Made by a program: the position numbers and the translations under genes. From Halorussus vallis (GTDB taxonomy: Archaea; Halobacteriota; Halobacteria; Halobacteriales; Haladaptataceae), in contig NZ_CP100000.1 in assembly GCF_024138165.1 (NCBI RefSeq), positions 682,001 through 746,000 of the forward strand: a stretch of DNA of 64,000 nt, written 5' to 3'. Positions within the stretch are counted from its first letter, which is position 1; each line of letters begins with the position of its first letter. This document shows positions 1-64,000 of the stretch, piece by piece. Under the pieces are notes generated by a model that saw only the letters and a program-made list of their open reading frames with translations, did no database searches and was not told the origin of the DNA.

Positions 1-1
1 T

Positions 2-493
2 GAGGCGGGCGTGCGGTTCACGACCGGCAATCCGGTGGTGGACTACGAGACGGCGGACGACAGGGAGGGGACCGACCCGGACGGCCGCGTCGCGGCCGTC
101 CGGGTCGAGCGCAACGGCGCGGCCATCCCGTTCCACGCCGACCAGTTCGTGCTGGCGACCGGCGGCCTCGTCGGCAAGGGTATCGATTCGGACCGCGAGG
201 GCGTCGCGGAACCGATATTCGACTGCCGCGTGGCCCACCCGAGCGACCGGTACGACTGGTTCGCCGACGACGCCTTCGGCGACCATCCGTTCGCCCGGTT
301 CGGGGTGGACGTCGACGACGACCTCCGACCCCTCGATTCGGCCGGAGACGCGGAGTTTGCGAACCTGCGCGCCGCCGGGGCGGTCCTCGGCGGCTACGAC
401 CTCGCCGCGGAGAAGTCCGGGTCGGGCGTCTCGCTCGCCACCGGGCGGGCGGCCGGACTGGCCGCGGCGCGGGAGGTGACGAACTACTCATGA
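2..493 (+). CDS. glpB: Anaerobic glycerol-3-phosphate dehydrogenase subunit B, 3' part
   Basis: The reading frame is open from the first bases of the window, so the gene starts upstream; about 163 residues are visible. GlpB is the flavoprotein subunit that works with GlpA and GlpC in quinone-linked oxidation of sn-glycerol-3-phosphate to dihydroxyacetone phosphate at the membrane. The visible part has the FAD-family features of GlpB C-termini: an ATGGLVGKGI segment near window base 160, and near the end GGYDLAAEKSGSGVSLATG, the segment that closes the FAD site, followed by the final helix. The stop codon overlaps the start of the next gene (ATGA), which indicates translational coupling in a glp operon. 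The assignment rests on these motifs and on the adjacent glpC. Confidence 0.85.
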   Translation, partial: EAGVRFTTGNPVVDYETADDREGTDPDGRVAAVRVERNGAAIPFHADQFVLATGGLVGKGIDSDREGVAEPIFDCRVAHPSDRYDWFADDAFGDHPFARFGVDVDDDLRPLDSAGDAEFANLRAAGAVLGGYDLAAEKSGSGVSLATGRAAGLAAAREVTNYS

Positions 494-1833
494 GTGACGC
501 AGAACAGCCGATAGACCCGAACGACGCGAACGACGTGCGCGAAGAGGAGACGGTCGCGAACGACGAGTTCGAACCGGTGCAGGTGTTCCCCGAGAGCGAG
601 GAGATGGACCTCCGGCCGGGGAGCGACGACTGCTACAAGTGTTCGACCTGCGACACCGAGTGTCCGGTCGCACAGGTCGACGACGACTTCCCCGGACCGA
701 AGTTCCAGGGTCCCGAGCAGTGGCGGCTCAAGCGCAAGGAGGACCAGGACATCGACGATTCGGTGATGTCGTGTTCGAACTGCATGCGCTGTGACTCGGC
801 GTGTCCCTCCGACGTGCCGCTGAGCCAGATGCACAACACCGCCCGCGGGGAGTACGTCGAAACCCAGATGGACAAACTCTCGCGGGAGTACGTCCGCAAC
901 CGCATCCTGGCGAACTACCGGACGATGGCCGAGTTGGGCAGTAAGGTGCCGCGGCTCACCAACTTCGTGATGGGCCTGGACGTGACGAAGTGGTTCAACG
1001 AGACGGTGCTGGGCATCACGTCCGAGCGGGAGTTCCCCGAGTTCGCCGAGGAGACGTTTCGAGAGTGGTGGCGCGACCGCGGAGGCCCCGGGGTCCGCTC
1101 GGAGGACAAGCGCGTCGCGTACTTCCACGGCTGTTACTCGAACTACAACACCCCCGAAGTCGGCAAGGCGATGGTCGAGGTCTTCGAGGCGTTCGGCTAC
1201 GAGGTCGTCGTCCCGAAACAGCGCTGTTCGGGCACGCCGATGTTCGCCAACGGGATGCTGGAAGACGCCAAGCGCGCGGCGGGCATCAACGTCGAGAACT
1301 TCTCGGGGCTAATCGAGGAGGGCTACGACGTCATCGCCTCCTGCACGTCGTGTTCGATGTCGCTCCGCCAGGAGTACCCCGAACTGTTCAGCTACGACGG
1401 GACCGCGAGCGTCGCGGCCCACACCTACGAGGCCCTGGAGTACCTCCGCGTCCACGAGGACCTCGAAGGCGCGCTGGCTGAGAGCGAAGTCGACGCCGGG
1501 GAATTCGCCTATCACGCGCCCTGTCACGCCCGTAACCAGGGCCTCGACGGGCAGGCTGTCGAGTTGCTCGACCACCTCGACGGCGCGGACGCCGAGGACG
1601 TCGGGCCGTCGTGTTCGGGCATCTCGGGCACCTACGGCTGGAAGGACGAGAAGTACGAGACGTCGATGAAGATCGGGGCGGAGATGTTCGAACACATGGA
1701 GGCGGCCGACGCCGAGACGGGGATGACCGAGTGTCCGACCTGCGCGATGCAGATGGAACACGGTACCGGCTACGAGATCCGCCACCCGCTCGAAGTGCTG
1801 GCCGACGCGCTGGTCGACGAGAGGAGCGACTGA
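490..1833 (+). CDS. glpC: Anaerobic glycerol-3-phosphate dehydrogenase subunit C
   Basis: A 447-residue iron-sulfur protein that passes electrons from GlpAB to the membrane quinone pool and anchors the complex. Two N-terminal 4Fe-4S motifs are visible: C48, C51, C54, C58 (CYKCSTCDTECP) and C95, C98, C101, C105 (CSNCMRCDSACP). They are followed by two cysteine-rich CCG-type domains, one with HGCYSNYN and QRCSGTPM and then CTSCSMS, and one with HAPCHARNQG, SCSGISG and CPTCAMQM, as in heterodisulfide-reductase-like subunits. The first 40 residues are an acidic haloarchaeal extension. The start overlaps the glpB stop by 4 bases. Haloarchaea use this system to grow on glycerol released by algae. 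The gene after it (1840) is only 6 bases away but functionally unrelated. Confidence 0.93.
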   Translation: MSDAEQPIDPNDANDVREEETVANDEFEPVQVFPESEEMDLRPGSDDCYKCSTCDTECPVAQVDDDFPGPKFQGPEQWRLKRKEDQDIDDSVMSCSNCMRCDSACPSDVPLSQMHNTARGEYVETQMDKLSREYVRNRILANYRTMAELGSKVPRLTNFVMGLDVTKWFNETVLGITSEREFPEFAEETFREWWRDRGGPGVRSEDKRVAYFHGCYSNYNTPEVGKAMVEVFEAFGYEVVVPKQRCSGTPMFANGMLEDAKRAAGINVENFSGLIEEGYDVIASCTSCSMSLRQEYPELFSYDGTASVAAHTYEALEYLRVHEDLEGALAESEVDAGEFAYHAPCHARNQGLDGQAVELLDHLDGADAEDVGPSCSGISGTYGWKDEKYETSMKIGAEMFEHMEAADAETGMTECPTCAMQMEHGTGYEIRHPLEVLADALVDERSD

Positions 1834-1839
1834 GGAGCC

Positions 1840-2994
1840 ATGAACCTCGAAGAGCGAATCGCGCGACGACAGACCACGCGGGACGACGACCTGGTCGTCG
1901 ACCGGAACGTGCTGAACCCCGCGGTCCACCTGCCGGACCCGGTCGGCCGCGGCCCCGTCCTCGAACGACTGCTGGACGCGCTCGACCCGGTGTTCGACCG
2001 GCGGGTCCCGCCGGACGTCGCGATATACGGTCCGAAGGGCGCGGGCAAGTCGGCGCTCGTGAGCGCGCTGTTCGCCGGCCTCGACGAGCAGGTAGGCCGA
2101 CAGCGACAGGGCATCGGCACGACCACCCGCGCCGGAACCGCCACCGACACGGTGCAGTTCGTCCACGTCGACGCCTACGGACTCACCAGCGAGTTCCGGT
2201 TCTACCACGCGCTACTCGACGCGGTCGTCGCCGAGTCGGTCCCGCGCCGTGGCGTCGGGACTGAGACGCTCCGCGACCGCGTCGCCGAGGAGTTCGCCTC
2301 CCCGACACGGTCGGCCGTCGTCGCCGCCGACCACCTCGCGGAGGGGGATTCACCGTCGGCCGCCGACGTCCGCGGGTGGCTCGAACCGGTCGAGGACGCC
2401 GTCGCGTTCGTCGCGGTCGGTCGAACGGTGCCCGACGAGTGGACCGCCGAGACGGTCCACGTGCCCGCCTACCGCCAGCACGCGCTCGTCGACGTCCTGA
2501 CCGAACGAGCCTCGCGGGGGCTGACCAGCGGCGCACTCCGCCACGGCCAGGCCCGGCGAATCGCCGAGTGGGCCAGCGGCGACGCCCACGACGCGCTCGC
2601 CGCGACGTTCGTCGCGGCCGACCGCGCCGCCGCCGACGGCGTCGACCGCATCCGGGCGCGCGACGTCGACGACGGCATCGACGACGTGCCGACCGACGGC
2701 GTCCACCTCGGGCGCGTCCTCACCCTGCCGGAGAACCGCAGGCGGGTTCTCGCGGAACTGCTGGCGCTCGACGCCGCGCCGTCCATCGACGAGGCGGCGA
2801 CCGCCATCGCGGAGCGCTCGGACCTGTCCGCCGGCACCGTCAAGCGGTTCCTCTACGAACTCGCCGAAATCGGCGTCCTCGAACGGCTGCAGACCGACGG
2901 GAGCGACGGGAGCGGCCGCCGTCCCAGTCGCGTCGAACCCCGCTTCCCGACGCTCCCGTTCCGGCGGGTCGACGGGGAGCGTCGAGGAGAGTAG
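1840..2994 (+). CDS. Divergent Cdc6/Orc1-like AAA ATPase
   Basis: A 384-residue protein with the Cdc6/Orc1 layout: an N-terminal segment with HLPDPVGRGPVLERL (the box before Walker A), Walker A GPKGAGKSA near residue 66, a sensor-2-like WASGDAHDAL, and a C-terminal winged helix (LTLPENRRRVLAELL to TVKRFLYELAEIGVLERL). The Walker B position reads AVVAADHL, so the usual acidic Asp-Glu pair is not intact, and the sensor-2 arginine appears to be a histidine. ATP hydrolysis may therefore be weak or absent. It starts 6 bases after glpC. I see no origin-recognition-box repeats next to it, which argues against a main replication origin here. It could be an orphan Orc paralogue or a related regulatory ATPase. 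Confidence 0.7.
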   Translation: MNLEERIARRQTTRDDDLVVDRNVLNPAVHLPDPVGRGPVLERLLDALDPVFDRRVPPDVAIYGPKGAGKSALVSALFAGLDEQVGRQRQGIGTTTRAGTATDTVQFVHVDAYGLTSEFRFYHALLDAVVAESVPRRGVGTETLRDRVAEEFASPTRSAVVAADHLAEGDSPSAADVRGWLEPVEDAVAFVAVGRTVPDEWTAETVHVPAYRQHALVDVLTERASRGLTSGALRHGQARRIAEWASGDAHDALAATFVAADRAAADGVDRIRARDVDDGIDDVPTDGVHLGRVLTLPENRRRVLAELLALDAAPSIDEAATAIAERSDLSAGTVKRFLYELAEIGVLERLQTDGSDGSGRRPSRVEPRFPTLPFRRVDGERRGE

Positions 2995-3114
2995 GCGGTC
3001 GAGCGACGGCCGGCGTCGAAGTCGAGACGTCGGGTTTCTGCCGACCGGCGAAGGCCGAGAAGGACCGACCGGTCGCGGTCGGCCTATAAGTTCCCGGAGG
3101 GCGAAGCCGCGCCC

Positions 3115-3774
3115 ATGCGACGACTCCGGGTGACCTTCTACGCATCGGACGTTGAGGTCCACCCGCTCCACACCCTGCTCGCCGAGCGGGCGTACGTCGA
3201 GTCGGCCCAAATGGTCCACTGGAACGCGGCGGGCGAGACGCTCACCCACGTCTTCCGGGTCGAGGGCGACCGCGAGCGGTTCGCGGCGGAACTGGCCGAG
3301 ATGCCCGAGGTGTGCTCGTTCGACCTGACGCCGGTCGAGGGCGAACGTTTCTACGCCTACGTGCGCGCCGAGACGACGCCGCTCCAGCGCGAGATGTTCC
3401 GGACCTACGAGGAGGGCGGCCTGGTCGTCACCTCGCCGCTCCAACACACCGACGGCGGCGGGGTCAGCTTCGACGTGGTCGGGACCCCCGCGGCGCTCCA
3501 GGCCGCGTTCGAGTCGGCGCCCGACGGCGTCCGGGTCGACGTCGAACGGGTCGGCGGGTCGGGTGCAGACGGGGCCGACGCCGCGCTCGGCGCGCTCTCG
3601 CCGCGACAGCGCGAGGCGGTCGCGGCCGCTCTCGAACTCGGCTACTACGACGTCCCCCGGACCGCGAGCAGCGAGGCGGTCGCCGAGCGACTGGACTGTG
3701 CGCCGAGCACCGCGGCCGAACACCTCCGGAAGGCCGAGTCGAACGTCCTCCGGGCGCTGTTCGAAGGAGAGTGA
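3115..3774 (+). CDS. Bat-type HTH transcriptional regulator
   Basis: A 219-residue protein of the haloarchaeal bacterioopsin-activator (Bat) family. The N-terminal roughly 150 residues form the two-part GAF/HTH-associated domain (opening MRRLRVTFYASDVEVHPLH, later HVFRVEGDRERFAAEL). The C-terminal HTH_10 domain begins at LSPRQREAVAAALELGYYDV and ends in the recognition segment RLDCAPSTAAEHLRKAESNVL. No sensor domain is fused, so the signal is unknown. A TATA-like CCTATAAG at about 3080-3090 lies 25-30 bases before the start, suggesting its own short-leader transcript. It converges with the DUF368 gene, leaving 12 bases between them. Targets cannot be inferred from position alone. Confidence 0.85.
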   Translation: MRRLRVTFYASDVEVHPLHTLLAERAYVESAQMVHWNAAGETLTHVFRVEGDRERFAAELAEMPEVCSFDLTPVEGERFYAYVRAETTPLQREMFRTYEEGGLVVTSPLQHTDGGGVSFDVVGTPAALQAAFESAPDGVRVDVERVGGSGADGADAALGALSPRQREAVAAALELGYYDVPRTASSEAVAERLDCAPSTAAEHLRKAESNVLRALFEGE

Positions 3775-3786
3775 GCGTTCTCCGCG

Positions 3787-4788
3787 TCAGTCGTTCCGCG
3801 GCGCGGGCGCGGGGTCGGTCGGCGACTCGCCGCCGTACTCCAGGTCGTCGGTGTAGTGGTCCACCAGCAGGACCGCCGCCGCGCCGACGACGGCCGCGAG
3901 GACGACGGCGACGGCCCGACTCGCGGGCCACGCCCCCGGCGCGCCGAGGACCTTCGCGGCGGGGAACCGGAGCGCGCCGACCATCAGCGCCACGAGGAAC
4001 GTCAGCGTCACCTCGTGGTGCTCTTCGAGCGCCCACTCGACGACCCGCGAGAACGTGAGGATGCCGACCGCGGCGCCCGCGACGAACGAGACGACGCTGA
4101 CGAACGGGCCGACCGCGTCCGAGACGGGGCCGCCCCGTACGACCCCCACGGCGGCGTCGATGAAGCCGTGGAGCGTCTCGGACATGAACGTGTACTGGCC
4201 AAGCAGGATGAGCAGGAACGACCCCGAGACGCCGGGGAGTATCATCGCGCAGATAGCGAACGCCCCGGCGACGAACAGCACGACCGGCGAGTGGGGGACG
4301 CTCGCCGACGCCGAGATGCCTGCAACGAAGAACGCGAGGAGGAAGCCGACGACTGCGGCGGCCTGCTCGCCGCGCGTGTCGAGGCCGACCTCGCTCCAGA
4401 GGACGACCGCCGAGGCGGCGATGAGGCCGAAGAAGAAGGCGTACAGCATCGCCGGGTTGGAGTTCTTTATCGCGAGCACCGCGCCGGTCACCGCCACGAC
4501 GGCGGTCATCACGCCCGCGCCGAGGACGACGAGGAACCCGACGTCCATCTCGCGGAGGAGGTCGACCACGCGGCCGCGGGCGTCGGGGTCGTAGGCGCGC
4601 GGCAGGTCGACGAGCACGTGGGGGTCGAACGCCGCGATAGCGCCCACCAGTCGCTCGTAGATGCCCGTGATGAGTGCGATGGTCCCGCCGGAGACGCCGG
4701 GGACGGCGTCGGCGGCGCCCATGAACAGACCCTTGAGGTAGATGGCGAGCCACTCTCGGAGGTGGCCCGGGGAGGAAGCGTCTGACAT
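3787..4788 (-). CDS. DUF368 membrane protein, likely polyprenyl-phosphate transporter
   Basis: A 333-residue polytopic membrane protein. The N-terminal signature MGAADAVPGVSGGTIALI and a second GVSGSFLLILLG repeat are diagnostic of DUF368. The start at 4788 (MSDASSPGH) is chosen because the upstream extension in frame is arginine-rich, low-complexity and poorly placed. In bacteria, DUF368 (PopT) and DedA proteins have been shown to recycle undecaprenyl phosphate across the membrane. Here the gene lies downstream of aglB, so a role in returning dolichyl phosphate to the cytoplasmic face after glycan transfer is a reasonable inference, not something the sequence proves. About ten hydrophobic segments are visible. 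A 550-base gene-free gap separates it from aglB, so co-transcription is uncertain. Confidence 0.85.
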   Translation of the reverse strand: MSDASSPGHLREWLAIYLKGLFMGAADAVPGVSGGTIALITGIYERLVGAIAAFDPHVLVDLPRAYDPDARGRVVDLLREMDVGFLVVLGAGVMTAVVAVTGAVLAIKNSNPAMLYAFFFGLIAASAVVLWSEVGLDTRGEQAAAVVGFLLAFFVAGISASASVPHSPVVLFVAGAFAICAMILPGVSGSFLLILLGQYTFMSETLHGFIDAAVGVVRGGPVSDAVGPFVSVVSFVAGAAVGILTFSRVVEWALEEHHEVTLTFLVALMVGALRFPAAKVLGAPGAWPASRAVAVVLAAVVGAAAVLLVDHYTDDLEYGGESPTDPAPAPRND

Positions 4789-4938
4789 TCGAGTGGGGCT
4801 ACACCGACGGAGCGGAAAACAGTTCGGCTTTGGGGTTCGGGTGGCGTCTCGTCTTGTTGGCACTGAAATCGGGTACCGTCGCTGTAGTTGTGAGCAACCG
4901 CGACCGCAACTGCGACCGCCACGGCATCTGCGACTGCG

Positions 4939-5059
4939 ACTCACACGACTCAAATGAGGACCGCAACCGCCACCGCGACATGGTTACCGTAACTGCAACC
5001 GCCACGGCTACAGCGACCGCTACTCACACGACGCAACTGAGGACCGCAACCGCCACCGC
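4939..5059. repeat. 38-base imperfect direct repeat within hexamer-rich DNA
   Basis: Bases 4939-4976 and 5022-5059 are near-identical copies (two mismatches), 83 bases apart. Each reads ACTCACACGAC, then CAA.TGAGGACCGCAACC, then GCCACCGC. They sit in a longer tract of hexamer-like units on both sides, so the pair probably arose by slippage or unequal exchange. Confidence 0.8.
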
Positions 5060-5192
5060 ACCGCCTCAGCCACACGCCTCCCCAGCCGATTCCCTCACTC
5101 GCGCCTGACGGCGCCCGTTCGGTCATCCACCGTCAGAGCTTCGCTCTGACGAGCCTTCGTTCACTGCGTTCACGAAGACCTCGCGCAGAGAA

Positions 5193-5221
5193 GGCGCGAC
5201 CCCAAACCGCGGGGTCGCGCC
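5193..5221. terminator. 11-bp GC hairpin after aglB
   Basis: GGCGCGACCCC (5193-5203) pairs perfectly with GGGGTCGCGCC (5211-5221) across a 7-base loop. It lies about 118 bases beyond the aglB stop in the direction of aglB transcription and could end or pause that transcript. Two further hairpins follow: 8-bp arms GTCAGAGC/GCTCTGAC at 5132-5150, and CTTCGT/ACGAAG at 5155-5177. No strong T tract is present, so termination is an inference. Confidence 0.45.
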
Positions 5222-5338
5222 AGCGCGCGCCGATTCGGTGGCGAAGATAGCGCACTCGAAGGTCACGAGGATGCGCGAGGTGCGGCTGCCAGGGTGTGAA
5301 TCGCCTACGAAGAAAATTCGAAAAAGCCGCGTTCTCGG

Positions 5339-8300
5339 TCAGTCGCGAGACGCGACGACCGCCGCGGCGCCGAACGCGCCGACCAGACCGGCGCGGAGGG
5401 GCGTCGTCTCCTCGCGGTCGGGGAGCGCGTCGGCGGGCGTCGGCTTCGCCTTTGCCGACTCGGCGCTCGGCGCGCCGAGCGCCGACGAGTTGTTCGTGGC
5501 CGCCGAGCCGTTACCGGTCGGCGCGGTGCCGTTTCCGGCCGCGGTCGAGTTGTCCGCACTCGGCGCGGTCGAGTTGCCGGCACCAGGGGCCGACTCGTTC
5601 GCTGGCGGCGCCGAGGAGTTGTTCTGCGACTGGTTCTGGTTCGGCGGCGTGTAGGTCGTCGGGGTGAGCTTCACGTTCACCGGCTTCTGGCTCTCGCCGA
5701 TGACCTGGGCTTCCGTCACCTGCGCCGTGGCGTTCTGGTAGTGGAGCGTCCCGTTCTGCCAGTTACCCTGGGTGGTGAACTGGTACGGGCCGACCGCCTG
5801 TACGCTGACGTTGGTGTAGCCCTGTTTCGGCCCCCAGTTGTCGTAGCCGGTGGTTGAGTACGGCAGCGTCATCGTGAACTTCCCGTCCGCACCGGTCTTG
5901 GCCTGCTGGCGGTAGGTGAACGTGCCGTTCTGGCCGACCGGCGACATCCGGACCTGCGCGGTGACCGTCGTGTTCTTCGGGCCGGTGCCCTGGACCGTCG
6001 CGCCGGGCACGCGCTCGAACGTCTTCACCCACGAGGGCGAGGTCATGAACATCTCGCGGGGGTTGATGCCCGCCTGCTGGAGCAGGCGCGCCTCGCCCTG
6101 GAGCGTCCGGAGGTAGCTCTGGGAGCTAGTGCCGGAGGCCTTGCTCTGCTTGACGATGCGGTAGTGGTTGAGCGCCGGAATCCGCTCGTTCGGGAACGGA
6201 CCGATGCCCCCGATCTGGGCCGAGCCGTCCTGCTGGACGAACTGACGAGCCTGCTTCATCGTCGGGAACTTCCGGACGACCGTGCTGTTGGCGCCCTGGT
6301 CCTCCTGGACGAACTTCGAAGCGTTCGCGCCGGAGATGCGGTCGTAGTCGACCACGTACGGCCGCGGTTCGACCGCGCTCCCGTGGTAGAGGTAGAGCCG
6401 AACCATCTGGCTCTGGTAGTAGCTCTGGTCCTTCATCAGGAACGACACCCGGGGCTGGTTCTGCTGGAGGCCGCTGTAGACGTAGGTGTAGAAGTCCCAG
6501 TTCGAGACGTTCGGGTTGAACACCGTCGGCGCGGAGAACTTCGAGGTCGGCTCGATCATCTTCCAGTCGACCATCACGTAGCGGGTGTCCTCCTGGTTCT
6601 CGCCGAGTCGCTGGATGATGTTGTTGGCCCGCGTCTCGTTCTGGGCCAGCAGGTACTTCGCGGCGGTGTCTGCGCCCTCCTGGAACGGGTTGGCGTTCGG
6701 AATCCGCTCGCCTTCGACCGTAATCCAGTGGCCGTAGTCCCACCACGACATGACGCCGTAGGACCCCTTCGGGTAGGAGAAGTCGCCGTCCTGCTGGTGG
6801 TAGGTGCCGTAGTAGTCCATCTTCGCCTCGTTGTTGGCGTTGGCGTAGTCGCCCTCCGAAGGCGTGCTGTTCGCCAGCCAGTCGAGGCTGCCGTCCCACT
6901 TCGTTATCGCGCCGGGTTGGGTGTTCTGGCCGGTGGTGACGGCGGTCGTGGTCTTGTCGATGAACGGGTTACCGCTGTTGCCGATCTGGGCCGGGAACAC
7001 CAGCACGGGCGTCATCAACAGCACCACGAGCAGCACCGTGACGACCTGCGTCCCGTTGATGTCGGACAGCGAGTCGCGACTCGGCAGGTTCGCCCACGAG
7101 AACACCTGCCCCACGAGGTAGGCGTTCAGCACCGCGACCGGCACCGCGAGGTAGTAGTTGAACCGGACCTGCGTGAACGCCGCGGCGATGAGGAACGCGA
7201 ACCACACGAGCACCAGGAACTTCTCGGCGCTGTGGTCGTCGTCGCGGAACGCCCGCCAGACCATCCAGAGGCCGGCCGCGATGGCGGTGAACAGCATCAA
7301 TCCGTACTCCTGGATGATGATGTCGTACCACGCGATGCCGTACTGGGGCTGGGCCCGCGAGAGGAACGGCTGGGCCTCGCCGATGGTCCGGGTCGCGGCG
7401 TTGGTTTCAAACCCGATGACGCGGATGACGTTGTTCCGAATCAGGCCGAAGAACTTCGGTGCCGCGAGCGCGACGACGCCGGCGATGGCGACGATGATAC
7501 CGCCGATGGCCGCCGGGTAGAGCCGCGAGTCGAGGTCGCGGGCGTCCCACTCGCGGGCGAGCCACGCCATGAAGGCGCACCCGGCGGCGACGCCGAACGC
7601 GAGGACTGGCTGGAGCGGCGAAAACTTCGTCGGACTCGGATTCAGCGTGCCGAGCGGGACGAGCAACAGCAGGCCCGTCACGGTCATGCTCACCGCGCCG
7701 GTGATGGCGAGGTGGTCGGGGCTGACCCCGCGGAGGTAGTCGGCCGAGAGCTTCAGCATGAAGAAGACGCCGAAGATACCGATGAGGAGCACGCCCGGCG
7801 GCCACGTCCACAGGTACAGCGCCGTGGCGACGCCGGCGAGGACGGCGTAGCCGAGCGGCCGACGCAGTGACGCGAAGTCGCGGTCGGCGAGCAGTTCGTA
7901 GACCGGTCGCTCGCGCTCGGCGACGGTGAGCGCGACCATCATCGCCAGCACCGCGAACGTCATGAACAGCGGTTCGGCGATGTTGTGGTCGGCGAAGCCG
8001 ACGAGGCCGCGCCGGAGGAAGGTGCCGGGCAGCAGCGCCAGCACGACGACGCCGAACAGTCCGCCGAGTCGTCCGGCGAGGCGCTTGCCGACGAAGTACG
8101 TCGGGACGGCGACCAGCGCGCCGAACACCGCGGGCGCCACCAGAAGGGTCTTGGCGATCAGCTGGTTCGACGGGTCGCCGAGGCCGACTATCAGCGCGGC
8201 GGTGGCGATCAGTTGGTCGTACAGCGTCCCGAACTGGCCGACGCTGGTGCCGAACGGGAAGTAGGTCCACGGGTCGTACGGCATCGTCTTCGGCCAGTTG

Positions 8301-8521
8301 TGGACCGTGTAGGTTACTTGCCGGAAGTGATACCACGCGTCGTTGCCGGAGAAGAATATCTCGCCGCCTTTGGTGAACTTCTCGAAGGCCTGGAGGCGCA
8401 CCCACAGCATGAACACCATGGCGGCGCCCAACACGGGGACGTGATACCAGTCTTCGAACGCGTCGAGGACCGACCCGACCGTATCGGTGGAGTCCTCGAC
8501 CTGCTCAGTCTGCTGGCTCAT
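5339..8521 (-). CDS. aglB: Dolichyl-phosphooligosaccharide--protein glycotransferase AglB
   Basis: A 1060-residue Stt3-family oligosaccharyltransferase that moves the lipid-linked glycan onto Asn of N-X-S/T sequons on the outer face of the membrane. The N-terminal half (about residues 30-510) is multi-pass. It includes the first loop with GNDAWYH (D61), the catalytic-metal aspartate, and a second acidic-loop motif GFADHNIAEP. The soluble domain contains the hallmark WWDYG at residues 593-597. The extreme C-terminal 100 residues are unusual: an Asn/Ser/Thr/Ala-rich linker with many sequons of its own (NSS, NES, NST, NGT, NGS) and then a short hydrophobic segment LRAGLVGAFGAAAVVA. The protein is therefore longer than typical archaeal AglB. 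A TATA-like palindrome CATAAGCCTTATG at 8547-8559 lies 26-38 bases upstream of the ATG. Confidence 0.96.
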   Translation of the reverse strand: MSQQTEQVEDSTDTVGSVLDAFEDWYHVPVLGAAMVFMLWVRLQAFEKFTKGGEIFFSGNDAWYHFRQVTYTVHNWPKTMPYDPWTYFPFGTSVGQFGTLYDQLIATAALIVGLGDPSNQLIAKTLLVAPAVFGALVAVPTYFVGKRLAGRLGGLFGVVVLALLPGTFLRRGLVGFADHNIAEPLFMTFAVLAMMVALTVAERERPVYELLADRDFASLRRPLGYAVLAGVATALYLWTWPPGVLLIGIFGVFFMLKLSADYLRGVSPDHLAITGAVSMTVTGLLLLVPLGTLNPSPTKFSPLQPVLAFGVAAGCAFMAWLAREWDARDLDSRLYPAAIGGIIVAIAGVVALAAPKFFGLIRNNVIRVIGFETNAATRTIGEAQPFLSRAQPQYGIAWYDIIIQEYGLMLFTAIAAGLWMVWRAFRDDDHSAEKFLVLVWFAFLIAAAFTQVRFNYYLAVPVAVLNAYLVGQVFSWANLPSRDSLSDINGTQVVTVLLVVLLMTPVLVFPAQIGNSGNPFIDKTTTAVTTGQNTQPGAITKWDGSLDWLANSTPSEGDYANANNEAKMDYYGTYHQQDGDFSYPKGSYGVMSWWDYGHWITVEGERIPNANPFQEGADTAAKYLLAQNETRANNIIQRLGENQEDTRYVMVDWKMIEPTSKFSAPTVFNPNVSNWDFYTYVYSGLQQNQPRVSFLMKDQSYYQSQMVRLYLYHGSAVEPRPYVVDYDRISGANASKFVQEDQGANSTVVRKFPTMKQARQFVQQDGSAQIGGIGPFPNERIPALNHYRIVKQSKASGTSSQSYLRTLQGEARLLQQAGINPREMFMTSPSWVKTFERVPGATVQGTGPKNTTVTAQVRMSPVGQNGTFTYRQQAKTGADGKFTMTLPYSTTGYDNWGPKQGYTNVSVQAVGPYQFTTQGNWQNGTLHYQNATAQVTEAQVIGESQKPVNVKLTPTTYTPPNQNQSQNNSSAPPANESAPGAGNSTAPSADNSTAAGNGTAPTGNGSAATNNSSALGAPSAESAKAKPTPADALPDREETTPLRAGLVGAFGAAAVVASRD

Positions 8522-8546
8522 TGAATTGAGAAACTGCCAAAACGCG

Positions 8547-8559
8547 CATAAGCCTTATG
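8547..8559 (-). promoter_or_regulatory. Palindromic TATA region of aglB
   Basis: CATAAG-C-CTTATG is a perfect 13-base inverted repeat centred 32 bases before the aglB ATG, at the place expected for the TATA box of a transcript with a very short leader. The symmetry could also serve a repressor, but nothing else supports that. Confidence 0.5.
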
Positions 8560-8687
8560 AATTGAACACGTGGCCGGAAACGAACCTGTCCTTGGTCAGT
8601 TGGATTCCGCCGTGGAACTCTGCCGACGGGCGGTCCCGCCGACCATCGTCCGCGGTCAGATGCCGTAGCCGCGACGACAACGCCGCC

Positions 8688-10154
8688 TCAGGGGAGCATC
8701 TGGTTTCGTAAATCCCGGACGACGCCGCGGGCGTCGAGGCGGATACGCTCGCTCAACATCAGCAGGACGGCGAAGTACGTCGCACCGCCGACGGCGAGCA
8801 CCGCCGCGAGGCGGAGCGCGCCGTGCGCGCCGCCGAGTTCGAGGGTGACGGCGTAGACGACGGCGGTCATCGCGAGCATGGCGACGACCTGTCGGCCCAC
8901 GTCCGCGACCGCGGCGGGCGAAACCGGTTCGTCGAGGAGGTAGAACAGCGTGGCGACGCTCGCGCCGAACGAGAACACCGTGGCCCACGCGACGCCCCAC
9001 GAGTCGTAGAGGTCCGTCAGCGGAATCGCCGTCAGGCCGTACACCGCGATGAGCAGGAACCCGCTCATCGCGTACACCCGCGGCCGGTCGGTGCCGAGGA
9101 AGAACTTCTCCAGGCCCTCGCGGTAGCCGTTCATCAGGTTCGCTATCGCCAGAACCGGAATCAGCGAGTTCGCGAGTCCGACCGCGCCGACCACCGGGAG
9201 GACGGTCGTTCCGGCGGCCGTCCCGTAGAGGGTCAACAGCAGGTCGTTGCCGATTATCGCGCCGCCGCCGACGACCGGGATGGCGAACAGGCCGGCGTAG
9301 GTGAGGATGGCCCCGAGGAGGTAGGTGGTCTCCTCGTCGTTGCCCTCGTCGGCGTGGACCGACACCTGCGGGAGCGCGACCTGCGCGAGCGCCGAGGAGA
9401 ACAGCATCGACGCCTCGGTGAGGGTGAAGACGTTCTTGTAGACGCCGGTCACGCCGGTGCCGACGAACTGGCCCAGCAGGATGTAGTCCGCGTGTTTGAA
9501 CAGTTGACTCGAGACGCTCTGGACGTAGGAGTACTTCGAGTAGTCGAGGAACTCCCGGAACATCGACCGCGAGGGGCGGGCCGGAATCACCCGCGCGAAC
9601 CCGAAGAACGAGACGCAGAAGGTCAGGAACTGACCGACGATGAGCCCCCAGATGAGCCCGTAGACGCCGAATCCGGCGACCACGAGCGCCGCCTGAATCG
9701 GGACGATGAGCGCGTACCGCCCGTTCTCTATCGCGCCGACGAGCGCGACCCGCTGTTTCCCTTCGAGGAACGCCCCCGAGAGGCGGTAGAGCCCCCACGT
9801 GAGCACGCCGAGCGGGACGAGCATCGCCGCCTCGGTGTGGAGGATACCGTTGAGGTACCCCCGGAGGGGTGCGACGACGGCCGTCAGGATTCCGACGCCC
9901 CCGAGGAGTATCAGCGTCGCGCTCGCGAAGTGCCGCGCCTCGGCCCCGCCCTCGCTCACGTTCTTGACCAGCACCGGAAACAGCCCGAACGTCGCGAGGT
10001 TGGCCGCGATCATCTGCATCCCGAGGAAGATGGAGTAGACCCCGATGCCGTCGAAGCCGAGTTCGCGCGTGAAGAAGATGGTCCCGAGGAACCCCAGAAG
10101 CGTCCCCAGGACGTTCGTGACGAACCGCTTGGAGATTTCCGCGCCGACCTTCAT
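8688..10154 (-). CDS. Lipid-linked glycan flippase (MOP/Wzx-like, AglR-type)
   Basis: A 488-residue, very hydrophobic protein with about 12-14 transmembrane segments. It opens with ISKRFVTNVLGTLLGFLGTIFFTRELGFDGIGVYSIF, the typical start of MATE/MurJ-type polysaccharide flippases. In haloarchaeal N-glycosylation loci the AglR-type member of this family is implicated in translocating dolichyl-phosphate-linked sugar. The gene starts 6 bases after the stop of the phosphodiesterase-like gene at 10161-11720, so the two are almost certainly co-transcribed, and it is followed by aglB after 166 bases. The context fits delivery of the lipid-linked glycan to AglB. It could instead act on another polymer, as the substrate cannot be read from sequence. 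Confidence 0.88.
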   Translation of the reverse strand: MKVGAEISKRFVTNVLGTLLGFLGTIFFTRELGFDGIGVYSIFLGMQMIAANLATFGLFPVLVKNVSEGGAEARHFASATLILLGGVGILTAVVAPLRGYLNGILHTEAAMLVPLGVLTWGLYRLSGAFLEGKQRVALVGAIENGRYALIVPIQAALVVAGFGVYGLIWGLIVGQFLTFCVSFFGFARVIPARPSRSMFREFLDYSKYSYVQSVSSQLFKHADYILLGQFVGTGVTGVYKNVFTLTEASMLFSSALAQVALPQVSVHADEGNDEETTYLLGAILTYAGLFAIPVVGGGAIIGNDLLLTLYGTAAGTTVLPVVGAVGLANSLIPVLAIANLMNGYREGLEKFFLGTDRPRVYAMSGFLLIAVYGLTAIPLTDLYDSWGVAWATVFSFGASVATLFYLLDEPVSPAAVADVGRQVVAMLAMTAVVYAVTLELGGAHGALRLAAVLAVGGATYFAVLLMLSERIRLDARGVVRDLRNQMLP

Positions 10155-10160
10155 ACGAGC

Positions 10161-11720
10161 CTACTCCAGGTACCCCAGTTCGCGGAGTCGGTCCTTGACC
10201 TCGCCCTCCTTCTCGTCGTCCCCGACGACGCCGCCGGCGGTGACGGCGTCGGCGCCGACGAACTCGTAGGTTTCGGGTTCGCGTTCGGCGGGGTCGCTCC
10301 CCTCGGCGAACACGTCGAGGACCTCGCCCGTCATCGACTCGGGCAAGCGGTAGCCGAGCGCGTGGAGCACCGTGGGCGCCACGTCGGTGATGGTCGCGCC
10401 CTCGATTTCGCCGGTCCGGAACGAGGGGCCGCGCGCGAGGAAGATGCCCTCGCGAGCGTGGCCGCTGGTGTCGACCTCGAACAGCGGTTCGTCGACGTCG
10501 AACCGCGAGGAGGCGTGGACCTCCGGCGTCTCGATAATCATGGCGAGGTCGGGCGTGTGCGGCCCGCCGCGGTCGAGGCGCTCGAACCGGACGTCGAGGT
10601 CCGCGTCGGCGGCGGCCTCGCGGAGCGCCGACTCCGCGCGACCGCACACCCGGTCGACCTCGGCGGGGTCGTCGGCCAGCGCGTAGACGAGCGTCGTCTT
10701 CTGGCCGACGTCGGCGACGGCCTCGGTGCGGTTCCAGTCGATGCGGCCCTTGCTCAGGGCGTTGTCGAGTCCGAGGTGGTCGCCGGTCGGCACGCCGGTG
10801 AGCGCGCTCTCGGGGACGAGTTTCCGGGCCAGCGTCAGCAGTCCGACCCTGCCGAGAACGTCGCTCGCGACGTCGCGGGCGGTACCCATCGCTTCCTTCT
10901 TGGCGTCGCCGGACTCCGAGAGGGTGACCAGTCCCGCACGGCGAAGGACGAGGTTCGCCGCGAACTTCGCGCGAACCTTCTCGAAGCCGTGGTCGCTCAT
11001 CACGACGAGGTCCTCGTCCTCGTGGGCGTCGAGGAACTCCCCGAGTCGCTCGTCGACGCGCCGGTAGACCTCGAACAGCGGATTGTCCGGGGAGGCTGGC
11101 GGAGTGGCGTCGGGCCCCCAGAAGTGGTGGGCCACACGGTCGGTCGCGCGAATCAGTCCCACCGCGAGGTCCGGGTCCTCCTTTTGGATGAAGTGTTCGA
11201 ACCCCTCGAATCGCTTGTCCACGAGTTCGAGGCTCAGGTCCACGTAGTCGCGCGAGTCGGTCGGCCGGTCGTTGCGAAGTTTGTAGCCGTCGACGAGGTC
11301 GGTGAGTTCGTCCCACCGCTCCGGCGGGTGGGCGTACTCGTCCTTGTACTCGGGGGCGGCGGCGATTATCGTGCCGTCGATGGCCTGCCAGGGGTACGAG
11401 CCCGGGATGTTGAACACGACCGACCGACCGCCCTGGTCGTCGACCGCGTCCCACATCTTGCCGGGGACGAACTCGTCGTGGCTCAGGTCGTTCCGCCGAG
11501 TCTCGCGGTTGAAGTGGGTGAACCCGTACATGTCGAGCGTCGGCGGCGCTCGTCCGGTGGCGAACGCGGGCCACGCGGGGACCGTGATCTCGGGAACCGT
11601 ACTTTCGAGGTCGCCGTGGACGCTCTCGTCCAGCAGGCGCTCGAACGCGGGAAGTTCCCCGGCTTCGACCCACGGCTCGATGAGCGAGAACGTCGCGCCG
11701 TCGAGTCCGAGGAGTATCAT
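10161..11720 (-). CDS. Alkaline-phosphatase-superfamily phosphodiesterase-like protein (AP-1)
   Basis: A 519-residue member of the type I phosphodiesterase/nucleotide pyrophosphatase group. Metal and catalytic positions are visible: D7 in LLGLDGATF, the presumed nucleophile T46 in EITVPAWPAFATG, RATDRVAHHFWG (Asp and His ligands), VVMSDHGF, and the late TDVAPTVLHALGY. No signal peptide or membrane anchor is seen, so it looks cytoplasmic. It ends in RLRELGYLE, a tail shared with its neighbours. A TATA-like element at 11741-11750 lies 26 bases before the ATG. It forms an operon with the flippase. The substrate is unknown; the locus suggests a phosphate- or sulfate-bearing sugar or lipid carrier. 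Confidence 0.85.
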   Translation of the reverse strand: MILLGLDGATFSLIEPWVEAGELPAFERLLDESVHGDLESTVPEITVPAWPAFATGRAPPTLDMYGFTHFNRETRRNDLSHDEFVPGKMWDAVDDQGGRSVVFNIPGSYPWQAIDGTIIAAAPEYKDEYAHPPERWDELTDLVDGYKLRNDRPTDSRDYVDLSLELVDKRFEGFEHFIQKEDPDLAVGLIRATDRVAHHFWGPDATPPASPDNPLFEVYRRVDERLGEFLDAHEDEDLVVMSDHGFEKVRAKFAANLVLRRAGLVTLSESGDAKKEAMGTARDVASDVLGRVGLLTLARKLVPESALTGVPTGDHLGLDNALSKGRIDWNRTEAVADVGQKTTLVYALADDPAEVDRVCGRAESALREAAADADLDVRFERLDRGGPHTPDLAMIIETPEVHASSRFDVDEPLFEVDTSGHAREGIFLARGPSFRTGEIEGATITDVAPTVLHALGYRLPESMTGEVLDVFAEGSDPAEREPETYEFVGADAVTAGGVVGDDEKEGEVKDRLRELGYLE

Positions 11721-11760
11721 GTGCGCCGGGACGGGGTCGACCGCTAAAAGGGGTTTGGTC

Positions 11761-13362
11761 CTACTCCAGGTAGCCCAGGTCCGAGAGCCGCCGAGCCACG
11801 TCGCCGTCCTCGGTCGACTGCTGGGCCGCCGGTTCGTACTCGGGGTAGGCCGTCGGTTCGACCGAGTCGACGGCCGCCAGCGTCTCGCCGTCCATCTCCT
11901 CGTCGGGGGCGACGCCCAGCGTCGACAGCACCGTCGGCGCGACGTCGAACAGGTGCGCGCCCGAGAGGTCGGCGTCCGGAGAGACGCCCTCGCCGGCGAC
12001 GGCGACGACGCCCTCCAGTTTGTGGTTCCACGGTTCGGGGTCGCCGAACCGCTCGCCGACCAGCGCCGACAGCGAGTGGTCGAAGTCGGCGGGAATCGCC
12101 AGCACGTCGACCGCCTCGTCGGCGTAGGGGCCGCTGATGTGCTCCTCGCGCGGGACGACCTCGTCGAAGACGGGGCGTCCCTCGGGCGTGGTCGCGGTCG
12201 TCAACAGCGAGATGATCTCGTCGCGGACGCCCTCGTACTCGCTCTCGGGAACCACGCCGTCGGGGTCGCGACCCTCGACGTTCAACCGCACGCCCAGTTC
12301 GGACGGCGAGCGCAGGTACGCCTTCGACCGGCGGAAGTCCACGGCGTCGCTGGCGGCGAACACCGCACTCACGGGCACGTGTCTTCCGACGAACTCGGCG
12401 AGGCCGAGCCGTTCGAGCGCGGCCTTGCCCCGCTGGTAGGTCAGGCCGAATCGGGCGGCGGTCGTGGCGATTCGTTCGAGGAGGTCCGTCTCCGAATCGC
12501 CCCGGCCGTCCTCGGTCAGTCGCTCGTCCTTTATCTGGAACCACGAGGGGACGCCTTGGCCCTCGGTCGTCGTCTCGACCGCGCCCGCATCGCGCAGGAA
12601 CTGGTTAATTCGAAACTCGTAGCCGTCGTACTCGCCCATGCCGTGGTCACTGGCGACGACCACGGTGTCCGGGTCGCACTCGTCGAGAATCATTCCGACT
12701 TGCTCGTCGACGCGCCGGTAGACCCGCCGGACCTTCTCGTTGTCGCCGGGGAAGTCGTGGAACACCGCGTCGGTCTTCTGGAACTGGACGAACCCGAAGT
12801 CGGGGTCGGACTCCTCGGCGAGGTACCGGAACGCCTTCCCCCGCATCTCGGTGAGTTCGAGGTAGTCTTCGAACTTCGCGTCGCCCGCCCGCTCGTCGGT
12901 TTCGCGGCGAGCGTACACGCGGTAGTCGCCGACGGCCTCGCGCACGTCGTCCAGGACGCCCGCGGGGTGACACGGCGGATTCTCGGGGGCGAGATAGCCG
13001 GGGATGACGGCGCCGTCTATCTCTGGCGGCGGACTCGTCACGGGCGCGTTGACGACGACGCTCGTCAGTCCTGCCTCGTCGAGGTACTCCCAGAGGGTTC
13101 GCCGTCGGACGTCGGTCGCGTTGACGATGTCCCAGTCGTAGCCGTCGAACCGCAGGAAGTCGAAGACGCCGTGCTTGCCGGGGTTCGTCCCGGTGTACAG
13201 CGACGGCCACGCGCTCGCGGTCCACGGCGGAATCTGGGATTCGAGGGGACCGGCCGCGCCCTCCTCGAAGAGCGACCGGAGGTGCGGCAGTTCGTCGTCC
13301 TCGAAGAGCGGTCGGAGGACCGGAAAACAGGCCGCGTCGAGTCCGACCAGTAGCGTCTGCAT
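11761..13362 (-). CDS. Alkaline-phosphatase-superfamily phosphodiesterase-like protein (AP-2)
   Basis: A 533-residue paralogue of AP-1 and AP-3. It has D9 (LLVGLDAAC), the likely nucleophile T48 in PPWTASAWPSLYTG, the conserved NPGKHGVFDFLRF stretch, FQKTDAVFHDF, VVASDHGMGEYDGYEF and a C-terminal DVAPTVLSTLG. It ends in RRLSDLGYLE. The start at 13362 (MQTLLVGLD) is chosen because homologues begin at this motif and because a TATA-like GCTTTAAGC (13386-13394) lies 28 bases upstream; the open frame extends further but only as low-quality arginine-rich sequence. No signal peptide is seen. Its stop lies 40 bases before the start of AP-1. The substrate is unknown. Confidence 0.85.
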   Translation of the reverse strand: MQTLLVGLDAACFPVLRPLFEDDELPHLRSLFEEGAAGPLESQIPPWTASAWPSLYTGTNPGKHGVFDFLRFDGYDWDIVNATDVRRRTLWEYLDEAGLTSVVVNAPVTSPPPEIDGAVIPGYLAPENPPCHPAGVLDDVREAVGDYRVYARRETDERAGDAKFEDYLELTEMRGKAFRYLAEESDPDFGFVQFQKTDAVFHDFPGDNEKVRRVYRRVDEQVGMILDECDPDTVVVASDHGMGEYDGYEFRINQFLRDAGAVETTTEGQGVPSWFQIKDERLTEDGRGDSETDLLERIATTAARFGLTYQRGKAALERLGLAEFVGRHVPVSAVFAASDAVDFRRSKAYLRSPSELGVRLNVEGRDPDGVVPESEYEGVRDEIISLLTTATTPEGRPVFDEVVPREEHISGPYADEAVDVLAIPADFDHSLSALVGERFGDPEPWNHKLEGVVAVAGEGVSPDADLSGAHLFDVAPTVLSTLGVAPDEEMDGETLAAVDSVEPTAYPEYEPAAQQSTEDGDVARRLSDLGYLE

Positions 13363-13432
13363 GTCTGGGTCCAACCGACGAAACCGCTTAAAGCTGCTTT
13401 TCCTCCGTCGCCGCGGCGGTTCGCGGGCGTCG

Positions 13433-14896
13433 CTATTCGAGGTATCCCAGTTGGCGGAGGTTCCGCTCGACCCCCTCGCTGTAATCGGCGTCGCCGTCGC
13501 CGCCGGCGCCGTCGAACTCCGCGCCGAGCGTCGAGACGAGGCGGTCGCGGAGGTCCTCGACCACCGCCGGGTCGGGGTCGTCCACGACCGTCTCGCCGGG
13601 GAGTTCGTAGAGGCGTTCGCTCCCGTCCGACCGCAGTTCGAACCGGTACTCCTCGGTGCGGACCGACTTCCGGCCGAGTTCGAACTCCCGGCGCGTGGCG
13701 GCCGACACCTCGGCGGCGGCCTCCCGGTCGGCGAGGTCCGAAGGCGCTTCCGCGGCGAAGACGGCGTCGCGGCGCTCGTCGCCGAACAGTGAGTGCCCGC
13801 GCGTCTCCGGTGCGTCGAGGTCGCAGAGGTCACAGAGCGTCGCGAACACGTCGACGTGAGAGACGAGGTCGTCGCGGCGCTCGCCGGCGGGGACGCCCGG
13901 ACCGGCGACGACGAACGGGACGCGCGTCAGTTCGTCGTAGAGGAAGTTGCCGTGGTAGAGTCCGCCGTGTTCGCCAAAGAGTTCCCCGTGGTCCGAGGTG
14001 AGGACGACGACGGTGTCCTCCAGCAGTCCCTCGCGCTCGAACCACTCGAAGAAGGCGTCGAGTCTATCGTCGAGGTACGCGAGCGACGCCGCGTACCACG
14101 CCTTGAGCGCGTCGAGTTCGGTGGCCGAGAGCGATTCGCGGTCCTCGAAGTACCGCATGGCGATACTGACCGACCCGGCCCCGTCGGCCGCCGCGAACAG
14201 TCGGTCGTCGTCCACGTCGTCGTGGTCGAATCGCCCCGGTGAGTCGAGCAACTCCTCGACCAGCGGAACCGCGGGTCGGGAGAGTTCGGGCGTCGCGGCC
14301 CGCTTGTACGGCCGCGGCGGGTCGTAGGGCGCGTGGACGGTCGTCACGTTCGCCATCGCGAAGAAGGGCTCGGCGGAACCGCCGAGCCAGTCGCGCAGGC
14401 GGTCGAACTTGATTTCGGTGTAGTAGTCGTTGCCCCGCCGGAGGAGTCGCAGGAAGTCGTTCCTGACGAGCGGGTCGGTCACCAGTTGCCGGAAGAACGC
14501 CGGCGACGGCCGCTCGGCCACTTCCTCGTACACCTCGTAGTACTCCTCGAAGCCGCGGTCGAGTCCGGTCGCCGAACCCATCTTGGCCGGGCCGGGGATG
14601 CCGTAGGTTCGGTAGCCGCGGTCGGCGAACCACTCCGCGAGCAGCGGGACCGACTCGGGCATGGTCGGCCACGCGCCCTCGAATCCGGTTTCGGGCGGGT
14701 AGAGCCCGGAGAACAGGGTTCCGTGGGAGGGCGGCGTCCACGGGCCGACCGCGAAGGCGTTCTCGAAGACGGTCCCGCGGTCGGCCACCCGGTCGAAGGT
14801 CGGCGTCTTCACGGGGAACGCCCCTTCGTAACAGGTGAGCGCGTCGGCGCGGAGTGTGTCGAAGACGAGAAGCAGGACGTTCGGGCGGTCGGGCAT
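13433..14896 (-). CDS. Sulfatase-fold protein with Thr at the nucleophile position (S-1)
   Basis: A 487-residue sulfatase-fold protein. Metal ligands are visible in LLLVFDTLRADAL (D13) and in VVLTSDHGELFGEHGGLYHG, followed by RVPFVVAGPG. The nucleophile region reads PWTPPSHGTLFSGLYP, with T54 where formylglycine sulfatases have the Cys or Ser of C/S-X-P-X-R; the Arg is also missing. It is therefore more likely a phosphatase, phosphodiesterase or phosphotransferase than a formylglycine sulfatase. It ends in NLRQLGYLE. No signal peptide is evident. The promoter is divergent from the GT4 gene at 14987, with a TATA-like ATAAATGC at 14921-14928. Automated annotation would probably call it sulfatase. 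Confidence 0.82.
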   Translation of the reverse strand: MPDRPNVLLLVFDTLRADALTCYEGAFPVKTPTFDRVADRGTVFENAFAVGPWTPPSHGTLFSGLYPPETGFEGAWPTMPESVPLLAEWFADRGYRTYGIPGPAKMGSATGLDRGFEEYYEVYEEVAERPSPAFFRQLVTDPLVRNDFLRLLRRGNDYYTEIKFDRLRDWLGGSAEPFFAMANVTTVHAPYDPPRPYKRAATPELSRPAVPLVEELLDSPGRFDHDDVDDDRLFAAADGAGSVSIAMRYFEDRESLSATELDALKAWYAASLAYLDDRLDAFFEWFEREGLLEDTVVVLTSDHGELFGEHGGLYHGNFLYDELTRVPFVVAGPGVPAGERRDDLVSHVDVFATLCDLCDLDAPETRGHSLFGDERRDAVFAAEAPSDLADREAAAEVSAATRREFELGRKSVRTEEYRFELRSDGSERLYELPGETVVDDPDPAVVEDLRDRLVSTLGAEFDGAGGDGDADYSEGVERNLRQLGYLE

Positions 14897-14986
14897 ACTC
14901 GTTTCGAGGTCCTCCGGAGAATAAATGCTTTAGCTTCGCCGCCGTCGAACGGGGGTTTTAAACGGTCTGCGGCCGCCCCCACCGAC
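14897..14986. promoter_or_regulatory. Divergent promoter between S-1 and the GT4 gene
   Basis: A 90-base intergenic region with a TATA-like element for each side: 14921-14928 for the leftward gene (about 27 bases before its ATG) and TTTTAAA at 14956-14962 for the rightward gene (about 28 bases before its ATG). Both spacings predict leaderless or near-leaderless messages. Confidence 0.6.
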
Positions 14987-16021
14987 ATGGACCCCGACGC
15001 CGTCCGCGTGGCGATGCTCCACCAGGACCCGCACCCGGCCCACCGCGGTTTCGCCGAGGCGGTCGGCGCCGACCTCGTCGACTACCACCGCCTCGGCGCG
15101 GGACCGTTCGAGGGTACCGTGGCCGAGGACGCCCTCAACGGTCTGGCGTACCCGAACTACGACGTCTACCTCGTGGAGGGGTCGCGGCCGCTGTACGCCG
15201 CGCTCGCCCGTCGGTTCACCCGCGGGGGGAAGTTGGTCTACCTCTGTGCCGACCACGGCCTCTACGAACTCGGCAGCGCCGACTTCGAGGGCGACTCGCT
15301 CGCGAAATCCCTCGTCGGGAAGTTCGGCACCCCGGCGGTCAGAGCGGTCGGCCGCCGCGGCATCGACGGCGTCGTCGCGGTTTCGGAGTTCGCCGCGGAG
15401 TTCACACGCCCGGTCGTCGGTCCCGACGCGCCGATAGAGGTCGCCCACCCGTTCATCCAACCGGAGAACTACGAGGCGCTCGGCGACGCGGACCCCGACC
15501 TCGACTCGAACGTCGCGGTGACGGTCGCTCGCCCGTGGCGGTACAAGGGCGTCGACATGCTGGTCGAAGCGTGGCCCCGCGTCCGCGAGGAGTTCCCCGA
15601 CGCCGAACTCCACGTCGTCGGCGGCGGCCACCCCGAGTCGTACGGCGAGACGCCGGGCGTCAGAGTTCGGGGCTACGTCGAGGATCTCGCCGACGCGTTC
15701 GCCCCGGCGTCGCTGTTCGTTCAACCCTCGCGGATGGACACCTTCCCCGTCAGCACCCTCGAAGCCATGCGGGCCGGACTGCCGCCGCTGGTCACCCGAA
15801 CGACCGGGACGCGCTCGGAGGCGCGGGAGATCGACGAGTCGCTCGTCGTCGAAACCAACACCTACGCGCTCTCCCGCGGCGTCCGGGAGTACTTCCACCG
15901 TGACGCCGACGAACGCCGCGAGTTCGCCGACCGCGCTCGCGAACGCGGCGCTCGGTTCGACCCCGCCTCGCGGAAGGCGGCGTTCCGCAAGGCGTTCCGG
16001 CGAGTTCTCAAAGCACTTTAA
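14987..16021 (+). CDS. GT4-family glycosyltransferase
   Basis: A 344-residue GT-B fold glycosyltransferase. The C-terminal half has the usual GT4 donor-site layout: VTVARPWRYKGVDMLVEAWP, then ELHVVGGGHPE, and the donor loop PSRMDTFPVSTLEAMRAGLPPLV, in which Asp replaces the first Glu of the E-X7-E motif. The start at 14987 (MDPDAVRVAMLHQDPHPAH) is chosen over a long upstream in-frame extension that runs antisense to gene S-1. It begins 90 bases from the divergent S-1 gene and is followed 24 bases later by AP-3, whose TATA box overlaps the end of this gene. It probably adds an internal sugar of the surface glycan; donor and linkage are unknown. Confidence 0.87.
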   Translation: MDPDAVRVAMLHQDPHPAHRGFAEAVGADLVDYHRLGAGPFEGTVAEDALNGLAYPNYDVYLVEGSRPLYAALARRFTRGGKLVYLCADHGLYELGSADFEGDSLAKSLVGKFGTPAVRAVGRRGIDGVVAVSEFAAEFTRPVVGPDAPIEVAHPFIQPENYEALGDADPDLDSNVAVTVARPWRYKGVDMLVEAWPRVREEFPDAELHVVGGGHPESYGETPGVRVRGYVEDLADAFAPASLFVQPSRMDTFPVSTLEAMRAGLPPLVTRTTGTRSEAREIDESLVVETNTYALSRGVREYFHRDADERREFADRARERGARFDPASRKAAFRKAFRRVLKAL

Positions 16022-16045
16022 TCTCGGCGGGGCGAGTACCCGCAC

Positions 16046-17602
16046 ATGACCGTCTACGTCGTCGGCCTCGACGGGGCCGACTGGTCGCTGCTGCGGCCCT
16101 GGGCCGAGGAGGGCCACCTCCCGGCGTTCGCCCGCGTGCTCGACGGCGGCGTCGCGGGCGACCTCCGGAGCACCCTCCCGCCGGTCACCTTCCCGGCGTG
16201 GAAGTGCTACTCGACGGGCAAGACCCCCGGCAAACTCGGCGTCTACGAGTGGTTCGCCTACGACCGCGCGACGAACGAGATATCGGCCAACGACGCGAGC
16301 GACTTTCGCTCCCGGGAGTACTGGGACGTCCTGGCCGAGAGCGGCCGGCGAGCGGGCGTGGTCAACATGCCGACCACGCATCCGCCGAAGATGGACGCCG
16401 ACGCCCCCGAAGGCGTCCTCACTATCGCCGGGAGTCCCGCGAGCGAGCGCAAGCGGTTCACCAGCCCCGAGTCGCTGAAGGACGAACTGCTGGCCGAGAT
16501 TCCCGACTACCGGGTCAAGCCCGACCTCGTGCTCGACCAGGCGACCCCCGACGAACTGGTCGCGGAGGCCCGGTCGCTGTTCGAACAGCGGTTCGCGGCG
16601 GCGACGTGGCTCGCCGACGAGAAGGACTGCGACCTCGTCCACACCACGCTCTTCGCGACCGACACCCTCCAGCACCGGCTCTGGGACCGCCCGGAGAAGC
16701 TTCGCGCGGCGTACGAGCGCGTCGACGAACTCCTCGGGGACCTGCTGGACCGCGACGACGCCGAGGCCGTCTTCCTGATGAGCGACCACGGCTTCACCGG
16801 AATCGACGAGATCTTCCTCGTCAACCAGTGGTTGCTCGAACGCGGCGACCTCGCGGTCGAGGAGTCCGAGTCCCGGGACCTGCTGGCGACCATCGGATTG
16901 ACCGAGGAGCGACTGAAGCGACTGGTCGGCGAACTCGGCCTCGTCGGCCTCGCCCAGTCGCTCGTCCCCGAGTCCGTCCAGCGGTTCTTCCCGAGCGAGA
17001 GCGGCCGCGTGGCGATTCAGGACGCCGCCATCGACTGGTCGCGGACGAAGGCGGTTTCGCTCGGTCGCGGTCCGGTGTACGTCAACCGCGGCGCCTTCCC
17101 GGACGAGGCGGCGGCCGACGAGTACGCCGCGGCCCTCGCGGCCGACCTCGAATCGCTCGAAACGCCGGCGGGCGACCCCGTAGTCGCGGAGGTTCACGAC
17201 CCCGCCGAAATCTACACCGGCGACCGCGCGCGCGGCCCGGACCTGGTGGTCGAGTACGCCACCGGCGTCGACGCGCCGGAAGCCATCGGCGGAGGCGTCT
17301 TCGGCGAGACGACCGAGTGGCTGGCGACCCACCGCCGGTCGGGCGTGTTCGCCGCGCTGGGCGACGGCGTCGGAACCGGAACCGCCGACCTCGACCTCTA
17401 CGACCTCGCGCCGACCCTGCTCCACTACCTCGGGGCGGCGGTCCCGGAGGACGTCGACGGCGAGGTGCGCCGCGACGCGCTGGCCGGCGAGGCAGCCGAG
17501 CGCGACGTCGAGTACGGCCCGCCGACGGCGACCGAAGCGGCCGGGGCGGGCGCCGGCGAGGAAGTCGAGGACACGCTGCGCGAGTTGGGGTATCTGGAGT
17601 GA
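16046..17602 (+). CDS. Alkaline-phosphatase-superfamily phosphodiesterase-like protein (AP-3)
   Basis: A 518-residue paralogue of AP-1 and AP-2, closely matching their N-terminus: VVGLDGADWSLLRPW with D9, the probable nucleophile T48 in PPVTFPAWKCYSTG, then KTPGKLGVYEWFAYD. Later motifs are FATDTLQHRLWDRPE, VFLMSDHGFTG and DLAPTLLHYLG. It ends in TLRELGYLE. A CTTTAATC at 16016-16023 lies about 27 bases before the ATG, so the message is probably leaderless. No secretion signal is seen. Transcription is in the same direction as the GT4 gene. It may act on a nucleotide-sugar, dolichyl-linked or phosphoglycan substrate; none can be chosen from sequence. Confidence 0.85.
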   Translation: MTVYVVGLDGADWSLLRPWAEEGHLPAFARVLDGGVAGDLRSTLPPVTFPAWKCYSTGKTPGKLGVYEWFAYDRATNEISANDASDFRSREYWDVLAESGRRAGVVNMPTTHPPKMDADAPEGVLTIAGSPASERKRFTSPESLKDELLAEIPDYRVKPDLVLDQATPDELVAEARSLFEQRFAAATWLADEKDCDLVHTTLFATDTLQHRLWDRPEKLRAAYERVDELLGDLLDRDDAEAVFLMSDHGFTGIDEIFLVNQWLLERGDLAVEESESRDLLATIGLTEERLKRLVGELGLVGLAQSLVPESVQRFFPSESGRVAIQDAAIDWSRTKAVSLGRGPVYVNRGAFPDEAAADEYAAALAADLESLETPAGDPVVAEVHDPAEIYTGDRARGPDLVVEYATGVDAPEAIGGGVFGETTEWLATHRRSGVFAALGDGVGTGTADLDLYDLAPTLLHYLGAAVPEDVDGEVRRDALAGEAAERDVEYGPPTATEAAGAGAGEEVEDTLRELGYLE

Positions 17603-17651
17603 TTCGACATACCCAAATAGTAGCCCGAGCACCACTCGCGGTGAGATTCGA

Positions 17652-18569
17652 ATGACGTTCGGCGACTGGCTCTCGGACACGCGCGAACGCGTCGGCCGTG
17701 ACGGCTCCCAAGGGATGAAAGAGAGCCTTCGAGAGCTGTGGGTCGGTGCGCTCCGGCGAACCGACGGCCTCTATTCGGGCGGCGAACACGTCTTCGAACG
17801 CGATTGGGACGTACTGATTCTGCTCGACGCCTGTCGGGTGGACCTGATGCGCGAGGTCGCCGACGAACACGCCTTCCTCGACGGTCCCGATACGCTCACC
17901 TCCGTCGGCAGTTCTTCGATACAGTGGATGGAGCGGACCTTCACCGAGGAGTACGCCGAGGAGATGCGCGAGACGGCGTACGTCACGGGCAACCCGTTCA
18001 GCAAGCGCGTTCTGAGCGAGGACGACCTCCTCGCGCTCGACGAAGTGTGGCGCTACGGCTGGGACGACGAAACCGGCACGATTCCCGCGCGGAACGTCAC
18101 CGACCGGGCCATCGCCGCTGGCCGCGAACGCGACGCCGAACGGCTGATCGTCCACTACATGCAACCGCACTTCCCGTCGGTTCCCGAACCGCTCACCGAC
18201 GGCATGAACGCGGACACGCTCGGCGACGGCGAAGGGTGGGACTCGCCGTGGCACCGTCTGCGACGGGGCGAACTCGACCGGGAGACGGTGTGGTCGTCGT
18301 ACCGAGCGAACCTCCGGTACGTCCTGGAAGACGTGGCGCTGCTGCTGGAGAACGTAGACGCCGACCGCGTCGTCATCAGCGCCGACCACGCCAACGCCGC
18401 CGGCGAGTACGGCGTGTACGGCCATCCGAAGATTCCCCTGCCGGTCATCCGCACGGTGCCGTGGTATCGGACGAGCGCGACGGACGGCGGGAGCTACGAA
18501 CCCGAGTTCGAACCGCAGGCCGAACGCGGAGACGTCGAAGAGAAGTTGGGCGCGCTCGGCTACCTCTGA
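17652..18569 (+). CDS. Compact alkaline-phosphatase-superfamily-like protein
   Basis: A 305-residue protein, much shorter than its five relatives in this locus. It keeps a metal-site-like DWDVLILLDACRVDLM near residue 55 and VVISADHANAAGEYGVYGHP near residue 235, and ends in EKLGALGYL. The expected Thr-Pro nucleophile segment is replaced by TSVGSSSIQWMERTF, so the nucleophile is either one of these serines or absent. Long insertions found in the relatives are missing. It follows AP-3 by 49 bases in the same direction and converges with S-2. A weak TATA-like ACCCAAATAG is at 17611-17620. It could be a degenerate, non-catalytic partner or a distinct small hydrolase. Confidence 0.72.
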   Translation: MTFGDWLSDTRERVGRDGSQGMKESLRELWVGALRRTDGLYSGGEHVFERDWDVLILLDACRVDLMREVADEHAFLDGPDTLTSVGSSSIQWMERTFTEEYAEEMRETAYVTGNPFSKRVLSEDDLLALDEVWRYGWDDETGTIPARNVTDRAIAAGRERDAERLIVHYMQPHFPSVPEPLTDGMNADTLGDGEGWDSPWHRLRRGELDRETVWSSYRANLRYVLEDVALLLENVDADRVVISADHANAAGEYGVYGHPKIPLPVIRTVPWYRTSATDGGSYEPEFEPQAERGDVEEKLGALGYL

Positions 18570-18609
18570 CCTTTCGAAGTCCATCAACCTCGAACGACGG
18601 TCGTCGAGA

Positions 18610-19980
18610 CTACTCCATGTACCCGAGGTCCTTCAGGTGCTCGGCCACCATCTCCTCGTCCTCGTCGACGCCGTGCGAACCGCCCTCGCGCATCTGCTTC
18701 ATCCGCTCTCGGTGGTCGTCGAGCGCGGCCGTCAACTCCTCGAACTCGCGAACGTCGTCCGCCGAACGGTCGTCCTCCGGTCGCTCGTCGGGCGTCTCCC
18801 GCACGTTGAAGCGGAACTCGCCGTCGTCGCCGTGCCGCAGGAGTTTCCAGCCGTCGGCCCGCCGAGCGCTACACCGGGCGTAATCGACGTGCCTACCAAC
18901 GTCGGCGAAACTGTACTCGCGGGCGTCGACCTCGCCGTCGGCGAGGTCCCAGGCGGACTCGCCCTCCCAGCCGTCGAACGCGTCGAGGCCGAGCGCGTCG
19001 GTGACGGTCGGCGGAAGGTCGACGAGTCGGGTCTGTCCCTCGACGGCCGCCGCTTCTCGGTTGGGGTGGTGGACGACGAACGGGACGCGGAGGACGCCCT
19101 CCCAGAACTCCGGCGGGTGGCCGGCGTGGCGGTGTTCGCCGACGAGTTCGCCGTGGTCGGCGGTGAAGACGACGAGGGTGTCGTCCAGCAGGTCGCGGTT
19201 GTCGAGCGCGTTCAGTACCTTGCCGAACTGGTCGTCGACGTAGGCGCACTCGGCGTCGTAGAGCCTTCGAATCAGCTCCCACTCGCGGTCGGTCACCTCC
19301 TCGGGATGGTGGGTGCCCTTCCGAGAGAGGCCGCGACACCGCGCGAGGTCGAGCGGTTCGTCCAAGAACTGTCGCTGGAACTCCTCGGGCGCCTCGTAGG
19401 GGTGGTGGGCGTCCATGTAGTGGAGCCACGCGAACCACTCGCCCGACCGGTCGTCGATCCAGTCGAACGCACGCCGGTTGAGCGACTCGGCGCGCTCGTA
19501 CTCGCTCTCGTTGCCGGTCGCGGTGGCGAACGCGGCGTCGACGCGGTTGTACACCCGCTCGATGGTCTTGAACAGCGTCCCCTCCTTGTCGAGGTTCGAC
19601 TGGACGAACTGCTTGAGTTTGCCCGCCTCGGTCGTGCCGCTGGCGTCGTGCATCACCGAGAAGCCCCGGTCGTAGTGGTACGACCCGCTGGCGAAGTGGT
19701 TGTCCGTGTAGCCCGCGGTGGCGTACCCCGCGTCGCGGAGTCGCTCGGCGAGCGTCTGAATGCCGTCGTCGGCGCCGGGTTCGGGGATGCCGAGTCCCTC
19801 GATGCTCGCGAAGTACCGACTCGCGTGGATGGACGGGAACGACGCCGGCGTCGACGGGCCGTTGGCGACGCACTCGGTGAACTCTACCGCCCCGTCGGCG
19901 AACGACCGAGTTTCGGGCATCACCTCCGGATCCACCCGGTCGGCCCGGAGCGAGTCGACGGTGACGAGGAGGACGTTCAT
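18610..19980 (-). CDS. Sulfatase-fold protein with Thr at the nucleophile position (S-2)
   Basis: A 456-residue sulfatase-fold protein: LLVTVDSLRADRV with D9, nucleophile region GPSTPASFPSIHASRYF with T44, and VVFTADHGELVGEHRHAGHPPEFWEGVLRVPFVVHHP. As in S-1, the Cys/Ser and Arg of the sulfatase signature are missing. It ends in HLKDLGYME. The start at 19980 (MNVLLVTVDS) is preferred over an upstream in-frame ATG because the family begins here and a TATA-like GTTTTAACC (20001-20010) lies 26 bases upstream. Most similar in layout to S-1, with which it probably shares a reaction type. Substrate unknown. Confidence 0.82.
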   Translation of the reverse strand: MNVLLVTVDSLRADRVDPEVMPETRSFADGAVEFTECVANGPSTPASFPSIHASRYFASIEGLGIPEPGADDGIQTLAERLRDAGYATAGYTDNHFASGSYHYDRGFSVMHDASGTTEAGKLKQFVQSNLDKEGTLFKTIERVYNRVDAAFATATGNESEYERAESLNRRAFDWIDDRSGEWFAWLHYMDAHHPYEAPEEFQRQFLDEPLDLARCRGLSRKGTHHPEEVTDREWELIRRLYDAECAYVDDQFGKVLNALDNRDLLDDTLVVFTADHGELVGEHRHAGHPPEFWEGVLRVPFVVHHPNREAAAVEGQTRLVDLPPTVTDALGLDAFDGWEGESAWDLADGEVDAREYSFADVGRHVDYARCSARRADGWKLLRHGDDGEFRFNVRETPDERPEDDRSADDVREFEELTAALDDHRERMKQMREGGSHGVDEDEEMVAEHLKDLGYME

Positions 19981-20067
19981 ACTCGCTCCCTGTCGGTCGA
20001 CGGTTAAAACGCTACTCGTCCGCGCCGGCGCTCGCGATCGCATCAACTGCGGGGACGTGGCGCCGGA

Positions 20068-21108
20068 CTACTCGTACGCCGCCAGCACGCGCTCGGTCAC
20101 CTCGTCCCAGGTCGGGAGCGGCGCGTCGGGCGCGTCGCGCCCGACCGCCGCTCTGGCGGCCCGGGCCACCGCTTCGGGCGCGACCGACGAGACGCCGACG
20201 CAGTCGCCGCGGTCGGCCCAGTCGACCAGCGCGCCCGCCTCCCGGACCACGCACGGCGTGCCGGCCGCGAGCGACTCCGCGACGGTCATCCCGTAGGACT
20301 CGAACGCAGAGAGCGTGAGGTAGGCCGCCGCGCCGGCGTACAGCCCCGGAAGTTCCTCGTCCGCGACGAATCCGAGGAACTCGACGCGGCCAGCGACGCC
20401 GGCGTCGCGGGCCGCGCGCTCCAGTTCCTCGCGGTAGTCGCCCAACCCGGCAACGAGGAGGTCGTACTCCGGGAGCGCATCGAGCGCGCGAATCGCGTGC
20501 TGGACGCCCTTGTACGCCTCCAGTCGGCCGACGCAGAGCAGATAGGGCCGGTCGCGCTCCGCGGGGATCGCGTCCTCGAATCGCCCGACGTCCAGACCGT
20601 TGGGAATCACGGCGGCCGAGACGCCGAAGTCCTCGCGGAGGCGGTCACGCTCCCACTCACTGACCGCGACGACCTCGTCGGCGCGGCGGAGCGCCCACCC
20701 GCCGAGAGGTCGGTACAGCGAGAGCAGTCGGTCCCGGAAGCCGCTAGCGCTCCCGCCGTGGTAGTGTGGCGTCACGACCAGTCGAGTGCGGGCGCCCGCC
20801 CCGAGCGCGGCGAAGAACGCGGGCAGAGAGTGGTAGTTGTGGGCGTGAACCACGTCGGGATTCGCCCGTCGAACCGCCCGGACGACGCCGGGCGCGACGT
20901 GGAACGCGCCGCCGGGCGCGAACCCGCGGAACCGCCGCACGTCCACGCTGTTCCGCGTTTCGCGTCGGGACACGTCGCCGCCCGCGTCGGCCGCGAAGAC
21001 GGTGACCTCGTGGCCGCGGGCGACCATCCGCTCGGCGAGTTCGGAGACGTGCGTTTCGACGCCGCCGGCGTGCGGCGGGTAGCGCGGCGTCACCTGGAGT
21101 ATCCGCAT
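20068..21108 (-). CDS. GT4-family glycosyltransferase
   Basis: A 346-residue GT-B fold enzyme with a full GT4 layout: the N-terminal acceptor domain opens MRILQVTPRYPPHAGGVETHV, with PDVVHAHNYHSLPAF; the C-terminal donor domain has LLCVGRLEAYKGVQHAIRAL, then the loop LSAFESYGMTVAESLAAGTPCVV carrying the E-X7-E motif. It begins 3 bases after the stop of the GT2 gene at 21112-22254, so the two are translationally linked. This pair probably builds successive residues of the surface glycan. Sugar donor and acceptor cannot be predicted. Confidence 0.9.
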   Translation of the reverse strand: MRILQVTPRYPPHAGGVETHVSELAERMVARGHEVTVFAADAGGDVSRRETRNSVDVRRFRGFAPGGAFHVAPGVVRAVRRANPDVVHAHNYHSLPAFFAALGAGARTRLVVTPHYHGGSASGFRDRLLSLYRPLGGWALRRADEVVAVSEWERDRLREDFGVSAAVIPNGLDVGRFEDAIPAERDRPYLLCVGRLEAYKGVQHAIRALDALPEYDLLVAGLGDYREELERAARDAGVAGRVEFLGFVADEELPGLYAGAAAYLTLSAFESYGMTVAESLAAGTPCVVREAGALVDWADRGDCVGVSSVAPEAVARAARAAVGRDAPDAPLPTWDEVTERVLAAYE

Positions 21109-21111
21109 GAG

Positions 21112-22254
21112 CTACTCGAACGCCTCGCGCAACTCCTCGTCGACCTCCCAGGTCCCGTCGCCCTCGCCGCGCAGGAGCGCGACCGACGCGTTCAGCAACG
21201 ACACCTGCGAGTCGAGGATGGCGTAGAGCGCCTGTAACGGTCCCAGGAGGTCCTTCTGTCCGAGCCAGACGAACCCGCCGAGCGCGACCGGAACCGCCAG
21301 TCCGGCCCAACCGGCGACCGAAACCGCGGCCGCCGTGACCGCGAGCACGTCGAGCGCGACGAGCCACGGCGAAATAACCATGAACCACCAGTTGAACGGG
21401 AGCACCAGCTTTCCGTAGTTGCCGTACTTGCCGAGCGCGTCGCGATGTTGGGCGAGCAGACGAATCAGGCCCATCCCCCGGCGGTCCTTCTGCAGACGCC
21501 GCTTTCCGAAGTCGGAGTGGGAGGCTTCCTTGTACCGGACCGCGGGGTCGAAGACCACGCGGTCGCCGCCGCGGCGGATCTTCAGCGCGAGTTCGGTGTC
21601 GTCGGCCAGCGAGTTCGGGTCGATGGGGACGATGGCGTCGTTGTCGAACGCCGAGAACGGACCGTGGAAGATGAGCGTCGAGTCGAGGTGCGATTCGAGC
21701 GTCTGGATGTGGGCCTGCACGCCCCGGTAGCCGGCTTCGACCTCGCTTCCGCCGAGGACCTCGGCGTTCTGTCCCGTCACGGCGGCCACGTCGGGGTCGG
21801 CGAGGTTCGCGGCGGCCTGCCGGAGCGCGTCCGGCGCGACGTAGGAGTCGCAGTCGGTCTTGACCACCATCTCGTTTTCCGCGGCCGCGTAGGCGTCGTT
21901 GAGCGCGGGTGCGAGGCCGCGACGCTCCCGCTCGCGGATGAGGTTCAGTTCCGGGTACTCGCGGTCGGCGAAGTACTCCTCGATGAGTTCGGGCGTCTCG
22001 TCGTCCGAGGAGTCGACGACGACCAGTTCGACCTTCTCCATCGGGTAGTCGAGCGCCAGCACGTCGTCGAGTTTCTTCTCGATGATGCCCGACTCGTTGT
22101 ACGTCGGGAGCACGATGCTGGCAGTCGGTTCCGCGTCGCGCTTGTCGGCCGGCGAACCGCTCGGTCGAACCGCGGCGTAGAGCGCGAGGTACGCGAGGTA
22201 CGGCAGGGCCGTCACGGCGACGAGGGCACCTGCGGCGGCCACCAGGGAGTCCAT
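21112..22254 (-). CDS. Membrane-bound GT2-family glycosyltransferase
   Basis: A 380-residue GT-A enzyme. One N-terminal membrane segment (residues 3-27) precedes the catalytic domain with SIVLPTYNESGIIEKK, VVVDSSDDET, VVKTDCDSYV (the metal-binding D-X-D type motif), ADDTELALKIRRGG, and QKDRRGMG at the site of the processive-type QXXRW motif. Two or three membrane segments follow (near residues 270-335). The layout is that of cellulose-synthase-like glycosyltransferases acting on lipid-linked or membrane-proximal acceptors. A TATA box GTTATAATT at 22275-22283 lies 25 bases before the ATG, so this gene heads the operon with the GT4 gene. Confidence 0.9.
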   Translation of the reverse strand: MDSLVAAAGALVAVTALPYLAYLALYAAVRPSGSPADKRDAEPTASIVLPTYNESGIIEKKLDDVLALDYPMEKVELVVVDSSDDETPELIEEYFADREYPELNLIRERERRGLAPALNDAYAAAENEMVVKTDCDSYVAPDALRQAAANLADPDVAAVTGQNAEVLGGSEVEAGYRGVQAHIQTLESHLDSTLIFHGPFSAFDNDAIVPIDPNSLADDTELALKIRRGGDRVVFDPAVRYKEASHSDFGKRRLQKDRRGMGLIRLLAQHRDALGKYGNYGKLVLPFNWWFMVISPWLVALDVLAVTAAAVSVAGWAGLAVPVALGGFVWLGQKDLLGPLQALYAILDSQVSLLNASVALLRGEGDGTWEVDEELREAFE

Positions 22255-22274
22255 GTAACCGGCTACGGAAGGGG

Positions 22275-22283
22275 GTTATAATT
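22275..22283 (-). promoter_or_regulatory. TATA box of the GT2-GT4 operon
   Basis: On the minus strand this reads AATTATAAC and is centred about 25 bases before the ATG at 22254, predicting a leaderless transcript. The rest of 22255-22423 holds no open frame of note. Confidence 0.6.
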
Positions 22284-22423
22284 GATTGTTGCTTGCGCGG
22301 CGGTCCCCCGTCGGCTCGGCGAAGCGGTCGGATACCGGCGCGACCGCTGCTCAGAACGTGAAAAATGAAGCCCCGTCGGAACAGGGCGAAAACGTGAGAG
22401 GAAGGTCGGTCGGTAACTTCCGC

Positions 22424-23155
22424 TTAGACCGTCACCGCGTTCTCTTGGGAGAGCGACTGCGGGACGTTCGCGCGGTAGATGGTGACCGCACCGTACTGGG
22501 TGGTCAGCTTGAGTTCGACTTCCGAACCCTCGGAGAGGCGCTGACCGGTGATCGCGGTCGTGTTGAGCATGATCTTGAACCGGTCGTCCTGCTCGTCAAG
22601 CACGGGCACCGATTTCGACGGGTCCTTTATCTTGGTGACGTCGAAGTAGTCGAAGTCGCCGACTTCGCTGTCCGAACCACTGACGTCCATGGCGGTCCGC
22701 GAGCTACCGTCAGCCTTGGTCAGCTGGATAGCCTGGTTGAAGTTGTCGCCGCTCGGACTCCCGTCGCCGTCCTTGGCCTCGGGCACCTTCGTCAGCGTCG
22801 TGGCTCGGTTCGGACCGATCCACTCGATGGTTGCAGCCGAGAGGTTGATATCGTCGGAGCCGGAGCCGCGCATCACGGTGAGGTTGAGGTAGTCGACTTT
22901 CTCGTCGTTGCCGACGTTACCGAAGCCGGAGACGACCTGCACGCGGTTGGACACCTGCGCACTGGACTCCTGGCCGGTCTGCTCGCTCTTGGTCTGGAGG
23001 AACCCAGCCGTGTTGATGAGGACGCCGGCGGCGATCGCCGCGACCAGCACCATCGCGATGAACACGATCAGCGTGCCGATACCCACCTGACCACGGTCTT
23101 CGACCGCGCCTTCGATTCTGTCTTTGCACCGAGAGAGTAGAGTTTGTATCATCAT
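22424..23155 (-). CDS. Archaellin (archaeal flagellin)
   Basis: A 243-residue archaellin precursor. The class III signal peptide ends EGAVEDRG, cut before [20 protein letters not shown], the archetypal haloarchaeal archaellin N-terminus; a beta-rich outer domain follows. Three N-glycosylation sequons are visible (NLT, NLS, NTT), matching the aglB/aglJ context. The start is placed at 23155 (MMIQTLLSR) instead of 23188 because a strong TATA box at 23207-23217 puts transcription start at about 23183, downstream of the longer candidate start. No other archaellum genes (arlF, arlG, arlI, arlJ, arlD) are in the window, so this is a stand-alone archaellin gene here. Confidence 0.9.
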
Positions 23156-23466
23156 TCGTACCGTATTGGATGTCGGGAACTTTCCCATCGATGACGTGCA
23201 ACCAGAGATATATATAACATTCGTCGGTTCTCATCGCTGATAACTGACGGCGCGAGCGACCGCCGGAACGTAACTCTTTCGAGAATCCCCGACGGGGGAG
23301 CGGGACGGTCCGGTGATGCTCCAACTATTTCTGACACGTCGAATGAGCGCAGACGGCAAGGCAACGCGGGTGACGTAAAGTTTAAATTTTAGAGGTGTTC
23401 GTCGAGGGTGGTCGCCGCGCCTCGATAGGTAAGCCTTTTGCGCACGTGGCAACCTACTCCCTCTCG
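23156..23466. promoter_or_regulatory. Divergent control region between archaellin and aglJ
   Basis: This 311-base region has no credible gene. The archaellin TATA box is 23207-23217 (GATATATATAA as read on the plus strand). For aglJ there are two candidates: the AT-rich TTTAAATTTT at 23381-23390, giving a leader of about 50 bases, or a weaker TAAGCCTTTT at about 23427-23436, giving an almost leaderless message. The middle (23240-23370) shows nothing recognisable. Confidence 0.6.
23207..23217 (-). promoter_or_regulatory. TATA box of the archaellin gene
   Basis: An 11-base alternating TA tract, unusually AT-rich for this genome, 52-62 bases before the ATG at 23155. It predicts transcription start near 23183 and a leader of about 28 bases. 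The strength of the element fits a highly expressed structural protein. Confidence 0.7.
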
Positions 23467-24372
23467 ATGGCCGACCGCGAGGACGTATGCGTACTCGTTC
23501 CGACGCTGAACGAAGCCGAAACCATCGGCGAGGTGATCGACGGCTTCAGGAGCCGCGGGTTCGAGAACGTCCTCGTGGTCGACGGCAACTCGACCGACGG
23601 CACCGAAGACGTGGCCCGCGAACACGGCGCGCGCGTCGTCAAGCAGTCGGGCACCGGCAAGGGCCAGGCGATTCGCGAGGCGCTCCAGTACATCGAGGCG
23701 GAGTACGTGCTGATGCTCGACGGCGACGGCACCTACCGACCGGAGGACGCCGAGGCGATGCTCGAACCGCTGTTCTCGGGGCGGTACGAGCACGTCATCG
23801 GCGACCGCTTCGCCGACATGGAGGAGGGCGCGATGACGCGACTCAACCAGGCCGGCAACGGGATGTTCAACTGGGTGTTCCGCAACATCCACGGCCGGGA
23901 CTTCCAGGATATCCTCAGCGGCTACCGGGCGTTCACCCGCGAGTCGGTCGACAACTTCTACCTCGACGCCGACGGCTTCGGCGTCGAAACCGAGATGGCG
24001 GTCGAGTGCGTGAAACACGGCGTTCCCACGAAGGTCGTCCCCATCCGCTACGAGGCCCGTCCGGACGAGTCGGACACCAACCTCCACCCGATACACGACG
24101 GCGGCGTCATCCTGCTCACGCTCTACCAACTGGCGAAGACGAACAACCCGCTGTTCTACTTCGGGAGCGTCGGCCTGCTGAGTTCGCTGTTCGGCGTTCT
24201 GGTCGCCGCCTACGTCGGCTACGAGTGGTTCGGGCCGGCCAACACCTCCCACGAGGTGCTGGCGGTCGTCTCGGCGTTCGCCATCCTGTTCGGCGTCCAG
24301 TTGCTGATGTTCGGCGTGCTCTCGGACATGATCGTGACGCTCCACCGCGAGCAGATGCGGCGACTCGACTGA
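23467..24372 (+). CDS. aglJ: Dolichyl-phosphate hexosyltransferase AglJ
   Basis: A 301-residue GT2-family enzyme matching AglJ, which in Haloferax adds the first hexose to dolichyl phosphate on the cytoplasmic face. Catalytic-domain motifs: CVLVPTLNEAETIGEVIDGF, VLVVDGNSTDGT, VLMLDGDGTYRPED (D-X-D), and ILSGYRAFTRESV. Two C-terminal membrane helices follow (near residues 225-285), with a basic end. The start at 23467 (MADREDVCV) is chosen by alignment with the family's usual beginning; the frame is open 72 bases further upstream but that segment crosses the promoter. With aglB and the flippase in the same locus, it marks the start of the N-glycan pathway. Confidence 0.92.
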   Translation: MADREDVCVLVPTLNEAETIGEVIDGFRSRGFENVLVVDGNSTDGTEDVAREHGARVVKQSGTGKGQAIREALQYIEAEYVLMLDGDGTYRPEDAEAMLEPLFSGRYEHVIGDRFADMEEGAMTRLNQAGNGMFNWVFRNIHGRDFQDILSGYRAFTRESVDNFYLDADGFGVETEMAVECVKHGVPTKVVPIRYEARPDESDTNLHPIHDGGVILLTLYQLAKTNNPLFYFGSVGLLSSLFGVLVAAYVGYEWFGPANTSHEVLAVVSAFAILFGVQLLMFGVLSDMIVTLHREQMRRLD

Positions 24373-24433
24373 ACGTTCCGGATTTTCGAAACGTCGGTAG
24401 CGTTATTCGGAGCGACGAAGTACGTAGTCGTGC

Positions 24434-26146
24434 ATGTTTGACAATCACAATCTCGCCGACTACGACGACGCCCGCGCGTCGTTCTCGTGGGACGACATCT
24501 ACGCCGAGGCCGACTGGGACGCTCCGGCCGAACTCAACGTCGCACACGAGGTCTGCGACCGCCACGCCGAGAACCGCGAGAAGGTCGCACTCTACCAGGT
24601 GAGCGAGGACGGCGACCTCACGAAACTGACGTTCTGGGAACTCGCCGAGCGGTCGAACCGGTTCGCGAACGTCCTCGAGGACCTCGGCGTCGAGGAGAGC
24701 GACCGGGTGTTCTCGTACATGCCGCGAATCCCCGAGCACTACGTCGCACTCGTCGGGACGCTCAAGCGCGGCGCGGTGTTCGGCGGCGTCAACGAGCGGT
24801 TCGGCCCGGACGGCATCTCCTACCGTCTCGACGACTGCGACGCGTCGGTCGTCGTCACGACGAGCGACAACCGCGAGACGGTCGAGAAGGCGCTCGAAGA
24901 CGTTCCCTCGGTCGAGCACGTCGTCGTCGTGGACCGCGACGCGGAGTCGGCCGGCGCAGATGCACCGGCCGACTCCGTGAGCAGCGAGCGGGAAGGCGAC
25001 ATCGACTTCGACGAGGTGCTGGCCGACGCGAGTCGGGACTACGAGGCCGCCCGGACCGGCGGCGAGGACGACGCGCTGCTGTACTACACCAGCGGGACAA
25101 CAGGCCTGGCGAAGGGCGTCCTCCACAAACAGCGGTGGGTCGCCGGCGTGGCGGCGACCCAGAAGTTCGCGGTCGACCTCCAACCCGGCGACCTCTACTG
25201 GTCGACCGCCGACCTCGGGTGGCTGACCGGCCCCATCAACACGCTCGGCGCGTGGTTCTGGGGCGCGGCGCTGTTCACCTACGAGGGCGAGTTCGACCCC
25301 GAGACGTGGGCCGACCTGCTCGACGAGTACCCCATCACCGTGCTGTTCAGCGTGCCCACCGCCTACCGGATGCTCCGGGAGAAAGAGCACGTCCTGGAGG
25401 GCGTCGACCTCGACCTGCGCCACGCGCTCTCCATCGGCGAACCGCTCTCGGCCGGGGTGGTCGACTGGGGCGAGGAGACGCTGGGCGTCACCGTCCACGA
25501 CACCTACGGCCAGACCGAGACGGGGAACATGATAATCAACAACTACCCGACGATGACGTTGAAACCGGGGAGCATGGGCAAGCCCCTGCCGGGTATCGAG
25601 GCCGAGGTCGTCGACCCCGAAACCGGCGAGCCGATGGAACCGGGCGAAACCGGCGAAATCGCCCAGCGGGGCGACTACCCCTGTTTCTTCGCGGAGTACT
25701 GGGAGAAACCCGAGCAGACCGCCGACTGCTTCGTCAACGATTGGTACCTCTCGGGCGACCTCGCGCGCAAGGACGAGGACGGGTACTTCTGGTTCGAGGG
25801 CCGGGCCGACGACGTCATCATCTCGTCTGGCTACCGCATCGGCCCGTTCGAGGTCGAGAGTTCGCTCGGCGAACACCCCGCCGTCGCCGAGGCCGCGGTC
25901 GTCCCCAAACCCGACCGCGAACGCGGCAACATCGTGAAGGCCTACGTGGTCCCGAGCGAGGCGGCCGACCCCTCCGAGGAACTCGCCGAAGAAGTCAAGA
26001 ATCACGTCCGCGACGAACTCTCCGCCCACGAGTACCCCCGGGAAATCGAGTTCGTCGAGGAACTGCCCAAGACCGTGACGGGCAAGATTCGGCGCACCGA
26101 ACTGCAGGACGACGCCGAGCAAGAAGCCGAAGTCGAGTCGGAGTGA
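24434..26146 (+). CDS. Acyl-CoA synthetase (acetate/medium-chain acid type)
   Basis: A 570-residue adenylate-forming enzyme that activates a carboxylic acid to its acyl-CoA with ATP. Motifs in order: P-loop-like YYTSGTTGLAKGVLHK, substrate-site STADLGWLTG, YGQTETGNM, and SGDLARKDEDGYFWFEGRADD, with the C-terminal catalytic lysine in PKTVTGKIRRTEL. The TADLGW and YGQTE forms resemble medium-chain acyl-CoA or acetyl-CoA synthetases more than long-chain ligases. A GCGTTATTC near 24400-24408 lies about 30 bases before the ATG. It follows aglJ but shows no functional link with it; thiolase genes lie downstream. The acid used is not predictable. Confidence 0.9.
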   Translation: MFDNHNLADYDDARASFSWDDIYAEADWDAPAELNVAHEVCDRHAENREKVALYQVSEDGDLTKLTFWELAERSNRFANVLEDLGVEESDRVFSYMPRIPEHYVALVGTLKRGAVFGGVNERFGPDGISYRLDDCDASVVVTTSDNRETVEKALEDVPSVEHVVVVDRDAESAGADAPADSVSSEREGDIDFDEVLADASRDYEAARTGGEDDALLYYTSGTTGLAKGVLHKQRWVAGVAATQKFAVDLQPGDLYWSTADLGWLTGPINTLGAWFWGAALFTYEGEFDPETWADLLDEYPITVLFSVPTAYRMLREKEHVLEGVDLDLRHALSIGEPLSAGVVDWGEETLGVTVHDTYGQTETGNMIINNYPTMTLKPGSMGKPLPGIEAEVVDPETGEPMEPGETGEIAQRGDYPCFFAEYWEKPEQTADCFVNDWYLSGDLARKDEDGYFWFEGRADDVIISSGYRIGPFEVESSLGEHPAVAEAAVVPKPDRERGNIVKAYVVPSEAADPSEELAEEVKNHVRDELSAHEYPREIEFVEELPKTVTGKIRRTELQDDAEQEAEVESE

Positions 26147-26163
26147 ACGCGACCCGCCCCGTC

Positions 26164-26493
26164 TCAGAGCGGGAGCGCCGCGCGCACTCGCTCGATGACG
26201 CCCGGGGTCCGAGAGGTTCGGTAGCGTTCGAAGACGGGGTGGAGCGCGTTCAGGAAGTCCTGCTGGCTCTCGAACCGAGTCCGGTCGGTGTCGCCGACGG
26301 CCTCCGAGAGCGAGACGGCGTGTCCTTTCGCGTTGTAGTCGATGCGAGGGTCCGACAGCGACCGAACGACCTCCTCGCCCGTCGCGGGAAACGATACCTC
26401 TGCGCCGTCGAGTTCGGCCGCCACCTCGGCGATGCCGAACTCGATGACCTCCGGTCCGTCGTCCGTGTTCGACGAAGGTGGCCTGACGCCCAT
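26164..26493 (-). CDS. Conserved haloarchaeal protein, DUF5789-like
   Basis: A 109-residue acidic protein. The core has PEVIEFGIAEVAAELDGAEVSFPATGEEVVRSL and later DFLNALHPVFERYRT, a pattern I associate with the small haloarchaeal DUF5789 proteins of unknown function; this family match is from memory. The start at 26493 (MGVRPPSSN) is chosen because a TATA-like CTTTTCAAA near 26519-26525 lies about 28 bases upstream, which makes the longer in-frame start unlikely. It converges with the acyl-CoA synthetase gene (17 bases apart). No catalytic motif is seen. Confidence 0.65.
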   Translation of the reverse strand: MGVRPPSSNTDDGPEVIEFGIAEVAAELDGAEVSFPATGEEVVRSLSDPRIDYNAKGHAVSLSEAVGDTDRTRFESQQDFLNALHPVFERYRTSRTPGVIERVRAALPL

Positions 26494-26682
26494 GGGGATA
26501 GGTATCGACCCGGAGTTTGAAAAGCTACTCCCCCGAGGGGCGCGGCGGTTAAGTTCCTCGGTTCTATGCAATTCTCCGCCGGACGAAACCAACCGAATCC
26601 GCGCGACGCCTCGGCGTCGGTCGTTGGATAACGTTGATGATGGATAGTGCCTTTCTTAACCGTCCGGCACTTACGTCACGCT

Positions 26683-27846
26683 ATGACAGGCGTTCGAGTT
26701 GCGGGCGTGGGGCTGACCCACTTCGGCAAGCACCCCGAGCGAACCGGCCGGGACCTCTTCGCGGAGGCGAGCGCGGCGGCGTTCGCCGACGCGGGCGTCG
26801 ACCGCTCGGCGGTCGAGTCGCTGAAGTACGGCAACTTCATGGGCGAACTGGCCGAACACCAGGGTCACCAGGGGCCGCTGATGGCGGAAGCCGCGGGCGT
26901 CGACGCGCCCGCGACCCGCTACGAGAGCGCGTGCGCCTCCTCGGGCGTCGCGGTGCGCGAAGCCGTCAAGGACGTCCGCAACGGCGAGGCCGACGTGGTG
27001 CTGGTCGGCGGCGCCGAGCGCATGAACAACCTCGGGACCGCGGGCACGACCGAGGCGCTGGCCATCGCGGCCGACGACCTCTACGAGGTCCGGGCGGGCA
27101 TCACCTTCCCCGGCGCGTACGCGCTGATGGCCCGCGCGTACTTCGAGCGCTACGGCGGGACCCGGGAGGACCTCGCCGCCATCGCGGTGAAGAACCACGA
27201 CAACGCCCTGCCGAACGAGCACGCGCAGTTCCAGCGCGAAATCACGGTCGACGAGGCGCTCGACGCGCCGATGATCGCCGACCCGCTCGGCCTCTACGAC
27301 GCCTGCCCCATCACCGACGGCGCGAGCGCCGTCGTCCTCGTCAGCGACGAGTACGCCGAGGCTCACGACCTCGACGCGCCGGTCGCCGTCACCGGCACGG
27401 GACAAGGCGGCGACAAGATGGCCCTCCAGGACCGCGAGTACCTCGCCCGCACGCCCGCCGCCGAGAAGGCCGCCGAGGAGGCCTACGCCGACGCGGGTGT
27501 CGAGGCGACCGACGTGGCGACCGCCGAGGTCCACGACTGCTTCACCATCGCGGAGGTGCTGGCGCTCGAATCGCTCGACTTCTACGCGCCCGGCGAGGGC
27601 ATCGGCGCGGCCGCCCGCGGCGAGACGACCCGCGACGGCGACCTGCCGGTGAACCTCTCGGGCGGTCTCAAGGCCAAAGGACACCCGGTCGGCGCGACCG
27701 GTACGAGTCAAATCGCAGAGCTGACTCGCCTGCTCCGGGGCGACCACCCCAACAGCGACGCCGTGGACGGCGAGGTCGGCGTGGCACACAACGCCGGCGG
27801 AACGGTCGCCAGCACCACGGTCCACGTCCTGGAGGTGGTCGCATGA
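26683..27846 (+). CDS. Thiolase-family acyltransferase (SCP-2 type)
   Basis: A 387-residue thiolase-fold enzyme. The active-site cysteine lies in YESACASSGVAVREA. HDCFTIAEVLALESLDF carries the HDCF motif of SCP-2-type thiolases, and KAKGHPVGATGTSQ supplies the second catalytic region. Archaeal members work with a DUF35 protein, here encoded next with a 4-base overlap. In archaea such thiolases condense acetyl-CoA to acetoacetyl-CoA (the entry to the mevalonate pathway, in complex with HMG-CoA synthase) or cleave 3-ketoacyl-CoA. The upstream acyl-CoA synthetase makes a catabolic role possible, but no HMG-CoA synthase is in the window. A CTTAACC at 26654-26661 is a likely TATA box for a leaderless message. 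Confidence 0.9.
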   Translation: MTGVRVAGVGLTHFGKHPERTGRDLFAEASAAAFADAGVDRSAVESLKYGNFMGELAEHQGHQGPLMAEAAGVDAPATRYESACASSGVAVREAVKDVRNGEADVVLVGGAERMNNLGTAGTTEALAIAADDLYEVRAGITFPGAYALMARAYFERYGGTREDLAAIAVKNHDNALPNEHAQFQREITVDEALDAPMIADPLGLYDACPITDGASAVVLVSDEYAEAHDLDAPVAVTGTGQGGDKMALQDREYLARTPAAEKAAEEAYADAGVEATDVATAEVHDCFTIAEVLALESLDFYAPGEGIGAAARGETTRDGDLPVNLSGGLKAKGHPVGATGTSQIAELTRLLRGDHPNSDAVDGEVGVAHNAGGTVASTTVHVLEVVA

Positions 27847-28235
27847 GCGGCGACGAACTCGTTCGCGACGACGGCTTCGACGACTTCCTCGACGCGGTCG
27901 CCGACGGCGAGGGGTTCTACGTGGAGTGCGAGAACGGCCACGGGTCGCTGCCGCCCCGGCGGGTCTGCCCGCACTGCGGGACGACCGACCTCAAAGAGGT
28001 TCCGCTACCCGAGAGTGGCGAGGTCGAAACCCACACGACGATTCACGTCGCCTCGCCGGAGTTCGCCGACGACGTCCCCTACGTCACCGCCGTCGTCGAC
28101 TTCGGCCCGGTGCGACTCACCGGCCAACTCCAGGACGTCGACCCCGATGCGGTCGAAACCGGCGCGTCGGTCGCCCCCGACGTCGGGTCGACCGAGACGA
28201 CCGGCGAGCGAATCCTAGTTTTCCGACCGCGGTAG
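27843..28235 (+). CDS. DUF35 Zn-ribbon/OB-fold protein, thiolase partner
   Basis: A 130-residue protein with an N-terminal helix, a rubredoxin-like zinc ribbon (CENGHGSLPPRRVCPHCG near residues 31-48, in which the first pair is Cys and His rather than CXXC) and a C-terminal OB fold ending ERILVFRPR. DUF35 proteins bind CoA and bridge thiolase and HMG-CoA synthase in archaea. The start overlaps the thiolase stop (ATGA), which implies equal synthesis of the two subunits. Confidence 0.9.
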   Translation: MSGDELVRDDGFDDFLDAVADGEGFYVECENGHGSLPPRRVCPHCGTTDLKEVPLPESGEVETHTTIHVASPEFADDVPYVTAVVDFGPVRLTGQLQDVDPDAVETGASVAPDVGSTETTGERILVFRPR

Positions 28236-28330
28236 TCCGTCCCGCAGTCCTCGACGGGCGACCGCGGTCGGACGAACTTCCGAGACGTTAGCCCTGGCTT
28301 CGCTCGAAGAAGATTCCGTCGGCCGGTCCG

Positions 28331-28360
28331 GTCCGGGGTCACCCGCGGGCGACCCCGGAC
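28331..28360. terminator. 10-bp hairpin between convergent genes
   Basis: GTCCGGGGTC (28331-28340) and GACCCCGGAC (28351-28360) pair perfectly around a 10-base loop. It lies 95 bases after the DUF35 stop and 18 bases after the alpha/beta hydrolase stop on the other strand, so it can act on both transcripts. Confidence 0.6.
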
Positions 28361-28377
28361 TGGCTGCTACCGTCGGT

Positions 28378-29385
28378 TTACTGCCCGGCTTCGGCGCTCT
28401 GTTCGCCCTCCGCCTCTGTTTCGACGTCCGTCTCGTGTTCGGGTTCGACGTCGATGCCCGCCGCGGTCAGTTCGTCCACCAACACGTCGAGGAACGGGCC
28501 GGGGTGTTCGGCGTGGGGGAGCAGGCGGGCGTCGTCGAAGACGACCAGTTTCGCGTCGGCCTGCTCGGCGAGTTCCTCGCCCTCCGAAAGCGGCGTGACG
28601 GTGGCGTCGCGACCCCAGACGATGGTGACGGGGACGTCCAGCGTCGACAGTTCCGCTCCGAGGTCGACGTCCGGGTCGAGGAAGCCCGAGACGAACGAGG
28701 CGGGCGCGAACCGCGCGCCCGGCTGGTGGGCGGTCTGCCACTGGTCGTCGACGTCGTGTTCGGTGTACCCGGCCTCCGTCGAGTAAGCGTCGCGGTTGTC
28801 GAAGTAGTGCAGCGACCGGCGACTCGTGAGGAGGTTGAACAGCGCGGTTCCGACCAGCGGCGACCGGAACAGCGACCGGAGCCAGGTCCGGCGCTTGCCC
28901 GTGTCGGCGGTCGGGCAGACAAGCACCATCCGGGAGAACACGTCGGCCTGCTGCTGGGCGAGCACCGCGTAGGAGCCGGTGAGCGAGGACGCCACGCAGG
29001 CGGCGTCGTCGGTCAGGTCCTCGGCGAAGTCGGTGACGAAGGCGGTGTACAGCGACGCCGAGTAGGTCAGCGGCGGCCGGTCCGACCGGCCGAAGCCCGG
29101 CAGGTCCGGCGCGACGACGTGGTGGGTCTTGCTCAGTTGTTCGAAGATCTGGTCGAACTCCTTGTTCGAGGCGGCGGCGTGAATTCCGTGCAACAGGAGT
29201 ACGTCCGGGTCGTCCGGGTCGCCGGCCTCGGTGTACGCGACGTCGAATCCGCGCCAGCGGTACGTCTGCTGTTCGCCCGGGAGCGCGGGTTGGAGTTCGC
29301 CCGCTTTTCGGGCGAGTAGTCGATTCCCGACTGCGGCGGCGCCCAGTCCTCCCGCAACCGCGGTGACGGCGGTTCGTAGCTTCAT
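28378..29385 (-). CDS. Alpha/beta hydrolase
   Basis: A 335-residue alpha/beta hydrolase. Visible are the oxyanion motif VLLLHGIHAAASN, VAPDLPGFGRSDRP, the acid in VWGRDATVTPL, and the probable catalytic His in LLPHAEHPGPF. The nucleophile elbow reads ACVASSLTGSYA rather than the usual G-X-S-X-G. The N-terminus has a short Ala/Gly-rich hydrophobic segment (residues 6-24), which could be a membrane anchor or uncleaved signal. The C-terminus is a 30-residue acidic tail. Substrate unknown. It is transcribed separately from the prolyl oligopeptidase gene. Confidence 0.8.
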   Translation of the reverse strand: MKLRTAVTAVAGGLGAAAVGNRLLARKAGELQPALPGEQQTYRWRGFDVAYTEAGDPDDPDVLLLHGIHAAASNKEFDQIFEQLSKTHHVVAPDLPGFGRSDRPPLTYSASLYTAFVTDFAEDLTDDAACVASSLTGSYAVLAQQQADVFSRMVLVCPTADTGKRRTWLRSLFRSPLVGTALFNLLTSRRSLHYFDNRDAYSTEAGYTEHDVDDQWQTAHQPGARFAPASFVSGFLDPDVDLGAELSTLDVPVTIVWGRDATVTPLSEGEELAEQADAKLVVFDDARLLPHAEHPGPFLDVLVDELTAAGIDVEPEHETDVETEAEGEQSAEAGQ

Positions 29386-29478
29386 GGGCGACTAGTCACC
29401 GTGGAGAGGTTTAGCTCTTGTTGGCGGCCTCACCCTCCGGTTTTCGTCGTGGAGGAGAGCGCACGACGAAACGGCGGC

Positions 29479-31491
29479 CTACTCCAGCACGTCCAACCGG
29501 TCGTAGAGGAACGCCCACTTGTCGAGTTCCTCTCGGACCCGCATCGACGTGGACTTCCCCGAACCGTGTCCGGTGGCGTCCTCGACGCGGAGCAAAACCG
29601 GGGCGTCGCCGCGGTTGGCCGCCTGCATCCGAGCGGCCATCTTGCGGGCGTGCGCCGGGTGAACGCGCGAGTCTCCCGCCGCCGCCTTGAACAGCGTCGC
29701 GGGGTACGCGCGCTCCTCGACGTTGTGGTACGGCGAGTACTCCCGGAGGTACTCGAACGCCTCCGGGTCCTCGGGCGACCCGTACTCGGTGGTCCACGTC
29801 TCGCCGAGCAACAACTCGTGGAACCGGAGCATGTCGAGCACCGGAACGGCGGAGATCGCCGCGCCGAACAGGTCCGGCCGCTGGGTCAGCGCCGCGCCGA
29901 CCAGCAGGCCGCCGTTGGACGCACCGAGCGCCGCCAGGCGTTCCGGGCGGGTGTAGCCCGCTTCGACGAGTCCCTCGGCGACGGCGTAGAAGTCGTCGAA
30001 GACGTTCTGCTTGTTCTCCTTCATCCCCTCGCGGTGCCACCGCTCGCCGTACTCCGCGCCGCCTCGCAGGTTGGCCTGCACGTAGACGCCGCCGTCCTCC
30101 AGGAAAGCCGTGCGGAACCGATCGTACATCGGCGGCAGACTGGTTCGAAAGCCGCCGTAGCCGTAGACGACGGCCGGGTTGTCGCCTTCGAGGTCGATTC
30201 CCTCTCGGTGGACCACGAACGCCGGCACCTCGGTCCCGTCGGCCGACTCGAAGAACTGCTGAGCGACAACGATGTCGGCGTCGCCGTCGGCCCGGCGCCG
30301 TTCGACGACGCTCGTTTCGCCGGTTTCGGCGTCGCCCCGGACGACTCGGCGGGGTCGGTCGAACGTCTCGACGGTGAAGAAGAACTCCGACGTCGCCCGA
30401 GCGCCGTGCAGGTAGTAGTCTTCGACGGCCGCGTACGCCGGTAGCGCCGCGTCGTGAAGGCGTTCCCCGTCGGAGTCGTACACCGTCAGCGACGAGTGGG
30501 CGTCCCGCTGGTGGTGCGCGACCACGTACTCCCCCGCGAAGACGAAGTTCTGCAGCGTCCCGTCGCGCTGGGGGACGATTTGGCGGAGGTCGTCGGGGTC
30601 CACGTCGCGAGCGTCGACGTCGCAGGCGAGCACCCGGGACCGCGGCGCATCGTAATCGGTGAGCAAGTAGACGGTTCCGTCGCGTAGCTTCGCCCGGAAG
30701 AAGCTGTCAACGCCGACGACCAGCGGAACGAGTTCGCCGGACTCGGGGGTCCCCGTCCACCGGAGGACATCCGCGCTGCGCCACCCCTCTCGGAATGTCA
30801 CTACGAGTTCTCCTTCGTCGGTGACCAGTTCGGGCCAGACGCGCCGGCCCACGTCGTCGACGAGCACCGAATCCGTCCCCTCCGTTCCGAGTTCGTGATA
30901 CCGAATCTGCTTGTCGAGTTGCGCGCCGCCGCCCGCCGCCCCGGTCGTCACGTAGTAGAGTCCCGAATCGCCCCACGCGATTCCGCCGAGGAAAGTCCGG
31001 CCGCAGTCGCAGATTTCGTCGACGACGTCACCGGTATCCACGTCGAGGACGACCACGTCGTAGTTCTCGTCGCCGCCCTCGGCGACGCCGTACGCGACGA
31101 GCGACCCGTCCGGCGACGGGAGGAACCAGTCCAGCGACTCGCCCTCGGGCCACTCGTTGGGGTCGGCGAGGACGCGGGGTTCGTCGTCGAGGGTCGGGCG
31201 GAAGAGCAGTCTCGCGCGGTCCTCGTCCGTCGATTCGACGCGCTGGAAGTACCCCCGCTCCCGGGGGACGAAGCGACCGTAGTTCGGGACGTCGGCGAGT
31301 TCGCGGAACCGCGGTTCGAGCGCCTCGCGGGCCTCGTTCCGGAGTTGCTCGTCGGTGTACTCGTTCTGCCGCGCGACCCACGCGGCGACCTCCTCGTCGT
31401 CGTCCTCCAGCCAGCGATAGGGGTCGCGTACCTCCTCGCCGTGGAGCGTTTCGACGACCTCGCGCTGCTCGGTTTCGGGGGGTTGTGGCAT
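29479..31491 (-). CDS. Prolyl oligopeptidase (S9A family)
   Basis: A 670-residue serine peptidase that cleaves short peptides after proline, close to the usual length for S9A. It opens with the family motif [19 protein letters not shown]. The beta-propeller occupies about residues 75-395. The catalytic domain has the nucleophile in [12 protein letters not shown], the aspartate in [16 protein letters not shown] and the histidine in [10 protein letters not shown]. No signal peptide is seen, so it is cytoplasmic. A TATA-like AATATTATG near 31510-31520 (minus strand) lies 20-30 bases upstream of the ATG. The gene diverges from the mevalonate kinase gene. Confidence 0.93.
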
Positions 31492-31624
31492 ACATCTCCG
31501 TGTCAGCCATAGTACATAATATTTCGGGCGAAGGCGACCGATTCACCGGGACGGCGACCGATTCGCCCGGACCACGGCAACCGGTTCGGAAAGAGTGTTA
31601 ACCCCCGAACCGGAACCTCCCCGT

Positions 31625-32614
31625 ATGGTCGTTTCGAGCGCTCCCGGCAAGGTCTACCTGTTCGGGGAGCACGCGGTCGTCTACGGCGAACCGGCGGTGC
31701 CCTGCGCCATCGAGCGGCGGGCGACGGTCACCGTCGAACAGCGGGACGACGACCGACTGCGCGTTCACGCCGAGGACCTGAGCCTCGACGGGTTCATCGT
31801 CGAGTACAGTAGCGCGACCGACGACGTCCCGGACGTCGCCGCCTCCCAGTCGCTGGTCGAAGCCGGGATGGGCTACGTCGACGCGGCGGTCGAGCAGGCC
31901 CGCGAGGTCGCCGACGCCCCCGACGCGGGATTCGACATTACGGTCGAGAGCCAGATTCCGCTCGGCGCCGGCCTCGGGTCGTCGGCCGCCGTCACGGCCG
32001 CCTGCATCGACGCCGCGTCGCGCGAACTGGGCGTCGAACTCCCGACGGACGAGATCGCCGAGCGCGCCTACCGGGCCGAACTCGAAGTCCAGGACGGCGA
32101 GGCCTCCCGGGCCGACACTTTCTGCTCGGCGACGGGCGGCGCGGTCCGGGTCGAGGGCGACGACTGCCGGACCATCGACGCGCCCGACCTCCCGTTCGTC
32201 ATCGGGTTCGACGGCGGCGCGGGAGACACAGGTGAACTCGTCGCGGGCGTTCGCGCGCTCCGCGAGGAGTACGACTTCGCCGCCGACACCGTCGAGAGCA
32301 TCGGCGAGATCGTCCGCCACGGCGAGACGGTGCTGGCCGACGGCGACGTGGCCGAACTCGGTCGACTGATGAACTTCAACCACGGCCTGCTGGAGGCGCT
32401 GGGCGTCTCCTCGCGGTCGCTCGACCAGATGGTGTGGGCGGCCCGGGACGCCGGCGCGCTCGGCGCCAAACTGACCGGCGCGGGCGGCGGCGGGTGTATC
32501 GTCGCGCTCGACCCCACCCAGGAAACCGAAACCGCGCTGAAGTTCACGCCCGGGTGCGAGGACGCCTTCCGGGCCGAACTGGCCACCGAGGGCGTCCGGG
32601 TGGAGCGAGCATGA
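31625..32614 (+). CDS. mvk: Mevalonate kinase
   Basis: A 329-residue GHMP kinase that phosphorylates mevalonate in isoprenoid synthesis. It has SSAPGKVYLFGEHAVVYGEP at the N-terminus, the ATP loop IPLGAGLGSSAAVTAA and the C-terminal KLTGAGGGGCIVAL. The start at 31625 (MVVSSAPGK) matches the family start; a GTTAACC about 27 bases upstream (31596-31602) is a plausible TATA box. The stop overlaps the start of the isopentenyl phosphate kinase gene, a pairing typical of archaea. Its product feeds synthesis of archaeal ether lipids, quinones and dolichol. Confidence 0.95.
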   Translation: MVVSSAPGKVYLFGEHAVVYGEPAVPCAIERRATVTVEQRDDDRLRVHAEDLSLDGFIVEYSSATDDVPDVAASQSLVEAGMGYVDAAVEQAREVADAPDAGFDITVESQIPLGAGLGSSAAVTAACIDAASRELGVELPTDEIAERAYRAELEVQDGEASRADTFCSATGGAVRVEGDDCRTIDAPDLPFVIGFDGGAGDTGELVAGVRALREEYDFAADTVESIGEIVRHGETVLADGDVAELGRLMNFNHGLLEALGVSSRSLDQMVWAARDAGALGAKLTGAGGGGCIVALDPTQETETALKFTPGCEDAFRAELATEGVRVERA

Positions 32615-33348
32615 CCACCGTGGTCAAACTCGGCGGGAGCGTCATCACCGACAAGGACCGCGCCGAGACGCTGGACGGCCCGGCACTGGCAGACGCGGCG
32701 TCGGCCATCGCCGAGGCCGACGCGGCGGACCTCGTCGTGGTCCACGGCGGCGGGAGCTTCGGCCACCACAACGCCAGCGAGCACGGCGTCTCAAAGACCG
32801 ACGGCTCGAACGACGCCGCCGCGGCGGTCGAGATCCACGGCGCGATGAAGACGCTGAACGACTTCGTGCTCTCGCGGCTCCACGACCGGGGCGTGCCGGC
32901 GGTCCCGGTCCACCCGTTCTCCGCGGCGCGGCGGGACCGCGAAGCAGCGCTGACTCTGATGACCGAGCAGGTCGAGACGATGCTCGGCGAGGGGTTCGTC
33001 CCGGTACTTCACGGCGACGTGGTCGCCCACGAGGGCGAGGGCGTGACCATCCTCAGCGGCGACGAGGTGGTGACGGCGGTCGCCCGCGGCGTCGACGCCG
33101 ACCGCGTGGGCTTCTGCTCAACGGTCCCGGGCGTGCTGGACGGCGAGGACGTGATTCCGGAGATCCGCTCCTACGACGAGGTAGCCGACGTCCTCGGCGG
33201 GAGCGACGCGACCGACGTGACAGGTGGGATGGCCGGAAAGGTCCGGGCGCTGTTGGACCTCGGCGCTCCCGCGACCATCTTCGGTCCCGACGACCTTCGG
33301 GCGTTCCTCGCCGGCGAGGAGCCCGGGACGAGAATCGACGGTCGGTAG
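32611..33348 (+). CDS. Isopentenyl phosphate kinase
   Basis: A 245-residue amino-acid-kinase-fold enzyme that converts isopentenyl phosphate to isopentenyl diphosphate, the last step of the archaeal mevalonate route that runs through a decarboxylase. Motifs: VVKLGGSVITDKDRAE, LVVVHGGGSFGHHNASEHG (with the catalytic His region), VPVLHGDVVAHEG, and TGGMAGKVRALLDLG. It starts within the last codons of mvk (ATGA overlap), so the two are translationally coupled. A two-copy dispersed element begins 68 bases after the stop. Confidence 0.93.
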   Translation: MTTVVKLGGSVITDKDRAETLDGPALADAASAIAEADAADLVVVHGGGSFGHHNASEHGVSKTDGSNDAAAAVEIHGAMKTLNDFVLSRLHDRGVPAVPVHPFSAARRDREAALTLMTEQVETMLGEGFVPVLHGDVVAHEGEGVTILSGDEVVTAVARGVDADRVGFCSTVPGVLDGEDVIPEIRSYDEVADVLGGSDATDVTGGMAGKVRALLDLGAPATIFGPDDLRAFLAGEEPGTRIDGR

Positions 33349-33415
33349 TCGCCGCAGTTCCTTGCGTAACTCGACGTAATTTGGCTGGCTCGGCCGTTTC
33401 AGGTTAGTCGGGCTA

Positions 33416-33506
33416 ACCCACCTTTTTGCGGCGTCGGGTGGCCTCGCGCCCTCCGGGCACTTCGGCCACCACTTCTTGTAAAAAGCTGGACCAAAAAGGA
33501 ACACGC
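33416..33506 (+). repeat. Dispersed 3'-element, copy A
   Basis: About 91 bases matching copy B at 43740-43833 (minus). Shared order: ACCCACC plus a run of five to six T, GTCGGGT, a hairpin of differing sequence (here arms GGTGGCC/GGCCACC at 33437-33443 and 33464-33470), ACCACT, a run of A, CTGGACCAAAAA, and ACACGC. The copy is oriented with the upstream gene, whose stop is 68 bases before it. Confidence 0.8.
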
Positions 33507-33706
33507 TCGCTCACTGCGTTCGCTCGCATCTTCGAGTTAGTGGTGAACTCGCTCCCTTCGGTCACTCGTGGAAGCGGCCGGGCGCAGAGCGCCCGACCGC
33601 GACGGCGAACCGCGCGAGGCGTCCGGGAAGAGTTGGCCCCGGTATCGTACTTAAACGTTCGCACCGGACGACGTCCCGTTCAGCCGACCGTCTCCGTTCC
33701 GCCTAC

Positions 33707-33745
33707 GTCGCCCGTCGCACCCGCGTTGGGGGCACGACGGGCGAC
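33707..33745 (-). terminator. 11-bp hairpin after the Gfo/Idh/MocA gene
   Basis: GTCGCCCGTCG (33707-33717) pairs with CGACGGGCGAC (33735-33745) around a 17-base loop. It lies 83 bases beyond the stop of the leftward dehydrogenase gene and is a plausible terminator for the transporter operon. Confidence 0.45.
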
Positions 33746-33827
33746 CAGCGGTTCCGCGATAGGCTCGGCCTAACGTGCGAGAAGTCGGAGAGAGAAGAAT
33801 CCGCGACCGACCGCAGTTCGACCCAGG

Positions 33828-34901
33828 TTACCGGAGCTGAATGGCGCGCCCTTCCTCGTTCGAGCGGTAGATAGCGTCGATGACCCGCTGGACTTCGAGT
33901 CCCTGCTCGACCGTGTTCATCGTCGGCGGGACGTCGTCGCGGACAGCCTCGAAGAAGACGCGCTGTTCGGCCTTGTGCGGGTCCTCGTGGCGGGTCTGGA
34001 CCTGGCTGTCGGAGAAGTGGTCGGTGCCCTGGCGGCCGGTTTCGTAGAGGGTGAGCGAGTCGTCGGCCTTGTCGAAGCACGCGCCCGCTTCGGTGCCCCG
34101 GATGATGAACTCCTCGTCGGGCGAGCGGTTGGCCGCCCACGCGACTTCGAGGTTGATGGTCTTGCCGCCCTCCAGGCGCAGGAAGGCGCTCACCGAGTCG
34201 TCGACGCTGAACTCGCCGGAGTTGGTGTCCTCGCCCCACATCTCGAGGTAGGCGTAGTCGTCGCGCGACCCGAACTGCGAGCGGATGGTGCCCGCGACCT
34301 CCTTGACGCGCGCGAAGTCGTGGAAGTGGAGCGCGAGGTCGATGGCGTGGACGCCGATGTCGATGAGCGCGCCGCCGCCCGCTATCTCGCGGTTCGTGAA
34401 CCACGACCCCCGGCCGGGGATACCCCGGCGGCGGATGAAGTTGGCCTCGACGTGTCGGACGTCGCCGAATCGGCCCTCTTCCTGGTAGCCCTTGACGACT
34501 CGAACGGGGTTGCGGAAGCGGTTGTGGAACCCGACCATACAGAAGGCGTCGGCGTTCCGCGCGGCCTCGGCGATTCGCTCCGCACTCTCCAGCGAATGGG
34601 CCAGTGGCTTCTCGAGGAGGACGTCGAGTCCCGATTGGAGGGCGGCGACGGCGTACTCCTCGTGGAACTTGTTCGGGGTCGTGACGACGACCGCGTCCAC
34701 GTCGGCACTGTACAGTTCCTCGTAGCTCTCGAACGACTCGACTCCGTACTTCTCGGCGAACCTGGCGCGTGCGTCCGGATTGATGTCGACGCCGCCGACG
34801 ACGTCGACTCCCTTGATGTCGACGAGACGGTCGGCGTGGTAGTGACCGATGTTCCCCAAGCCGACGAACCCGACCCGTACCGGCTCATTCGTGGCAGACA
34901 T
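33828..34901 (-). CDS. Gfo/Idh/MocA-family NAD(P)-dependent sugar dehydrogenase
   Basis: A 357-residue oxidoreductase. The N-terminal Rossmann domain has VGFVGLGNIGHYHADRL and VVVTTPNKFHEEYAVAAL, then the signature LLEKPLAHSLESAERI. The C-terminal domain has GSWFTNREIAGGGALIDIGVHAIDLALHF, containing the conserved D-X3-H catalytic pair. It is the last gene of the sugar transporter operon (144 bases after the small membrane protein), suggesting it oxidises the imported sugar or polyol. The exact substrate is not predictable; inositol, glucose and other cyclic or open sugars are all used in this family. Confidence 0.9.
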   Translation of the reverse strand: MSATNEPVRVGFVGLGNIGHYHADRLVDIKGVDVVGGVDINPDARARFAEKYGVESFESYEELYSADVDAVVVTTPNKFHEEYAVAALQSGLDVLLEKPLAHSLESAERIAEAARNADAFCMVGFHNRFRNPVRVVKGYQEEGRFGDVRHVEANFIRRRGIPGRGSWFTNREIAGGGALIDIGVHAIDLALHFHDFARVKEVAGTIRSQFGSRDDYAYLEMWGEDTNSGEFSVDDSVSAFLRLEGGKTINLEVAWAANRSPDEEFIIRGTEAGACFDKADDSLTLYETGRQGTDHFSDSQVQTRHEDPHKAEQRVFFEAVRDDVPPTMNTVEQGLEVQRVIDAIYRSNEEGRAIQLR

Positions 34902-35045
34902 AGCTACTAGTGGTAGGCAACCGTGAGGCGTTGTTAGGTCTTTCCCTTCGGGCGCGCACCGCCTCGCTCGCTCTCGATTTGACTCGACAGGGCACTGTCG
35001 AAAACGGTGGGCCGAATCGGTCCGTCCGTCGGTTCGTCGTCACGG

Positions 35046-35248
35046 TCAGTACAGTTGCTGTTCCTTTTCGTCCCGCTCTTTCTCTCGCTCGGCCTGCTCT
35101 TTCTGCTCGCGCCGCGCGGCGAGGAGTTGTTTCCCCGCGGGGATGAACTTCCGCCTGGTGTCGCGGACGAACGAGACGATACCGTAGGCCCAGAAGAAAA
35201 ACAGCACCGTCCCGCCGAGCAGGTAGAGCCAGCCGAGCGTCGTCACCA

Positions 35249-35249
<1 letters not shown>
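35046..35249 (-). CDS. Small single-span membrane protein of the ABC transporter operon
   Basis: A 67-residue protein: one membrane helix (about residues 4-27, LGWLYLLGGTVLFFFWAYGI) followed by a highly charged Arg/Lys/Glu/Gln helix that probably forms a coiled coil. Its ATG overlaps the stop of the ATPase gene by one base (TGATG), so its synthesis is coupled to that of the transporter ATPase. No known domain is recognised. It may be an accessory subunit or regulator of the transporter; this is inference from position. Confidence 0.75.
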
Positions 35250-36436
<1,187 letters not shown>

Positions 36437-36442
36437 TGTCTA

Positions 36443-37360
36443 TCACTCCTTGAGCGCTCCCTGCGTGAGGCCGCTGACGATCTTCTCCTGCGCGACAACC
36501 ACGAGGATGGCGATGGGCAGCACGCCGATGATGCTCGCGGCCGCCATGAGGTTGTACAGTTCCGAGTACTGGCCCTGATAGCTCAGGATACCCCAGACGA
36601 GAGGTGCCCAGTTGTCGGCCGTGCCGTCGGTCATCAGGAACGAGAAGAAGAACTCGTTGTAGACCGAGATAAACGTGAGCACGCCCGCGGTGGCCACGCC
36701 CGGCGCCGACAGCGGCACGATGACCCGGAACAGCGCGCCGAGCCGTGTCGTCCCCTCGATCCTCGCGGCGTCCTCCAGGCCGTCCGGAATCTGGCCGTAG
36801 AACGTCGAAAGGATGAAGATAGACAGCGGCATGAACAGCGCGCTGAACGGGAGTATCATCGCGAACGGCGTGTTGAACAGGTTCGGACTCGAGATGCCGA
36901 ACACGGTCACGTTCCCGGTGAACAGCCGGAACAGCGGGATGATGAACGCCGCCGGCGGGAAGTACGAAACCGCCAGGATGGCGAGCATCAGCGGTCCCTT
37001 CCCGGGGAACTCGAGCCGTCCGAACACGTAGCCGGCGAGACTCGCCAGTACGAGCACGATGGCGGTCGTCGCGATGCCCAGCACGAAGCTGTTGAACATG
37101 TAGAGGTGGAACGGCACGCGCTGGAACACCGTGATGAACGCCTCGGGGTTGAACCCCTTCGGCAGCAGCCCCATGTTCGAGATGGCCGCGTTGGGCGTCA
37201 GCGCCAGCACCAGCAGCCAGTAGAACGGGAACAGCGTGGTGAACAGGAATATCACGGTGACGACGTAGAACATCGCCCGGTACGCCTTCTGGGGGTTCTC
37301 GATGGTCGAGCTGACCCAGCGCGAGAACGGTCCCTGTTGACTGTCGGTTTCGGTTGCCAT
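36443..37360 (-). CDS. Sugar ABC transporter permease, MalG-type
   Basis: A 305-residue inner-membrane permease with six predicted spans. The EAA loop that docks the ATPase is EDAARIEGTTRLGALFRVIVP, followed by LSAPGVATAG. The N-terminal hydrophilic part (residues 1-30) precedes the first helix VVTVIFLFTTLFPFYWLLV. It pairs with the MalF-type permease encoded just before it; the start lies 2 bases from that gene's stop. A near-perfect Shine-Dalgarno AAGGAGGTG (37368-37376) sits inside the end of the upstream gene, 7 bases before the ATG. Confidence 0.93.
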   Translation of the reverse strand: MATETDSQQGPFSRWVSSTIENPQKAYRAMFYVVTVIFLFTTLFPFYWLLVLALTPNAAISNMGLLPKGFNPEAFITVFQRVPFHLYMFNSFVLGIATTAIVLVLASLAGYVFGRLEFPGKGPLMLAILAVSYFPPAAFIIPLFRLFTGNVTVFGISSPNLFNTPFAMILPFSALFMPLSIFILSTFYGQIPDGLEDAARIEGTTRLGALFRVIVPLSAPGVATAGVLTFISVYNEFFFSFLMTDGTADNWAPLVWGILSYQGQYSELYNLMAAASIIGVLPIAILVVVAQEKIVSGLTQGALKE

Positions 37361-37362
37361 CG

Positions 37363-38352
37363 TCAGACACCTCCTTGATCCGTGTCAGCGTACTTCACGA
37401 TATACACCGAGACGACGATACCGATGAGTGCCGCCGTGATGAAGGCGACGGCCGCGGAGGTCCCGTACAGCCGGGAGTCGCGGAACGTCGAAACCACGAG
37501 ACACGACAGCGACGGCACCGTCGAACAGCCCGTGACGGTCTCGATGATACCGTAGACGCGCATCGCGCCGATGGTCCGGAACAGCATCGCGACCAGCACC
37601 GACGGGAGCACGAGCGGCAGGGTGATCATCCGGAACTGTTGCCACCGCGAGGCGCCCGCAACCCGACCCACGTCGTAGAGGCTCCGGTCGATGCTCTGCA
37701 GGCCCGCCAGAATGATGAGCGCCATGAACGCCGACGTCTTCCACACGTCGGCGATGACGAGTATCACCAGCGAGTCGAAGCTGTTGGCCAGCGGAGTCGC
37801 CGAGAAGACGCCGAGCGCCTGCATCCAGTCGACGAGGAAGCCGATGCCGGGCTGGAACAGCAGGAAGAAGATCATCCCCTGGATGACGATAGGCACCGCC
37901 CACGGGATGATGATGGCGACCCGGACCCACCGGCGACCCCGGAAGTCCTGGTCCAGCACCAGCGCCTGCCCGAATCCGATGATGGTCTCGAAGAACACGC
38001 TGGCGACCGTGAAGATGAGCGTCACGGTGAGCGCGCTCTTGAACGGCGTGCTGAGGTCGAAGAACGGCCGCACGAGCACGATGTCGCGCTGGCCGGTTAG
38101 CAGCTCAACGTAGTTCTGCAGTCCGACGAACTGCCCGAGCGGGTCGGACCCGACGATGCTGTCGGCGTGAAGCGACATCCGGAACGTGCTGAGCAGGGGC
38201 CAGAACGCGATGACGCCCAGCAGCAGCAACACCGGGGCCAACAGCAGGTACGCGAACTGGGTGTCGCTGAGGTTCTCCACCCAGCGCACCACCGCCACGT
38301 ACGGCCCCGAGCGCTCGGAGTCCCGGACACCACCTTCTGTGGATGCTGCCAT
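37363..38352 (-). CDS. Sugar ABC transporter permease, MalF-type
   Basis: A 329-residue permease with six to seven predicted membrane spans (first LLLAPVLLLLGVIAFWPLL). The EAA-like loop reads DVGRVAGASRWQQFRMITLPLVLPSV. As usual for CUT1 systems, it is followed directly by the MalG-type partner. It starts 32 bases after the stop of the solute-binding protein gene, with no obvious Shine-Dalgarno in that gap. Confidence 0.92.
   Translation of the reverse strand: MAASTEGGVRDSERSGPYVAVVRWVENLSDTQFAYLLLAPVLLLLGVIAFWPLLSTFRMSLHADSIVGSDPLGQFVGLQNYVELLTGQRDIVLVRPFFDLSTPFKSALTVTLIFTVASVFFETIIGFGQALVLDQDFRGRRWVRVAIIIPWAVPIVIQGMIFFLLFQPGIGFLVDWMQALGVFSATPLANSFDSLVILVIADVWKTSAFMALIILAGLQSIDRSLYDVGRVAGASRWQQFRMITLPLVLPSVLVAMLFRTIGAMRVYGIIETVTGCSTVPSLSCLVVSTFRDSRLYGTSAAVAFITAALIGIVVSVYIVKYADTDQGGV
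37368..37376 (-). promoter_or_regulatory. Strong Shine-Dalgarno for the MalG-type permease
   Basis: AAGGAGGTG on the minus strand, 7 bases before the ATG at 37360 and within the last codons of the upstream permease. Strong sites are used for internal operon genes, whereas most leading genes in this window appear leaderless; this site therefore supports the operon call and the chosen start. Confidence 0.75.
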
Positions 38353-38384
38353 AAAAATCGTGTTAGATTTGAAGCGCCTTATGT

Positions 38385-39926
38385 CTATGCGCTCTTTTCG
38401 ATGGCCTGGAGCTGGCTCTTGAGCTGGGTCATCGCCTTCTTCGGATTACCGCTCTTGGCGAGCGCCCCGTTGACCTGCTGGAAGATCTTCTGGGATTCCT
38501 GGGGCCAGATGGCGGTGACGGGACGCGAGATGGCGTTCTGCCCGGCCACCTTGAGCGGTTCCATGTACCGGCCCATGATGGGCACCTTGGTCGCGCGGTC
38601 GGAGTTGAACAGCTTCGGCCGTGGCGGCAGGAAGCCCAGTTCCTCGAAGAGCTTGAGCTGGAACTCCTCGCTCGTCATCGCCTTGAGCACTTCCAGCGCC
38701 GCCTCCTTCTTCTCGGAGTTGGGGTTGATGGCGTTGTGCCACCCGCCCAGCGCCGCCACCGGCCCGCCCGTCATCGGGTACTGGGCCTTCTTCTCGGTCT
38801 TGGCGTACGGAATCGGCATCACGCCGAGGTCCTTGCCCATCTGGTCTTTCGCGCCGTTGATGTTGATGGAGTACGGCCAGTTGCGGTGCATCACGGCGTC
38901 GCCCGCCGAGAACGGTTTGCGCGAGGGCTCCTCGGACCACTGGAGCACCGCGGGCGGCGCGATGTTGCCCTTGTACCCGTCGAGCGTGTGGTTGGCCTGT
39001 GAGCCGTGAATGAACGTCCGGACCATCTTGAGCGAGTTCACGACCTGCTTCTCGTCGACGGTGACGGGTCGCTTGCCGATCGGGCCGAAGAGGTTCTTCT
39101 TGGGGTTGCCGAAGTACGCCCCGCCCCAGCTGGTCATGAACTCGTTGAAGTCACAGCACGACAGCCCCTCGTAGGCCTTTGCCTGGAACGTGTAGCCGTG
39201 CTTGACGTCGTTCGCCGACTTGGCCTTCTGGGCCACGTTCGAGAACTCCTTCCACGTCATGGAGTTCTTCGACCACTTCTTGAAGTCCGACTCCCCGTAG
39301 CCGGCCTTCCGGACGTACTTCTTGTTGTACTGCATCGTCGGGAAGTCCGGGAATAGCGGGACGGCGTACATGTCGCCGTTCTGGGCCTGCGTGGTCGAGA
39401 CACTCGCGTCGAAGTAGTTCTTCTTGACGTCCTGGGTCACCTTCTTCGGGAGCTCCTTGCTCAGGTTGAGGAGTTGGTCGCGGACGATGAACGGAATCGT
39501 CCACCCGCTGTCGACGTAGAGGATGTCGGGGTTCTTTCGCCCGGCCGACAACCACTGCTGGTACTGGGAGCGCCGGTTGTCGGTGACGGTCGGTCCCGCC
39601 AGCACCTTCACCTCGATGTCCTTCGACAGGCCGTTCTTGTAGAGGACCTTCTGGAGCCGGTTCCAGACCTCGCCTTTGAAGTCCGGGTCGGTCGCCCACT
39701 GGAGCGTGGTCTTGCCGCCCTGATTGTCGACGTTGCCGACGGTGGAGCCGCCGCCGCTCTGATTGTTGTTACCGTTGTTACTTTCGCTTCCGCCCATACA
39801 GCCGGCCAGTCCGGCCGCCGCACCCGATGCGCCGACTGCCTGCACGAAGTTCCGGCGGGAAACCCCGGAACTTCGGTCGGCGCCCTGCTGTCGGTCGTCA
39901 GGTTCGTGCGAAGTATTGCCAGCCAT
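38385..39926 (-). CDS. Sugar ABC transporter solute-binding lipoprotein
   Basis: A 513-residue extracellular solute-binding protein. It carries a Tat signal with twin arginines (VSRRNFVQAVGASGAAAGLAGC) ending in a lipobox cysteine, so it is exported folded and lipid-anchored. An Asn/Gly/Ser-rich linker follows, then the family-1 binding fold (FPDFPTMQYNKKYVRKAGYG; later SEEFQLKLFEELGFLPPRP). It is the first gene of the transporter operon, with a TATA-like ATATAAATGG (minus strand, 39951-39962) 25-36 bases upstream. The likely ligand is an oligosaccharide or sugar such as maltose or trehalose, but this is not proven. Confidence 0.9.
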   Translation of the reverse strand: MAGNTSHEPDDRQQGADRSSGVSRRNFVQAVGASGAAAGLAGCMGGSESNNGNNNQSGGGSTVGNVDNQGGKTTLQWATDPDFKGEVWNRLQKVLYKNGLSKDIEVKVLAGPTVTDNRRSQYQQWLSAGRKNPDILYVDSGWTIPFIVRDQLLNLSKELPKKVTQDVKKNYFDASVSTTQAQNGDMYAVPLFPDFPTMQYNKKYVRKAGYGESDFKKWSKNSMTWKEFSNVAQKAKSANDVKHGYTFQAKAYEGLSCCDFNEFMTSWGGAYFGNPKKNLFGPIGKRPVTVDEKQVVNSLKMVRTFIHGSQANHTLDGYKGNIAPPAVLQWSEEPSRKPFSAGDAVMHRNWPYSININGAKDQMGKDLGVMPIPYAKTEKKAQYPMTGGPVAALGGWHNAINPNSEKKEAALEVLKAMTSEEFQLKLFEELGFLPPRPKLFNSDRATKVPIMGRYMEPLKVAGQNAISRPVTAIWPQESQKIFQQVNGALAKSGNPKKAMTQLKSQLQAIEKSA

Positions 39927-39950
39927 TTCACTCCCAAAGACGTAGTTTAT

Positions 39951-39962
39951 CCATTTATATCT
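39951..39962 (-). promoter_or_regulatory. TATA box of the sugar transporter operon
   Basis: Minus strand AGATATAAATGG, about 25-36 bases before the ATG of the solute-binding protein gene at 39926. It predicts a very short leader. The imperfectly centred CAGTA-AC-TACTG repeat (39969-39980) lies immediately upstream. Confidence 0.6.
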
Positions 39963-39968
39963 TAGTGC

Positions 39969-39980
39969 CAGTAACTACTG
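39969..39980 (-). promoter_or_regulatory. Small inverted repeat upstream of the transporter TATA box
   Basis: CAGTA-AC-TACTG, perfect 5-base arms, ending 7 bases upstream of the TATA box. The TACT/AGTA half-sites recall the TACT-spacer-GAGTA motif described for Halobacterium TrmB, but the spacing is different (2 instead of 7-8 bases). Possible activator site. Confidence 0.35.
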
Positions 39981-40092
39981 CCATCGTTGTAAAATATCTT
40001 TCATATGGTGTGCCTAAACACGCGGCGAAAACGCGGCTATCGGGGTCGGTACCGGCCAATCACGGTTCCGGGCCTCGTTACTGTCTGTCGAT

Positions 40093-40115
40093 TGAATATT
40101 CGAGACGAATATTCA
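40093..40115. promoter_or_regulatory. AT-rich 23-base inverted repeat
   Basis: TGAATATTCG (40093-40102) and CGAATATTCA (40106-40115) are perfect 10-base arms around AGA. It lies between the aldo/keto reductase stop (40138) and the transporter operon start (39926). The low GC and short spacer look like a protein-binding operator rather than a terminator. Confidence 0.5.
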
Positions 40116-40137
40116 GTCATGGTAACGGTTGGTTCTC

Positions 40138-41124
40138 CTAGAGGTCCCCGATGGCTCGAGACCACGTCGGGGACTTGGGCTCCTCCAGACGCGCTATCTC
40201 CTCGTCCGACAGCGAGACGTCCAGCGCGGCGACGTTCTCCTCCAGGTGGTCGACGCTCCGCGGGCCGACGATGGGCGAGTCCACCACGTCCTTGTGCAAC
40301 AGCCACGCGAGGCTGACCTGCGCCGGGGTCGCGTCCTTCTCCTCGGCGACGGCCCGAACCTCGTCCAGCACCGCCCAGTTCTCCTCGGTGAACCGCTCGC
40401 GGGTGTGTTCGTCCGTGGCCGCCCGTCCCTCCTCCGGGTCCGCGTCGCGGTCGTACTTACCGGTCAGGAATCCGCCCGCGAGGGGACTCCAGGGGATGAC
40501 GCCCACGTCCTGGTCTTCGCACACCGGCAGGACGTTCTCCTCCTCGTGACGGTCGACGAGGTTGTACTCCGGTTGCATGCACCGAAACCGCCGGTAGTCG
40601 TTGAGGTCGCTCTCGTAGAGCGCCTTCGCGAACTGCCAGCCCATCATCGTCGACGCGCCGACGTACCGGACCTTGCCGCTCTCGACGAGGTAGTCGAGCG
40701 CGTCGAGCGTCTCCTCGATGGGCGTCGTCTCGTCCCAGCGGTGAATCTGGTAGAGGTCGATGTAGTCGGTGCCGAGTCGGTCGAGGCTCGCCTCGGCCTG
40801 TTCGATGATGTGCTTTCGCGAGAGGCCCTGCCGGTTCGGTCCCTCGCCCATCGGACCGTACACCTTCGTCGCGACGACCAGTTCCTCGCGGTCGAAACCG
40901 TCGTACTCCTCGATGGCCCGCCCGACGATTCGCTCGCTCTCGCCGTGCGAGTAGACGTTCGCGGTGTCGAGGAAGTTGATACCGAGGTCCATCGCGCGGT
41001 GGATGAGGTCGACGCTCGCCTCCTCGTCGTGCATCATCCACTCGGCGTCGCTCCCGAAGTTCATGCAACCGAGACAGAGCCGAGAGACTTCGAGGCCGGT
41101 GTCTCCGAGTTTCGTATACTCCAT
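40138..41124 (-). CDS. Aldo/keto reductase
   Basis: A 328-residue NAD(P)H-dependent reductase with a TIM barrel. The catalytic tetrad is visible: Asp and Tyr in LDTANVYSHGES, Lys in VVATKVYG, His in LYQIHRWDE. Later come VIPWSPLAGGFLTGKY and the cofactor-binding PIVGPRSVDHLEENV. The start at 41124 (MEYTKLGDTG) matches the usual family start; an ATG at 41139 (MPDVDMEY) is the alternative and would fit a leaderless message from a possible TATA at 41164-41171. It lies upstream of the sugar transporter operon in the same direction and may reduce a related sugar aldehyde. Confidence 0.9.
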   Translation of the reverse strand: MEYTKLGDTGLEVSRLCLGCMNFGSDAEWMMHDEEASVDLIHRAMDLGINFLDTANVYSHGESERIVGRAIEEYDGFDREELVVATKVYGPMGEGPNRQGLSRKHIIEQAEASLDRLGTDYIDLYQIHRWDETTPIEETLDALDYLVESGKVRYVGASTMMGWQFAKALYESDLNDYRRFRCMQPEYNLVDRHEEENVLPVCEDQDVGVIPWSPLAGGFLTGKYDRDADPEEGRAATDEHTRERFTEENWAVLDEVRAVAEEKDATPAQVSLAWLLHKDVVDSPIVGPRSVDHLEENVAALDVSLSDEEIARLEEPKSPTWSRAIGDL

Positions 41125-41229
41125 GTCCACGTCCGGCATGTCCGAGCCTACGACGACGACCGGGAAAATGCTACGGGCACCGGCGCGTCTCGCGGAAAAG
41201 TGAAGGGTCGGCCGACCGAACCGTGAGCC

Positions 41230-42192
41230 ATGACCACCGACGACAGTCTCCCCCGGTCGCTGTACGACCGCCTGCGCGACCCGGCTCACACCGGCGACAG
41301 GCGCTGTTGGCCCTGTACCGTCGTGAACGTCGGACTCTTGCTTCTCGCGTGCGCGGGCGTCGCGCGGCGGCGCTCCGCGCGCGCCGCGCTCTCGCTCGCG
41401 GCCGCCGGCGGCGCGGCGATCGCGTTGCGGGGCTACCTCGTCCCGTACACTCCTCGGTTTGCCCCGAGACTTGTTTCGCGGCTCCCCGGCGACCCGTTCC
41501 ACGCCGACGGCGACGCGTCGAAGCAGTCGGGGTCGCTGGGTTCGTCGGTCGCGTCGGGCACGTCCGGCGCGACAGAGGCGACCGACGCGACGTGCGATAC
41601 GCCGGAGACGTCCGACGCCACTGATTCGGACGCCCGCGACGAACCCGACGCCTCCGGCACGCTCGGCGACGCCGAAGCGGGCGGCGAGCGGGTCGTCGGC
41701 GCGCTCGCCGAAACCGGCGTCGTCGTCGCCGAGGGCGAGGCCCTCTTTCTGGACGAGGCGTTCCGGGACGCGTGGGAGGCCGAGATGCGCGACCTCCGCG
41801 AGCGCGACGACGGCGCGCTCGAAGCCGCGCTACGGGAGGCGGCGCCCGCCGGAGCGGTCGTAGAGACGGTTGAACCGCGCGGCGAGCGGTGGTTCGTGGT
41901 TTCGGACGGCAGCGACGACCCGGCGAACGAGAGTTGGCTCACCCGACCGGTCGCCGTCGCGGAAACCGCGGCGGTGCGCGCACTCGACGACCGGACCGAC
42001 CTCGACCCGACGCTCCGGGCGCGGGCGTCGGCGCCGCTCCGGATGTTCCTGGAGGTCTGCCCGGACTGCGGCGGTCCGGTCGAGGAGACGACCACGGTCG
42101 AGTGCTGCGGCGGGACCCGGGGAACGCTGAACGACCCGGTCGACGAGGTGCTCGCCTGCGTCGACTGCGAGGCCCGCCTCTACACCTTCTGA
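41230..42192 (+). CDS. Conserved haloarchaeal protein with membrane hairpin and zinc ribbon
   Basis: A 320-residue protein with no function I can name. The N-terminal DPAHTGDRRCWPCTVVNVG is followed by two hydrophobic stretches (residues 32-65), then a low-complexity Ser/Thr/Asp/Ala linker (about residues 95-150). A globular domain follows, with AETGVVVAEGEALFLDEAFRDAW and the C-terminal cysteine cluster CPDCGGPVEE, CCGG and ACVDCEARLYTF, a probable zinc ribbon. It diverges from the aldo/keto reductase and converges with the TrmB-type gene. Homologues in other haloarchaea are likely, judging from its composition. Confidence 0.7.
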   Translation: MTTDDSLPRSLYDRLRDPAHTGDRRCWPCTVVNVGLLLLACAGVARRRSARAALSLAAAGGAAIALRGYLVPYTPRFAPRLVSRLPGDPFHADGDASKQSGSLGSSVASGTSGATEATDATCDTPETSDATDSDARDEPDASGTLGDAEAGGERVVGALAETGVVVAEGEALFLDEAFRDAWEAEMRDLRERDDGALEAALREAAPAGAVVETVEPRGERWFVVSDGSDDPANESWLTRPVAVAETAAVRALDDRTDLDPTLRARASAPLRMFLEVCPDCGGPVEETTTVECCGGTRGTLNDPVDEVLACVDCEARLYTF

Positions 42193-42212
42193 TTTCGCCC
42201 GCTCTCTCGATT

Positions 42213-43280
42213 TCAGTACGCGGGCGGTTCGTCGCGCCCGATGCGAATCTCGTGGGCTTCGATGTCCTCGAGCGCCGCGACCTGCCCGCCCACGGTAATC
42301 TCGCCGTCGTCGGTTTCGATGGTCATCCCGGCGACGCGCTCGCCGCCCTCGAACGAGAAACCGACGACCCTCCCCTGGACGACCCGGGAGGCGCCGGTTT
42401 CGATGTCTCGGCCCTCGATGGTGGCGTGGAAGTCGCCTTCGAGTTCCTGAAGTTCCTTGACACAGCGGCGGATGGAGGAGTACCGCCGGGGGAACGGACG
42501 GTCCTCGCCGTCGGCCGCGAGGGTCCGCTCGGCGGTGGTCCACAGCACGGTGCCGAAGAAGCCAGAGACGAGGAAGCCGAGCGCCGAGCGGTTGAAGATG
42601 ACGCCGTAGCGGTCCTGGTCGTCCCGCAGGGCGTCCTGGGTGGCGTAGATGGAGTACTCGCCGTCGGCCACGGCGATGACCGGCGTGGTGATGCCCCGGC
42701 GGGCGCGGGCCGTGGTCGCGACGTCGAGGTAGTCGAAGCTCTCGGGGTCGGGGGCCTCCGAGGCGGGGGTGACGAGCAGTTCCACGCTGACCCCCTGGTC
42801 GATGGCGTGGCTGAGTTCGTCCTCGAACCGGTGGAGGAGGTCGGGGGTGAGCGACAGCGCGATCTCGAACTCGGCGGTTTCGATGACGTCGGCGAGGTAG
42901 CGAAGGATGGTCGAGCGCGATTTGACCAGCGAAACCGCCTCGGTGTCGCGGGCCGGCGCGGTGTAGCGCGCTTCGAGTTCCGAAACCATCTCCATCAGCG
43001 ACGACTGGATGCCCGAGAACGCCTCGTCGGGGTCGACGGCGATGACCTTCATCGGTCGGGACTCGCGGAGTTCGACCAGTCCGCGGTCGCTCAGGCTTCG
43101 CACGGTGTCGTAGACGCGCGGTTGGGGGATGTCGGTGCGGTCTGCGATCTCGCTGGCGGTGAGTTCGCCGTGTTCGAGGACGGTGAGATAGGCGTCGATC
43201 TCGTACTCCCCGAGGTCGAACCGGTCGCCGACCTGCTCTATCGTCGCGTGAAGGTCGTCGGAGGCCATGTGCGATACCAT
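42213..43280 (-). CDS. TrmB-family transcriptional regulator
   Basis: A 355-residue sugar-responsive regulator. The N-terminal winged helix (about residues 15-85) contains [33 protein letters not shown] middle PLD-like effector domain follows ([29 protein letters not shown]), then a C-terminal beta domain ([26 protein letters not shown]) typical of TrmB sugar sensors. The start may be 43280 (MVSHMASDD) or 43268 (MASDD). A perfect palindrome begins 10 bases upstream. Its position 2 kb from the sugar transporter makes it a candidate regulator of that operon and of glycolytic or gluconeogenic genes. Confidence 0.9.
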
Positions 43281-43289
43281 TCGTTCGAG

Positions 43290-43306
43290 GGGTAAATCAT
43301 TTACCC
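43290..43306. promoter_or_regulatory. Perfect palindrome before the TrmB-family gene
   Basis: GGGTAAATCATTTACCC: 8-base perfect arms around a single C, 10-26 bases upstream of the ATG at 43280. It occupies the expected TATA/TFB zone, so a protein bound here would block transcription. Autoregulation by the TrmB protein is the simplest explanation. Confidence 0.6.
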
Positions 43307-43739
43307 GGTTTCGAGTAGCACCTGATTCCGGAAACTCGTTTCATCCTTCGCGTAGTATTTCGCGTCCGGTGGCGAAACCGTCCGCCGGTGACGGTAGCAG
43401 ATAGCCCCGTTTTCGTATATAAACGTCCGGATAAGTGCGGCGGACCGGCTCTCCACCCGACACGCGCTGACGTGGATTCGTGGTTAGTTTTTGGAGTCGC
43501 GCCCGTGCGCTTGAGGGAGTCGGTTGGGGAGGGGTGTGGCGGTTGCGGTGCGGGTGGAATGCTGTCGGCAGGGCGCGAAGTCTCCGTGAGCGAAGCGAAC
43601 GGAGGCTCGGAAGTCGCAGCGCGCACAGCGAAGCGAGCACGACCGTCTTCCGGTGCGCCCGCACCAGTGCAAGGGCGGAAGTCGTACCAGCAGTCGAAGA
43701 TGCGCGGAGGCCGAGTCGCCGCGGCGACTCGGCCTCTGC

Positions 43740-43833
43740 GCGTGTCCTTTTTTGGTCCAGATTTTTTCGAGGAGTGGTTGCTGATGCGCCGCTCTGCGGC
43801 GCATCAGCGACCCGACGAAGAAAAAAGGTGGGT
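43740..43833 (-). repeat. Dispersed 3'-element, copy B
   Basis: About 94 bases matching copy A at 33416-33506. Its variable hairpin is stronger: TGATGCGCCG/CGGCGCATCA at 43782-43791 and 43797-43806 with a 5-base loop. It begins 6 bases after the stop of the PAC2 gene and in the same orientation. Directly beyond it is a palindrome with 14-base arms (43707-43720 and 43723-43736). Confidence 0.8.
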
Positions 43834-43838
43834 GCGTG

Positions 43839-44582
43839 TCACATGAACATCCGGTCCTCGGGCACCTCGCTCTCGACGCGCTCGGCGAGCCGGTTGGCGA
43901 GACTCTCGTAGTACTCCTTGATTTCGCCCGCGAACTCCTCCAGCGGCCCGGTGTCGATGCCGATGCCGTACGCTCGCTCGACCGCATCGAGGAGTCGAAT
44001 CGCGGCCTCGACGTCGGGGGCCTGGGCGTGAACCGGGGTGACGAACACGCCGGTCCGGAGCGGCGAACTCATCCCGCGAGCGACGAGTTCGGCGTTGATG
44101 CCGTCCAAGAACCCCTGGCCCATCGCCGGAACGTCCAGGTCGGCGAGTCGGTGTTCGCGGTAGTCGTCGGTGGCGACGTAGAACGTCCGGTGCTCGTCGG
44201 GACCGTGGGGTATCGGGACGCCGTGGAGCACCGTGATTTCCCGGACGCCGTGGGCCTCGGTCCAGTCGAGGATGGCGTCGGTGAACGGCTTGGCCGCCCA
44301 GACGGGGACGAACAGTTCGCCGACCAGCACCGTCAGTTCGTGGTCGGCGTGCGAGAACAGCCGGGTGTGGTGTCTGGGTCGGCCGTTCTCGAACGGCGTG
44401 ATGGCCGGCAACTGGTCGGCGTTGACGTGGCCGACCTCCTCGAACTCCAGGTGGTCGACCAGGTAGTCGACCGCGGTCAGCCCGGCCAGGCCGAACTGCG
44501 AGAAGCCGGCGATGACCGTCTCGTGCGGGCTCTTCGACTCGATCTCGAAGGAAGCGGTCTGCGGTCGCTCGTCCCCATTCAT
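43839..44582 (-). CDS. PAC2-family (proteasome assembly chaperone-like) protein
   Basis: A 247-residue PAC2-domain protein. It shows the family pattern TVIAGFSQFGLAGLTAVDYLVDHLEFEEVGHV, LTVLVGELFVPVWAAKPF, HGVREITVLHGVPIPHG and the turn MGQGFLDGINAELVARGM, with a helical C-terminus. Archaeal PAC2 proteins are usually annotated as proteasome assembly chaperones by fold; their function is largely untested. It diverges from the MscS channel gene, 106 bases away. Dispersed element copy B follows its stop. Confidence 0.88.
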   Translation of the reverse strand: MNGDERPQTASFEIESKSPHETVIAGFSQFGLAGLTAVDYLVDHLEFEEVGHVNADQLPAITPFENGRPRHHTRLFSHADHELTVLVGELFVPVWAAKPFTDAILDWTEAHGVREITVLHGVPIPHGPDEHRTFYVATDDYREHRLADLDVPAMGQGFLDGINAELVARGMSSPLRTGVFVTPVHAQAPDVEAAIRLLDAVERAYGIGIDTGPLEEFAGEIKEYYESLANRLAERVESEVPEDRMFM

Positions 44583-44688
44583 ACGCCGGGCTACGGCGAA
44601 ACCCGACTTAGCTCTTTACCGCGACTCGACCGGGCGCGGTCGCTGCCGACGAAAAGTGTTTTGCCAGCCGCGAGAGAGGTACGTGCCA

Positions 44689-45729
44689 ATGGCGAGTCTG
44701 CTGGACACCGTCCTGCAAGAGTTGGAGTCGTATCTCACCTCGCCCGCGACCAACACGGCCGACGTCCTGCTCGCCGCGGTCATCCTCGTGGTCGGCTGGT
44801 ACGTGGGGGCGCTGGTGGTGCGACTCGTCGGCCGGCAGGTCGCGCGGAAGTTCCAGCGACCCAGCCTGACCAAGACCGCCCTCGGCGGAATTCGGGCGAC
44901 CGTGATGGTGATGGCCGCCGTGGTCGCGGCGAACTACCTCGGGTTGCAGACCGGCGATATCTTCCTCTCGGTGACGGTGTTCTCGGCGGTGCTGGGGTTC
45001 GTGCTCGCGCCCATCATCGGCTCCATCATCAACGGCCTGTTCCTGCTGGCGGACCAGCCCTACGAAATCGGCGACATGATCGAGTTCGTCGAGCGCGACA
45101 CCCGCGGTTACGTCGAGGACATCACGCTCCGGTACACGAAGGTCTTCACCCTGGAGAACACCTTCCTTGTCATCCCCAACTCCAGCATGCGCGACCGCGA
45201 CATCATCAACTACTCCGCCGAGGACACCCGTTCGCGGCTCTCGATGGAGTTGCTGGTCACCTACGAGGGCGACCTGGAGGAAGCGCGCGCGATACTGGAG
45301 CGGGCCGCCCGGGAGACGCCCGAGGTGGTCGAGGGCGGCCCGGACATCCGCATCGGGAGCGCGCGCTACGCCTCCGAACCGGTGGCGTATATCAAGGAGT
45401 TTGCCGACCACGGCGTCCTGCTCGACCTCCGGTACTGGGTGAAAGACCCCTACTTCATGCCGCGCGTCCGCTCGAAGATTCAGGAGCGCGTCTGGGAGCA
45501 ACTACCCGACGCCGACGTCGAGATCGCGTACCCCCACAGCCACCTCGTCTTCGACGAGACGAGCGGTACGGCCCGGGTCAGCGTGGAGGATGGGGCCGAA
45601 GTCCCCGGGCAGGAGAGCGTCGCCGGCGGGTCCGAATCCGCCGAGGCCGACGCCGCGCCGGCCGACCGCGGGGAGGACGTGGCGGGCGACTCGCGCGCCT
45701 CGCCCGAAGAGTTCGACTCCCGGAACTGA
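44689..45729 (+). CDS. Small-conductance mechanosensitive channel (MscS family)
   Basis: A 346-residue MscS-type channel that releases solutes upon hypo-osmotic shock, an obvious need for a halophile. Three N-terminal membrane helices are visible (about residues 22-45, 65-85 and 90-115), the last being the Gly/Ala-rich pore helix (VFSAVLGFVLAPIIGSIINGLF). The beta domain has GDMIEFVERDTRGYVEDITLRYTKV and IPNSSMRDRDIINYS. A Ser/Ala/Glu-rich acidic tail ends the protein. The start at 44689 (MASLLDTVL) is chosen because upstream in-frame sequence overlaps the divergent PAC2 gene. Confidence 0.93.
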   Translation: MASLLDTVLQELESYLTSPATNTADVLLAAVILVVGWYVGALVVRLVGRQVARKFQRPSLTKTALGGIRATVMVMAAVVAANYLGLQTGDIFLSVTVFSAVLGFVLAPIIGSIINGLFLLADQPYEIGDMIEFVERDTRGYVEDITLRYTKVFTLENTFLVIPNSSMRDRDIINYSAEDTRSRLSMELLVTYEGDLEEARAILERAARETPEVVEGGPDIRIGSARYASEPVAYIKEFADHGVLLDLRYWVKDPYFMPRVRSKIQERVWEQLPDADVEIAYPHSHLVFDETSGTARVSVEDGAEVPGQESVAGGSESAEADAAPADRGEDVAGDSRASPEEFDSRN

Positions 45730-45776
45730 AGCCGGCTTCCAAGTACCAAAAACGGTTCGCCCGGGACCGAAACCGC

Positions 45777-45804
45777 CGCGAGCGAGTCTGACGACTCGTT
45801 CGCG
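45777..45804. terminator. 12-bp hairpin between convergent genes
   Basis: CGCGAGCGAGTC (45777-45788) and GACTCGTTCGCG (45793-45804) pair with one G-U position around TGAC. It lies 48 bases after the MscS stop and 3 bases beyond the stress protein stop on the other strand, so it can serve both. Confidence 0.6.
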
Positions 45805-45806
45805 AC

Positions 45807-46208
45807 TCACTTTCCGACCGTGATTACCTCGGCGTCGAGTTTCTCCCGGAGGTAGCTGTCGACGTTCGGGTCGGAGGTCAGCTTCCGGAGCATGCGCCGC
45901 CAACGACCCGACTGCTTGTGGCCGATGACCACCACGTCGGCGTGTTCCGCCGCGACCTCTTCGAGGATGGTCTCCTCGACCAGGAACCCCTCCCGAATCA
46001 CGTACCGCGTGTGGGGGAGCGGTCCGAACTCCTCCTCGACCGCGCGCTTGAGTTCGGCGCGGCTCACGGTCTTGCCCTTGTGGTAGAGGTTGACGTGGAG
46101 GACGGTCAACTCGGCGTCGCGTTCCTCGGCCACGCCGATGGCCTCTTCGAGGGTCCGACGCGAGTGTGCCGAGAGCGGATATCGGACGGGGACGACGACG
46201 CGGGTCAT
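45807..46208 (-). CDS. Universal stress protein family protein
   Basis: A 133-residue UspA-fold protein: VVVPVRYPLSAHSRRTLEEAIGVAEERDAELTVLHV at the N-terminus and EHADVVVIGHKQSGRWRRMLRKL near the C-terminus, ending DAEVITVGK. The G-2X-G-9X-G(S/T) nucleotide motif is not intact (GHKQSGRWRRML), so ATP binding is doubtful. Haloarchaea carry many Usp paralogues; its specific role is unknown. Confidence 0.85.
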   Translation of the reverse strand: MTRVVVPVRYPLSAHSRRTLEEAIGVAEERDAELTVLHVNLYHKGKTVSRAELKRAVEEEFGPLPHTRYVIREGFLVEETILEEVAAEHADVVVIGHKQSGRWRRMLRKLTSDPNVDSYLREKLDAEVITVGK

Positions 46209-46322
46209 CGTTCGACCGAACGCCGTCCGGACTTTTCTATGCCCCGGTCGAGGACGTCGCCGCGCGGGTCCGCGACCGTCGGCGGAGCGCTCGCCGGGGA
46301 AATTCCGACCGTCTGCGGAACC

Positions 46323-47717
46323 CTATCTGTCGGCGGAACCCCAACCGTCGACGGCCGTCGGTCCGACGGCGCGCACCCGGCCGTCGAGTTCAGCGTCGAC
46401 CCCCTCCGCGCGGGCGTAGTCCACCAGCACCTCGTACTGGATGTCGCCGCGCTCGACCAGGAGGTCCTCGCCGAGGCTGGGGAACTCATCGTCGGTGTGG
46501 AGGACGTACTCCGAGAGCGCGACCGAGTAGGTCCGGTCGGTATCGAGGCGGTCGCCGCCGACGCGCACCGACTCGACCGCGCAGGTTTCGGGGTCCCACG
46601 CGATCTCCGCGCCGCTGACCTGCGCGTGCCACCAGTCGGGTTCGGCGAAGTCGAGGTCGGGGCCGGCGGCCCACTCGAACGCGTCTCGGAGCGCCTCGCC
46701 CGGAACTTCGGCGACCGCAAGGTTCTCCTCGAACGGCGTGACGCTCACGACGTCGGCCGCAGTCACCTCCCCCTCCAAGGGGTCGCCGGTTCGGACCCCG
46801 CCGCTGTTCTGGAGGCCGACCTCCGCGCCGGTCGCCCAGCGGTAGGCGTCGGCGACCAGATTGCCGAGGCGACACTCGCCGCCGAACAGCGTCGTCTCCG
46901 CGCGGCAAACGGGTTCCTCGACGCGACCGACGACGTCGTTCAGACCGGTTTCGGCGAGGCGCTCGCGCATCGCCGCCGCGACCCCCTCGTGGACGGGGGC
47001 GTCGGCGACCTCGTGGTGGGCGACCTCGCCGGTCCCGAGGTCGACTTCAAGAACGACGGACCCGCCGTCGCCGGGTCTGGTGAGGAGCGTGCCCTCGATT
47101 CGGTCGCGGCGCTCGGTCGGGACGTGACCGCCGAGAATCGCGTCGGCGTCGACCGCCCGCGCGAGTTCCTCGTCGCCGTTTCCGAGGTGCGAGAGCACGG
47201 CCGTGTAGTCGGCGTCGAGGTCCGCGAGCGCCTTGCGGGCCGACTCGACGGGGTCGGCGAACTCCAGGTCGGTGGCAAAGGGATTGAGCGAGGCGGTTCG
47301 GGCGGTCGTGACGCCGACGAAGCCGACCGTCTCCCCGCCGACCTCCACGGTCGTAGCGGGGACGACGCCCTCTGCGGCGGCGAATCGTTCTTCCGAGTCC
47401 GACCGCGTCTCCCAGACGTTGGCGCTCACCCACGTCTGGGGCGAGTCGGCGACGAGTCGCCGGAGGTCGGCCTTGCCGTGGTCGAACTCGTGGTTGCCGA
47501 ACGTTTCGACGTCCGGCCGGACCGCCTCGTAGAAGTCGAGCGCCTGCGCACCGTTCTCGACCAGCGCGAGGACGCCCGGCGAGGTGTTGTCTCCGCTTCC
47601 CGCCAGAATCGCGTCGTCGCCGCGGAGTTCGTCGAGGAGTCCCGCGAGGCGACCGACCCGTTCAGGGGCGTCGTAGACGTTCTCGATATCGGAGTAGTGG
47701 AGGAGACGGGGAGCCAT
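46323..47717 (-). CDS. 5'-nucleotidase-like metallophosphatase
   Basis: A 464-residue protein with the two-domain layout of UshA/5'-nucleotidases. The N-terminal metallophosphatase domain has LLHYSDIENVYD, LAGSGDNTSPG, TFGNHEFDHG, AVLSHLGNGDEE and ILGGHVP. The C-terminal domain has the substrate-binding RLGNLVADAYRWATGAEVGLQNSGGVRTGDPLEGEV. The first motif is D-I-E where most members have D-X-H, and no signal peptide is present although the family is normally secreted. It may therefore be a cytoplasmic phosphatase with altered metal binding. Confidence 0.85.
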   Translation of the reverse strand: MAPRLLHYSDIENVYDAPERVGRLAGLLDELRGDDAILAGSGDNTSPGVLALVENGAQALDFYEAVRPDVETFGNHEFDHGKADLRRLVADSPQTWVSANVWETRSDSEERFAAAEGVVPATTVEVGGETVGFVGVTTARTASLNPFATDLEFADPVESARKALADLDADYTAVLSHLGNGDEELARAVDADAILGGHVPTERRDRIEGTLLTRPGDGGSVVLEVDLGTGEVAHHEVADAPVHEGVAAAMRERLAETGLNDVVGRVEEPVCRAETTLFGGECRLGNLVADAYRWATGAEVGLQNSGGVRTGDPLEGEVTAADVVSVTPFEENLAVAEVPGEALRDAFEWAAGPDLDFAEPDWWHAQVSGAEIAWDPETCAVESVRVGGDRLDTDRTYSVALSEYVLHTDDEFPSLGEDLLVERGDIQYEVLVDYARAEGVDAELDGRVRAVGPTAVDGWGSADR

Positions 47718-47844
47718 CGGACCGCGGGTTCTCGCGCCGCCGACAAGACTCCTTCGGACGGAGTCTCCCCGGAGGGTTCGGACGCGGCGTTTTCACCGAG
47801 CCACAGCCGACAGTATAAACTGCTCGGGCGAGTACTCCGACTCG

Positions 47845-48084
47845 ATGGACGCGATCACGACCGCCGACGGCGAGACGGTGTACGTCTCCCGCGACGACGG
47901 CGAACGCGGTTCGAAGGGACCGTTCTTCGTCGTCTACGGTAGCGAATCGGGTGAGGACCGCTACGGGTACTTCTGCGGGAACTGCGAGCGCATCGACAAC
48001 GCGATGGACCCGATGGGTCGCATCGAGTGCAACGCCTGCGGCAACATCCGCAAGCCGACGGAGTGGGACGCGGCCCACGAGTGA
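47845..48084 (+). CDS. Small zinc-ribbon protein, DUF5816-like
   Basis: A 79-residue protein with two CXXC knuckles in YGYFCGNCERIDNAMDPMGRIECNACGNIRK, a probable zinc ribbon, preceded by a small beta region (GETVYVSRDDGERGSKGPFFVVYG). It matches what I recall of the haloarchaeal DUF5816 family; function unknown. A TATA-like AGTATAAACT at 47812-47821 lies 24-33 bases before the ATG, predicting a leaderless transcript. Confidence 0.75.
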   Translation: MDAITTADGETVYVSRDDGERGSKGPFFVVYGSESGEDRYGYFCGNCERIDNAMDPMGRIECNACGNIRKPTEWDAAHE

Positions 48085-48149
48085 ACCGTCCGACGAGTCG
48101 AGGGCCTCGCCCGACGCGTCGAGGATACGCAGAACGCCCCGAAGCCTCC

Positions 48150-48192
48150 GCCGGGACGACGCCCGCGGCGTCGTCCCGGCCAGTTTCCTTTT
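48150..48192 (+). terminator. 14-bp hairpin with T-rich tail
   Basis: GCCGGGACGACGCC (48150-48163) pairs perfectly with GGCGTCGTCCCGGC (48167-48180) around CGC, followed by a T-rich stretch CAGTTTCCTTTT. It lies 66 bases after the stop at 48084. The T-rich tail also overlaps the likely TATA of the gene at 48218. Confidence 0.65.
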
Positions 48193-48217
48193 ACCCGCGT
48201 TCTCCCTATCTCGGCAT

Positions 48218-48748
48218 ATGGGGGAAGTTCGGGAGGACGTACTGGAGGAGGTCGAATCGCACAGTGAAACGCTCACGCTCGAAGACTTCGTCCGTCTCAT
48301 CGAGGAGAACCACTACGAAGCCGAACCGGGCGTCGACCGCGGCCTGCTGGCCGACTACGCCGAGGCGGCCTTCTTCGACGTGGACCTCGCGCAACTCGAC
48401 GACCGGACGACCGACAGCGAGTCGTGGGTCGCGGGCGAACCGTTGTACGAAGTGGGCGAGAACCGCGTGAGCGCCTATCCCCTGACCTGGCACGAGGCGT
48501 TCGGGGGGACTGACGACCTGCGGACGATCATCGAAATGATACAGGACGAGGTCACCGAACCGGAGGGGACCCAGTACGAGGCGGTCACGGAGCAAGGAAT
48601 CCCCGAGGACAAGATCCTCCGCGTCGCGCAGGTCGTCGCGGGAATCGACCGCCAGACCACCCGCAACGCACTCAAGCGACTCCGCGACAACGGCGAAATC
48701 GAGGAGTACGCGTCCCAGGCGCGCAGTCCGACCATCCGTCTCAGCTGA
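48218..48748 (+). CDS. Conserved haloarchaeal protein with C-terminal winged-helix-like domain
   Basis: A 176-residue acidic protein. The N-terminal half is helical and acidic (EVREDVLEEVESHSETLTLEDFVRLIEENHYEAE). The C-terminal half reads like a winged helix: ILRVAQVVAGIDRQTTRNALKRLRDNGEIEEYASQARSPTIRLS. No signal or metal site is seen. The start at 48218 (MGEVREDV) has a CTTTTACCC about 27 bases upstream, consistent with a leaderless message. Function unknown; a DNA-binding role is plausible only from the C-terminal fold. Confidence 0.7.
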   Translation: MGEVREDVLEEVESHSETLTLEDFVRLIEENHYEAEPGVDRGLLADYAEAAFFDVDLAQLDDRTTDSESWVAGEPLYEVGENRVSAYPLTWHEAFGGTDDLRTIIEMIQDEVTEPEGTQYEAVTEQGIPEDKILRVAQVVAGIDRQTTRNALKRLRDNGEIEEYASQARSPTIRLS

Positions 48749-48792
48749 CCCGCAAGAAGGTTTATTACAGATTCCGTCTTAGCTTCGCACGG

Positions 48793-49113
48793 ATGGCCCC
48801 TGTTAGCACACCGCCAGTCGAACAGGCGCGGTCGATATTCAGCGACCTCGGATACACCGTGTCCGGCGACGGCGAGGAATTCCGGGCCGAGCGCAAGTGG
48901 CGAGTGGTGCGAGTGACGGCGCTCGCGGAGTCGGGCGAGACCCCCGACGACGGCGAGCTTCGCTGTTTCGTAACGTGGTCAGACCAGGCCCAGCAGCTTC
49001 GACGCCAGCTTCGACGGACGAATCCGGCATACGAGTGGGCGATAATAAGCGTCCGCGAAGGCGGCGACTACGAAGTGATGCGCGCGCCGCCGGGGGCGAA
49101 ACAGGCGGTATAA
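48793..49113 (+). CDS. Conserved haloarchaeal small protein
   Basis: A 106-residue protein: VEQARSIFSDLGYTVSGDGEEFRAERKWRVVRVTAL, then GELRCFVTWSDQAQQLRRQLRRTNPAYEWAIISV. It has an alpha/beta pattern, no membrane segment and no catalytic motif that I recognise. A TTTATTACAG near 48758-48767 is 25-35 bases upstream. Sequences of this type are widespread in haloarchaea as hypothetical proteins, as I remember them; function unknown. Confidence 0.7.
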   Translation: MAPVSTPPVEQARSIFSDLGYTVSGDGEEFRAERKWRVVRVTALAESGETPDDGELRCFVTWSDQAQQLRRQLRRTNPAYEWAIISVREGGDYEVMRAPPGAKQAV

Positions 49114-49169
49114 CCTCTCTCTTCTTCCGACCGTTCGACCGCGATAGCCGACGATAGACAGAAACGAGC

Positions 49170-49205
49170 CGAGAAGCCGACAGTCCGCGAGAAGCCGACA
49201 GTCCG
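49170..49205. repeat. Perfect tandem duplication of 18 bases
   Basis: CGAGAAGCCGACAGTCCG occurs twice head to tail at 49170-49187 and 49188-49205. Its second copy runs into the left arm of the adjacent hairpin, so the core GCCGACAGTCCG is present three times, the last inverted. Confidence 0.85.
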
Positions 49206-49235
49206 GCGGCAGTCCACTGCCGCCGGACTGTCGGC
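49194..49235. terminator. Perfect 20-bp hairpin between convergent genes
   Basis: Bases 49194-49213 pair without mismatch with 49216-49235 around a two-base CC centre. It lies between the gene ending at 49113 (+) and the aminotransferase ending at 49264 (-), where a bidirectional terminator is expected. It is the longest perfect hairpin I noticed in the window. Confidence 0.65.
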
Positions 49236-49263
49236 CGTCGGGGCGAGGACGGTCGCGCTCGCG

Positions 49264-50454
49264 CTATCTGTCGCCCAGCGCCTGCGCGGTGGCGGCGAGT
49301 CCGGCCTCCACGTCGACGTCGGCGCCCTGCTTCGAGAGCGCGTCGCCGAATGCGGCCATCAGGTACGAGACGGTCTCCTCCCGGGCGGAGTAGCCCATAC
49401 AGCCGATACGGAAGATGTCGCCGTCGAGGTCGCCGAGTCCGGTGGCGATCTCGAGGTCGTACTGCTCCAGCAGGTAGCTGGTCACGTCGGTGTCGGTCGC
49501 GCCCTCGGGGACCTGCACCGCGTTGAGGCTCGGCAGCCAGTAGTCGTCGGGGGCGTTCATCTCGATGCCCATCGCCTCGACGCCGGCCTTCAGCGCGCCC
49601 GCGATTTCGCGGTGGCGCGCCCACCGCTCCTCGATGCCCTCCTCGGCGACCAGTCGCAGGGCCTCACGGAGCGCGTAAATGTTCGTGATGGGCGCGGTGT
49701 GGTGGTACGACCGGTCGTCGCCCCAGTAGCCCTCCAGCAGCGAGAGGTCGAGGTACCACGACCGGGCGTCCTCCTCGCGAGAGAGCACCTTGTCCATCGC
49801 GCGGTCGTTGAGCGTGAGCGGGGCCGCGCCGGGCGGACACGACAGGCACTTCTGCGGACCGGCGTAGGCCACGTCGACGTCCCACTCGTCGACGCGGAGT
49901 TCGACGCCGCCGAGCGAGGTGACGGTGTCGGCGATGACGAGCGCGTCGTGGTCGTGGGCGATGCTCGTGAGTTCCGGAACCTGGGGCTGGAGGACGCCCG
50001 TGCTCGTCTCGGCGTGGACGAAGCCGAACACGTCCGGCTGGTGTTCGTCGAAGGCGTCCTGGACGTCGGCGGGGTCGAGCGGTTCGCCCCACGGCGCGTC
50101 GACGTGGACGACCTCCCCGCCGGCCCGTTCGGCCATCGACTCCATCCGACCGCCGAAGTAGCCGTTGGTCGGGACGAGCATCGTGTCGCCCGGTTCGACC
50201 ACGTTGCCGATGGCCGCCTCCATCGAGGCCGACCCGGTGCCCGAAACCGGAATCGTCCACCGGTTGTCGGTCCGAAAGGCGTACCGGAGCAGGTCCTGCA
50301 CGTCGTTCATGATGCCGATGAACGAGGGGTCGAGGTGACCGACCAGCGGCGTGCTCATCGCCCGCAACACTCGCGGGTGGACCTCGCTCGGTCCGGGTCC
50401 CATCAGCGTCCTGTCCGGCGGCGCGAGTTCACCAACGTCCGGTTTCTCCGGCAT
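49264..50454 (-). CDS. Class V PLP-dependent aminotransferase (alanine--glyoxylate / serine--pyruvate type)
   Basis: A 396-residue fold-type I aminotransferase. It has LMGPGPSEVHPRVLRAM near the N-terminus, VSGTGSASMEAAIGNVV, VIADTVTSLGGVELRVDEW, and the PLP lysine in YAGPQKCLSCPPGAAPLTL. The C-terminal domain has IFRIGCMGYSARE. These match alanine--glyoxylate and serine--pyruvate transaminases, which act in glyoxylate, glycine and serine metabolism. The start at 50454 (MPEKPDVGE) is preferred over an ATG five codons upstream. No partner genes in the window clarify the substrate. Confidence 0.9.
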   Translation of the reverse strand: MPEKPDVGELAPPDRTLMGPGPSEVHPRVLRAMSTPLVGHLDPSFIGIMNDVQDLLRYAFRTDNRWTIPVSGTGSASMEAAIGNVVEPGDTMLVPTNGYFGGRMESMAERAGGEVVHVDAPWGEPLDPADVQDAFDEHQPDVFGFVHAETSTGVLQPQVPELTSIAHDHDALVIADTVTSLGGVELRVDEWDVDVAYAGPQKCLSCPPGAAPLTLNDRAMDKVLSREEDARSWYLDLSLLEGYWGDDRSYHHTAPITNIYALREALRLVAEEGIEERWARHREIAGALKAGVEAMGIEMNAPDDYWLPSLNAVQVPEGATDTDVTSYLLEQYDLEIATGLGDLDGDIFRIGCMGYSAREETVSYLMAAFGDALSKQGADVDVEAGLAATAQALGDR

Positions 50455-51135
50455 GCGACGGGCTAACACTGCCGGCGACTAAAAGACTTCTACCCCAGCA
50501 AGAACCCGCGGGCTTCGACTACCGGGCGATTATTGGGCCGTTGTCCCCGTGAACGGGATTTCTAAGCGGTCGTTGACGGTCCCAACAGACCGTTGTCCGT
50601 CCCGAGGGTCGACATCGCCGGAGAAACCGAGCGTTTCACCGAGTGAACGAAGAGGAACGGTCTGGGTCGTTTATCCCCGTCGTGCGCGTAGGCCGAATTG
50701 GCCCGACGGGGGCGGTAGGACCCCGCGTCCGACGGGCGAAGCGGATGGCGTTTGCCGGACCCGAGCGGCCGACGCCGCGGGACGATTTGCCGCGGCGGCG
50801 CGAGGTGGGTCATCGGGGGAGGGCCCCGCCTCGCGCCGCGGCGACTCTCGAACTACCCCGCGGCGGGCCGACGACTCGACCGGTTTCCGTTCACTGCTGT
50901 CACTTCGCGGTGCGTTCACCGCGGCGCACGAACGCGATGGCGCAAAGGCCATCGCGGCGCGGCCGTTGGGGAGGCGGCCGCGCCGCTCCGAGCCGTCACA
51001 TCCGCGCGGCGACTTTTTACTGCGACTATCGGCGAGCGACGGTGCCGTCCGTACACAGACGCCGTCGTACTTCGAGATGCATCGCCGACGCGGGGGGAAG
51101 AGGCTTATATCTCACCGGCGCCAATCGTCGTCACC
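50455..51135. other. Gene-free 681-base stretch with a run of hairpins
   Basis: No credible gene: the open frames are Arg/Pro-rich shadows. It contains four hairpins between 50795 and 50984, a TATA-like CGTTTATCCCC at about 50668-50678 upstream of them, and a five-T run at 51013-51017 downstream. The right end carries the TATA box GCTTATAT (51103-51110) of the membrane protein gene. A non-coding RNA is possible but unproven. Confidence 0.55.
50795..50984. ncRNA. Candidate structured RNA (four consecutive hairpins)
   Basis: Stems: GCGGCGCGAGG/CCTCGCGCCGC (50795-50805 with 50829-50839), CGCGGTG/CACCGCG (50906-50912 with 50917-50923), CGCGATGGC/GCCATCGCG (50933-50941 with 50948-50956), and GGCGCGGCCG/CGGCCGCGCC (50956-50965 with 50975-50984). 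I do not recognise SRP RNA or RNase P RNA signatures. GC-rich DNA forms hairpins by chance, so confidence is low. Confidence 0.25.
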
Positions 51136-52074
51136 ATGATGGTCGGGCACGCGATGCTGGCGTTCGCGCTCGCGGCGAGCGCGGCGAGCGCCCGGGGGTG
51201 GTCGCGCGAGCGGGCGATGGCGTTCGGGATCGCGGCGGGCGCGTTCGCCGCGGTTCCTGACGTGGACATGGCGTACGCGCTCGTCGGCCTCGCCCAGGTG
51301 GGAGTCGCGAGCGTTTGGACCATGACCGCCGCGTTCTGGGGGAGTTCGCATCTCGTCCACCGGGCGGTCACCCACTCACTCGTCGTGGCCGTTCCCGCGG
51401 CGCTCGCGTTCGCGCTGGTCGCCCGCGAGCGCGGCCGGCCGGCCGCGCTCGCGCTCCTCGCGGGGCTCGTCGCCGTCGCGTGGGCCGAGAGCGGCGTCCT
51501 CGGCGCGGCGGTGATGACGCTGTTCGGACTCGCCGGGCTCGCAGTCGCGCTGGTCGCCGCCGACAGGGCCGACCTGGGCGTGCGGTCGCTGTTCGCCGCG
51601 GCGCTCCTGGGCCTGCTCTCGCACCCGTTCGGCGACCTCTTCACCGGCGCGCCCCCGAGGATGCTCTACCCGCTCGACGTTCGGCTGTTCGCCGAGCGAC
51701 TCGTGTTGCTGGCCGACCCGACGCTCAACCTGCTCGCGGTCTTCGCCCTGGAGCTGTGTACCATCTGGCTGGCGGGGTACGTCTACCTCCGGCTCACCGA
51801 CCAGGACCTGTTCTGGCACGTCGACGCCCGCGCCGCGCTCGGCGTCGCCTACGCCCTCGCCGCGCTCGCGATGCCCGCACCCACGCTCGAGGTGTCGTAC
51901 CACTTCGTGTTCTCCGTGCTGGCGGTCGGCGTCGTCGGCGTCGCGCCTCACCTGCTCCCCTCCCGGTCGGTGCTCTCGGCCGACTGGAACGACGCCGTCA
52001 CGTGGACCCTGACCGGCCTCGCGGCCGTCAGTTTCGCGACGATAGCGTACGCGGCGGTCTACGTGATTTCTTGA
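51136..52074 (+). CDS. Membrane-bound metal-dependent hydrolase (DUF457/YdjM type)
   Basis: A 312-residue multi-span membrane protein. The metal-binding motifs of the YdjM/DUF457 group are present: VGHAMLAFAL at the N-terminus, AVPDVDMAYAL, HLVHRAVTHSLVV and LLSHPFGDLFTG. The start at 51136 (MMVGHAM) is supported by a TATA box at 51103-51110 about 29 bases upstream, giving an almost leaderless message; the longer in-frame extension is arginine-rich and spurious. The physiological substrate of this family is unknown; in bacteria YdjM is SOS-induced. Confidence 0.87.
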   Translation: MMVGHAMLAFALAASAASARGWSRERAMAFGIAAGAFAAVPDVDMAYALVGLAQVGVASVWTMTAAFWGSSHLVHRAVTHSLVVAVPAALAFALVARERGRPAALALLAGLVAVAWAESGVLGAAVMTLFGLAGLAVALVAADRADLGVRSLFAAALLGLLSHPFGDLFTGAPPRMLYPLDVRLFAERLVLLADPTLNLLAVFALELCTIWLAGYVYLRLTDQDLFWHVDARAALGVAYALAALAMPAPTLEVSYHFVFSVLAVGVVGVAPHLLPSRSVLSADWNDAVTWTLTGLAAVSFATIAYAAVYVIS

Positions 52075-52166
52075 GGGAGAGGTGGTTTCCCGGGGGACGC
52101 GCCCGTCGAACCGGCCGCAGCCCGTAGTTCATAAAGTTTCATACAGTGCGAGCGTAAAACACCGGT

Positions 52167-52775
52167 ATGGCGCGCCGCACGGGGACGCTCGACCACGTCG
52201 TCGAAGACCGACGGGCGAATGCCGCCCTCGCGTGGCTACTCGTCGGATTTCTCGCGGTGGCGGTCGGCTCGAACTTCCTCGAGGGCGAACTGCTGTGGGC
52301 CGGGTTCGCCGCGTTCGTCGCGGCGCTGGCGCTCGTCCCTGCAGTCGTCCACCGCGACGCGACGGTGATGCTTCCCTGGGAGGTGCTGGCGCTGTCGGCG
52401 CTCCCGATTCTCGGCCGGTCGCTGGCGACGCTCGTGCTGACCTCGCGGGTCGCGACGTACTTCGCGGTGGCGGCGCTCGCGCTCATCGTTGCGGTCGAAC
52501 TCCACGTCTTTACGCCGGTGAAGATGACCCACTGGTTCGCGGTGCTGTTCGTCGTCGTCGCCACCATCGCCACCGCGGGCGTCTGGGCCGTCTTCCAGTG
52601 GCTCTCGGACATCTATCTCGGGACGGCGTTCATTCGGAGCGAACAGCGATTGATGTGGGACTTCGTGGCCGCGACGGCGGTCGGCGTCCTCGCGGGAGTC
52701 GTCTTCGAAGCGTACTTCCGGCGGTTCGCGCGTATCGGCCCGCGACTGCCGGGCGACCTGGGTGACGGAACGTGA
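52167..52775 (+). CDS. Haloarchaeal multi-span membrane protein
   Basis: A 202-residue membrane protein with five to six hydrophobic segments (ALAWLLVGFLAVAVGSNFL, LLWAGFAAFVAALALVPAVV, and others to TAVGVLAGVVFEAYF), short loops and an arginine-rich end FRRFARIG. No domain recognised. It overlaps the next gene by 4 bases (GTGA), so the two are coupled and probably form a complex or act together. A TATA-like CATAAAGTT near 52130-52138 is 29-37 bases upstream. Confidence 0.75.
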   Translation: MARRTGTLDHVVEDRRANAALAWLLVGFLAVAVGSNFLEGELLWAGFAAFVAALALVPAVVHRDATVMLPWEVLALSALPILGRSLATLVLTSRVATYFAVAALALIVAVELHVFTPVKMTHWFAVLFVVVATIATAGVWAVFQWLSDIYLGTAFIRSEQRLMWDFVAATAVGVLAGVVFEAYFRRFARIGPRLPGDLGDGT

Positions 52776-53425
52776 GAGTCCGCGATGAACTCCGAATCTC
52801 GGCGCGGCGACAGGAGCAGTTGACCCGGGCGATGGAGGTGTGTCTCGTCGGCGTCTTCTTCATCGGACTCGACCGGGGGAACCTCGGCATCGCGGTCAAC
52901 GCCGGGGTCGCGCTGGGGGTCACGTTCCTGCCCGCGATACTCGAACGCGACTACGGGATTCCGCTCGACGCGGGGCTAACGCTGTGGATAACGACCGCGG
53001 TGTTCCTCCACGCCGTCGGGACGCTGGGGCCGTACACCGACGCCTCGCTCTGGTGGTGGGACCACATGACCCACGCGCTGTCGGCGTCGCTGGTCGCGGC
53101 GGTCGGCTACACCACCACGCGGGCCATCGACCGCCACACCGAGGCCATCTACCTCCCGCCACGGTTCATGTTCGTCTTCATCCTCCTCTTTACCGTCGCG
53201 TTCGGCGTCGTCTGGGAGGTCGTCGAGTTCGCGCTCGGCGGCCTCTCGTCGGTCGTCGGCAGCGGATCTATCCTCACCCAGTTCGGCCTGGAGGACACGA
53301 TGAAGGACCTCATGTTCGACACGCTGGGCGGCGTGCTGGTCGCGCTCTGGGGCGACGCCTACCTCAACGACACCGTCAGGGCACTCACGACGCGCCTCTC
53401 GGGCGGCCGGCGCGGGGCCGACTGA
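52772..53425 (+). CDS. Membrane protein, YjdF/DUF2238-like
   Basis: A 217-residue protein starting with GTG inside the stop of the previous gene. It has about six membrane segments, and WWWDHMTHALSASLVAA and VVWEVVEFALGGLSS carry the conserved polar residues (Asp, His, Glu) within the membrane that are typical of YjdF/DUF2238 proteins. MKDLMFDTLGGVLVALWG completes the pattern. These conserved acidic and His residues suggest a metal or proton function, but none is known. Confidence 0.78.
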   Translation: MRVRDELRISARRQEQLTRAMEVCLVGVFFIGLDRGNLGIAVNAGVALGVTFLPAILERDYGIPLDAGLTLWITTAVFLHAVGTLGPYTDASLWWWDHMTHALSASLVAAVGYTTTRAIDRHTEAIYLPPRFMFVFILLFTVAFGVVWEVVEFALGGLSSVVGSGSILTQFGLEDTMKDLMFDTLGGVLVALWGDAYLNDTVRALTTRLSGGRRGAD

Positions 53426-53436
53426 CAGGGTCGGGC

Positions 53437-53468
53437 GTTCGCGGTCGCGCCGCGACGCGACCGCGAAC
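53437..53468 (+). terminator. 13-bp hairpin after the YjdF-like gene
   Basis: GTTCGCGGTCGCG (53437-53449) pairs perfectly with CGCGACCGCGAAC (53456-53468) around CCGCGA, beginning 11 bases after the stop at 53425. No T tract follows, but position and strength suit a terminator. Confidence 0.55.
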
Positions 53469-53560
53469 CTGCGAGAGTCCTTCGTCCGGTCGCTCGTACC
53501 GACGACGCGCTCGCGGGGGCGAGTGGCTTTATTGGTCCGTACAGCGAATCGACACGTGCT

Positions 53561-53761
53561 ATGGTGTTCAAGAAGATAACCCTCATCGGGACGAGCGAGG
53601 AGAGTTTCGACGCCGCGGCCGACGACGCCATCGACCGCGCCGAGGAGACGCTCGAGAACGTCAAGTGGATAGAAGTGGACGAACTCGGCGTCGAAGTGGC
53701 GAACGCGCCCGACCGGCAGTATCAGGCGGAGGTTACCGTCGCCTTCGAACTCGAAGAGTAG
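53561..53761 (+). CDS. Dodecin, flavin-binding protein
   Basis: A 66-residue dodecin, a dodecameric hollow-sphere protein that stores riboflavin or lumichrome-type flavins in haloarchaea. The flavin-stacking tryptophan is W36 in [14 protein letters not shown] and Q55 is in [11 protein letters not shown], as in the Halobacterium protein. Full-length and single-domain. A GCTTTATTGG at 53526-53535 lies 26-35 bases upstream of the ATG. A perfect 24-base palindrome follows the gene. Confidence 0.95.
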
Positions 53762-53800
53762 GCCCGCGGAACTTCGGCGAATCGAACCGGTCGGGCGGCG

Positions 53801-53824
53801 AGGGGCCGACCGCGGTCGGCCCCT
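53801..53824. terminator. 24-base perfect palindrome after dodecin
   Basis: AGGGGCCGACCG followed directly by its complement CGGTCGGCCCCT, beginning 40 bases after the dodecin stop. As RNA it would form a strong stem with a small loop. Terminator role is inferred from position. Confidence 0.5.
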
Positions 53825-53867
53825 GAACCAACCGGCCAGCACGAAACTGTGCCGGGACTTTCTCGGC

Positions 53868-53971
53868 GGAACGGCTCGGGCGACACACGTTCTCGGCGGA
53901 GCAGTTCCGGCAAAACCTTCTCTGCGGAGGTGGTTCTGGCAGGACCGTCGGCGGTCCCGCCGGAACTGCTC
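53868..53971. repeat. Degenerate repeats and a 13-base inverted repeat before iscA
   Basis: Three imperfect direct units begin with TTCTCGGCGGA-like sequence at about 53868, 53899 and 53929. Overlapping them, GAGCAGTTCCGGC (53899-53911) is a perfect inverted match to GCCGGAACTGCTC (53959-53971), with a GGACCG/CGGTCC stem between (53942-53957). It lies 58-130 bases before the iscA ATG, upstream of its TATA-like element. Confidence 0.55.
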
Positions 53972-54028
53972 GGTTCGAAGACCGATTCGAGCGTCAGGAT
54001 TAACACCTTCCGAACGAAACGAACTCAC

Positions 54029-54397
54029 ATGAGTACCGATACCGCACCCGACGGGGACGCCACGCCCGAAATCGAGGTGACCGAGACGGCGGCCGAGCAG
54101 GCTCTCTCGCTGCTGGAAGGCGAGGAGATGGACATCGAGGAGGCCGGCCTTCGGCTGTTCGTCCAGCAGGGCGGCTGCGCGGGCCTCTCCTACGGGATGC
54201 GCTTCGACGAAGAACCCGAACCCGACGACACCGTCTACGAACACCACGACCTGCGGGTGTTCGTCGATCCCGCGAGCATGAACTACATCGAGGGGAGCAT
54301 CGTCGACTACGAAACCGGCCTCCAGGGCGCGGGTTTCCACGTCGAGAACCCCAACGTCGTCAGCGAGTGCGGGTGCGGCGAGAGCTTCCGGACGTAA
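54029..54397 (+). CDS. IscA/HesB-type iron-sulfur cluster assembly protein
   Basis: A 122-residue A-type carrier that accepts and delivers Fe-S clusters. The three conserved cysteines are present: C50 in LFVQQGGCAGLSYGM and C114 and C116 in VSECGCGESF. The N-terminal 14 residues are an acidic haloarchaeal addition. A GGATTAACA at about 53996-54004 is 25-33 bases before the ATG, suggesting a leaderless message. The clustered Fe-S enzyme in this window is GlpC, but there is no specific link. Confidence 0.93.
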   Translation: MSTDTAPDGDATPEIEVTETAAEQALSLLEGEEMDIEEAGLRLFVQQGGCAGLSYGMRFDEEPEPDDTVYEHHDLRVFVDPASMNYIEGSIVDYETGLQGAGFHVENPNVVSECGCGESFRT

Positions 54398-54615
54398 GTC
54401 CCGATTCTACGAGGGCGGCGGTCGAGTTCGGGTCGCTTCCCGGGAAGGGCCATTCTTATCCCGATTAGGCGACTACTCTGACGTGTGAAACAGCACGAAC
54501 GCATCCTCGTCCGGGGCGCGACCGCCCGCGTCGAATCTTCGGACGCGCGGCTTCGCCTCCGGCCGCGAGTCGGCCGTCGCCCTCCCGGCCGGCCGAGACG
54601 GGCACGGAGGGTCGG

Positions 54616-55971
54616 ATGGTAGACCTCGTCTTCTCGGCGGGACGGGTCCTCCTCGCGTTCTTCCTCGTGCTCCTCAACGGGTTCTTCGTGGCCGCGGAGT
54701 TCTCGTACGTCCGCATCCGGTCGACGACCGTGGAGACGCTCGTCGAGGAGGGCGCGCCCGGCGCCGAACTGCTCCAGAAGGCGGTACAGAACCTCGACGA
54801 CTACCTCGCGGTGTGCCAACTCGGTATCACCCTCTCCTCGCTGGGACTCGGCTGGATCGGCGAACCCGCGGTGGCGGCGCTCATCGAACCGGTGCTGGGG
54901 TCGTTCCTGCCCGAGAGCGCCGTCCACCTCGCGGCGTTCGCCATCGGCTTCGGCTTCATCTCGTTCCTCCACGTCGTGTTCGGCGAACTCGCGCCCAAAA
55001 CCATCGCCATCGCCAGGGCCGAGCGAGTCTCGCTGCTCGTGGCCGCGCCGATGCGGTTCTTCTACTACATCTTCATCCCCGGCCTCGTCGTGTTCAACGG
55101 CACGGCGAACTACTTCACCCGACTGCTTGGCATCCCGCCCGCCTCCGAGAGCGAGGAAACCCTCGAAGAGGAGGAGATACTGATGGTGCTGTCGCGGTCG
55201 GGCCGGCAGGGCAACATCGACCGGGAAGAGGTCGAGATGATAGAACGGGTGTTCGAACTCGACGACATCGCCGTCCGGGAGGTCATGGTCCCCCGGCCCG
55301 ACGTGGTGAGCGTCTCGGCCGACCTGCCCCTGTCCGAACTCCGGTCGCTGATAATCGAGTCGGGCCACACCCGCTACCCGGTGCTGGAAGCCGACGATAG
55401 CGACCAGGTCGTCGGGTATCTCGACGTGAAGGACGTGCTTCGGGCCACGGAAACCGGCGACGACGCTCGCACCGACGCCGACGCCGTCACCGCCGGTGAC
55501 CTCGCGCGCGACCTCCCCGTCGTCCCGGAAACCGGCCGTATCGACGACCTCCTGGCGGAGTTCCAGAGCCAGCAGAGTCAGATGGCCGCGGTCATCGACG
55601 AGTGGGGGTCGTTCGAGGGGCTGGTGACCGTCGAGGACATCGTCGAGCAGGTCGTGGGCGACATCAGAGACGAGTTCGACGTCGACGAGCGAGAACCGAC
55701 TATCGACAAGCGCAGCGACGGGTCGTACTCCGTCGACGGCGGCGTCGCCATCGCGGAGGTCAACGACACGCTCGACGCGGAGTTCGAGAGCGACGAGTTC
55801 GGCACCATCGGCGGTCTGGTGCTCGACCGACTCGGCCGCGCCCCGGAGGTCGGCGACAGCGTCGAGATCGAGGGCTACCGCCTCGAAGTGGCGCGGGTCG
55901 ACGGCGCCCGCATCTCCACTGTCGTCGTCACCGAGACGGGCGCCGAGGAGACGCCGACCAGCGAGTCGTAG
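54616..55971 (+). CDS. CNNM/CBS-domain membrane transporter (hemolysin family)
   Basis: A 451-residue protein of the CorC/HlyC, CNNM group, implicated in Mg2+ or other cation efflux. Domains: an N-terminal CNNM membrane domain (about residues 1-190) starting LVFSAGRVLLAFFLVLLNGFFVAAEF with LAPKTIAIARAERVSLLVA; a pair of CBS domains (about 200-340; REVMVPRPDVVSVSAD and FQSQQSQMAAVIDEWGSFEGLVT); and the C-terminal CorC_HlyC domain (about 360-440). It is transcribed on its own; a 218-base gap separates it from iscA. Substrate ion not proven. Confidence 0.92.
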   Translation: MVDLVFSAGRVLLAFFLVLLNGFFVAAEFSYVRIRSTTVETLVEEGAPGAELLQKAVQNLDDYLAVCQLGITLSSLGLGWIGEPAVAALIEPVLGSFLPESAVHLAAFAIGFGFISFLHVVFGELAPKTIAIARAERVSLLVAAPMRFFYYIFIPGLVVFNGTANYFTRLLGIPPASESEETLEEEEILMVLSRSGRQGNIDREEVEMIERVFELDDIAVREVMVPRPDVVSVSADLPLSELRSLIIESGHTRYPVLEADDSDQVVGYLDVKDVLRATETGDDARTDADAVTAGDLARDLPVVPETGRIDDLLAEFQSQQSQMAAVIDEWGSFEGLVTVEDIVEQVVGDIRDEFDVDEREPTIDKRSDGSYSVDGGVAIAEVNDTLDAEFESDEFGTIGGLVLDRLGRAPEVGDSVEIEGYRLEVARVDGARISTVVVTETGAEETPTSES

Positions 55972-55999
55972 CCGCGCAGGATTCGGTCGTTCGTTCGGG

Positions 56000-57319
56000 C
56001 TACTCCTCTGCTTCCTCGTCCTCGTTCTCACCATCCACGCCGTCCTCGTCCTCGAACCGTTTCCGGACGCTCTCGGCGTGGCCCTCCAGTCCCTCGGCTT
56101 CGGCGAGCGTGGTGATCGTCGCTTCGAGGTCGCCGAGCGCGTCGCGGTCGAGCCGCTGGACCGTGGTCGAGCGCAGGAAGGTGTCGACAGAGAGGCCGCC
56201 CGTTATCTTCGCCAGCCCGTTCGTCGGGAGGACGTGGTTCGTCCCGCTGGCGTAGTCGCCCGCCGCGACCGGGGTGTAGGGGCCGAGGAAGACGCTCCCG
56301 GCGCTGTCGATGCGCTCCAAGACCGCGTCCTCGTCGTCGGCCTGAATCGAGAGGTGCTCGGCGGCGTACTCCTCGGCGAACAGGATGGCCTCGCTCGGCG
56401 AGCGCGCGCGGAACACGCCCGAGGCGTCGTTGTCGAGCGCGTCCTCGATGGTGTCGCGTCGCTCGCGCTCCTCGACCTGGGTTTCGATCTCCTCGACGAC
56501 GGCCGCCGCGAGGTCGTCGTCGTGCGTGACCGCGGCCGCCGCAGCGTTCGGGTCGTGTTCGGCCTGCGCCAGCAGGTCGGCGGCGACGAACCGGGGGTCC
56601 GCGGTTTCGTCGGCCAGGACGAGGAGTTCGCTCGGCCCCGCCAGGAAGTCGATGGCGACGTCGCCCTGGACCTCGGCCTTCGCGGCGGTGACCCACTTGT
56701 TGCCCGGGCCGACGACCTTCTGGACGCGGTCTATCTGCTCGGTGCCGTAGGCCATCGCGGCGACCGCCTGCGCGCCGCCGACGCCGTACACCTTGTCGGC
56801 GCCCGCGAGGTGGATGGCCGCGAGCGTCACCGGGTTCATCTCCTCGGCCGGCGGGGTCGTCACGACGACCTGCTCGACGCCCGCGACCTTCGCGGGCACG
56901 ACGCCCATCACCGCGCTGGAGGGGTAGGCGGCCGCGCCGCCGGGGACGTAGACGCCGACGCGCTCGATGGGTCGGAACCGCCGACCCAGCTCTCTGCCGG
57001 GCGAGAACTCCCGGTTCCAGTCGTCGGGGAGCTGTGCTTCGTGGAACTCCCGGACGTTCGCGACGGCCGCCTCGATGGCCTCGTGCGTCTCGTCGTCTAT
57101 CTCCTCGGCGGCGCGCTCGGCGGCGTCGCTCACGTCGAGGTTGCCGACCGAGACGCCGTCGAACTCCTCGCAGAACTCCCGGACCGCCACGTCGCCCTCA
57201 TCCCGCACACGCGATACGATGTCCCGTACGTCGTCGCGAATCGCCTCGATGCCGGCGTCGCGGTCGAAGAGCGCGCGCCGGTCGTCCGGGCCGAGGTCTG
57301 CGACGGATTCGACGTTCAT
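56000..57319 (-). CDS. hisD: Histidinol dehydrogenase
   Basis: A 439-residue zinc enzyme that oxidises L-histidinol to L-histidine in two NAD-dependent steps. Visible are VGVYVPGGAAAYPSSAVMG, VVGPGNKWVTAAKAEVQGDVAIDFLAGPSELLVLAD, the zinc/substrate Gln-His region in LLAQAEHDPNA, and TNHVLPTNGLAKITGGLS. The C-terminal 20 residues are acidic. It is not next to other his genes, as is common in haloarchaea, where histidine genes are scattered. Confidence 0.96.
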   Translation of the reverse strand: MNVESVADLGPDDRRALFDRDAGIEAIRDDVRDIVSRVRDEGDVAVREFCEEFDGVSVGNLDVSDAAERAAEEIDDETHEAIEAAVANVREFHEAQLPDDWNREFSPGRELGRRFRPIERVGVYVPGGAAAYPSSAVMGVVPAKVAGVEQVVVTTPPAEEMNPVTLAAIHLAGADKVYGVGGAQAVAAMAYGTEQIDRVQKVVGPGNKWVTAAKAEVQGDVAIDFLAGPSELLVLADETADPRFVAADLLAQAEHDPNAAAAAVTHDDDLAAAVVEEIETQVEERERRDTIEDALDNDASGVFRARSPSEAILFAEEYAAEHLSIQADDEDAVLERIDSAGSVFLGPYTPVAAGDYASGTNHVLPTNGLAKITGGLSVDTFLRSTTVQRLDRDALGDLEATITTLAEAEGLEGHAESVRKRFEDEDGVDGENEDEEAEE

Positions 57320-57644
57320 GGCCGGTGGTTCGGAGCGCGGGCGAAAAACGGTTTCCTTCCCTCCCGGTCGTCGTTGCTGAGTCGGTGGTAGTCCGGCGGA
57401 CAGCGGTGAAGTGGCTTTGATTGGAAGACGAGGGCGAGGTGACGGTGACCGCCTCGAAAGCCCCCGCCCGCTCGCGGTCGCTCGACAGGATATTCGGTTC
57501 GCGCCTACCGGCGCTCACCAAATAGTGGCCTGTCGAGACGACTACAGTGAACGCGAGCGGGTGGCCCCTTTCAGTCCCACCCCGTCGGTTGGTCGGCCGA
57601 GCTTTCGCGGTGGATTGGCCATCCGGGCTTCCGCGGAGGGATAC
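57320..57644. other. Gene-free 325-base stretch with nested inverted repeat
   Basis: Between hisD and a glycosyltransferase gene (both leftward). The hisD promoter should be near 57320-57370, but no clear TATA box is seen. The centre is an imperfect nested palindrome (57453-57575). The rest (57580-57644) shows nothing I can name. Confidence 0.6.
57453..57575. repeat. Nested inverted repeat of about 120 bases
   Basis: Inner arms CTCGACAGG (57481-57489) and CCTGTCGAG (57529-57537); outer arms CCCGCTCGCG (57467-57476) and CGCGAGCGGG (57552-57561); weaker similarity outside them (CGAAAGCCCCC against CCCCTTTCAG). It looks like a degraded miniature element or a structured transcript end. No target-site duplication is evident. 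Confidence 0.5.
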
Positions 57645-59048
57645 TCAATCGTCGCCCTCTGAACCCCGGTCGGCCCCCGCGCCCGGCCTGTCGGAGGGGA
57701 CGTACACCGCGGGCCGCCGGAGGACGAACTCGTCGAGGAACGCCGCGACGACCACGGCCGCCTCGACGGCGAAGTACGCCGGGAGCGTGAGCGCGGCGGC
57801 GTACTCGCGGGCGGGATGTGGCCGGCCGTCGAGGTGGTCGCGGAGGAGGACGGACAAGGGTGCGAGGAACGCGCCAGCCAGTACGACGGCCGCGAGCGCC
57901 ACGAACGGCGGTCCCTCGGGGAGGTACGTCGCCGGCGACCCGTCGCCGGCGACGTACCCGAGCGCGACGGTCGGCGATGCCAACAGCGCGACCGGGAGCG
58001 CCAACAGGCCGCCGAAGGTGGCGACGGCGTCGAGCGAGGCGACCGGCCGGCCGGTCGAGCGCCGGAGGAACGACCCGACGTAGCGCCGGGCGACCTGGAG
58101 GCCGCCTCTGGCCCACCGCTTGCGGCGGTTCCACCACCCCGCGAACGTCTCCGGGTTGGTTTCGGTCGAGACGATGGCCGGGTCGACCTTCACTGTCCAG
58201 CCCCGGGCGTGGATGCGGGCCGCGAACTCCACGTCCTCCAGTAGCACCGTCTCGTCGAACGGGCCGAGTTCCGCGAACGCCGACGCCCGGAAGAACGCCA
58301 ACCCGCCGGTGAACAGCGTGAACCCCGACAGCACCTCGCGAGCGAAGAACTCCCCGCGCTCTGCGAGGTGACGCTCGACCGCGGCGTGGAGCGCGAGCGG
58401 CGACCCCGCGGAGTTGCCGGCGTAACACCGGCCCTTCACGCACCAGACGTCCTCGTCGGCCCGGAACCAGTCCACCGCACGACGGACCGCGTCTGGTTCG
58501 GGTCGCTGGCCCGCGTCGACGAACCCGACCACCTCGCCGCCCGCGCGCCGTCTGCCGAAGTTGGCGACCGCCGCCTTTCCGCCGGGCGGGGCGTCCCGAC
58601 GAATCGCCCGAAACCGGGGGTCGTCCGCGGCGGCGCGCTCGGCGATTTCGGCCGTCGCGTCGGTCGAGGCCGCCTCGTAGCACAGCAGCACTTCGAGTCG
58701 CTCGGCCGGGTAGTCGAGCGCCCGGCACGCCGCGAGGGTCGCCGGGAGCGTCTCGGCCTCGTCGTACGCGGCGACGACGACGCTGACCTCGGGGAGTTCG
58801 TCGGCGGTCGGGTTGCCCGACGAACTGGACTCCGGGTCCGGCGGGGGTCGAAACGCGACCGCGGCGGCGAAGACGACTCGCGCCGCCAGACCGAGGAACA
58901 GGAGGACGACCAGCGTGCTCACCAGTCGACCGTACGCGGGGAAGACGAACGCCGGCGAGACGAGCGTCGCCGAAGCGAGCGTCGATGCGGCGACGTACGT
59001 CACCGCGCTCCGGGTGTTCGACGTCTCGTCCGCCGACCTGACCTCCAT
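57645..59048 (-). CDS. Membrane GT2-family glycosyltransferase
   Basis: A 467-residue processive-type GT2 enzyme. Two N-terminal membrane segments (about residues 20-65) precede the catalytic domain with VSVVVAAYDEAETLP, the acidic GFVDAGQRPEPDAV, TLFTGGLAFFRASAF, and LLEDVEFAARIHARGW, with a QXXRW-like NRRKRWARGG. Two to three C-terminal membrane segments follow. The nucleotide-sugar motif reads CYEAASTDAT instead of the usual Asp-rich form. It lies 40 kb from aglB and has no glycosylation neighbours, so it may act on another surface polymer or lipid. Confidence 0.85.
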   Translation of the reverse strand: MEVRSADETSNTRSAVTYVAASTLASATLVSPAFVFPAYGRLVSTLVVLLFLGLAARVVFAAAVAFRPPPDPESSSSGNPTADELPEVSVVVAAYDEAETLPATLAACRALDYPAERLEVLLCYEAASTDATAEIAERAAADDPRFRAIRRDAPPGGKAAVANFGRRRAGGEVVGFVDAGQRPEPDAVRRAVDWFRADEDVWCVKGRCYAGNSAGSPLALHAAVERHLAERGEFFAREVLSGFTLFTGGLAFFRASAFAELGPFDETVLLEDVEFAARIHARGWTVKVDPAIVSTETNPETFAGWWNRRKRWARGGLQVARRYVGSFLRRSTGRPVASLDAVATFGGLLALPVALLASPTVALGYVAGDGSPATYLPEGPPFVALAAVVLAGAFLAPLSVLLRDHLDGRPHPAREYAAALTLPAYFAVEAAVVVAAFLDEFVLRRPAVYVPSDRPGAGADRGSEGDD

Positions 59049-59233
59049 GGATAGGTGACGACGGCGGACCGACGGAAACGCTTTGAGGCCGGTCGTCGCG
59101 GGGGGAAGCAGGCGTCGGTGGTGAAAGCGACCGGTCCCGGTGTCCGTGTGCGCTCCCCGAATCCCGCTCGTACATAAACGAACCGCGTATGAACGGGGCC
59201 AGACGTATCACGTGTAACCGACTTGTATCTCGT

Positions 59234-60592
59234 ATGACTGGACAGCCTCGGCCGCCGACTCCCGACGGGGTCCCGCTGCTCAGAAACGGACTGGCCTTCT
59301 CGCGCGACCCGTTCGGGGCGATGACCGAGTGGGCCGAGGTAGGAGACGTGGTCCGACTGCGGTTTCCGGGGCAGTCGCTCTACATGGTGACCGACCCGAC
59401 CCTCGTCGAGCGAGTCCTGATGGAAGGCGAGTCGGCATTCACCGTCGGCCGACAGCAGCGCGAGACGTTCCGGGACGTCGAGGACCACGCCGTAACTTCG
59501 AACACCGGAAACCGCTGGAAACGGCTCAGAAAGAGCCTCCAACCGGCGTTTACCTGGGACGGACTCCGAGGGTACGGCACCCGAATGGCCGAACGCACCG
59601 CCGCGCACGTCGGTCGATGGGAAACCGGTGAACGGGTCGACCTCCCCGACGAGATGCGTCTCCTGACGCTCCGCATCCTCGGCGATACGCTTCTGGGCGT
59701 CGACGTCGAGGGCGACGAGAGACTCGTGAGGGACGCCGCCGACGCACTCGTCGCGAGGGCGGACCCCCGACGGTTCGGACAGCTTCTGCCCGACTGGGTA
59801 CCTACTCCGACCCAGCGCCGTTTCGAGCGGACCGTCGGCGAACTGGACGCCTACGTCGCGGGCGCGCTCGCGGACCATACCCCTGACGGACGAGACGACG
59901 CGTCCCCCGGCGGCGGAGACGACGCGTCCCCGAGCGAACGAGACGTCGCGTCGGTTCTGCTCGCGGCCCGCGAGCGCGGCGACCTGTCGAACGCCGAGGT
60001 CCGGGACAACTTGACGGCGCTGCTGCTCGCGGGTCACGACACGACCGCGATGGCTCTCACCTACGCCTGGTACGAACTGAGCCGACACCCCGACGTCCGG
60101 GAGTCGCTGGTCGAGGAATCGGAGCGGGTTCTCGGCGACGAACTCCCCGACACCGACGACCTCGACGCACTCGAGCGGACTCGGAACGTCGTCCGGGAAA
60201 CCCTCCGACTGTATCCGCCCACCTGGGCGGTCAACCGAGAAGCGCTGGAGGACGTCACGCTCGGCGGATACGAGATTCCGGCGGGCGCGCAGTTGATGGT
60301 GCCCCAGTGGGTGCTCCACCGTGACGACCGGTTCTGGGAGGACCCCGAGACGTTCGACCCGTCGCGGTGGGAGCGCGACGCTGACCGGCCGGAGTACGCG
60401 TACTTCCCCTTCAGCGGCGGGCCGCGACACTGCATCGGAATGCGGTTCGCCCGACTCGAACTGGTCGTCGTGCTGGCGACGATGGTCGGCCGGGTCGCGC
60501 TGGACGTCTCGGTCGCGGAGCCGCTGACGTTCGCGCCCACGATTTCGCTCCGCCCCGAGACGGACATCGCCGCGACGGTCGAACGTCGCTAA
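59234..60592 (+). CDS. Cytochrome P450
   Basis: A 452-residue cytosolic P450 monooxygenase. I-helix LLAGHDTTAMALTYAWYEL, K-helix E-X-X-R in VVRETLRLYPPTW, PERF-like FDPSRWERD, and the heme loop YFPFSGGPRHCIGMRFARLEL with the axial Cys. It resembles class-II-like bacterial fatty-acid or terpenoid hydroxylases more than classic CYP101. No membrane anchor, ferredoxin or reductase gene is adjacent, so its redox partner is elsewhere. The start at 59234 (MTGQPRPPT) is preferred over an ATG 15 codons upstream. Neighbouring fatty-acyl and SDR genes make a lipid or isoprenoid substrate plausible, but not shown. Confidence 0.93.
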   Translation: MTGQPRPPTPDGVPLLRNGLAFSRDPFGAMTEWAEVGDVVRLRFPGQSLYMVTDPTLVERVLMEGESAFTVGRQQRETFRDVEDHAVTSNTGNRWKRLRKSLQPAFTWDGLRGYGTRMAERTAAHVGRWETGERVDLPDEMRLLTLRILGDTLLGVDVEGDERLVRDAADALVARADPRRFGQLLPDWVPTPTQRRFERTVGELDAYVAGALADHTPDGRDDASPGGGDDASPSERDVASVLLAARERGDLSNAEVRDNLTALLLAGHDTTAMALTYAWYELSRHPDVRESLVEESERVLGDELPDTDDLDALERTRNVVRETLRLYPPTWAVNREALEDVTLGGYEIPAGAQLMVPQWVLHRDDRFWEDPETFDPSRWERDADRPEYAYFPFSGGPRHCIGMRFARLELVVVLATMVGRVALDVSVAEPLTFAPTISLRPETDIAATVERR

Positions 60593-60615
60593 TCTCTCCG
60601 GTTCGAGGATGGCCG

Positions 60616-61446
60616 CTACACGTCGGGCGTCTCCATGATGCGCGGGACGCCCGCGGCCGTGATGGTTTCGCCGACGACGTACGACCCGGCGTCGCTGGCG
60701 AGGAACTGAGCGATGTCGGCTATCTCCTCGGTGGTGCCGATGCGGCGCTCGACCTCGCCGCGGTCGATGTTGTCGGCGCTGACGCCCATCTGGCTCTCGA
60801 CGCCCGGCGTGGCGACGAACCCCGGCGCGATGCAGTTGACCCGCACGTCGTCGCCGGCCCACTCGAACGCGAGCGTCGAGGTGAGGTTGATGACGCCGGC
60901 CTTCGCCGCGCCGTAGTGGCTCATGTGGGGCGACCCCTTCTGGCCGGCGACGCTGGCGAGGTTAACTACCGCGCCGCCGCCGTCCTCGCGCATCCGCTCG
61001 CCGGCGGCCTGGGTGCAGTGGAACGTCCCGTGGAGGTTGATGTCGACGATGGTTTCCCAGCCGTTCTCGCTGATCTCTTCGAACGGCGCCATGAAGCTCG
61101 CGCCGGCGTTGTTGACCAGCACGTCGATGCCGCCGAACTCCTCGACGGTGGCGTCGACCAGCGCGTCGACCGCCTCCCGGTCGGTCACGTCGCACTCGAC
61201 TGCCAGGGCGCTCCCCTCGCGGTCGCTCTCCTCGATGCCCTCCGCGACCGGTTCGACGTTCTCCAGTTCGCGCGAGCAGACCACCACGTCGGCCCCGTCG
61301 GTGGCGAACCGCTCGGCGATGGTCCTGCCGATGCCGGAACTCGCGCCCGTGACGATAGCGGTCCGACCGTCGACGCCGAACTGGCTTCTCACGTGCGACT
61401 CTCCGCGACCGTCCGGGGAACCGTTTCCGTTACCATTGTTAGACAC
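60616..61446 (-). CDS. Short-chain dehydrogenase/reductase
   Basis: A 276-residue classical SDR with a GTG start. TAIVTGASSGIGRTIAERF (cofactor), VLVNNAGASFMAPF, and the catalytic Ser and Y-X3-K in LASVAGQKGSPHMSHYGAAKAG are all present; the C-terminal region has APGFVATPGVESQMG and SDAGSYVVGETITAAG. The first 25 residues are Asn/Gly-rich and unlike the family core. It converges with the P450 gene (23 bases between) and diverges from the acyl-CoA ligase gene. A TATA-like ATATTTATTAAC near 61470-61481 serves it. Substrate unknown (3-ketoacyl or alcohol). Confidence 0.9.
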   Translation of the reverse strand: MSNNGNGNGSPDGRGESHVRSQFGVDGRTAIVTGASSGIGRTIAERFATDGADVVVCSRELENVEPVAEGIEESDREGSALAVECDVTDREAVDALVDATVEEFGGIDVLVNNAGASFMAPFEEISENGWETIVDINLHGTFHCTQAAGERMREDGGGAVVNLASVAGQKGSPHMSHYGAAKAGVINLTSTLAFEWAGDDVRVNCIAPGFVATPGVESQMGVSADNIDRGEVERRIGTTEEIADIAQFLASDAGSYVVGETITAAGVPRIMETPDV

Positions 61447-61532
61447 GAGTCCGTATTCTCGCCCTCTGTTAATAAATATGGGGCGTTCCTTGCGATCGTT
61501 ATCTTAATCTACGTTGCTAGTCATCATCACTC
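61447..61532. promoter_or_regulatory. Divergent promoter between the SDR and acyl-CoA ligase genes
   Basis: 86 bases with two AT-rich elements: TTAATAAATAT at 61470-61480 (leftward gene, about 27-30 bases before its GTG) and TTATCTTAATC at about 61498-61508 (rightward gene, about 25-34 bases before its ATG). Both predict short leaders. Confidence 0.6.
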
Positions 61533-63098
61533 ATGGACAAGTCCGCGTTCGGTGACGCCGCGCGCTCGGGCAACGTCGCGCGCCTCCACGACGAAACGGC
61601 CGAGCGCCACGCCGCCGACACGGCGCTCGAGATGGACGGTGCGGAGATGACCCACGGTCGACTCCGGGACCGCTCGGCGCGATTTGCCGGCGGACTCCGC
61701 GAACGCGGGGCCGACGTCGGCGACCGGGTGCTGGTGTACCTGCCCAACTGTCCGGAGTACGTCGTCGCGACGCTCGGGGCGCTCAAGGCCGGCGCGGTAG
61801 CGTCGCCGATGAATCCCCAGTACAAGGCGCGTGAGATCGGCCACCAGCTCGCCGACACCGGGGCGTCGGTCATCGTCACCCACGCCGCGCTCCGCGAACA
61901 CCTGACCGAGGCGCTCGGCGAAACCGACGCGAGTCCGACTGTTGTCACGGTGGGTCCCGCCGACGACCTTCCGGAGGGCGACGCGGCGTTCGAGGACGTC
62001 AACGGAGAGCCGATAACCATCGACCGCGAGGGCGACGACGTCGCGCTCCAGCCGTACACCAGCGGGACAACCGGCGAGCCAAAGGGCGTGCTCCTCACCC
62101 ACGGGAACCTCCGGGCGCAGGCGTTCTCTGGGTTCGAACTGGTCGACGTCGACCCCGGCGAGGACCGGAGCCTGGCGGTCCTACCGCTGTACCACATCAC
62201 CGGCTTCGTCCACTCGACGTGGCAGACGCTGGTCCGGGGCGGAACCGTCCACCTTCGCGACCCCGCCGGATGGGACGCCGAGGACGCCATGCGGACCATC
62301 GAGGAGGTGGGAATCACGGGGTTCATCGGCGTCGCGGCGATGTACGTCGACCTGGTCAACCACGAGGCGTTCGGCGAGTACGACCTGTCGAGTCTGCGCG
62401 AAACCGGACAGGGCGGCGCGAAGATGCCCGTCGCGGTCCAGCGCGAGTTCGAGTCGGTCGCCGGCGTCGACACCTGGGAGGGTTACGGCCTCACCGAGAC
62501 GACCGCGGCGACCCACACCGGCGCGGGGTCGACGTTCGGCCACCGACTCGGGACCATCGGCCAGCCACTCCGGATGACCGACGCGAAAATCGTCGACGAA
62601 CGCGGCGACGAGGTCCCGCCGGGCGAGGAGGGCGAACTGCTCGTCAGAGGACCGCAGGTGATGAAGGGGTACCACGACCTGCCCGAGGCGAATGACGCGG
62701 CGTTCACCGACGAGGGGTACTTCCGGACCGGCGACGTCGCGCGCCGCGACGCGGAGAACTACTACGAGATAATCGACCGGAAGAAGCACATGATAAACAC
62801 GGCGGGGTACAACGTCTACCCCAGCGAAGTCGAGGAGTTGCTGTTCGAACACGAGGGCGTCGCCGACGCCGCCGTGGTCGGCATCCCCGACGACCGGCGG
62901 GGTGAGACCGTCAAGGCGTTCGTAGTCCCTGCGCCGGACGCCGCCCCGACCGCCGAGGAGATACGGCAGTTCTGCCTGGAGAACCTCGCGGAGTACAAAC
63001 ACCCCCGCGAGGTCGAGTTCGTCGAGGAACTCCCCCGGACGGCGAGCGGCAAGGTCCGGAAGTTCAAACTGGTCGAGGACGAGGAGTCCCGACAGTGA
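61533..63098 (+). CDS. Long-chain-fatty-acid--CoA ligase (AMP-binding)
   Basis: A 521-residue adenylate-forming ligase. ATP loop PYTSGTTGEPKGVLLTHGNL, substrate region VLPLYHITGFVHSTW, YGLTETTAATHTG, and YFRTGDVARRDAENYYEIIDRKKHMINTAGYNVYPSEVE, with the C-terminal LPRTASGKVRK lysine. The IDRKK and NVYPSEVE forms are typical of long- or medium-chain acid ligases. It overlaps the HAD hydrolase gene by 4 bases. The neighbouring SDR and P450 may belong to the same fatty-acid or aromatic-acid route, but that is inference. Confidence 0.92.
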   Translation: MDKSAFGDAARSGNVARLHDETAERHAADTALEMDGAEMTHGRLRDRSARFAGGLRERGADVGDRVLVYLPNCPEYVVATLGALKAGAVASPMNPQYKAREIGHQLADTGASVIVTHAALREHLTEALGETDASPTVVTVGPADDLPEGDAAFEDVNGEPITIDREGDDVALQPYTSGTTGEPKGVLLTHGNLRAQAFSGFELVDVDPGEDRSLAVLPLYHITGFVHSTWQTLVRGGTVHLRDPAGWDAEDAMRTIEEVGITGFIGVAAMYVDLVNHEAFGEYDLSSLRETGQGGAKMPVAVQREFESVAGVDTWEGYGLTETTAATHTGAGSTFGHRLGTIGQPLRMTDAKIVDERGDEVPPGEEGELLVRGPQVMKGYHDLPEANDAAFTDEGYFRTGDVARRDAENYYEIIDRKKHMINTAGYNVYPSEVEELLFEHEGVADAAVVGIPDDRRGETVKAFVVPAPDAAPTAEEIRQFCLENLAEYKHPREVEFVEELPRTASGKVRKFKLVEDEESRQ

Positions 63099-63829
63099 CG
63101 GGCGCCGACCCGCACTGGCGGGCGGTGTTCTGGGACATCGGCGGCGTCATCCTGAACGCCGACTCGGTCCGGCGCGCCCACCGGGAGTTCGTCCGGCGCG
63201 TCGTGGAGGAGCACGCACCCGAGACGCCGGTAGCGGACGCGCTCGAAACGTGGCGCGCCGCGGTCGGCGACTACTTCCGCGAGCGCGAGGGCACCGAGTT
63301 CCGGGACGCCCGGATGGCGTACCACCGCGCGGTCGCCGAAGTCGTCGGCGCGGAGATTGTCGAGTCGGAGTGGCGACCCCTCTTCGAGGCGGTGTCCGCC
63401 GAGACGCTCGAACCGAACCCCGGCGCGGTCGAAACCGTCGAGCGACTCGCCGAAACCGACCTTCACGTGGGCGTCGTCAGCGACGTCGACGCCGCGGAGG
63501 GCCGCCGAATTCTGGAGACGTTCGGCATCGACTCGGCGTTCGACTCGATCACGACCTCCGAGGAGGTCGGCCGGACGAAACCCGACCCGGCGATGTTCGA
63601 GGCCGCCCTGTCGGCCGCCGGCGTGCCGGCGGCCGACGCCGTCATGATCGGCGACCGGTACGAACACGACGTGGAAGGGGCGGCCGCGCTGGGACTGACC
63701 ACCGTCGCCTACGGCGCCGACGACGGCCCGGCGGTCGACTACGCCGTCGACGACCTGCGGGAGATTCTCTCGATTCTCGGCGTCGAAGACGCCGTAGACG
63801 ATAACCGTGCCGACGGCGCGGGTGGCTGA
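63095..63829 (+). CDS. HAD-superfamily hydrolase
   Basis: A 244-residue HAD hydrolase with a helical cap and GTG start, overlapping the ligase stop (GTGA). Motif I is AVFWDIGGVILN, where the second acidic residue is Gly, as in several subfamily IA members; motif II is VGVVSDVDAAEG; motif III/IV is VGRTKPDPAMF and MIGDRYEHDVEGA. Its C-terminal tail is acidic. It may be a phosphatase or dehalogenase-like enzyme acting on a product of the linked ligase, or a housekeeping phosphatase; not determinable here. Confidence 0.88.
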   Translation: MTGADPHWRAVFWDIGGVILNADSVRRAHREFVRRVVEEHAPETPVADALETWRAAVGDYFREREGTEFRDARMAYHRAVAEVVGAEIVESEWRPLFEAVSAETLEPNPGAVETVERLAETDLHVGVVSDVDAAEGRRILETFGIDSAFDSITTSEEVGRTKPDPAMFEAALSAAGVPAADAVMIGDRYEHDVEGAAALGLTTVAYGADDGPAVDYAVDDLREILSILGVEDAVDDNRADGAGG

Positions 63830-63964
63830 GTCAGCGCGACGACCGCGATTCTCGTTTCCGCAGTTTCCATCCGGCGCAGACCGCAGGCCACCGGCACGCC
63901 GGTCGAGCGAGGGGCCGCCATCTTTAATGAACAGTGCACGGCGGTTGGTATCGGGGAACGTACA

Positions 63965-64000
63965 ATGGGGGACACGCTACTGTTCCGAACCGCGGAGTGT
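63965..64000 (+). CDS. Start of an unidentified gene, cut by the window end
   Basis: An ATG opens a frame of 12 codons (MGDTLLFRTAEC) that runs off the end. A TTTAATGAAC at about 63923-63932 is 33-42 bases before it and might be its TATA box. Too short to identify. Confidence 0.5.
   Translation, partial: MGDTLLFRTAEC

Follow-up and report, generated by a model that had tools for sequence, protein, structure and literature searches.

A conserved C-terminal LGY tail common to alkaline-phosphatase-superfamily, CysD-like, and ribbon-helix-helix proteins suggests a docking element for sulfate activation and transfer in archaea

The six alkaline-phosphatase-superfamily (AP) proteins encoded at 10161-19980 in a window of Halorussus vallis DNA (the whole stretch of 64,000 nucleotides analysed in this study) all end in a tail of the type V-x-x-R-L-x-x-L-G-Y-[L/M]-(E). 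This tail is a real, strongly conserved, and portable C-terminal element, by which AP enzymes are connected with a CysD-like protein and with ribbon-helix-helix (RHH) proteins. Its best single reading, held here with moderate confidence, is docking: a portable tail by which the proteins that activate and transfer sulfate in archaea would bind a common partner. No earlier description of the LGY tail was found in the literature searched.

The AP locus of Halorussus vallis

The six proteins are designated AP1 to AP6 and are listed below with their neighbours.

5339..8521, minus strand: AglB-type oligosaccharyltransferase (by sequence reading and family knowledge)
8688..10154, minus strand: polysaccharide flippase-type membrane protein (by sequence reading; seed of the flippase profile)
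10161..11720, minus strand: AP1, PF01663-type AP-superfamily protein, 519 aa, tail EVKDRLRELGYLE at about 10164-10202
11761..13362, minus strand: AP2, PF01663-type, 533 aa, tail DVARRLSDLGYLE at about 11764-11802
13433..14896, minus strand: AP3, PF00884 sulfatase-fold, 487 aa, with Thr (PWTPPSH), tail VERNLRQLGYLE at about 13436-13471
14987..16021, plus strand: GT4-type glycosyltransferase among the AP genes
16046..17602, plus strand: AP4, PF01663-type, 518 aa, tail VEDTLRELGYLE at about 17564-17599 (AlphaFold model m03efd2bd99a7)
17652..18569, plus strand: AP5, short AP-like protein without a Pfam family, 305 aa, tail VEEKLGALGYL at about 18534-18566
18610..19980, minus strand: AP6, PF00884 sulfatase-fold, 456 aa, with STPAS, tail VAEHLKDLGYME at about 18613-18648
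20068..21108, minus strand: GT4-type glycosyltransferase
21112..22254, minus strand: GT2-type glycosyltransferase
23395..24372, plus strand: GT2 of the AglJ/dolichyl-phosphate hexosyltransferase type (family by sequence reading)

The original prediction had described six AP-superfamily proteins with a common LGYL tail, interleaved on both strands with AglB, flippase, GT4, and GT2 genes. All six open reading frames were found, each with the tail and with the neighbours as described; the starts of AP2 and AP6 were corrected to 13362 and 19980, respectively. The tail form given at that time, L-X-X-L-G-Y-L/M-E, holds as L-G-Y-[L/M] in all six (AP1 KDRLRELGYLE, AP2 ARRLSDLGYLE, AP3 ERNLRQLGYLE, AP4 EDTLRELGYLE, AP5 EEKLGALGYL, and AP6 AEHLKDLGYME), but the final E is not constant.

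In Pfam, the Phosphodiest family matches AP1, AP2, and AP4 and the Sulfatase family matches AP3 and AP6, all above cut-offs; AP5 has no Pfam match and a weak NCBIfam STM4013 match only. The metal motif is SDHG or ADHG in AP1-AP4 and AP6, and ADHA in AP5. Judged by profile and DHG metal motif, AP1-AP4 and AP6 belong to the AP superfamily and the assignment of AP5 is weaker; in the tree, AP5 groups with other AP-like proteins of about 300 aa. No Cys-type formylglycine motif (C/S-x-P-x-R) occurs at the nucleophile of AP1-AP6, where PWTPPSH (AP3) and STPAS (AP6) are found, and no transmembrane helix, signal peptide, or hydrophobic segment was detected in any of the six. Since they lack both formylglycine motifs and hydrophobic segments, AP1-AP6 are not classical exported sulfatases. 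The order of the gene block and its tails are kept in Halorussus, Natrinema, Haloterrigena, Haloferax, and Haloprofundus, with AP5 and AP6 outside the fetched stretch at several loci. Archaellin-like genes lie near tail-bearing AP genes at two places in the genome (window 22424-23188 and L038:16324-16998).

Conservation and distribution of the tail

At the DNA level, LGY[LIVMF]E* is matched five times in the window, each time in one of the six AP genes; 100 shuffles gave a mean of 0.00. The longer pattern LxxLGY[LIVMF][DE]* is present in 55 of 59 haloarchaeal genomes, and the reversed control pattern gave 2 hits. In an alignment of 20 Phosphodiest-type APs, mean pairwise identity is 67% over the last 12 columns, 33% in the core, and 16% in the linker; the V, L, L, G, and Y of the tail are invariant. 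In these proteins, the tail and the active site are equally invariant. The last E is variable (other copies end in -L, -R, -K, -A, or -V), and one to six residues follow the Tyr. The tails of APs and of RHH proteins conform to one position-specific consensus, also at -9 (V/I) and -6 (R), two positions that were outside the selection criteria.

In an unbiased survey of eight haloarchaeal genomes, 65 of 91 AP-superfamily reading frames carry the tail. In the H. vallis genome, tail-bearing APs occur at many further sites and a few APs are without it. Relatives of AP2 from public genomes kept the tail in 80 of the 80 fetched, the query of that scan being a set of closer-related APs and not the 20 diverse ones. 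The tail-less APs of the survey comprise an MGLFDR family, formylglycine-type sulfatases, PglZ-like proteins, iPGM, one tandem array, and a few others. The formylglycine motif of the tail-less sulfatases is clear in L276, L277, and L279 and variant in L295; the suggestion that LGY endings occur in known sulfatases was not borne out in this survey. One or two copies per haloarchaeal genome of the MGLFDR-start family were noted (L001, L246-L255, L383:4320-5642); one copy (G008) adjoins the CysD-like gene, and the relative in L383 adjoins an RHH-tail gene.

The tail is found in both main AP clades of a quick tree, in which alignment between the clades is poor. Subject to the same poor cross-clade alignment, tail state requires seven changes on the tree, at least four of which are forced by well-supported branches. 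Matches to APs in a tblastn search of plasmids were almost all haloarchaeal; one Nostoc AP in a glycan locus, found by that search, is without the tail. An LGYID ending on an eIF6-like protein was judged to be due to chance.

Tail-bearing APs are typical of AglB loci, yet they are also found beyond them. The AglB regions of nine genomes contain 11 APs within about 19 kb, none of which lacks the tail; a counter-example is the AP without a tail near an AglB-type gene in L341. With home-made profiles, a glycosyltransferase, AglB, or flippase gene was found within 6 kb at 39 of 60 tail-AP loci chosen by the pattern, and at 8 of 20 unbiased tail-AP loci versus 3 of 20 tail-less ones, a difference which alone is not significant. 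Because 12 of these 20 unbiased tail-AP loci have none of the three within 6 kb, a tail exclusive to glycosylation loci is rejected, and by the refuting condition that the original prediction had set, its locus-specific reading is not supported.

Carriers outside the AP superfamily

The tail is also present on a CysD-like protein and on RHH proteins, which the original prediction had missed. Among the non-AP genes called in the fetched haloarchaeal loci, the motif stands at the end of 21 of 2,513: 19 small proteins, one CysD-like protein, and one glycosyltransferase, whose LSFFGYRPD ending was judged to be due to chance. Most of the 19 small proteins had been fetched by the motif; the CysD-like protein and the glycosyltransferase had not been so selected.

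The CysD-like protein of H. vallis (C1:3332591-3333559; L419:1360-2331) ends in ERAGRAQDKEDLMERLRDLGYM (MERLRDLGYM), and it is found in 58 of 59 haloarchaea with the alignment reaching the last residue. Against PRK05253 it scores 79.6 bits (E 2e-22) versus a cut-off of 195, and since this lies below the curated NCBIfam CysD cut-off it is named ‘CysD-like’ only; L391, for comparison, passes the CysD model with 339.7 bits. It also matches structure 1zun_A. Escherichia coli CysD and 1zun have the C terminus ER.GR..D....ME.....GY[FM] in common with the haloarchaeal protein; therefore, such an ending is a feature of the CysD family as a whole. CysD, the small subunit of sulfate adenylyltransferase, is a PP-loop enzyme; the APs have only their last dozen residues in common with it, and the CysD ending may resemble the AP tail independently. 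A search of the H. vallis genome found neither an ATP sulfurylase (PF01747) nor a convincing APS kinase, which makes the CysD-like protein of special interest.

The 19 small haloarchaeal carriers fall into three groups, of which two are RHH proteins and the other is a family of small helical proteins. The members of this family, of about 70 aa and without a known domain, end in the tail (L099:6001-6213, L116:5812-6027, L126:5803-6027, and L154:5815-6027). PF01402 matches 10 of the 26 members of the RHH set, and the 69-aa protein of H. vallis is above the cut-off; a 76-aa protein of L045 has no Pfam hit on its own and is assigned to RHH by alignment only. The RHH query had few matches in plasmids. 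A gene for a 69-aa RHH-tail protein lies near an AglJ-type GT2 gene, often together with a UDP-sugar dehydrogenase (UGDH) gene, in about nine haloarchaeal genomes (loci L100, L101, L114, L130, L138, L143, L147, L148, and L153), and haloarchaeal RHH-tail genes are near AglJ/UGDH-type genes rather than sulfate genes.

Beyond haloarchaea, the tail pattern finds mainly RHH proteins ending in KVKERLRALGYLD. At 21 of 24 such loci, which are not independent since 16 are from one family, the RHH-tail gene adjoins an AP, Sat, CysC, CysD plus CysN, or PAPS reductase gene. The gene order is RHH, AP, CysC in L395 and RHH, CysD, CysN, AP in L390 (L390:4366-7313). At L395:3114-4999 and L396:5967-7867, an AP gene without the tail is directly followed by an APS kinase gene. 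The gene orders of these three loci suggest that AP enzymes use activated sulfate beyond haloarchaea too.

Several tail-less APs have a tail-bearing protein beside them. In H. vallis and Halorussus halophilus, a GT2 gene is followed by a gene for an RHH-like protein of 73-76 aa ending in VVEDRLEQLGYLEK and then by a tail-less AP gene. Comparable pairs of an RHH-tail gene and a tail-less AP gene occur in the Archaeoglobus-type loci L395 and L396, in L383, and on a Haloprofundus plasmid. The tail-less APs of H. vallis, Halorussus, and the Archaeoglobus-type loci form one group in the tree (support 88). An adjacent tail protein is absent for most other haloarchaeal tail-less APs.

Structure models

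In the AlphaFold model of AP4, the core has pLDDT mostly above 90, residues 497-503 are below 50, and a C-terminal helix (499-513) is at about 56-71. The confident core is predicted to be NPP-like, its best fold matches being phosphonoacetate hydrolase and nucleotide pyrophosphatases (2gsn, 1ei6, and ENPP1), with a Thr nucleophile and a DHG metal motif by alignment. Identity to these three is only about 11-17%, and the match is confined to the core. No enzyme in the NPP/phosphonoacetate hydrolase branch is known to have such a linker and tail. The model favours a tethered element over a plug, low confidence being no proof by itself. In the model of the RHH protein (pTM 0.46, whole-model pLDDT 74), the two blocks have pLDDT 84 and 74 and a separate C-terminal helix is predicted at 52-64; two plasmid-derived rows were excluded from the RHH structure set.

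The CysE tail bound by CysK is a short C-terminal docking peptide of sulfur metabolism that is mimicked by unrelated proteins. The LGY tail is likewise a short C-terminal peptide. CysK binding, however, needs a fixed C-terminal residue and its carboxylate, whereas one to six residues follow the Tyr of the LGY tail. Therefore, a CysK-like insertion of the C-terminal carboxylate is ruled out by this variable distance.

Possible function and mechanism

Zaretsky et al. (2025, mBio, PMC11980604) showed that Agl30 (VNG1056C) and Agl31 (VNG1057C), two AP-superfamily proteins of the aglB cluster of Halobacterium salinarum, sulfate the N-linked glycan, by deletion and by C-terminally tagged expression in Haloferax volcanii; Agl30 is a membrane protein, and Agl31 is soluble and cytosolic. 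AP1-AP6 likewise are AP-superfamily proteins of an aglB-anchored cluster, with AglB at 5339-8521 and the flippase adjacent, and, in keeping with the soluble Agl31, they show neither a signal peptide nor a transmembrane helix. The Agl7 protein of Haloferax volcanii has a part in the sulfation of a dolichol-phosphate-linked sugar (PMC3871713). Because Agl30 and Agl31 sulfate the N-linked glycan, AP1-AP6 are best read as candidate cytosolic glycan sulfotransferases; phosphotransfer or phosphodiesterase activity is possible. Of the modifications of the glycan or its dolichyl carrier proposed earlier (phosphate, sulfate, or phosphodiester groups), sulfate is the one supported by the Halobacterium enzymes. 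The text available on them makes no mention of a tail on Agl30 or Agl31; if they have one, the activity of the C-terminally tagged proteins means that a free C-terminal end is not needed.

A possible scheme can be described as follows. A flexible acidic linker would join a C-terminal docking helix (V-x-x-R-L-x-x-L-G-Y-[LMI]) to the core. The tail would mark AP-fold group-transfer enzymes, the universal CysD-like protein, and the RHH proteins of sulfate-activation operons. In the cytosol, the six APs would modify glycans, most likely as sulfotransferases like Agl30 and Agl31. They may act on the dolichol-phosphate-linked glycan prior to flipping, and the tail may keep them at a shared receptor, or in contact with one another's tails, near the source of activated sulfate. 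A more elaborate form of this scheme is tentative and, on the whole, somewhat unlikely. It assumes a sulfation complex in which the tail docks many AP-fold sulfotransferases, the CysD-like activator, and RHH proteins on one receptor or on each other; activated sulfate would be handed to the glycan-modifying enzymes without diffusing away, and an enzyme without a tail may receive it in trans from an RHH protein.

Docking as the function of the tail, on a putative receptor, is argued for by the 67% identity of the tail behind a flexible linker and by the consensus common to AP and RHH tails. The CysD-like carrier, the RHH genes beside sulfate genes, the tail-less APs beside a tail protein, the small number of non-AP carriers, the sulfotransferases Agl30 and Agl31, and the tail on every AP in the AglB regions point in the same direction. 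Against it stand the genome without PF01747 or a convincing APS kinase, the lack of an adjacent tail protein at most haloarchaeal tail-less APs, the AglJ/UGDH-type neighbours of haloarchaeal RHH-tail genes, the non-independence of the 24 RHH loci, the activity of C-terminally tagged Agl30 and Agl31 (if these have the tail), and the possibly independent origin of the CysD ending.

Alternative explanations

Those AglJ/UGDH-type neighbours, together with the 11 of 11 AglB-region APs and the 39 of 60 pattern-chosen loci, would suit a tail whose docking partners are glycosyltransferases or the dolichol machinery and not the proteins of sulfate activation. This is unlikely, since the unbiased comparison (8 of 20 versus 3 of 20) is not significant alone, the carriers beyond haloarchaea accompany sulfate genes, and the CysD-like protein carries the tail. 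More doubtful still is convergence, in which a generic helix C-cap without a common function would have been reached independently in unrelated families. Protein endings of the helix-Gly-hydrophobic kind are common, the APS kinases of L395 and L396 end in a helix plus GLI or GFM, and the RHH profile weakly matches the C terminus of a PDB APS kinase (E 1.4); however, there are almost no further carriers among the 2,513 non-AP genes, gene neighbourhood links the carriers, and the positions outside the selection criteria agree.

The original prediction had offered a structural plug and a shared docking partner as two readings of the tail. An intrinsic element that packs on the AP core as a plug or cap, without a partner, would be in keeping with the very high conservation of the tail in APs, but it appears improbable: the AlphaFold model disfavours a plug, with the tail following a variable linker at pLDDT below 60, many intact APs are tail-less, and RHH and CysD-like proteins bear the tail without an AP core. 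The shared docking element is the better of the two, given the variable, low-confidence linker and the tail on a separate small protein beside several tail-less APs. A similarly small probability is assigned to a recognition signal for a protease, a chaperone, or an RHH regulator that sets the enzyme level. RHH proteins with the same tail are indeed encoded beside the same enzymes, and the position is extremely C-terminal, but a distance of one to six residues from the Tyr to the end is unusual for a C-terminal degron.

Implications

Overall, the docking reading suggests that the tail is a previously undescribed plug-in tag of proteins that activate and transfer sulfate. Haloarchaeal genomes each encode from a few to about 20 or more ‘sulfatases’ or ‘alkaline phosphatases’, mostly without known function and probably misnamed. 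If the reading is true, one tail would group most such enzymes with sulfate activation and would be a practical predictor of sulfotransferases. It would then become possible to test directly where the sulfate of archaeal glycans comes from and how it is delivered, and the tail would represent a docking motif that spans unrelated protein folds.
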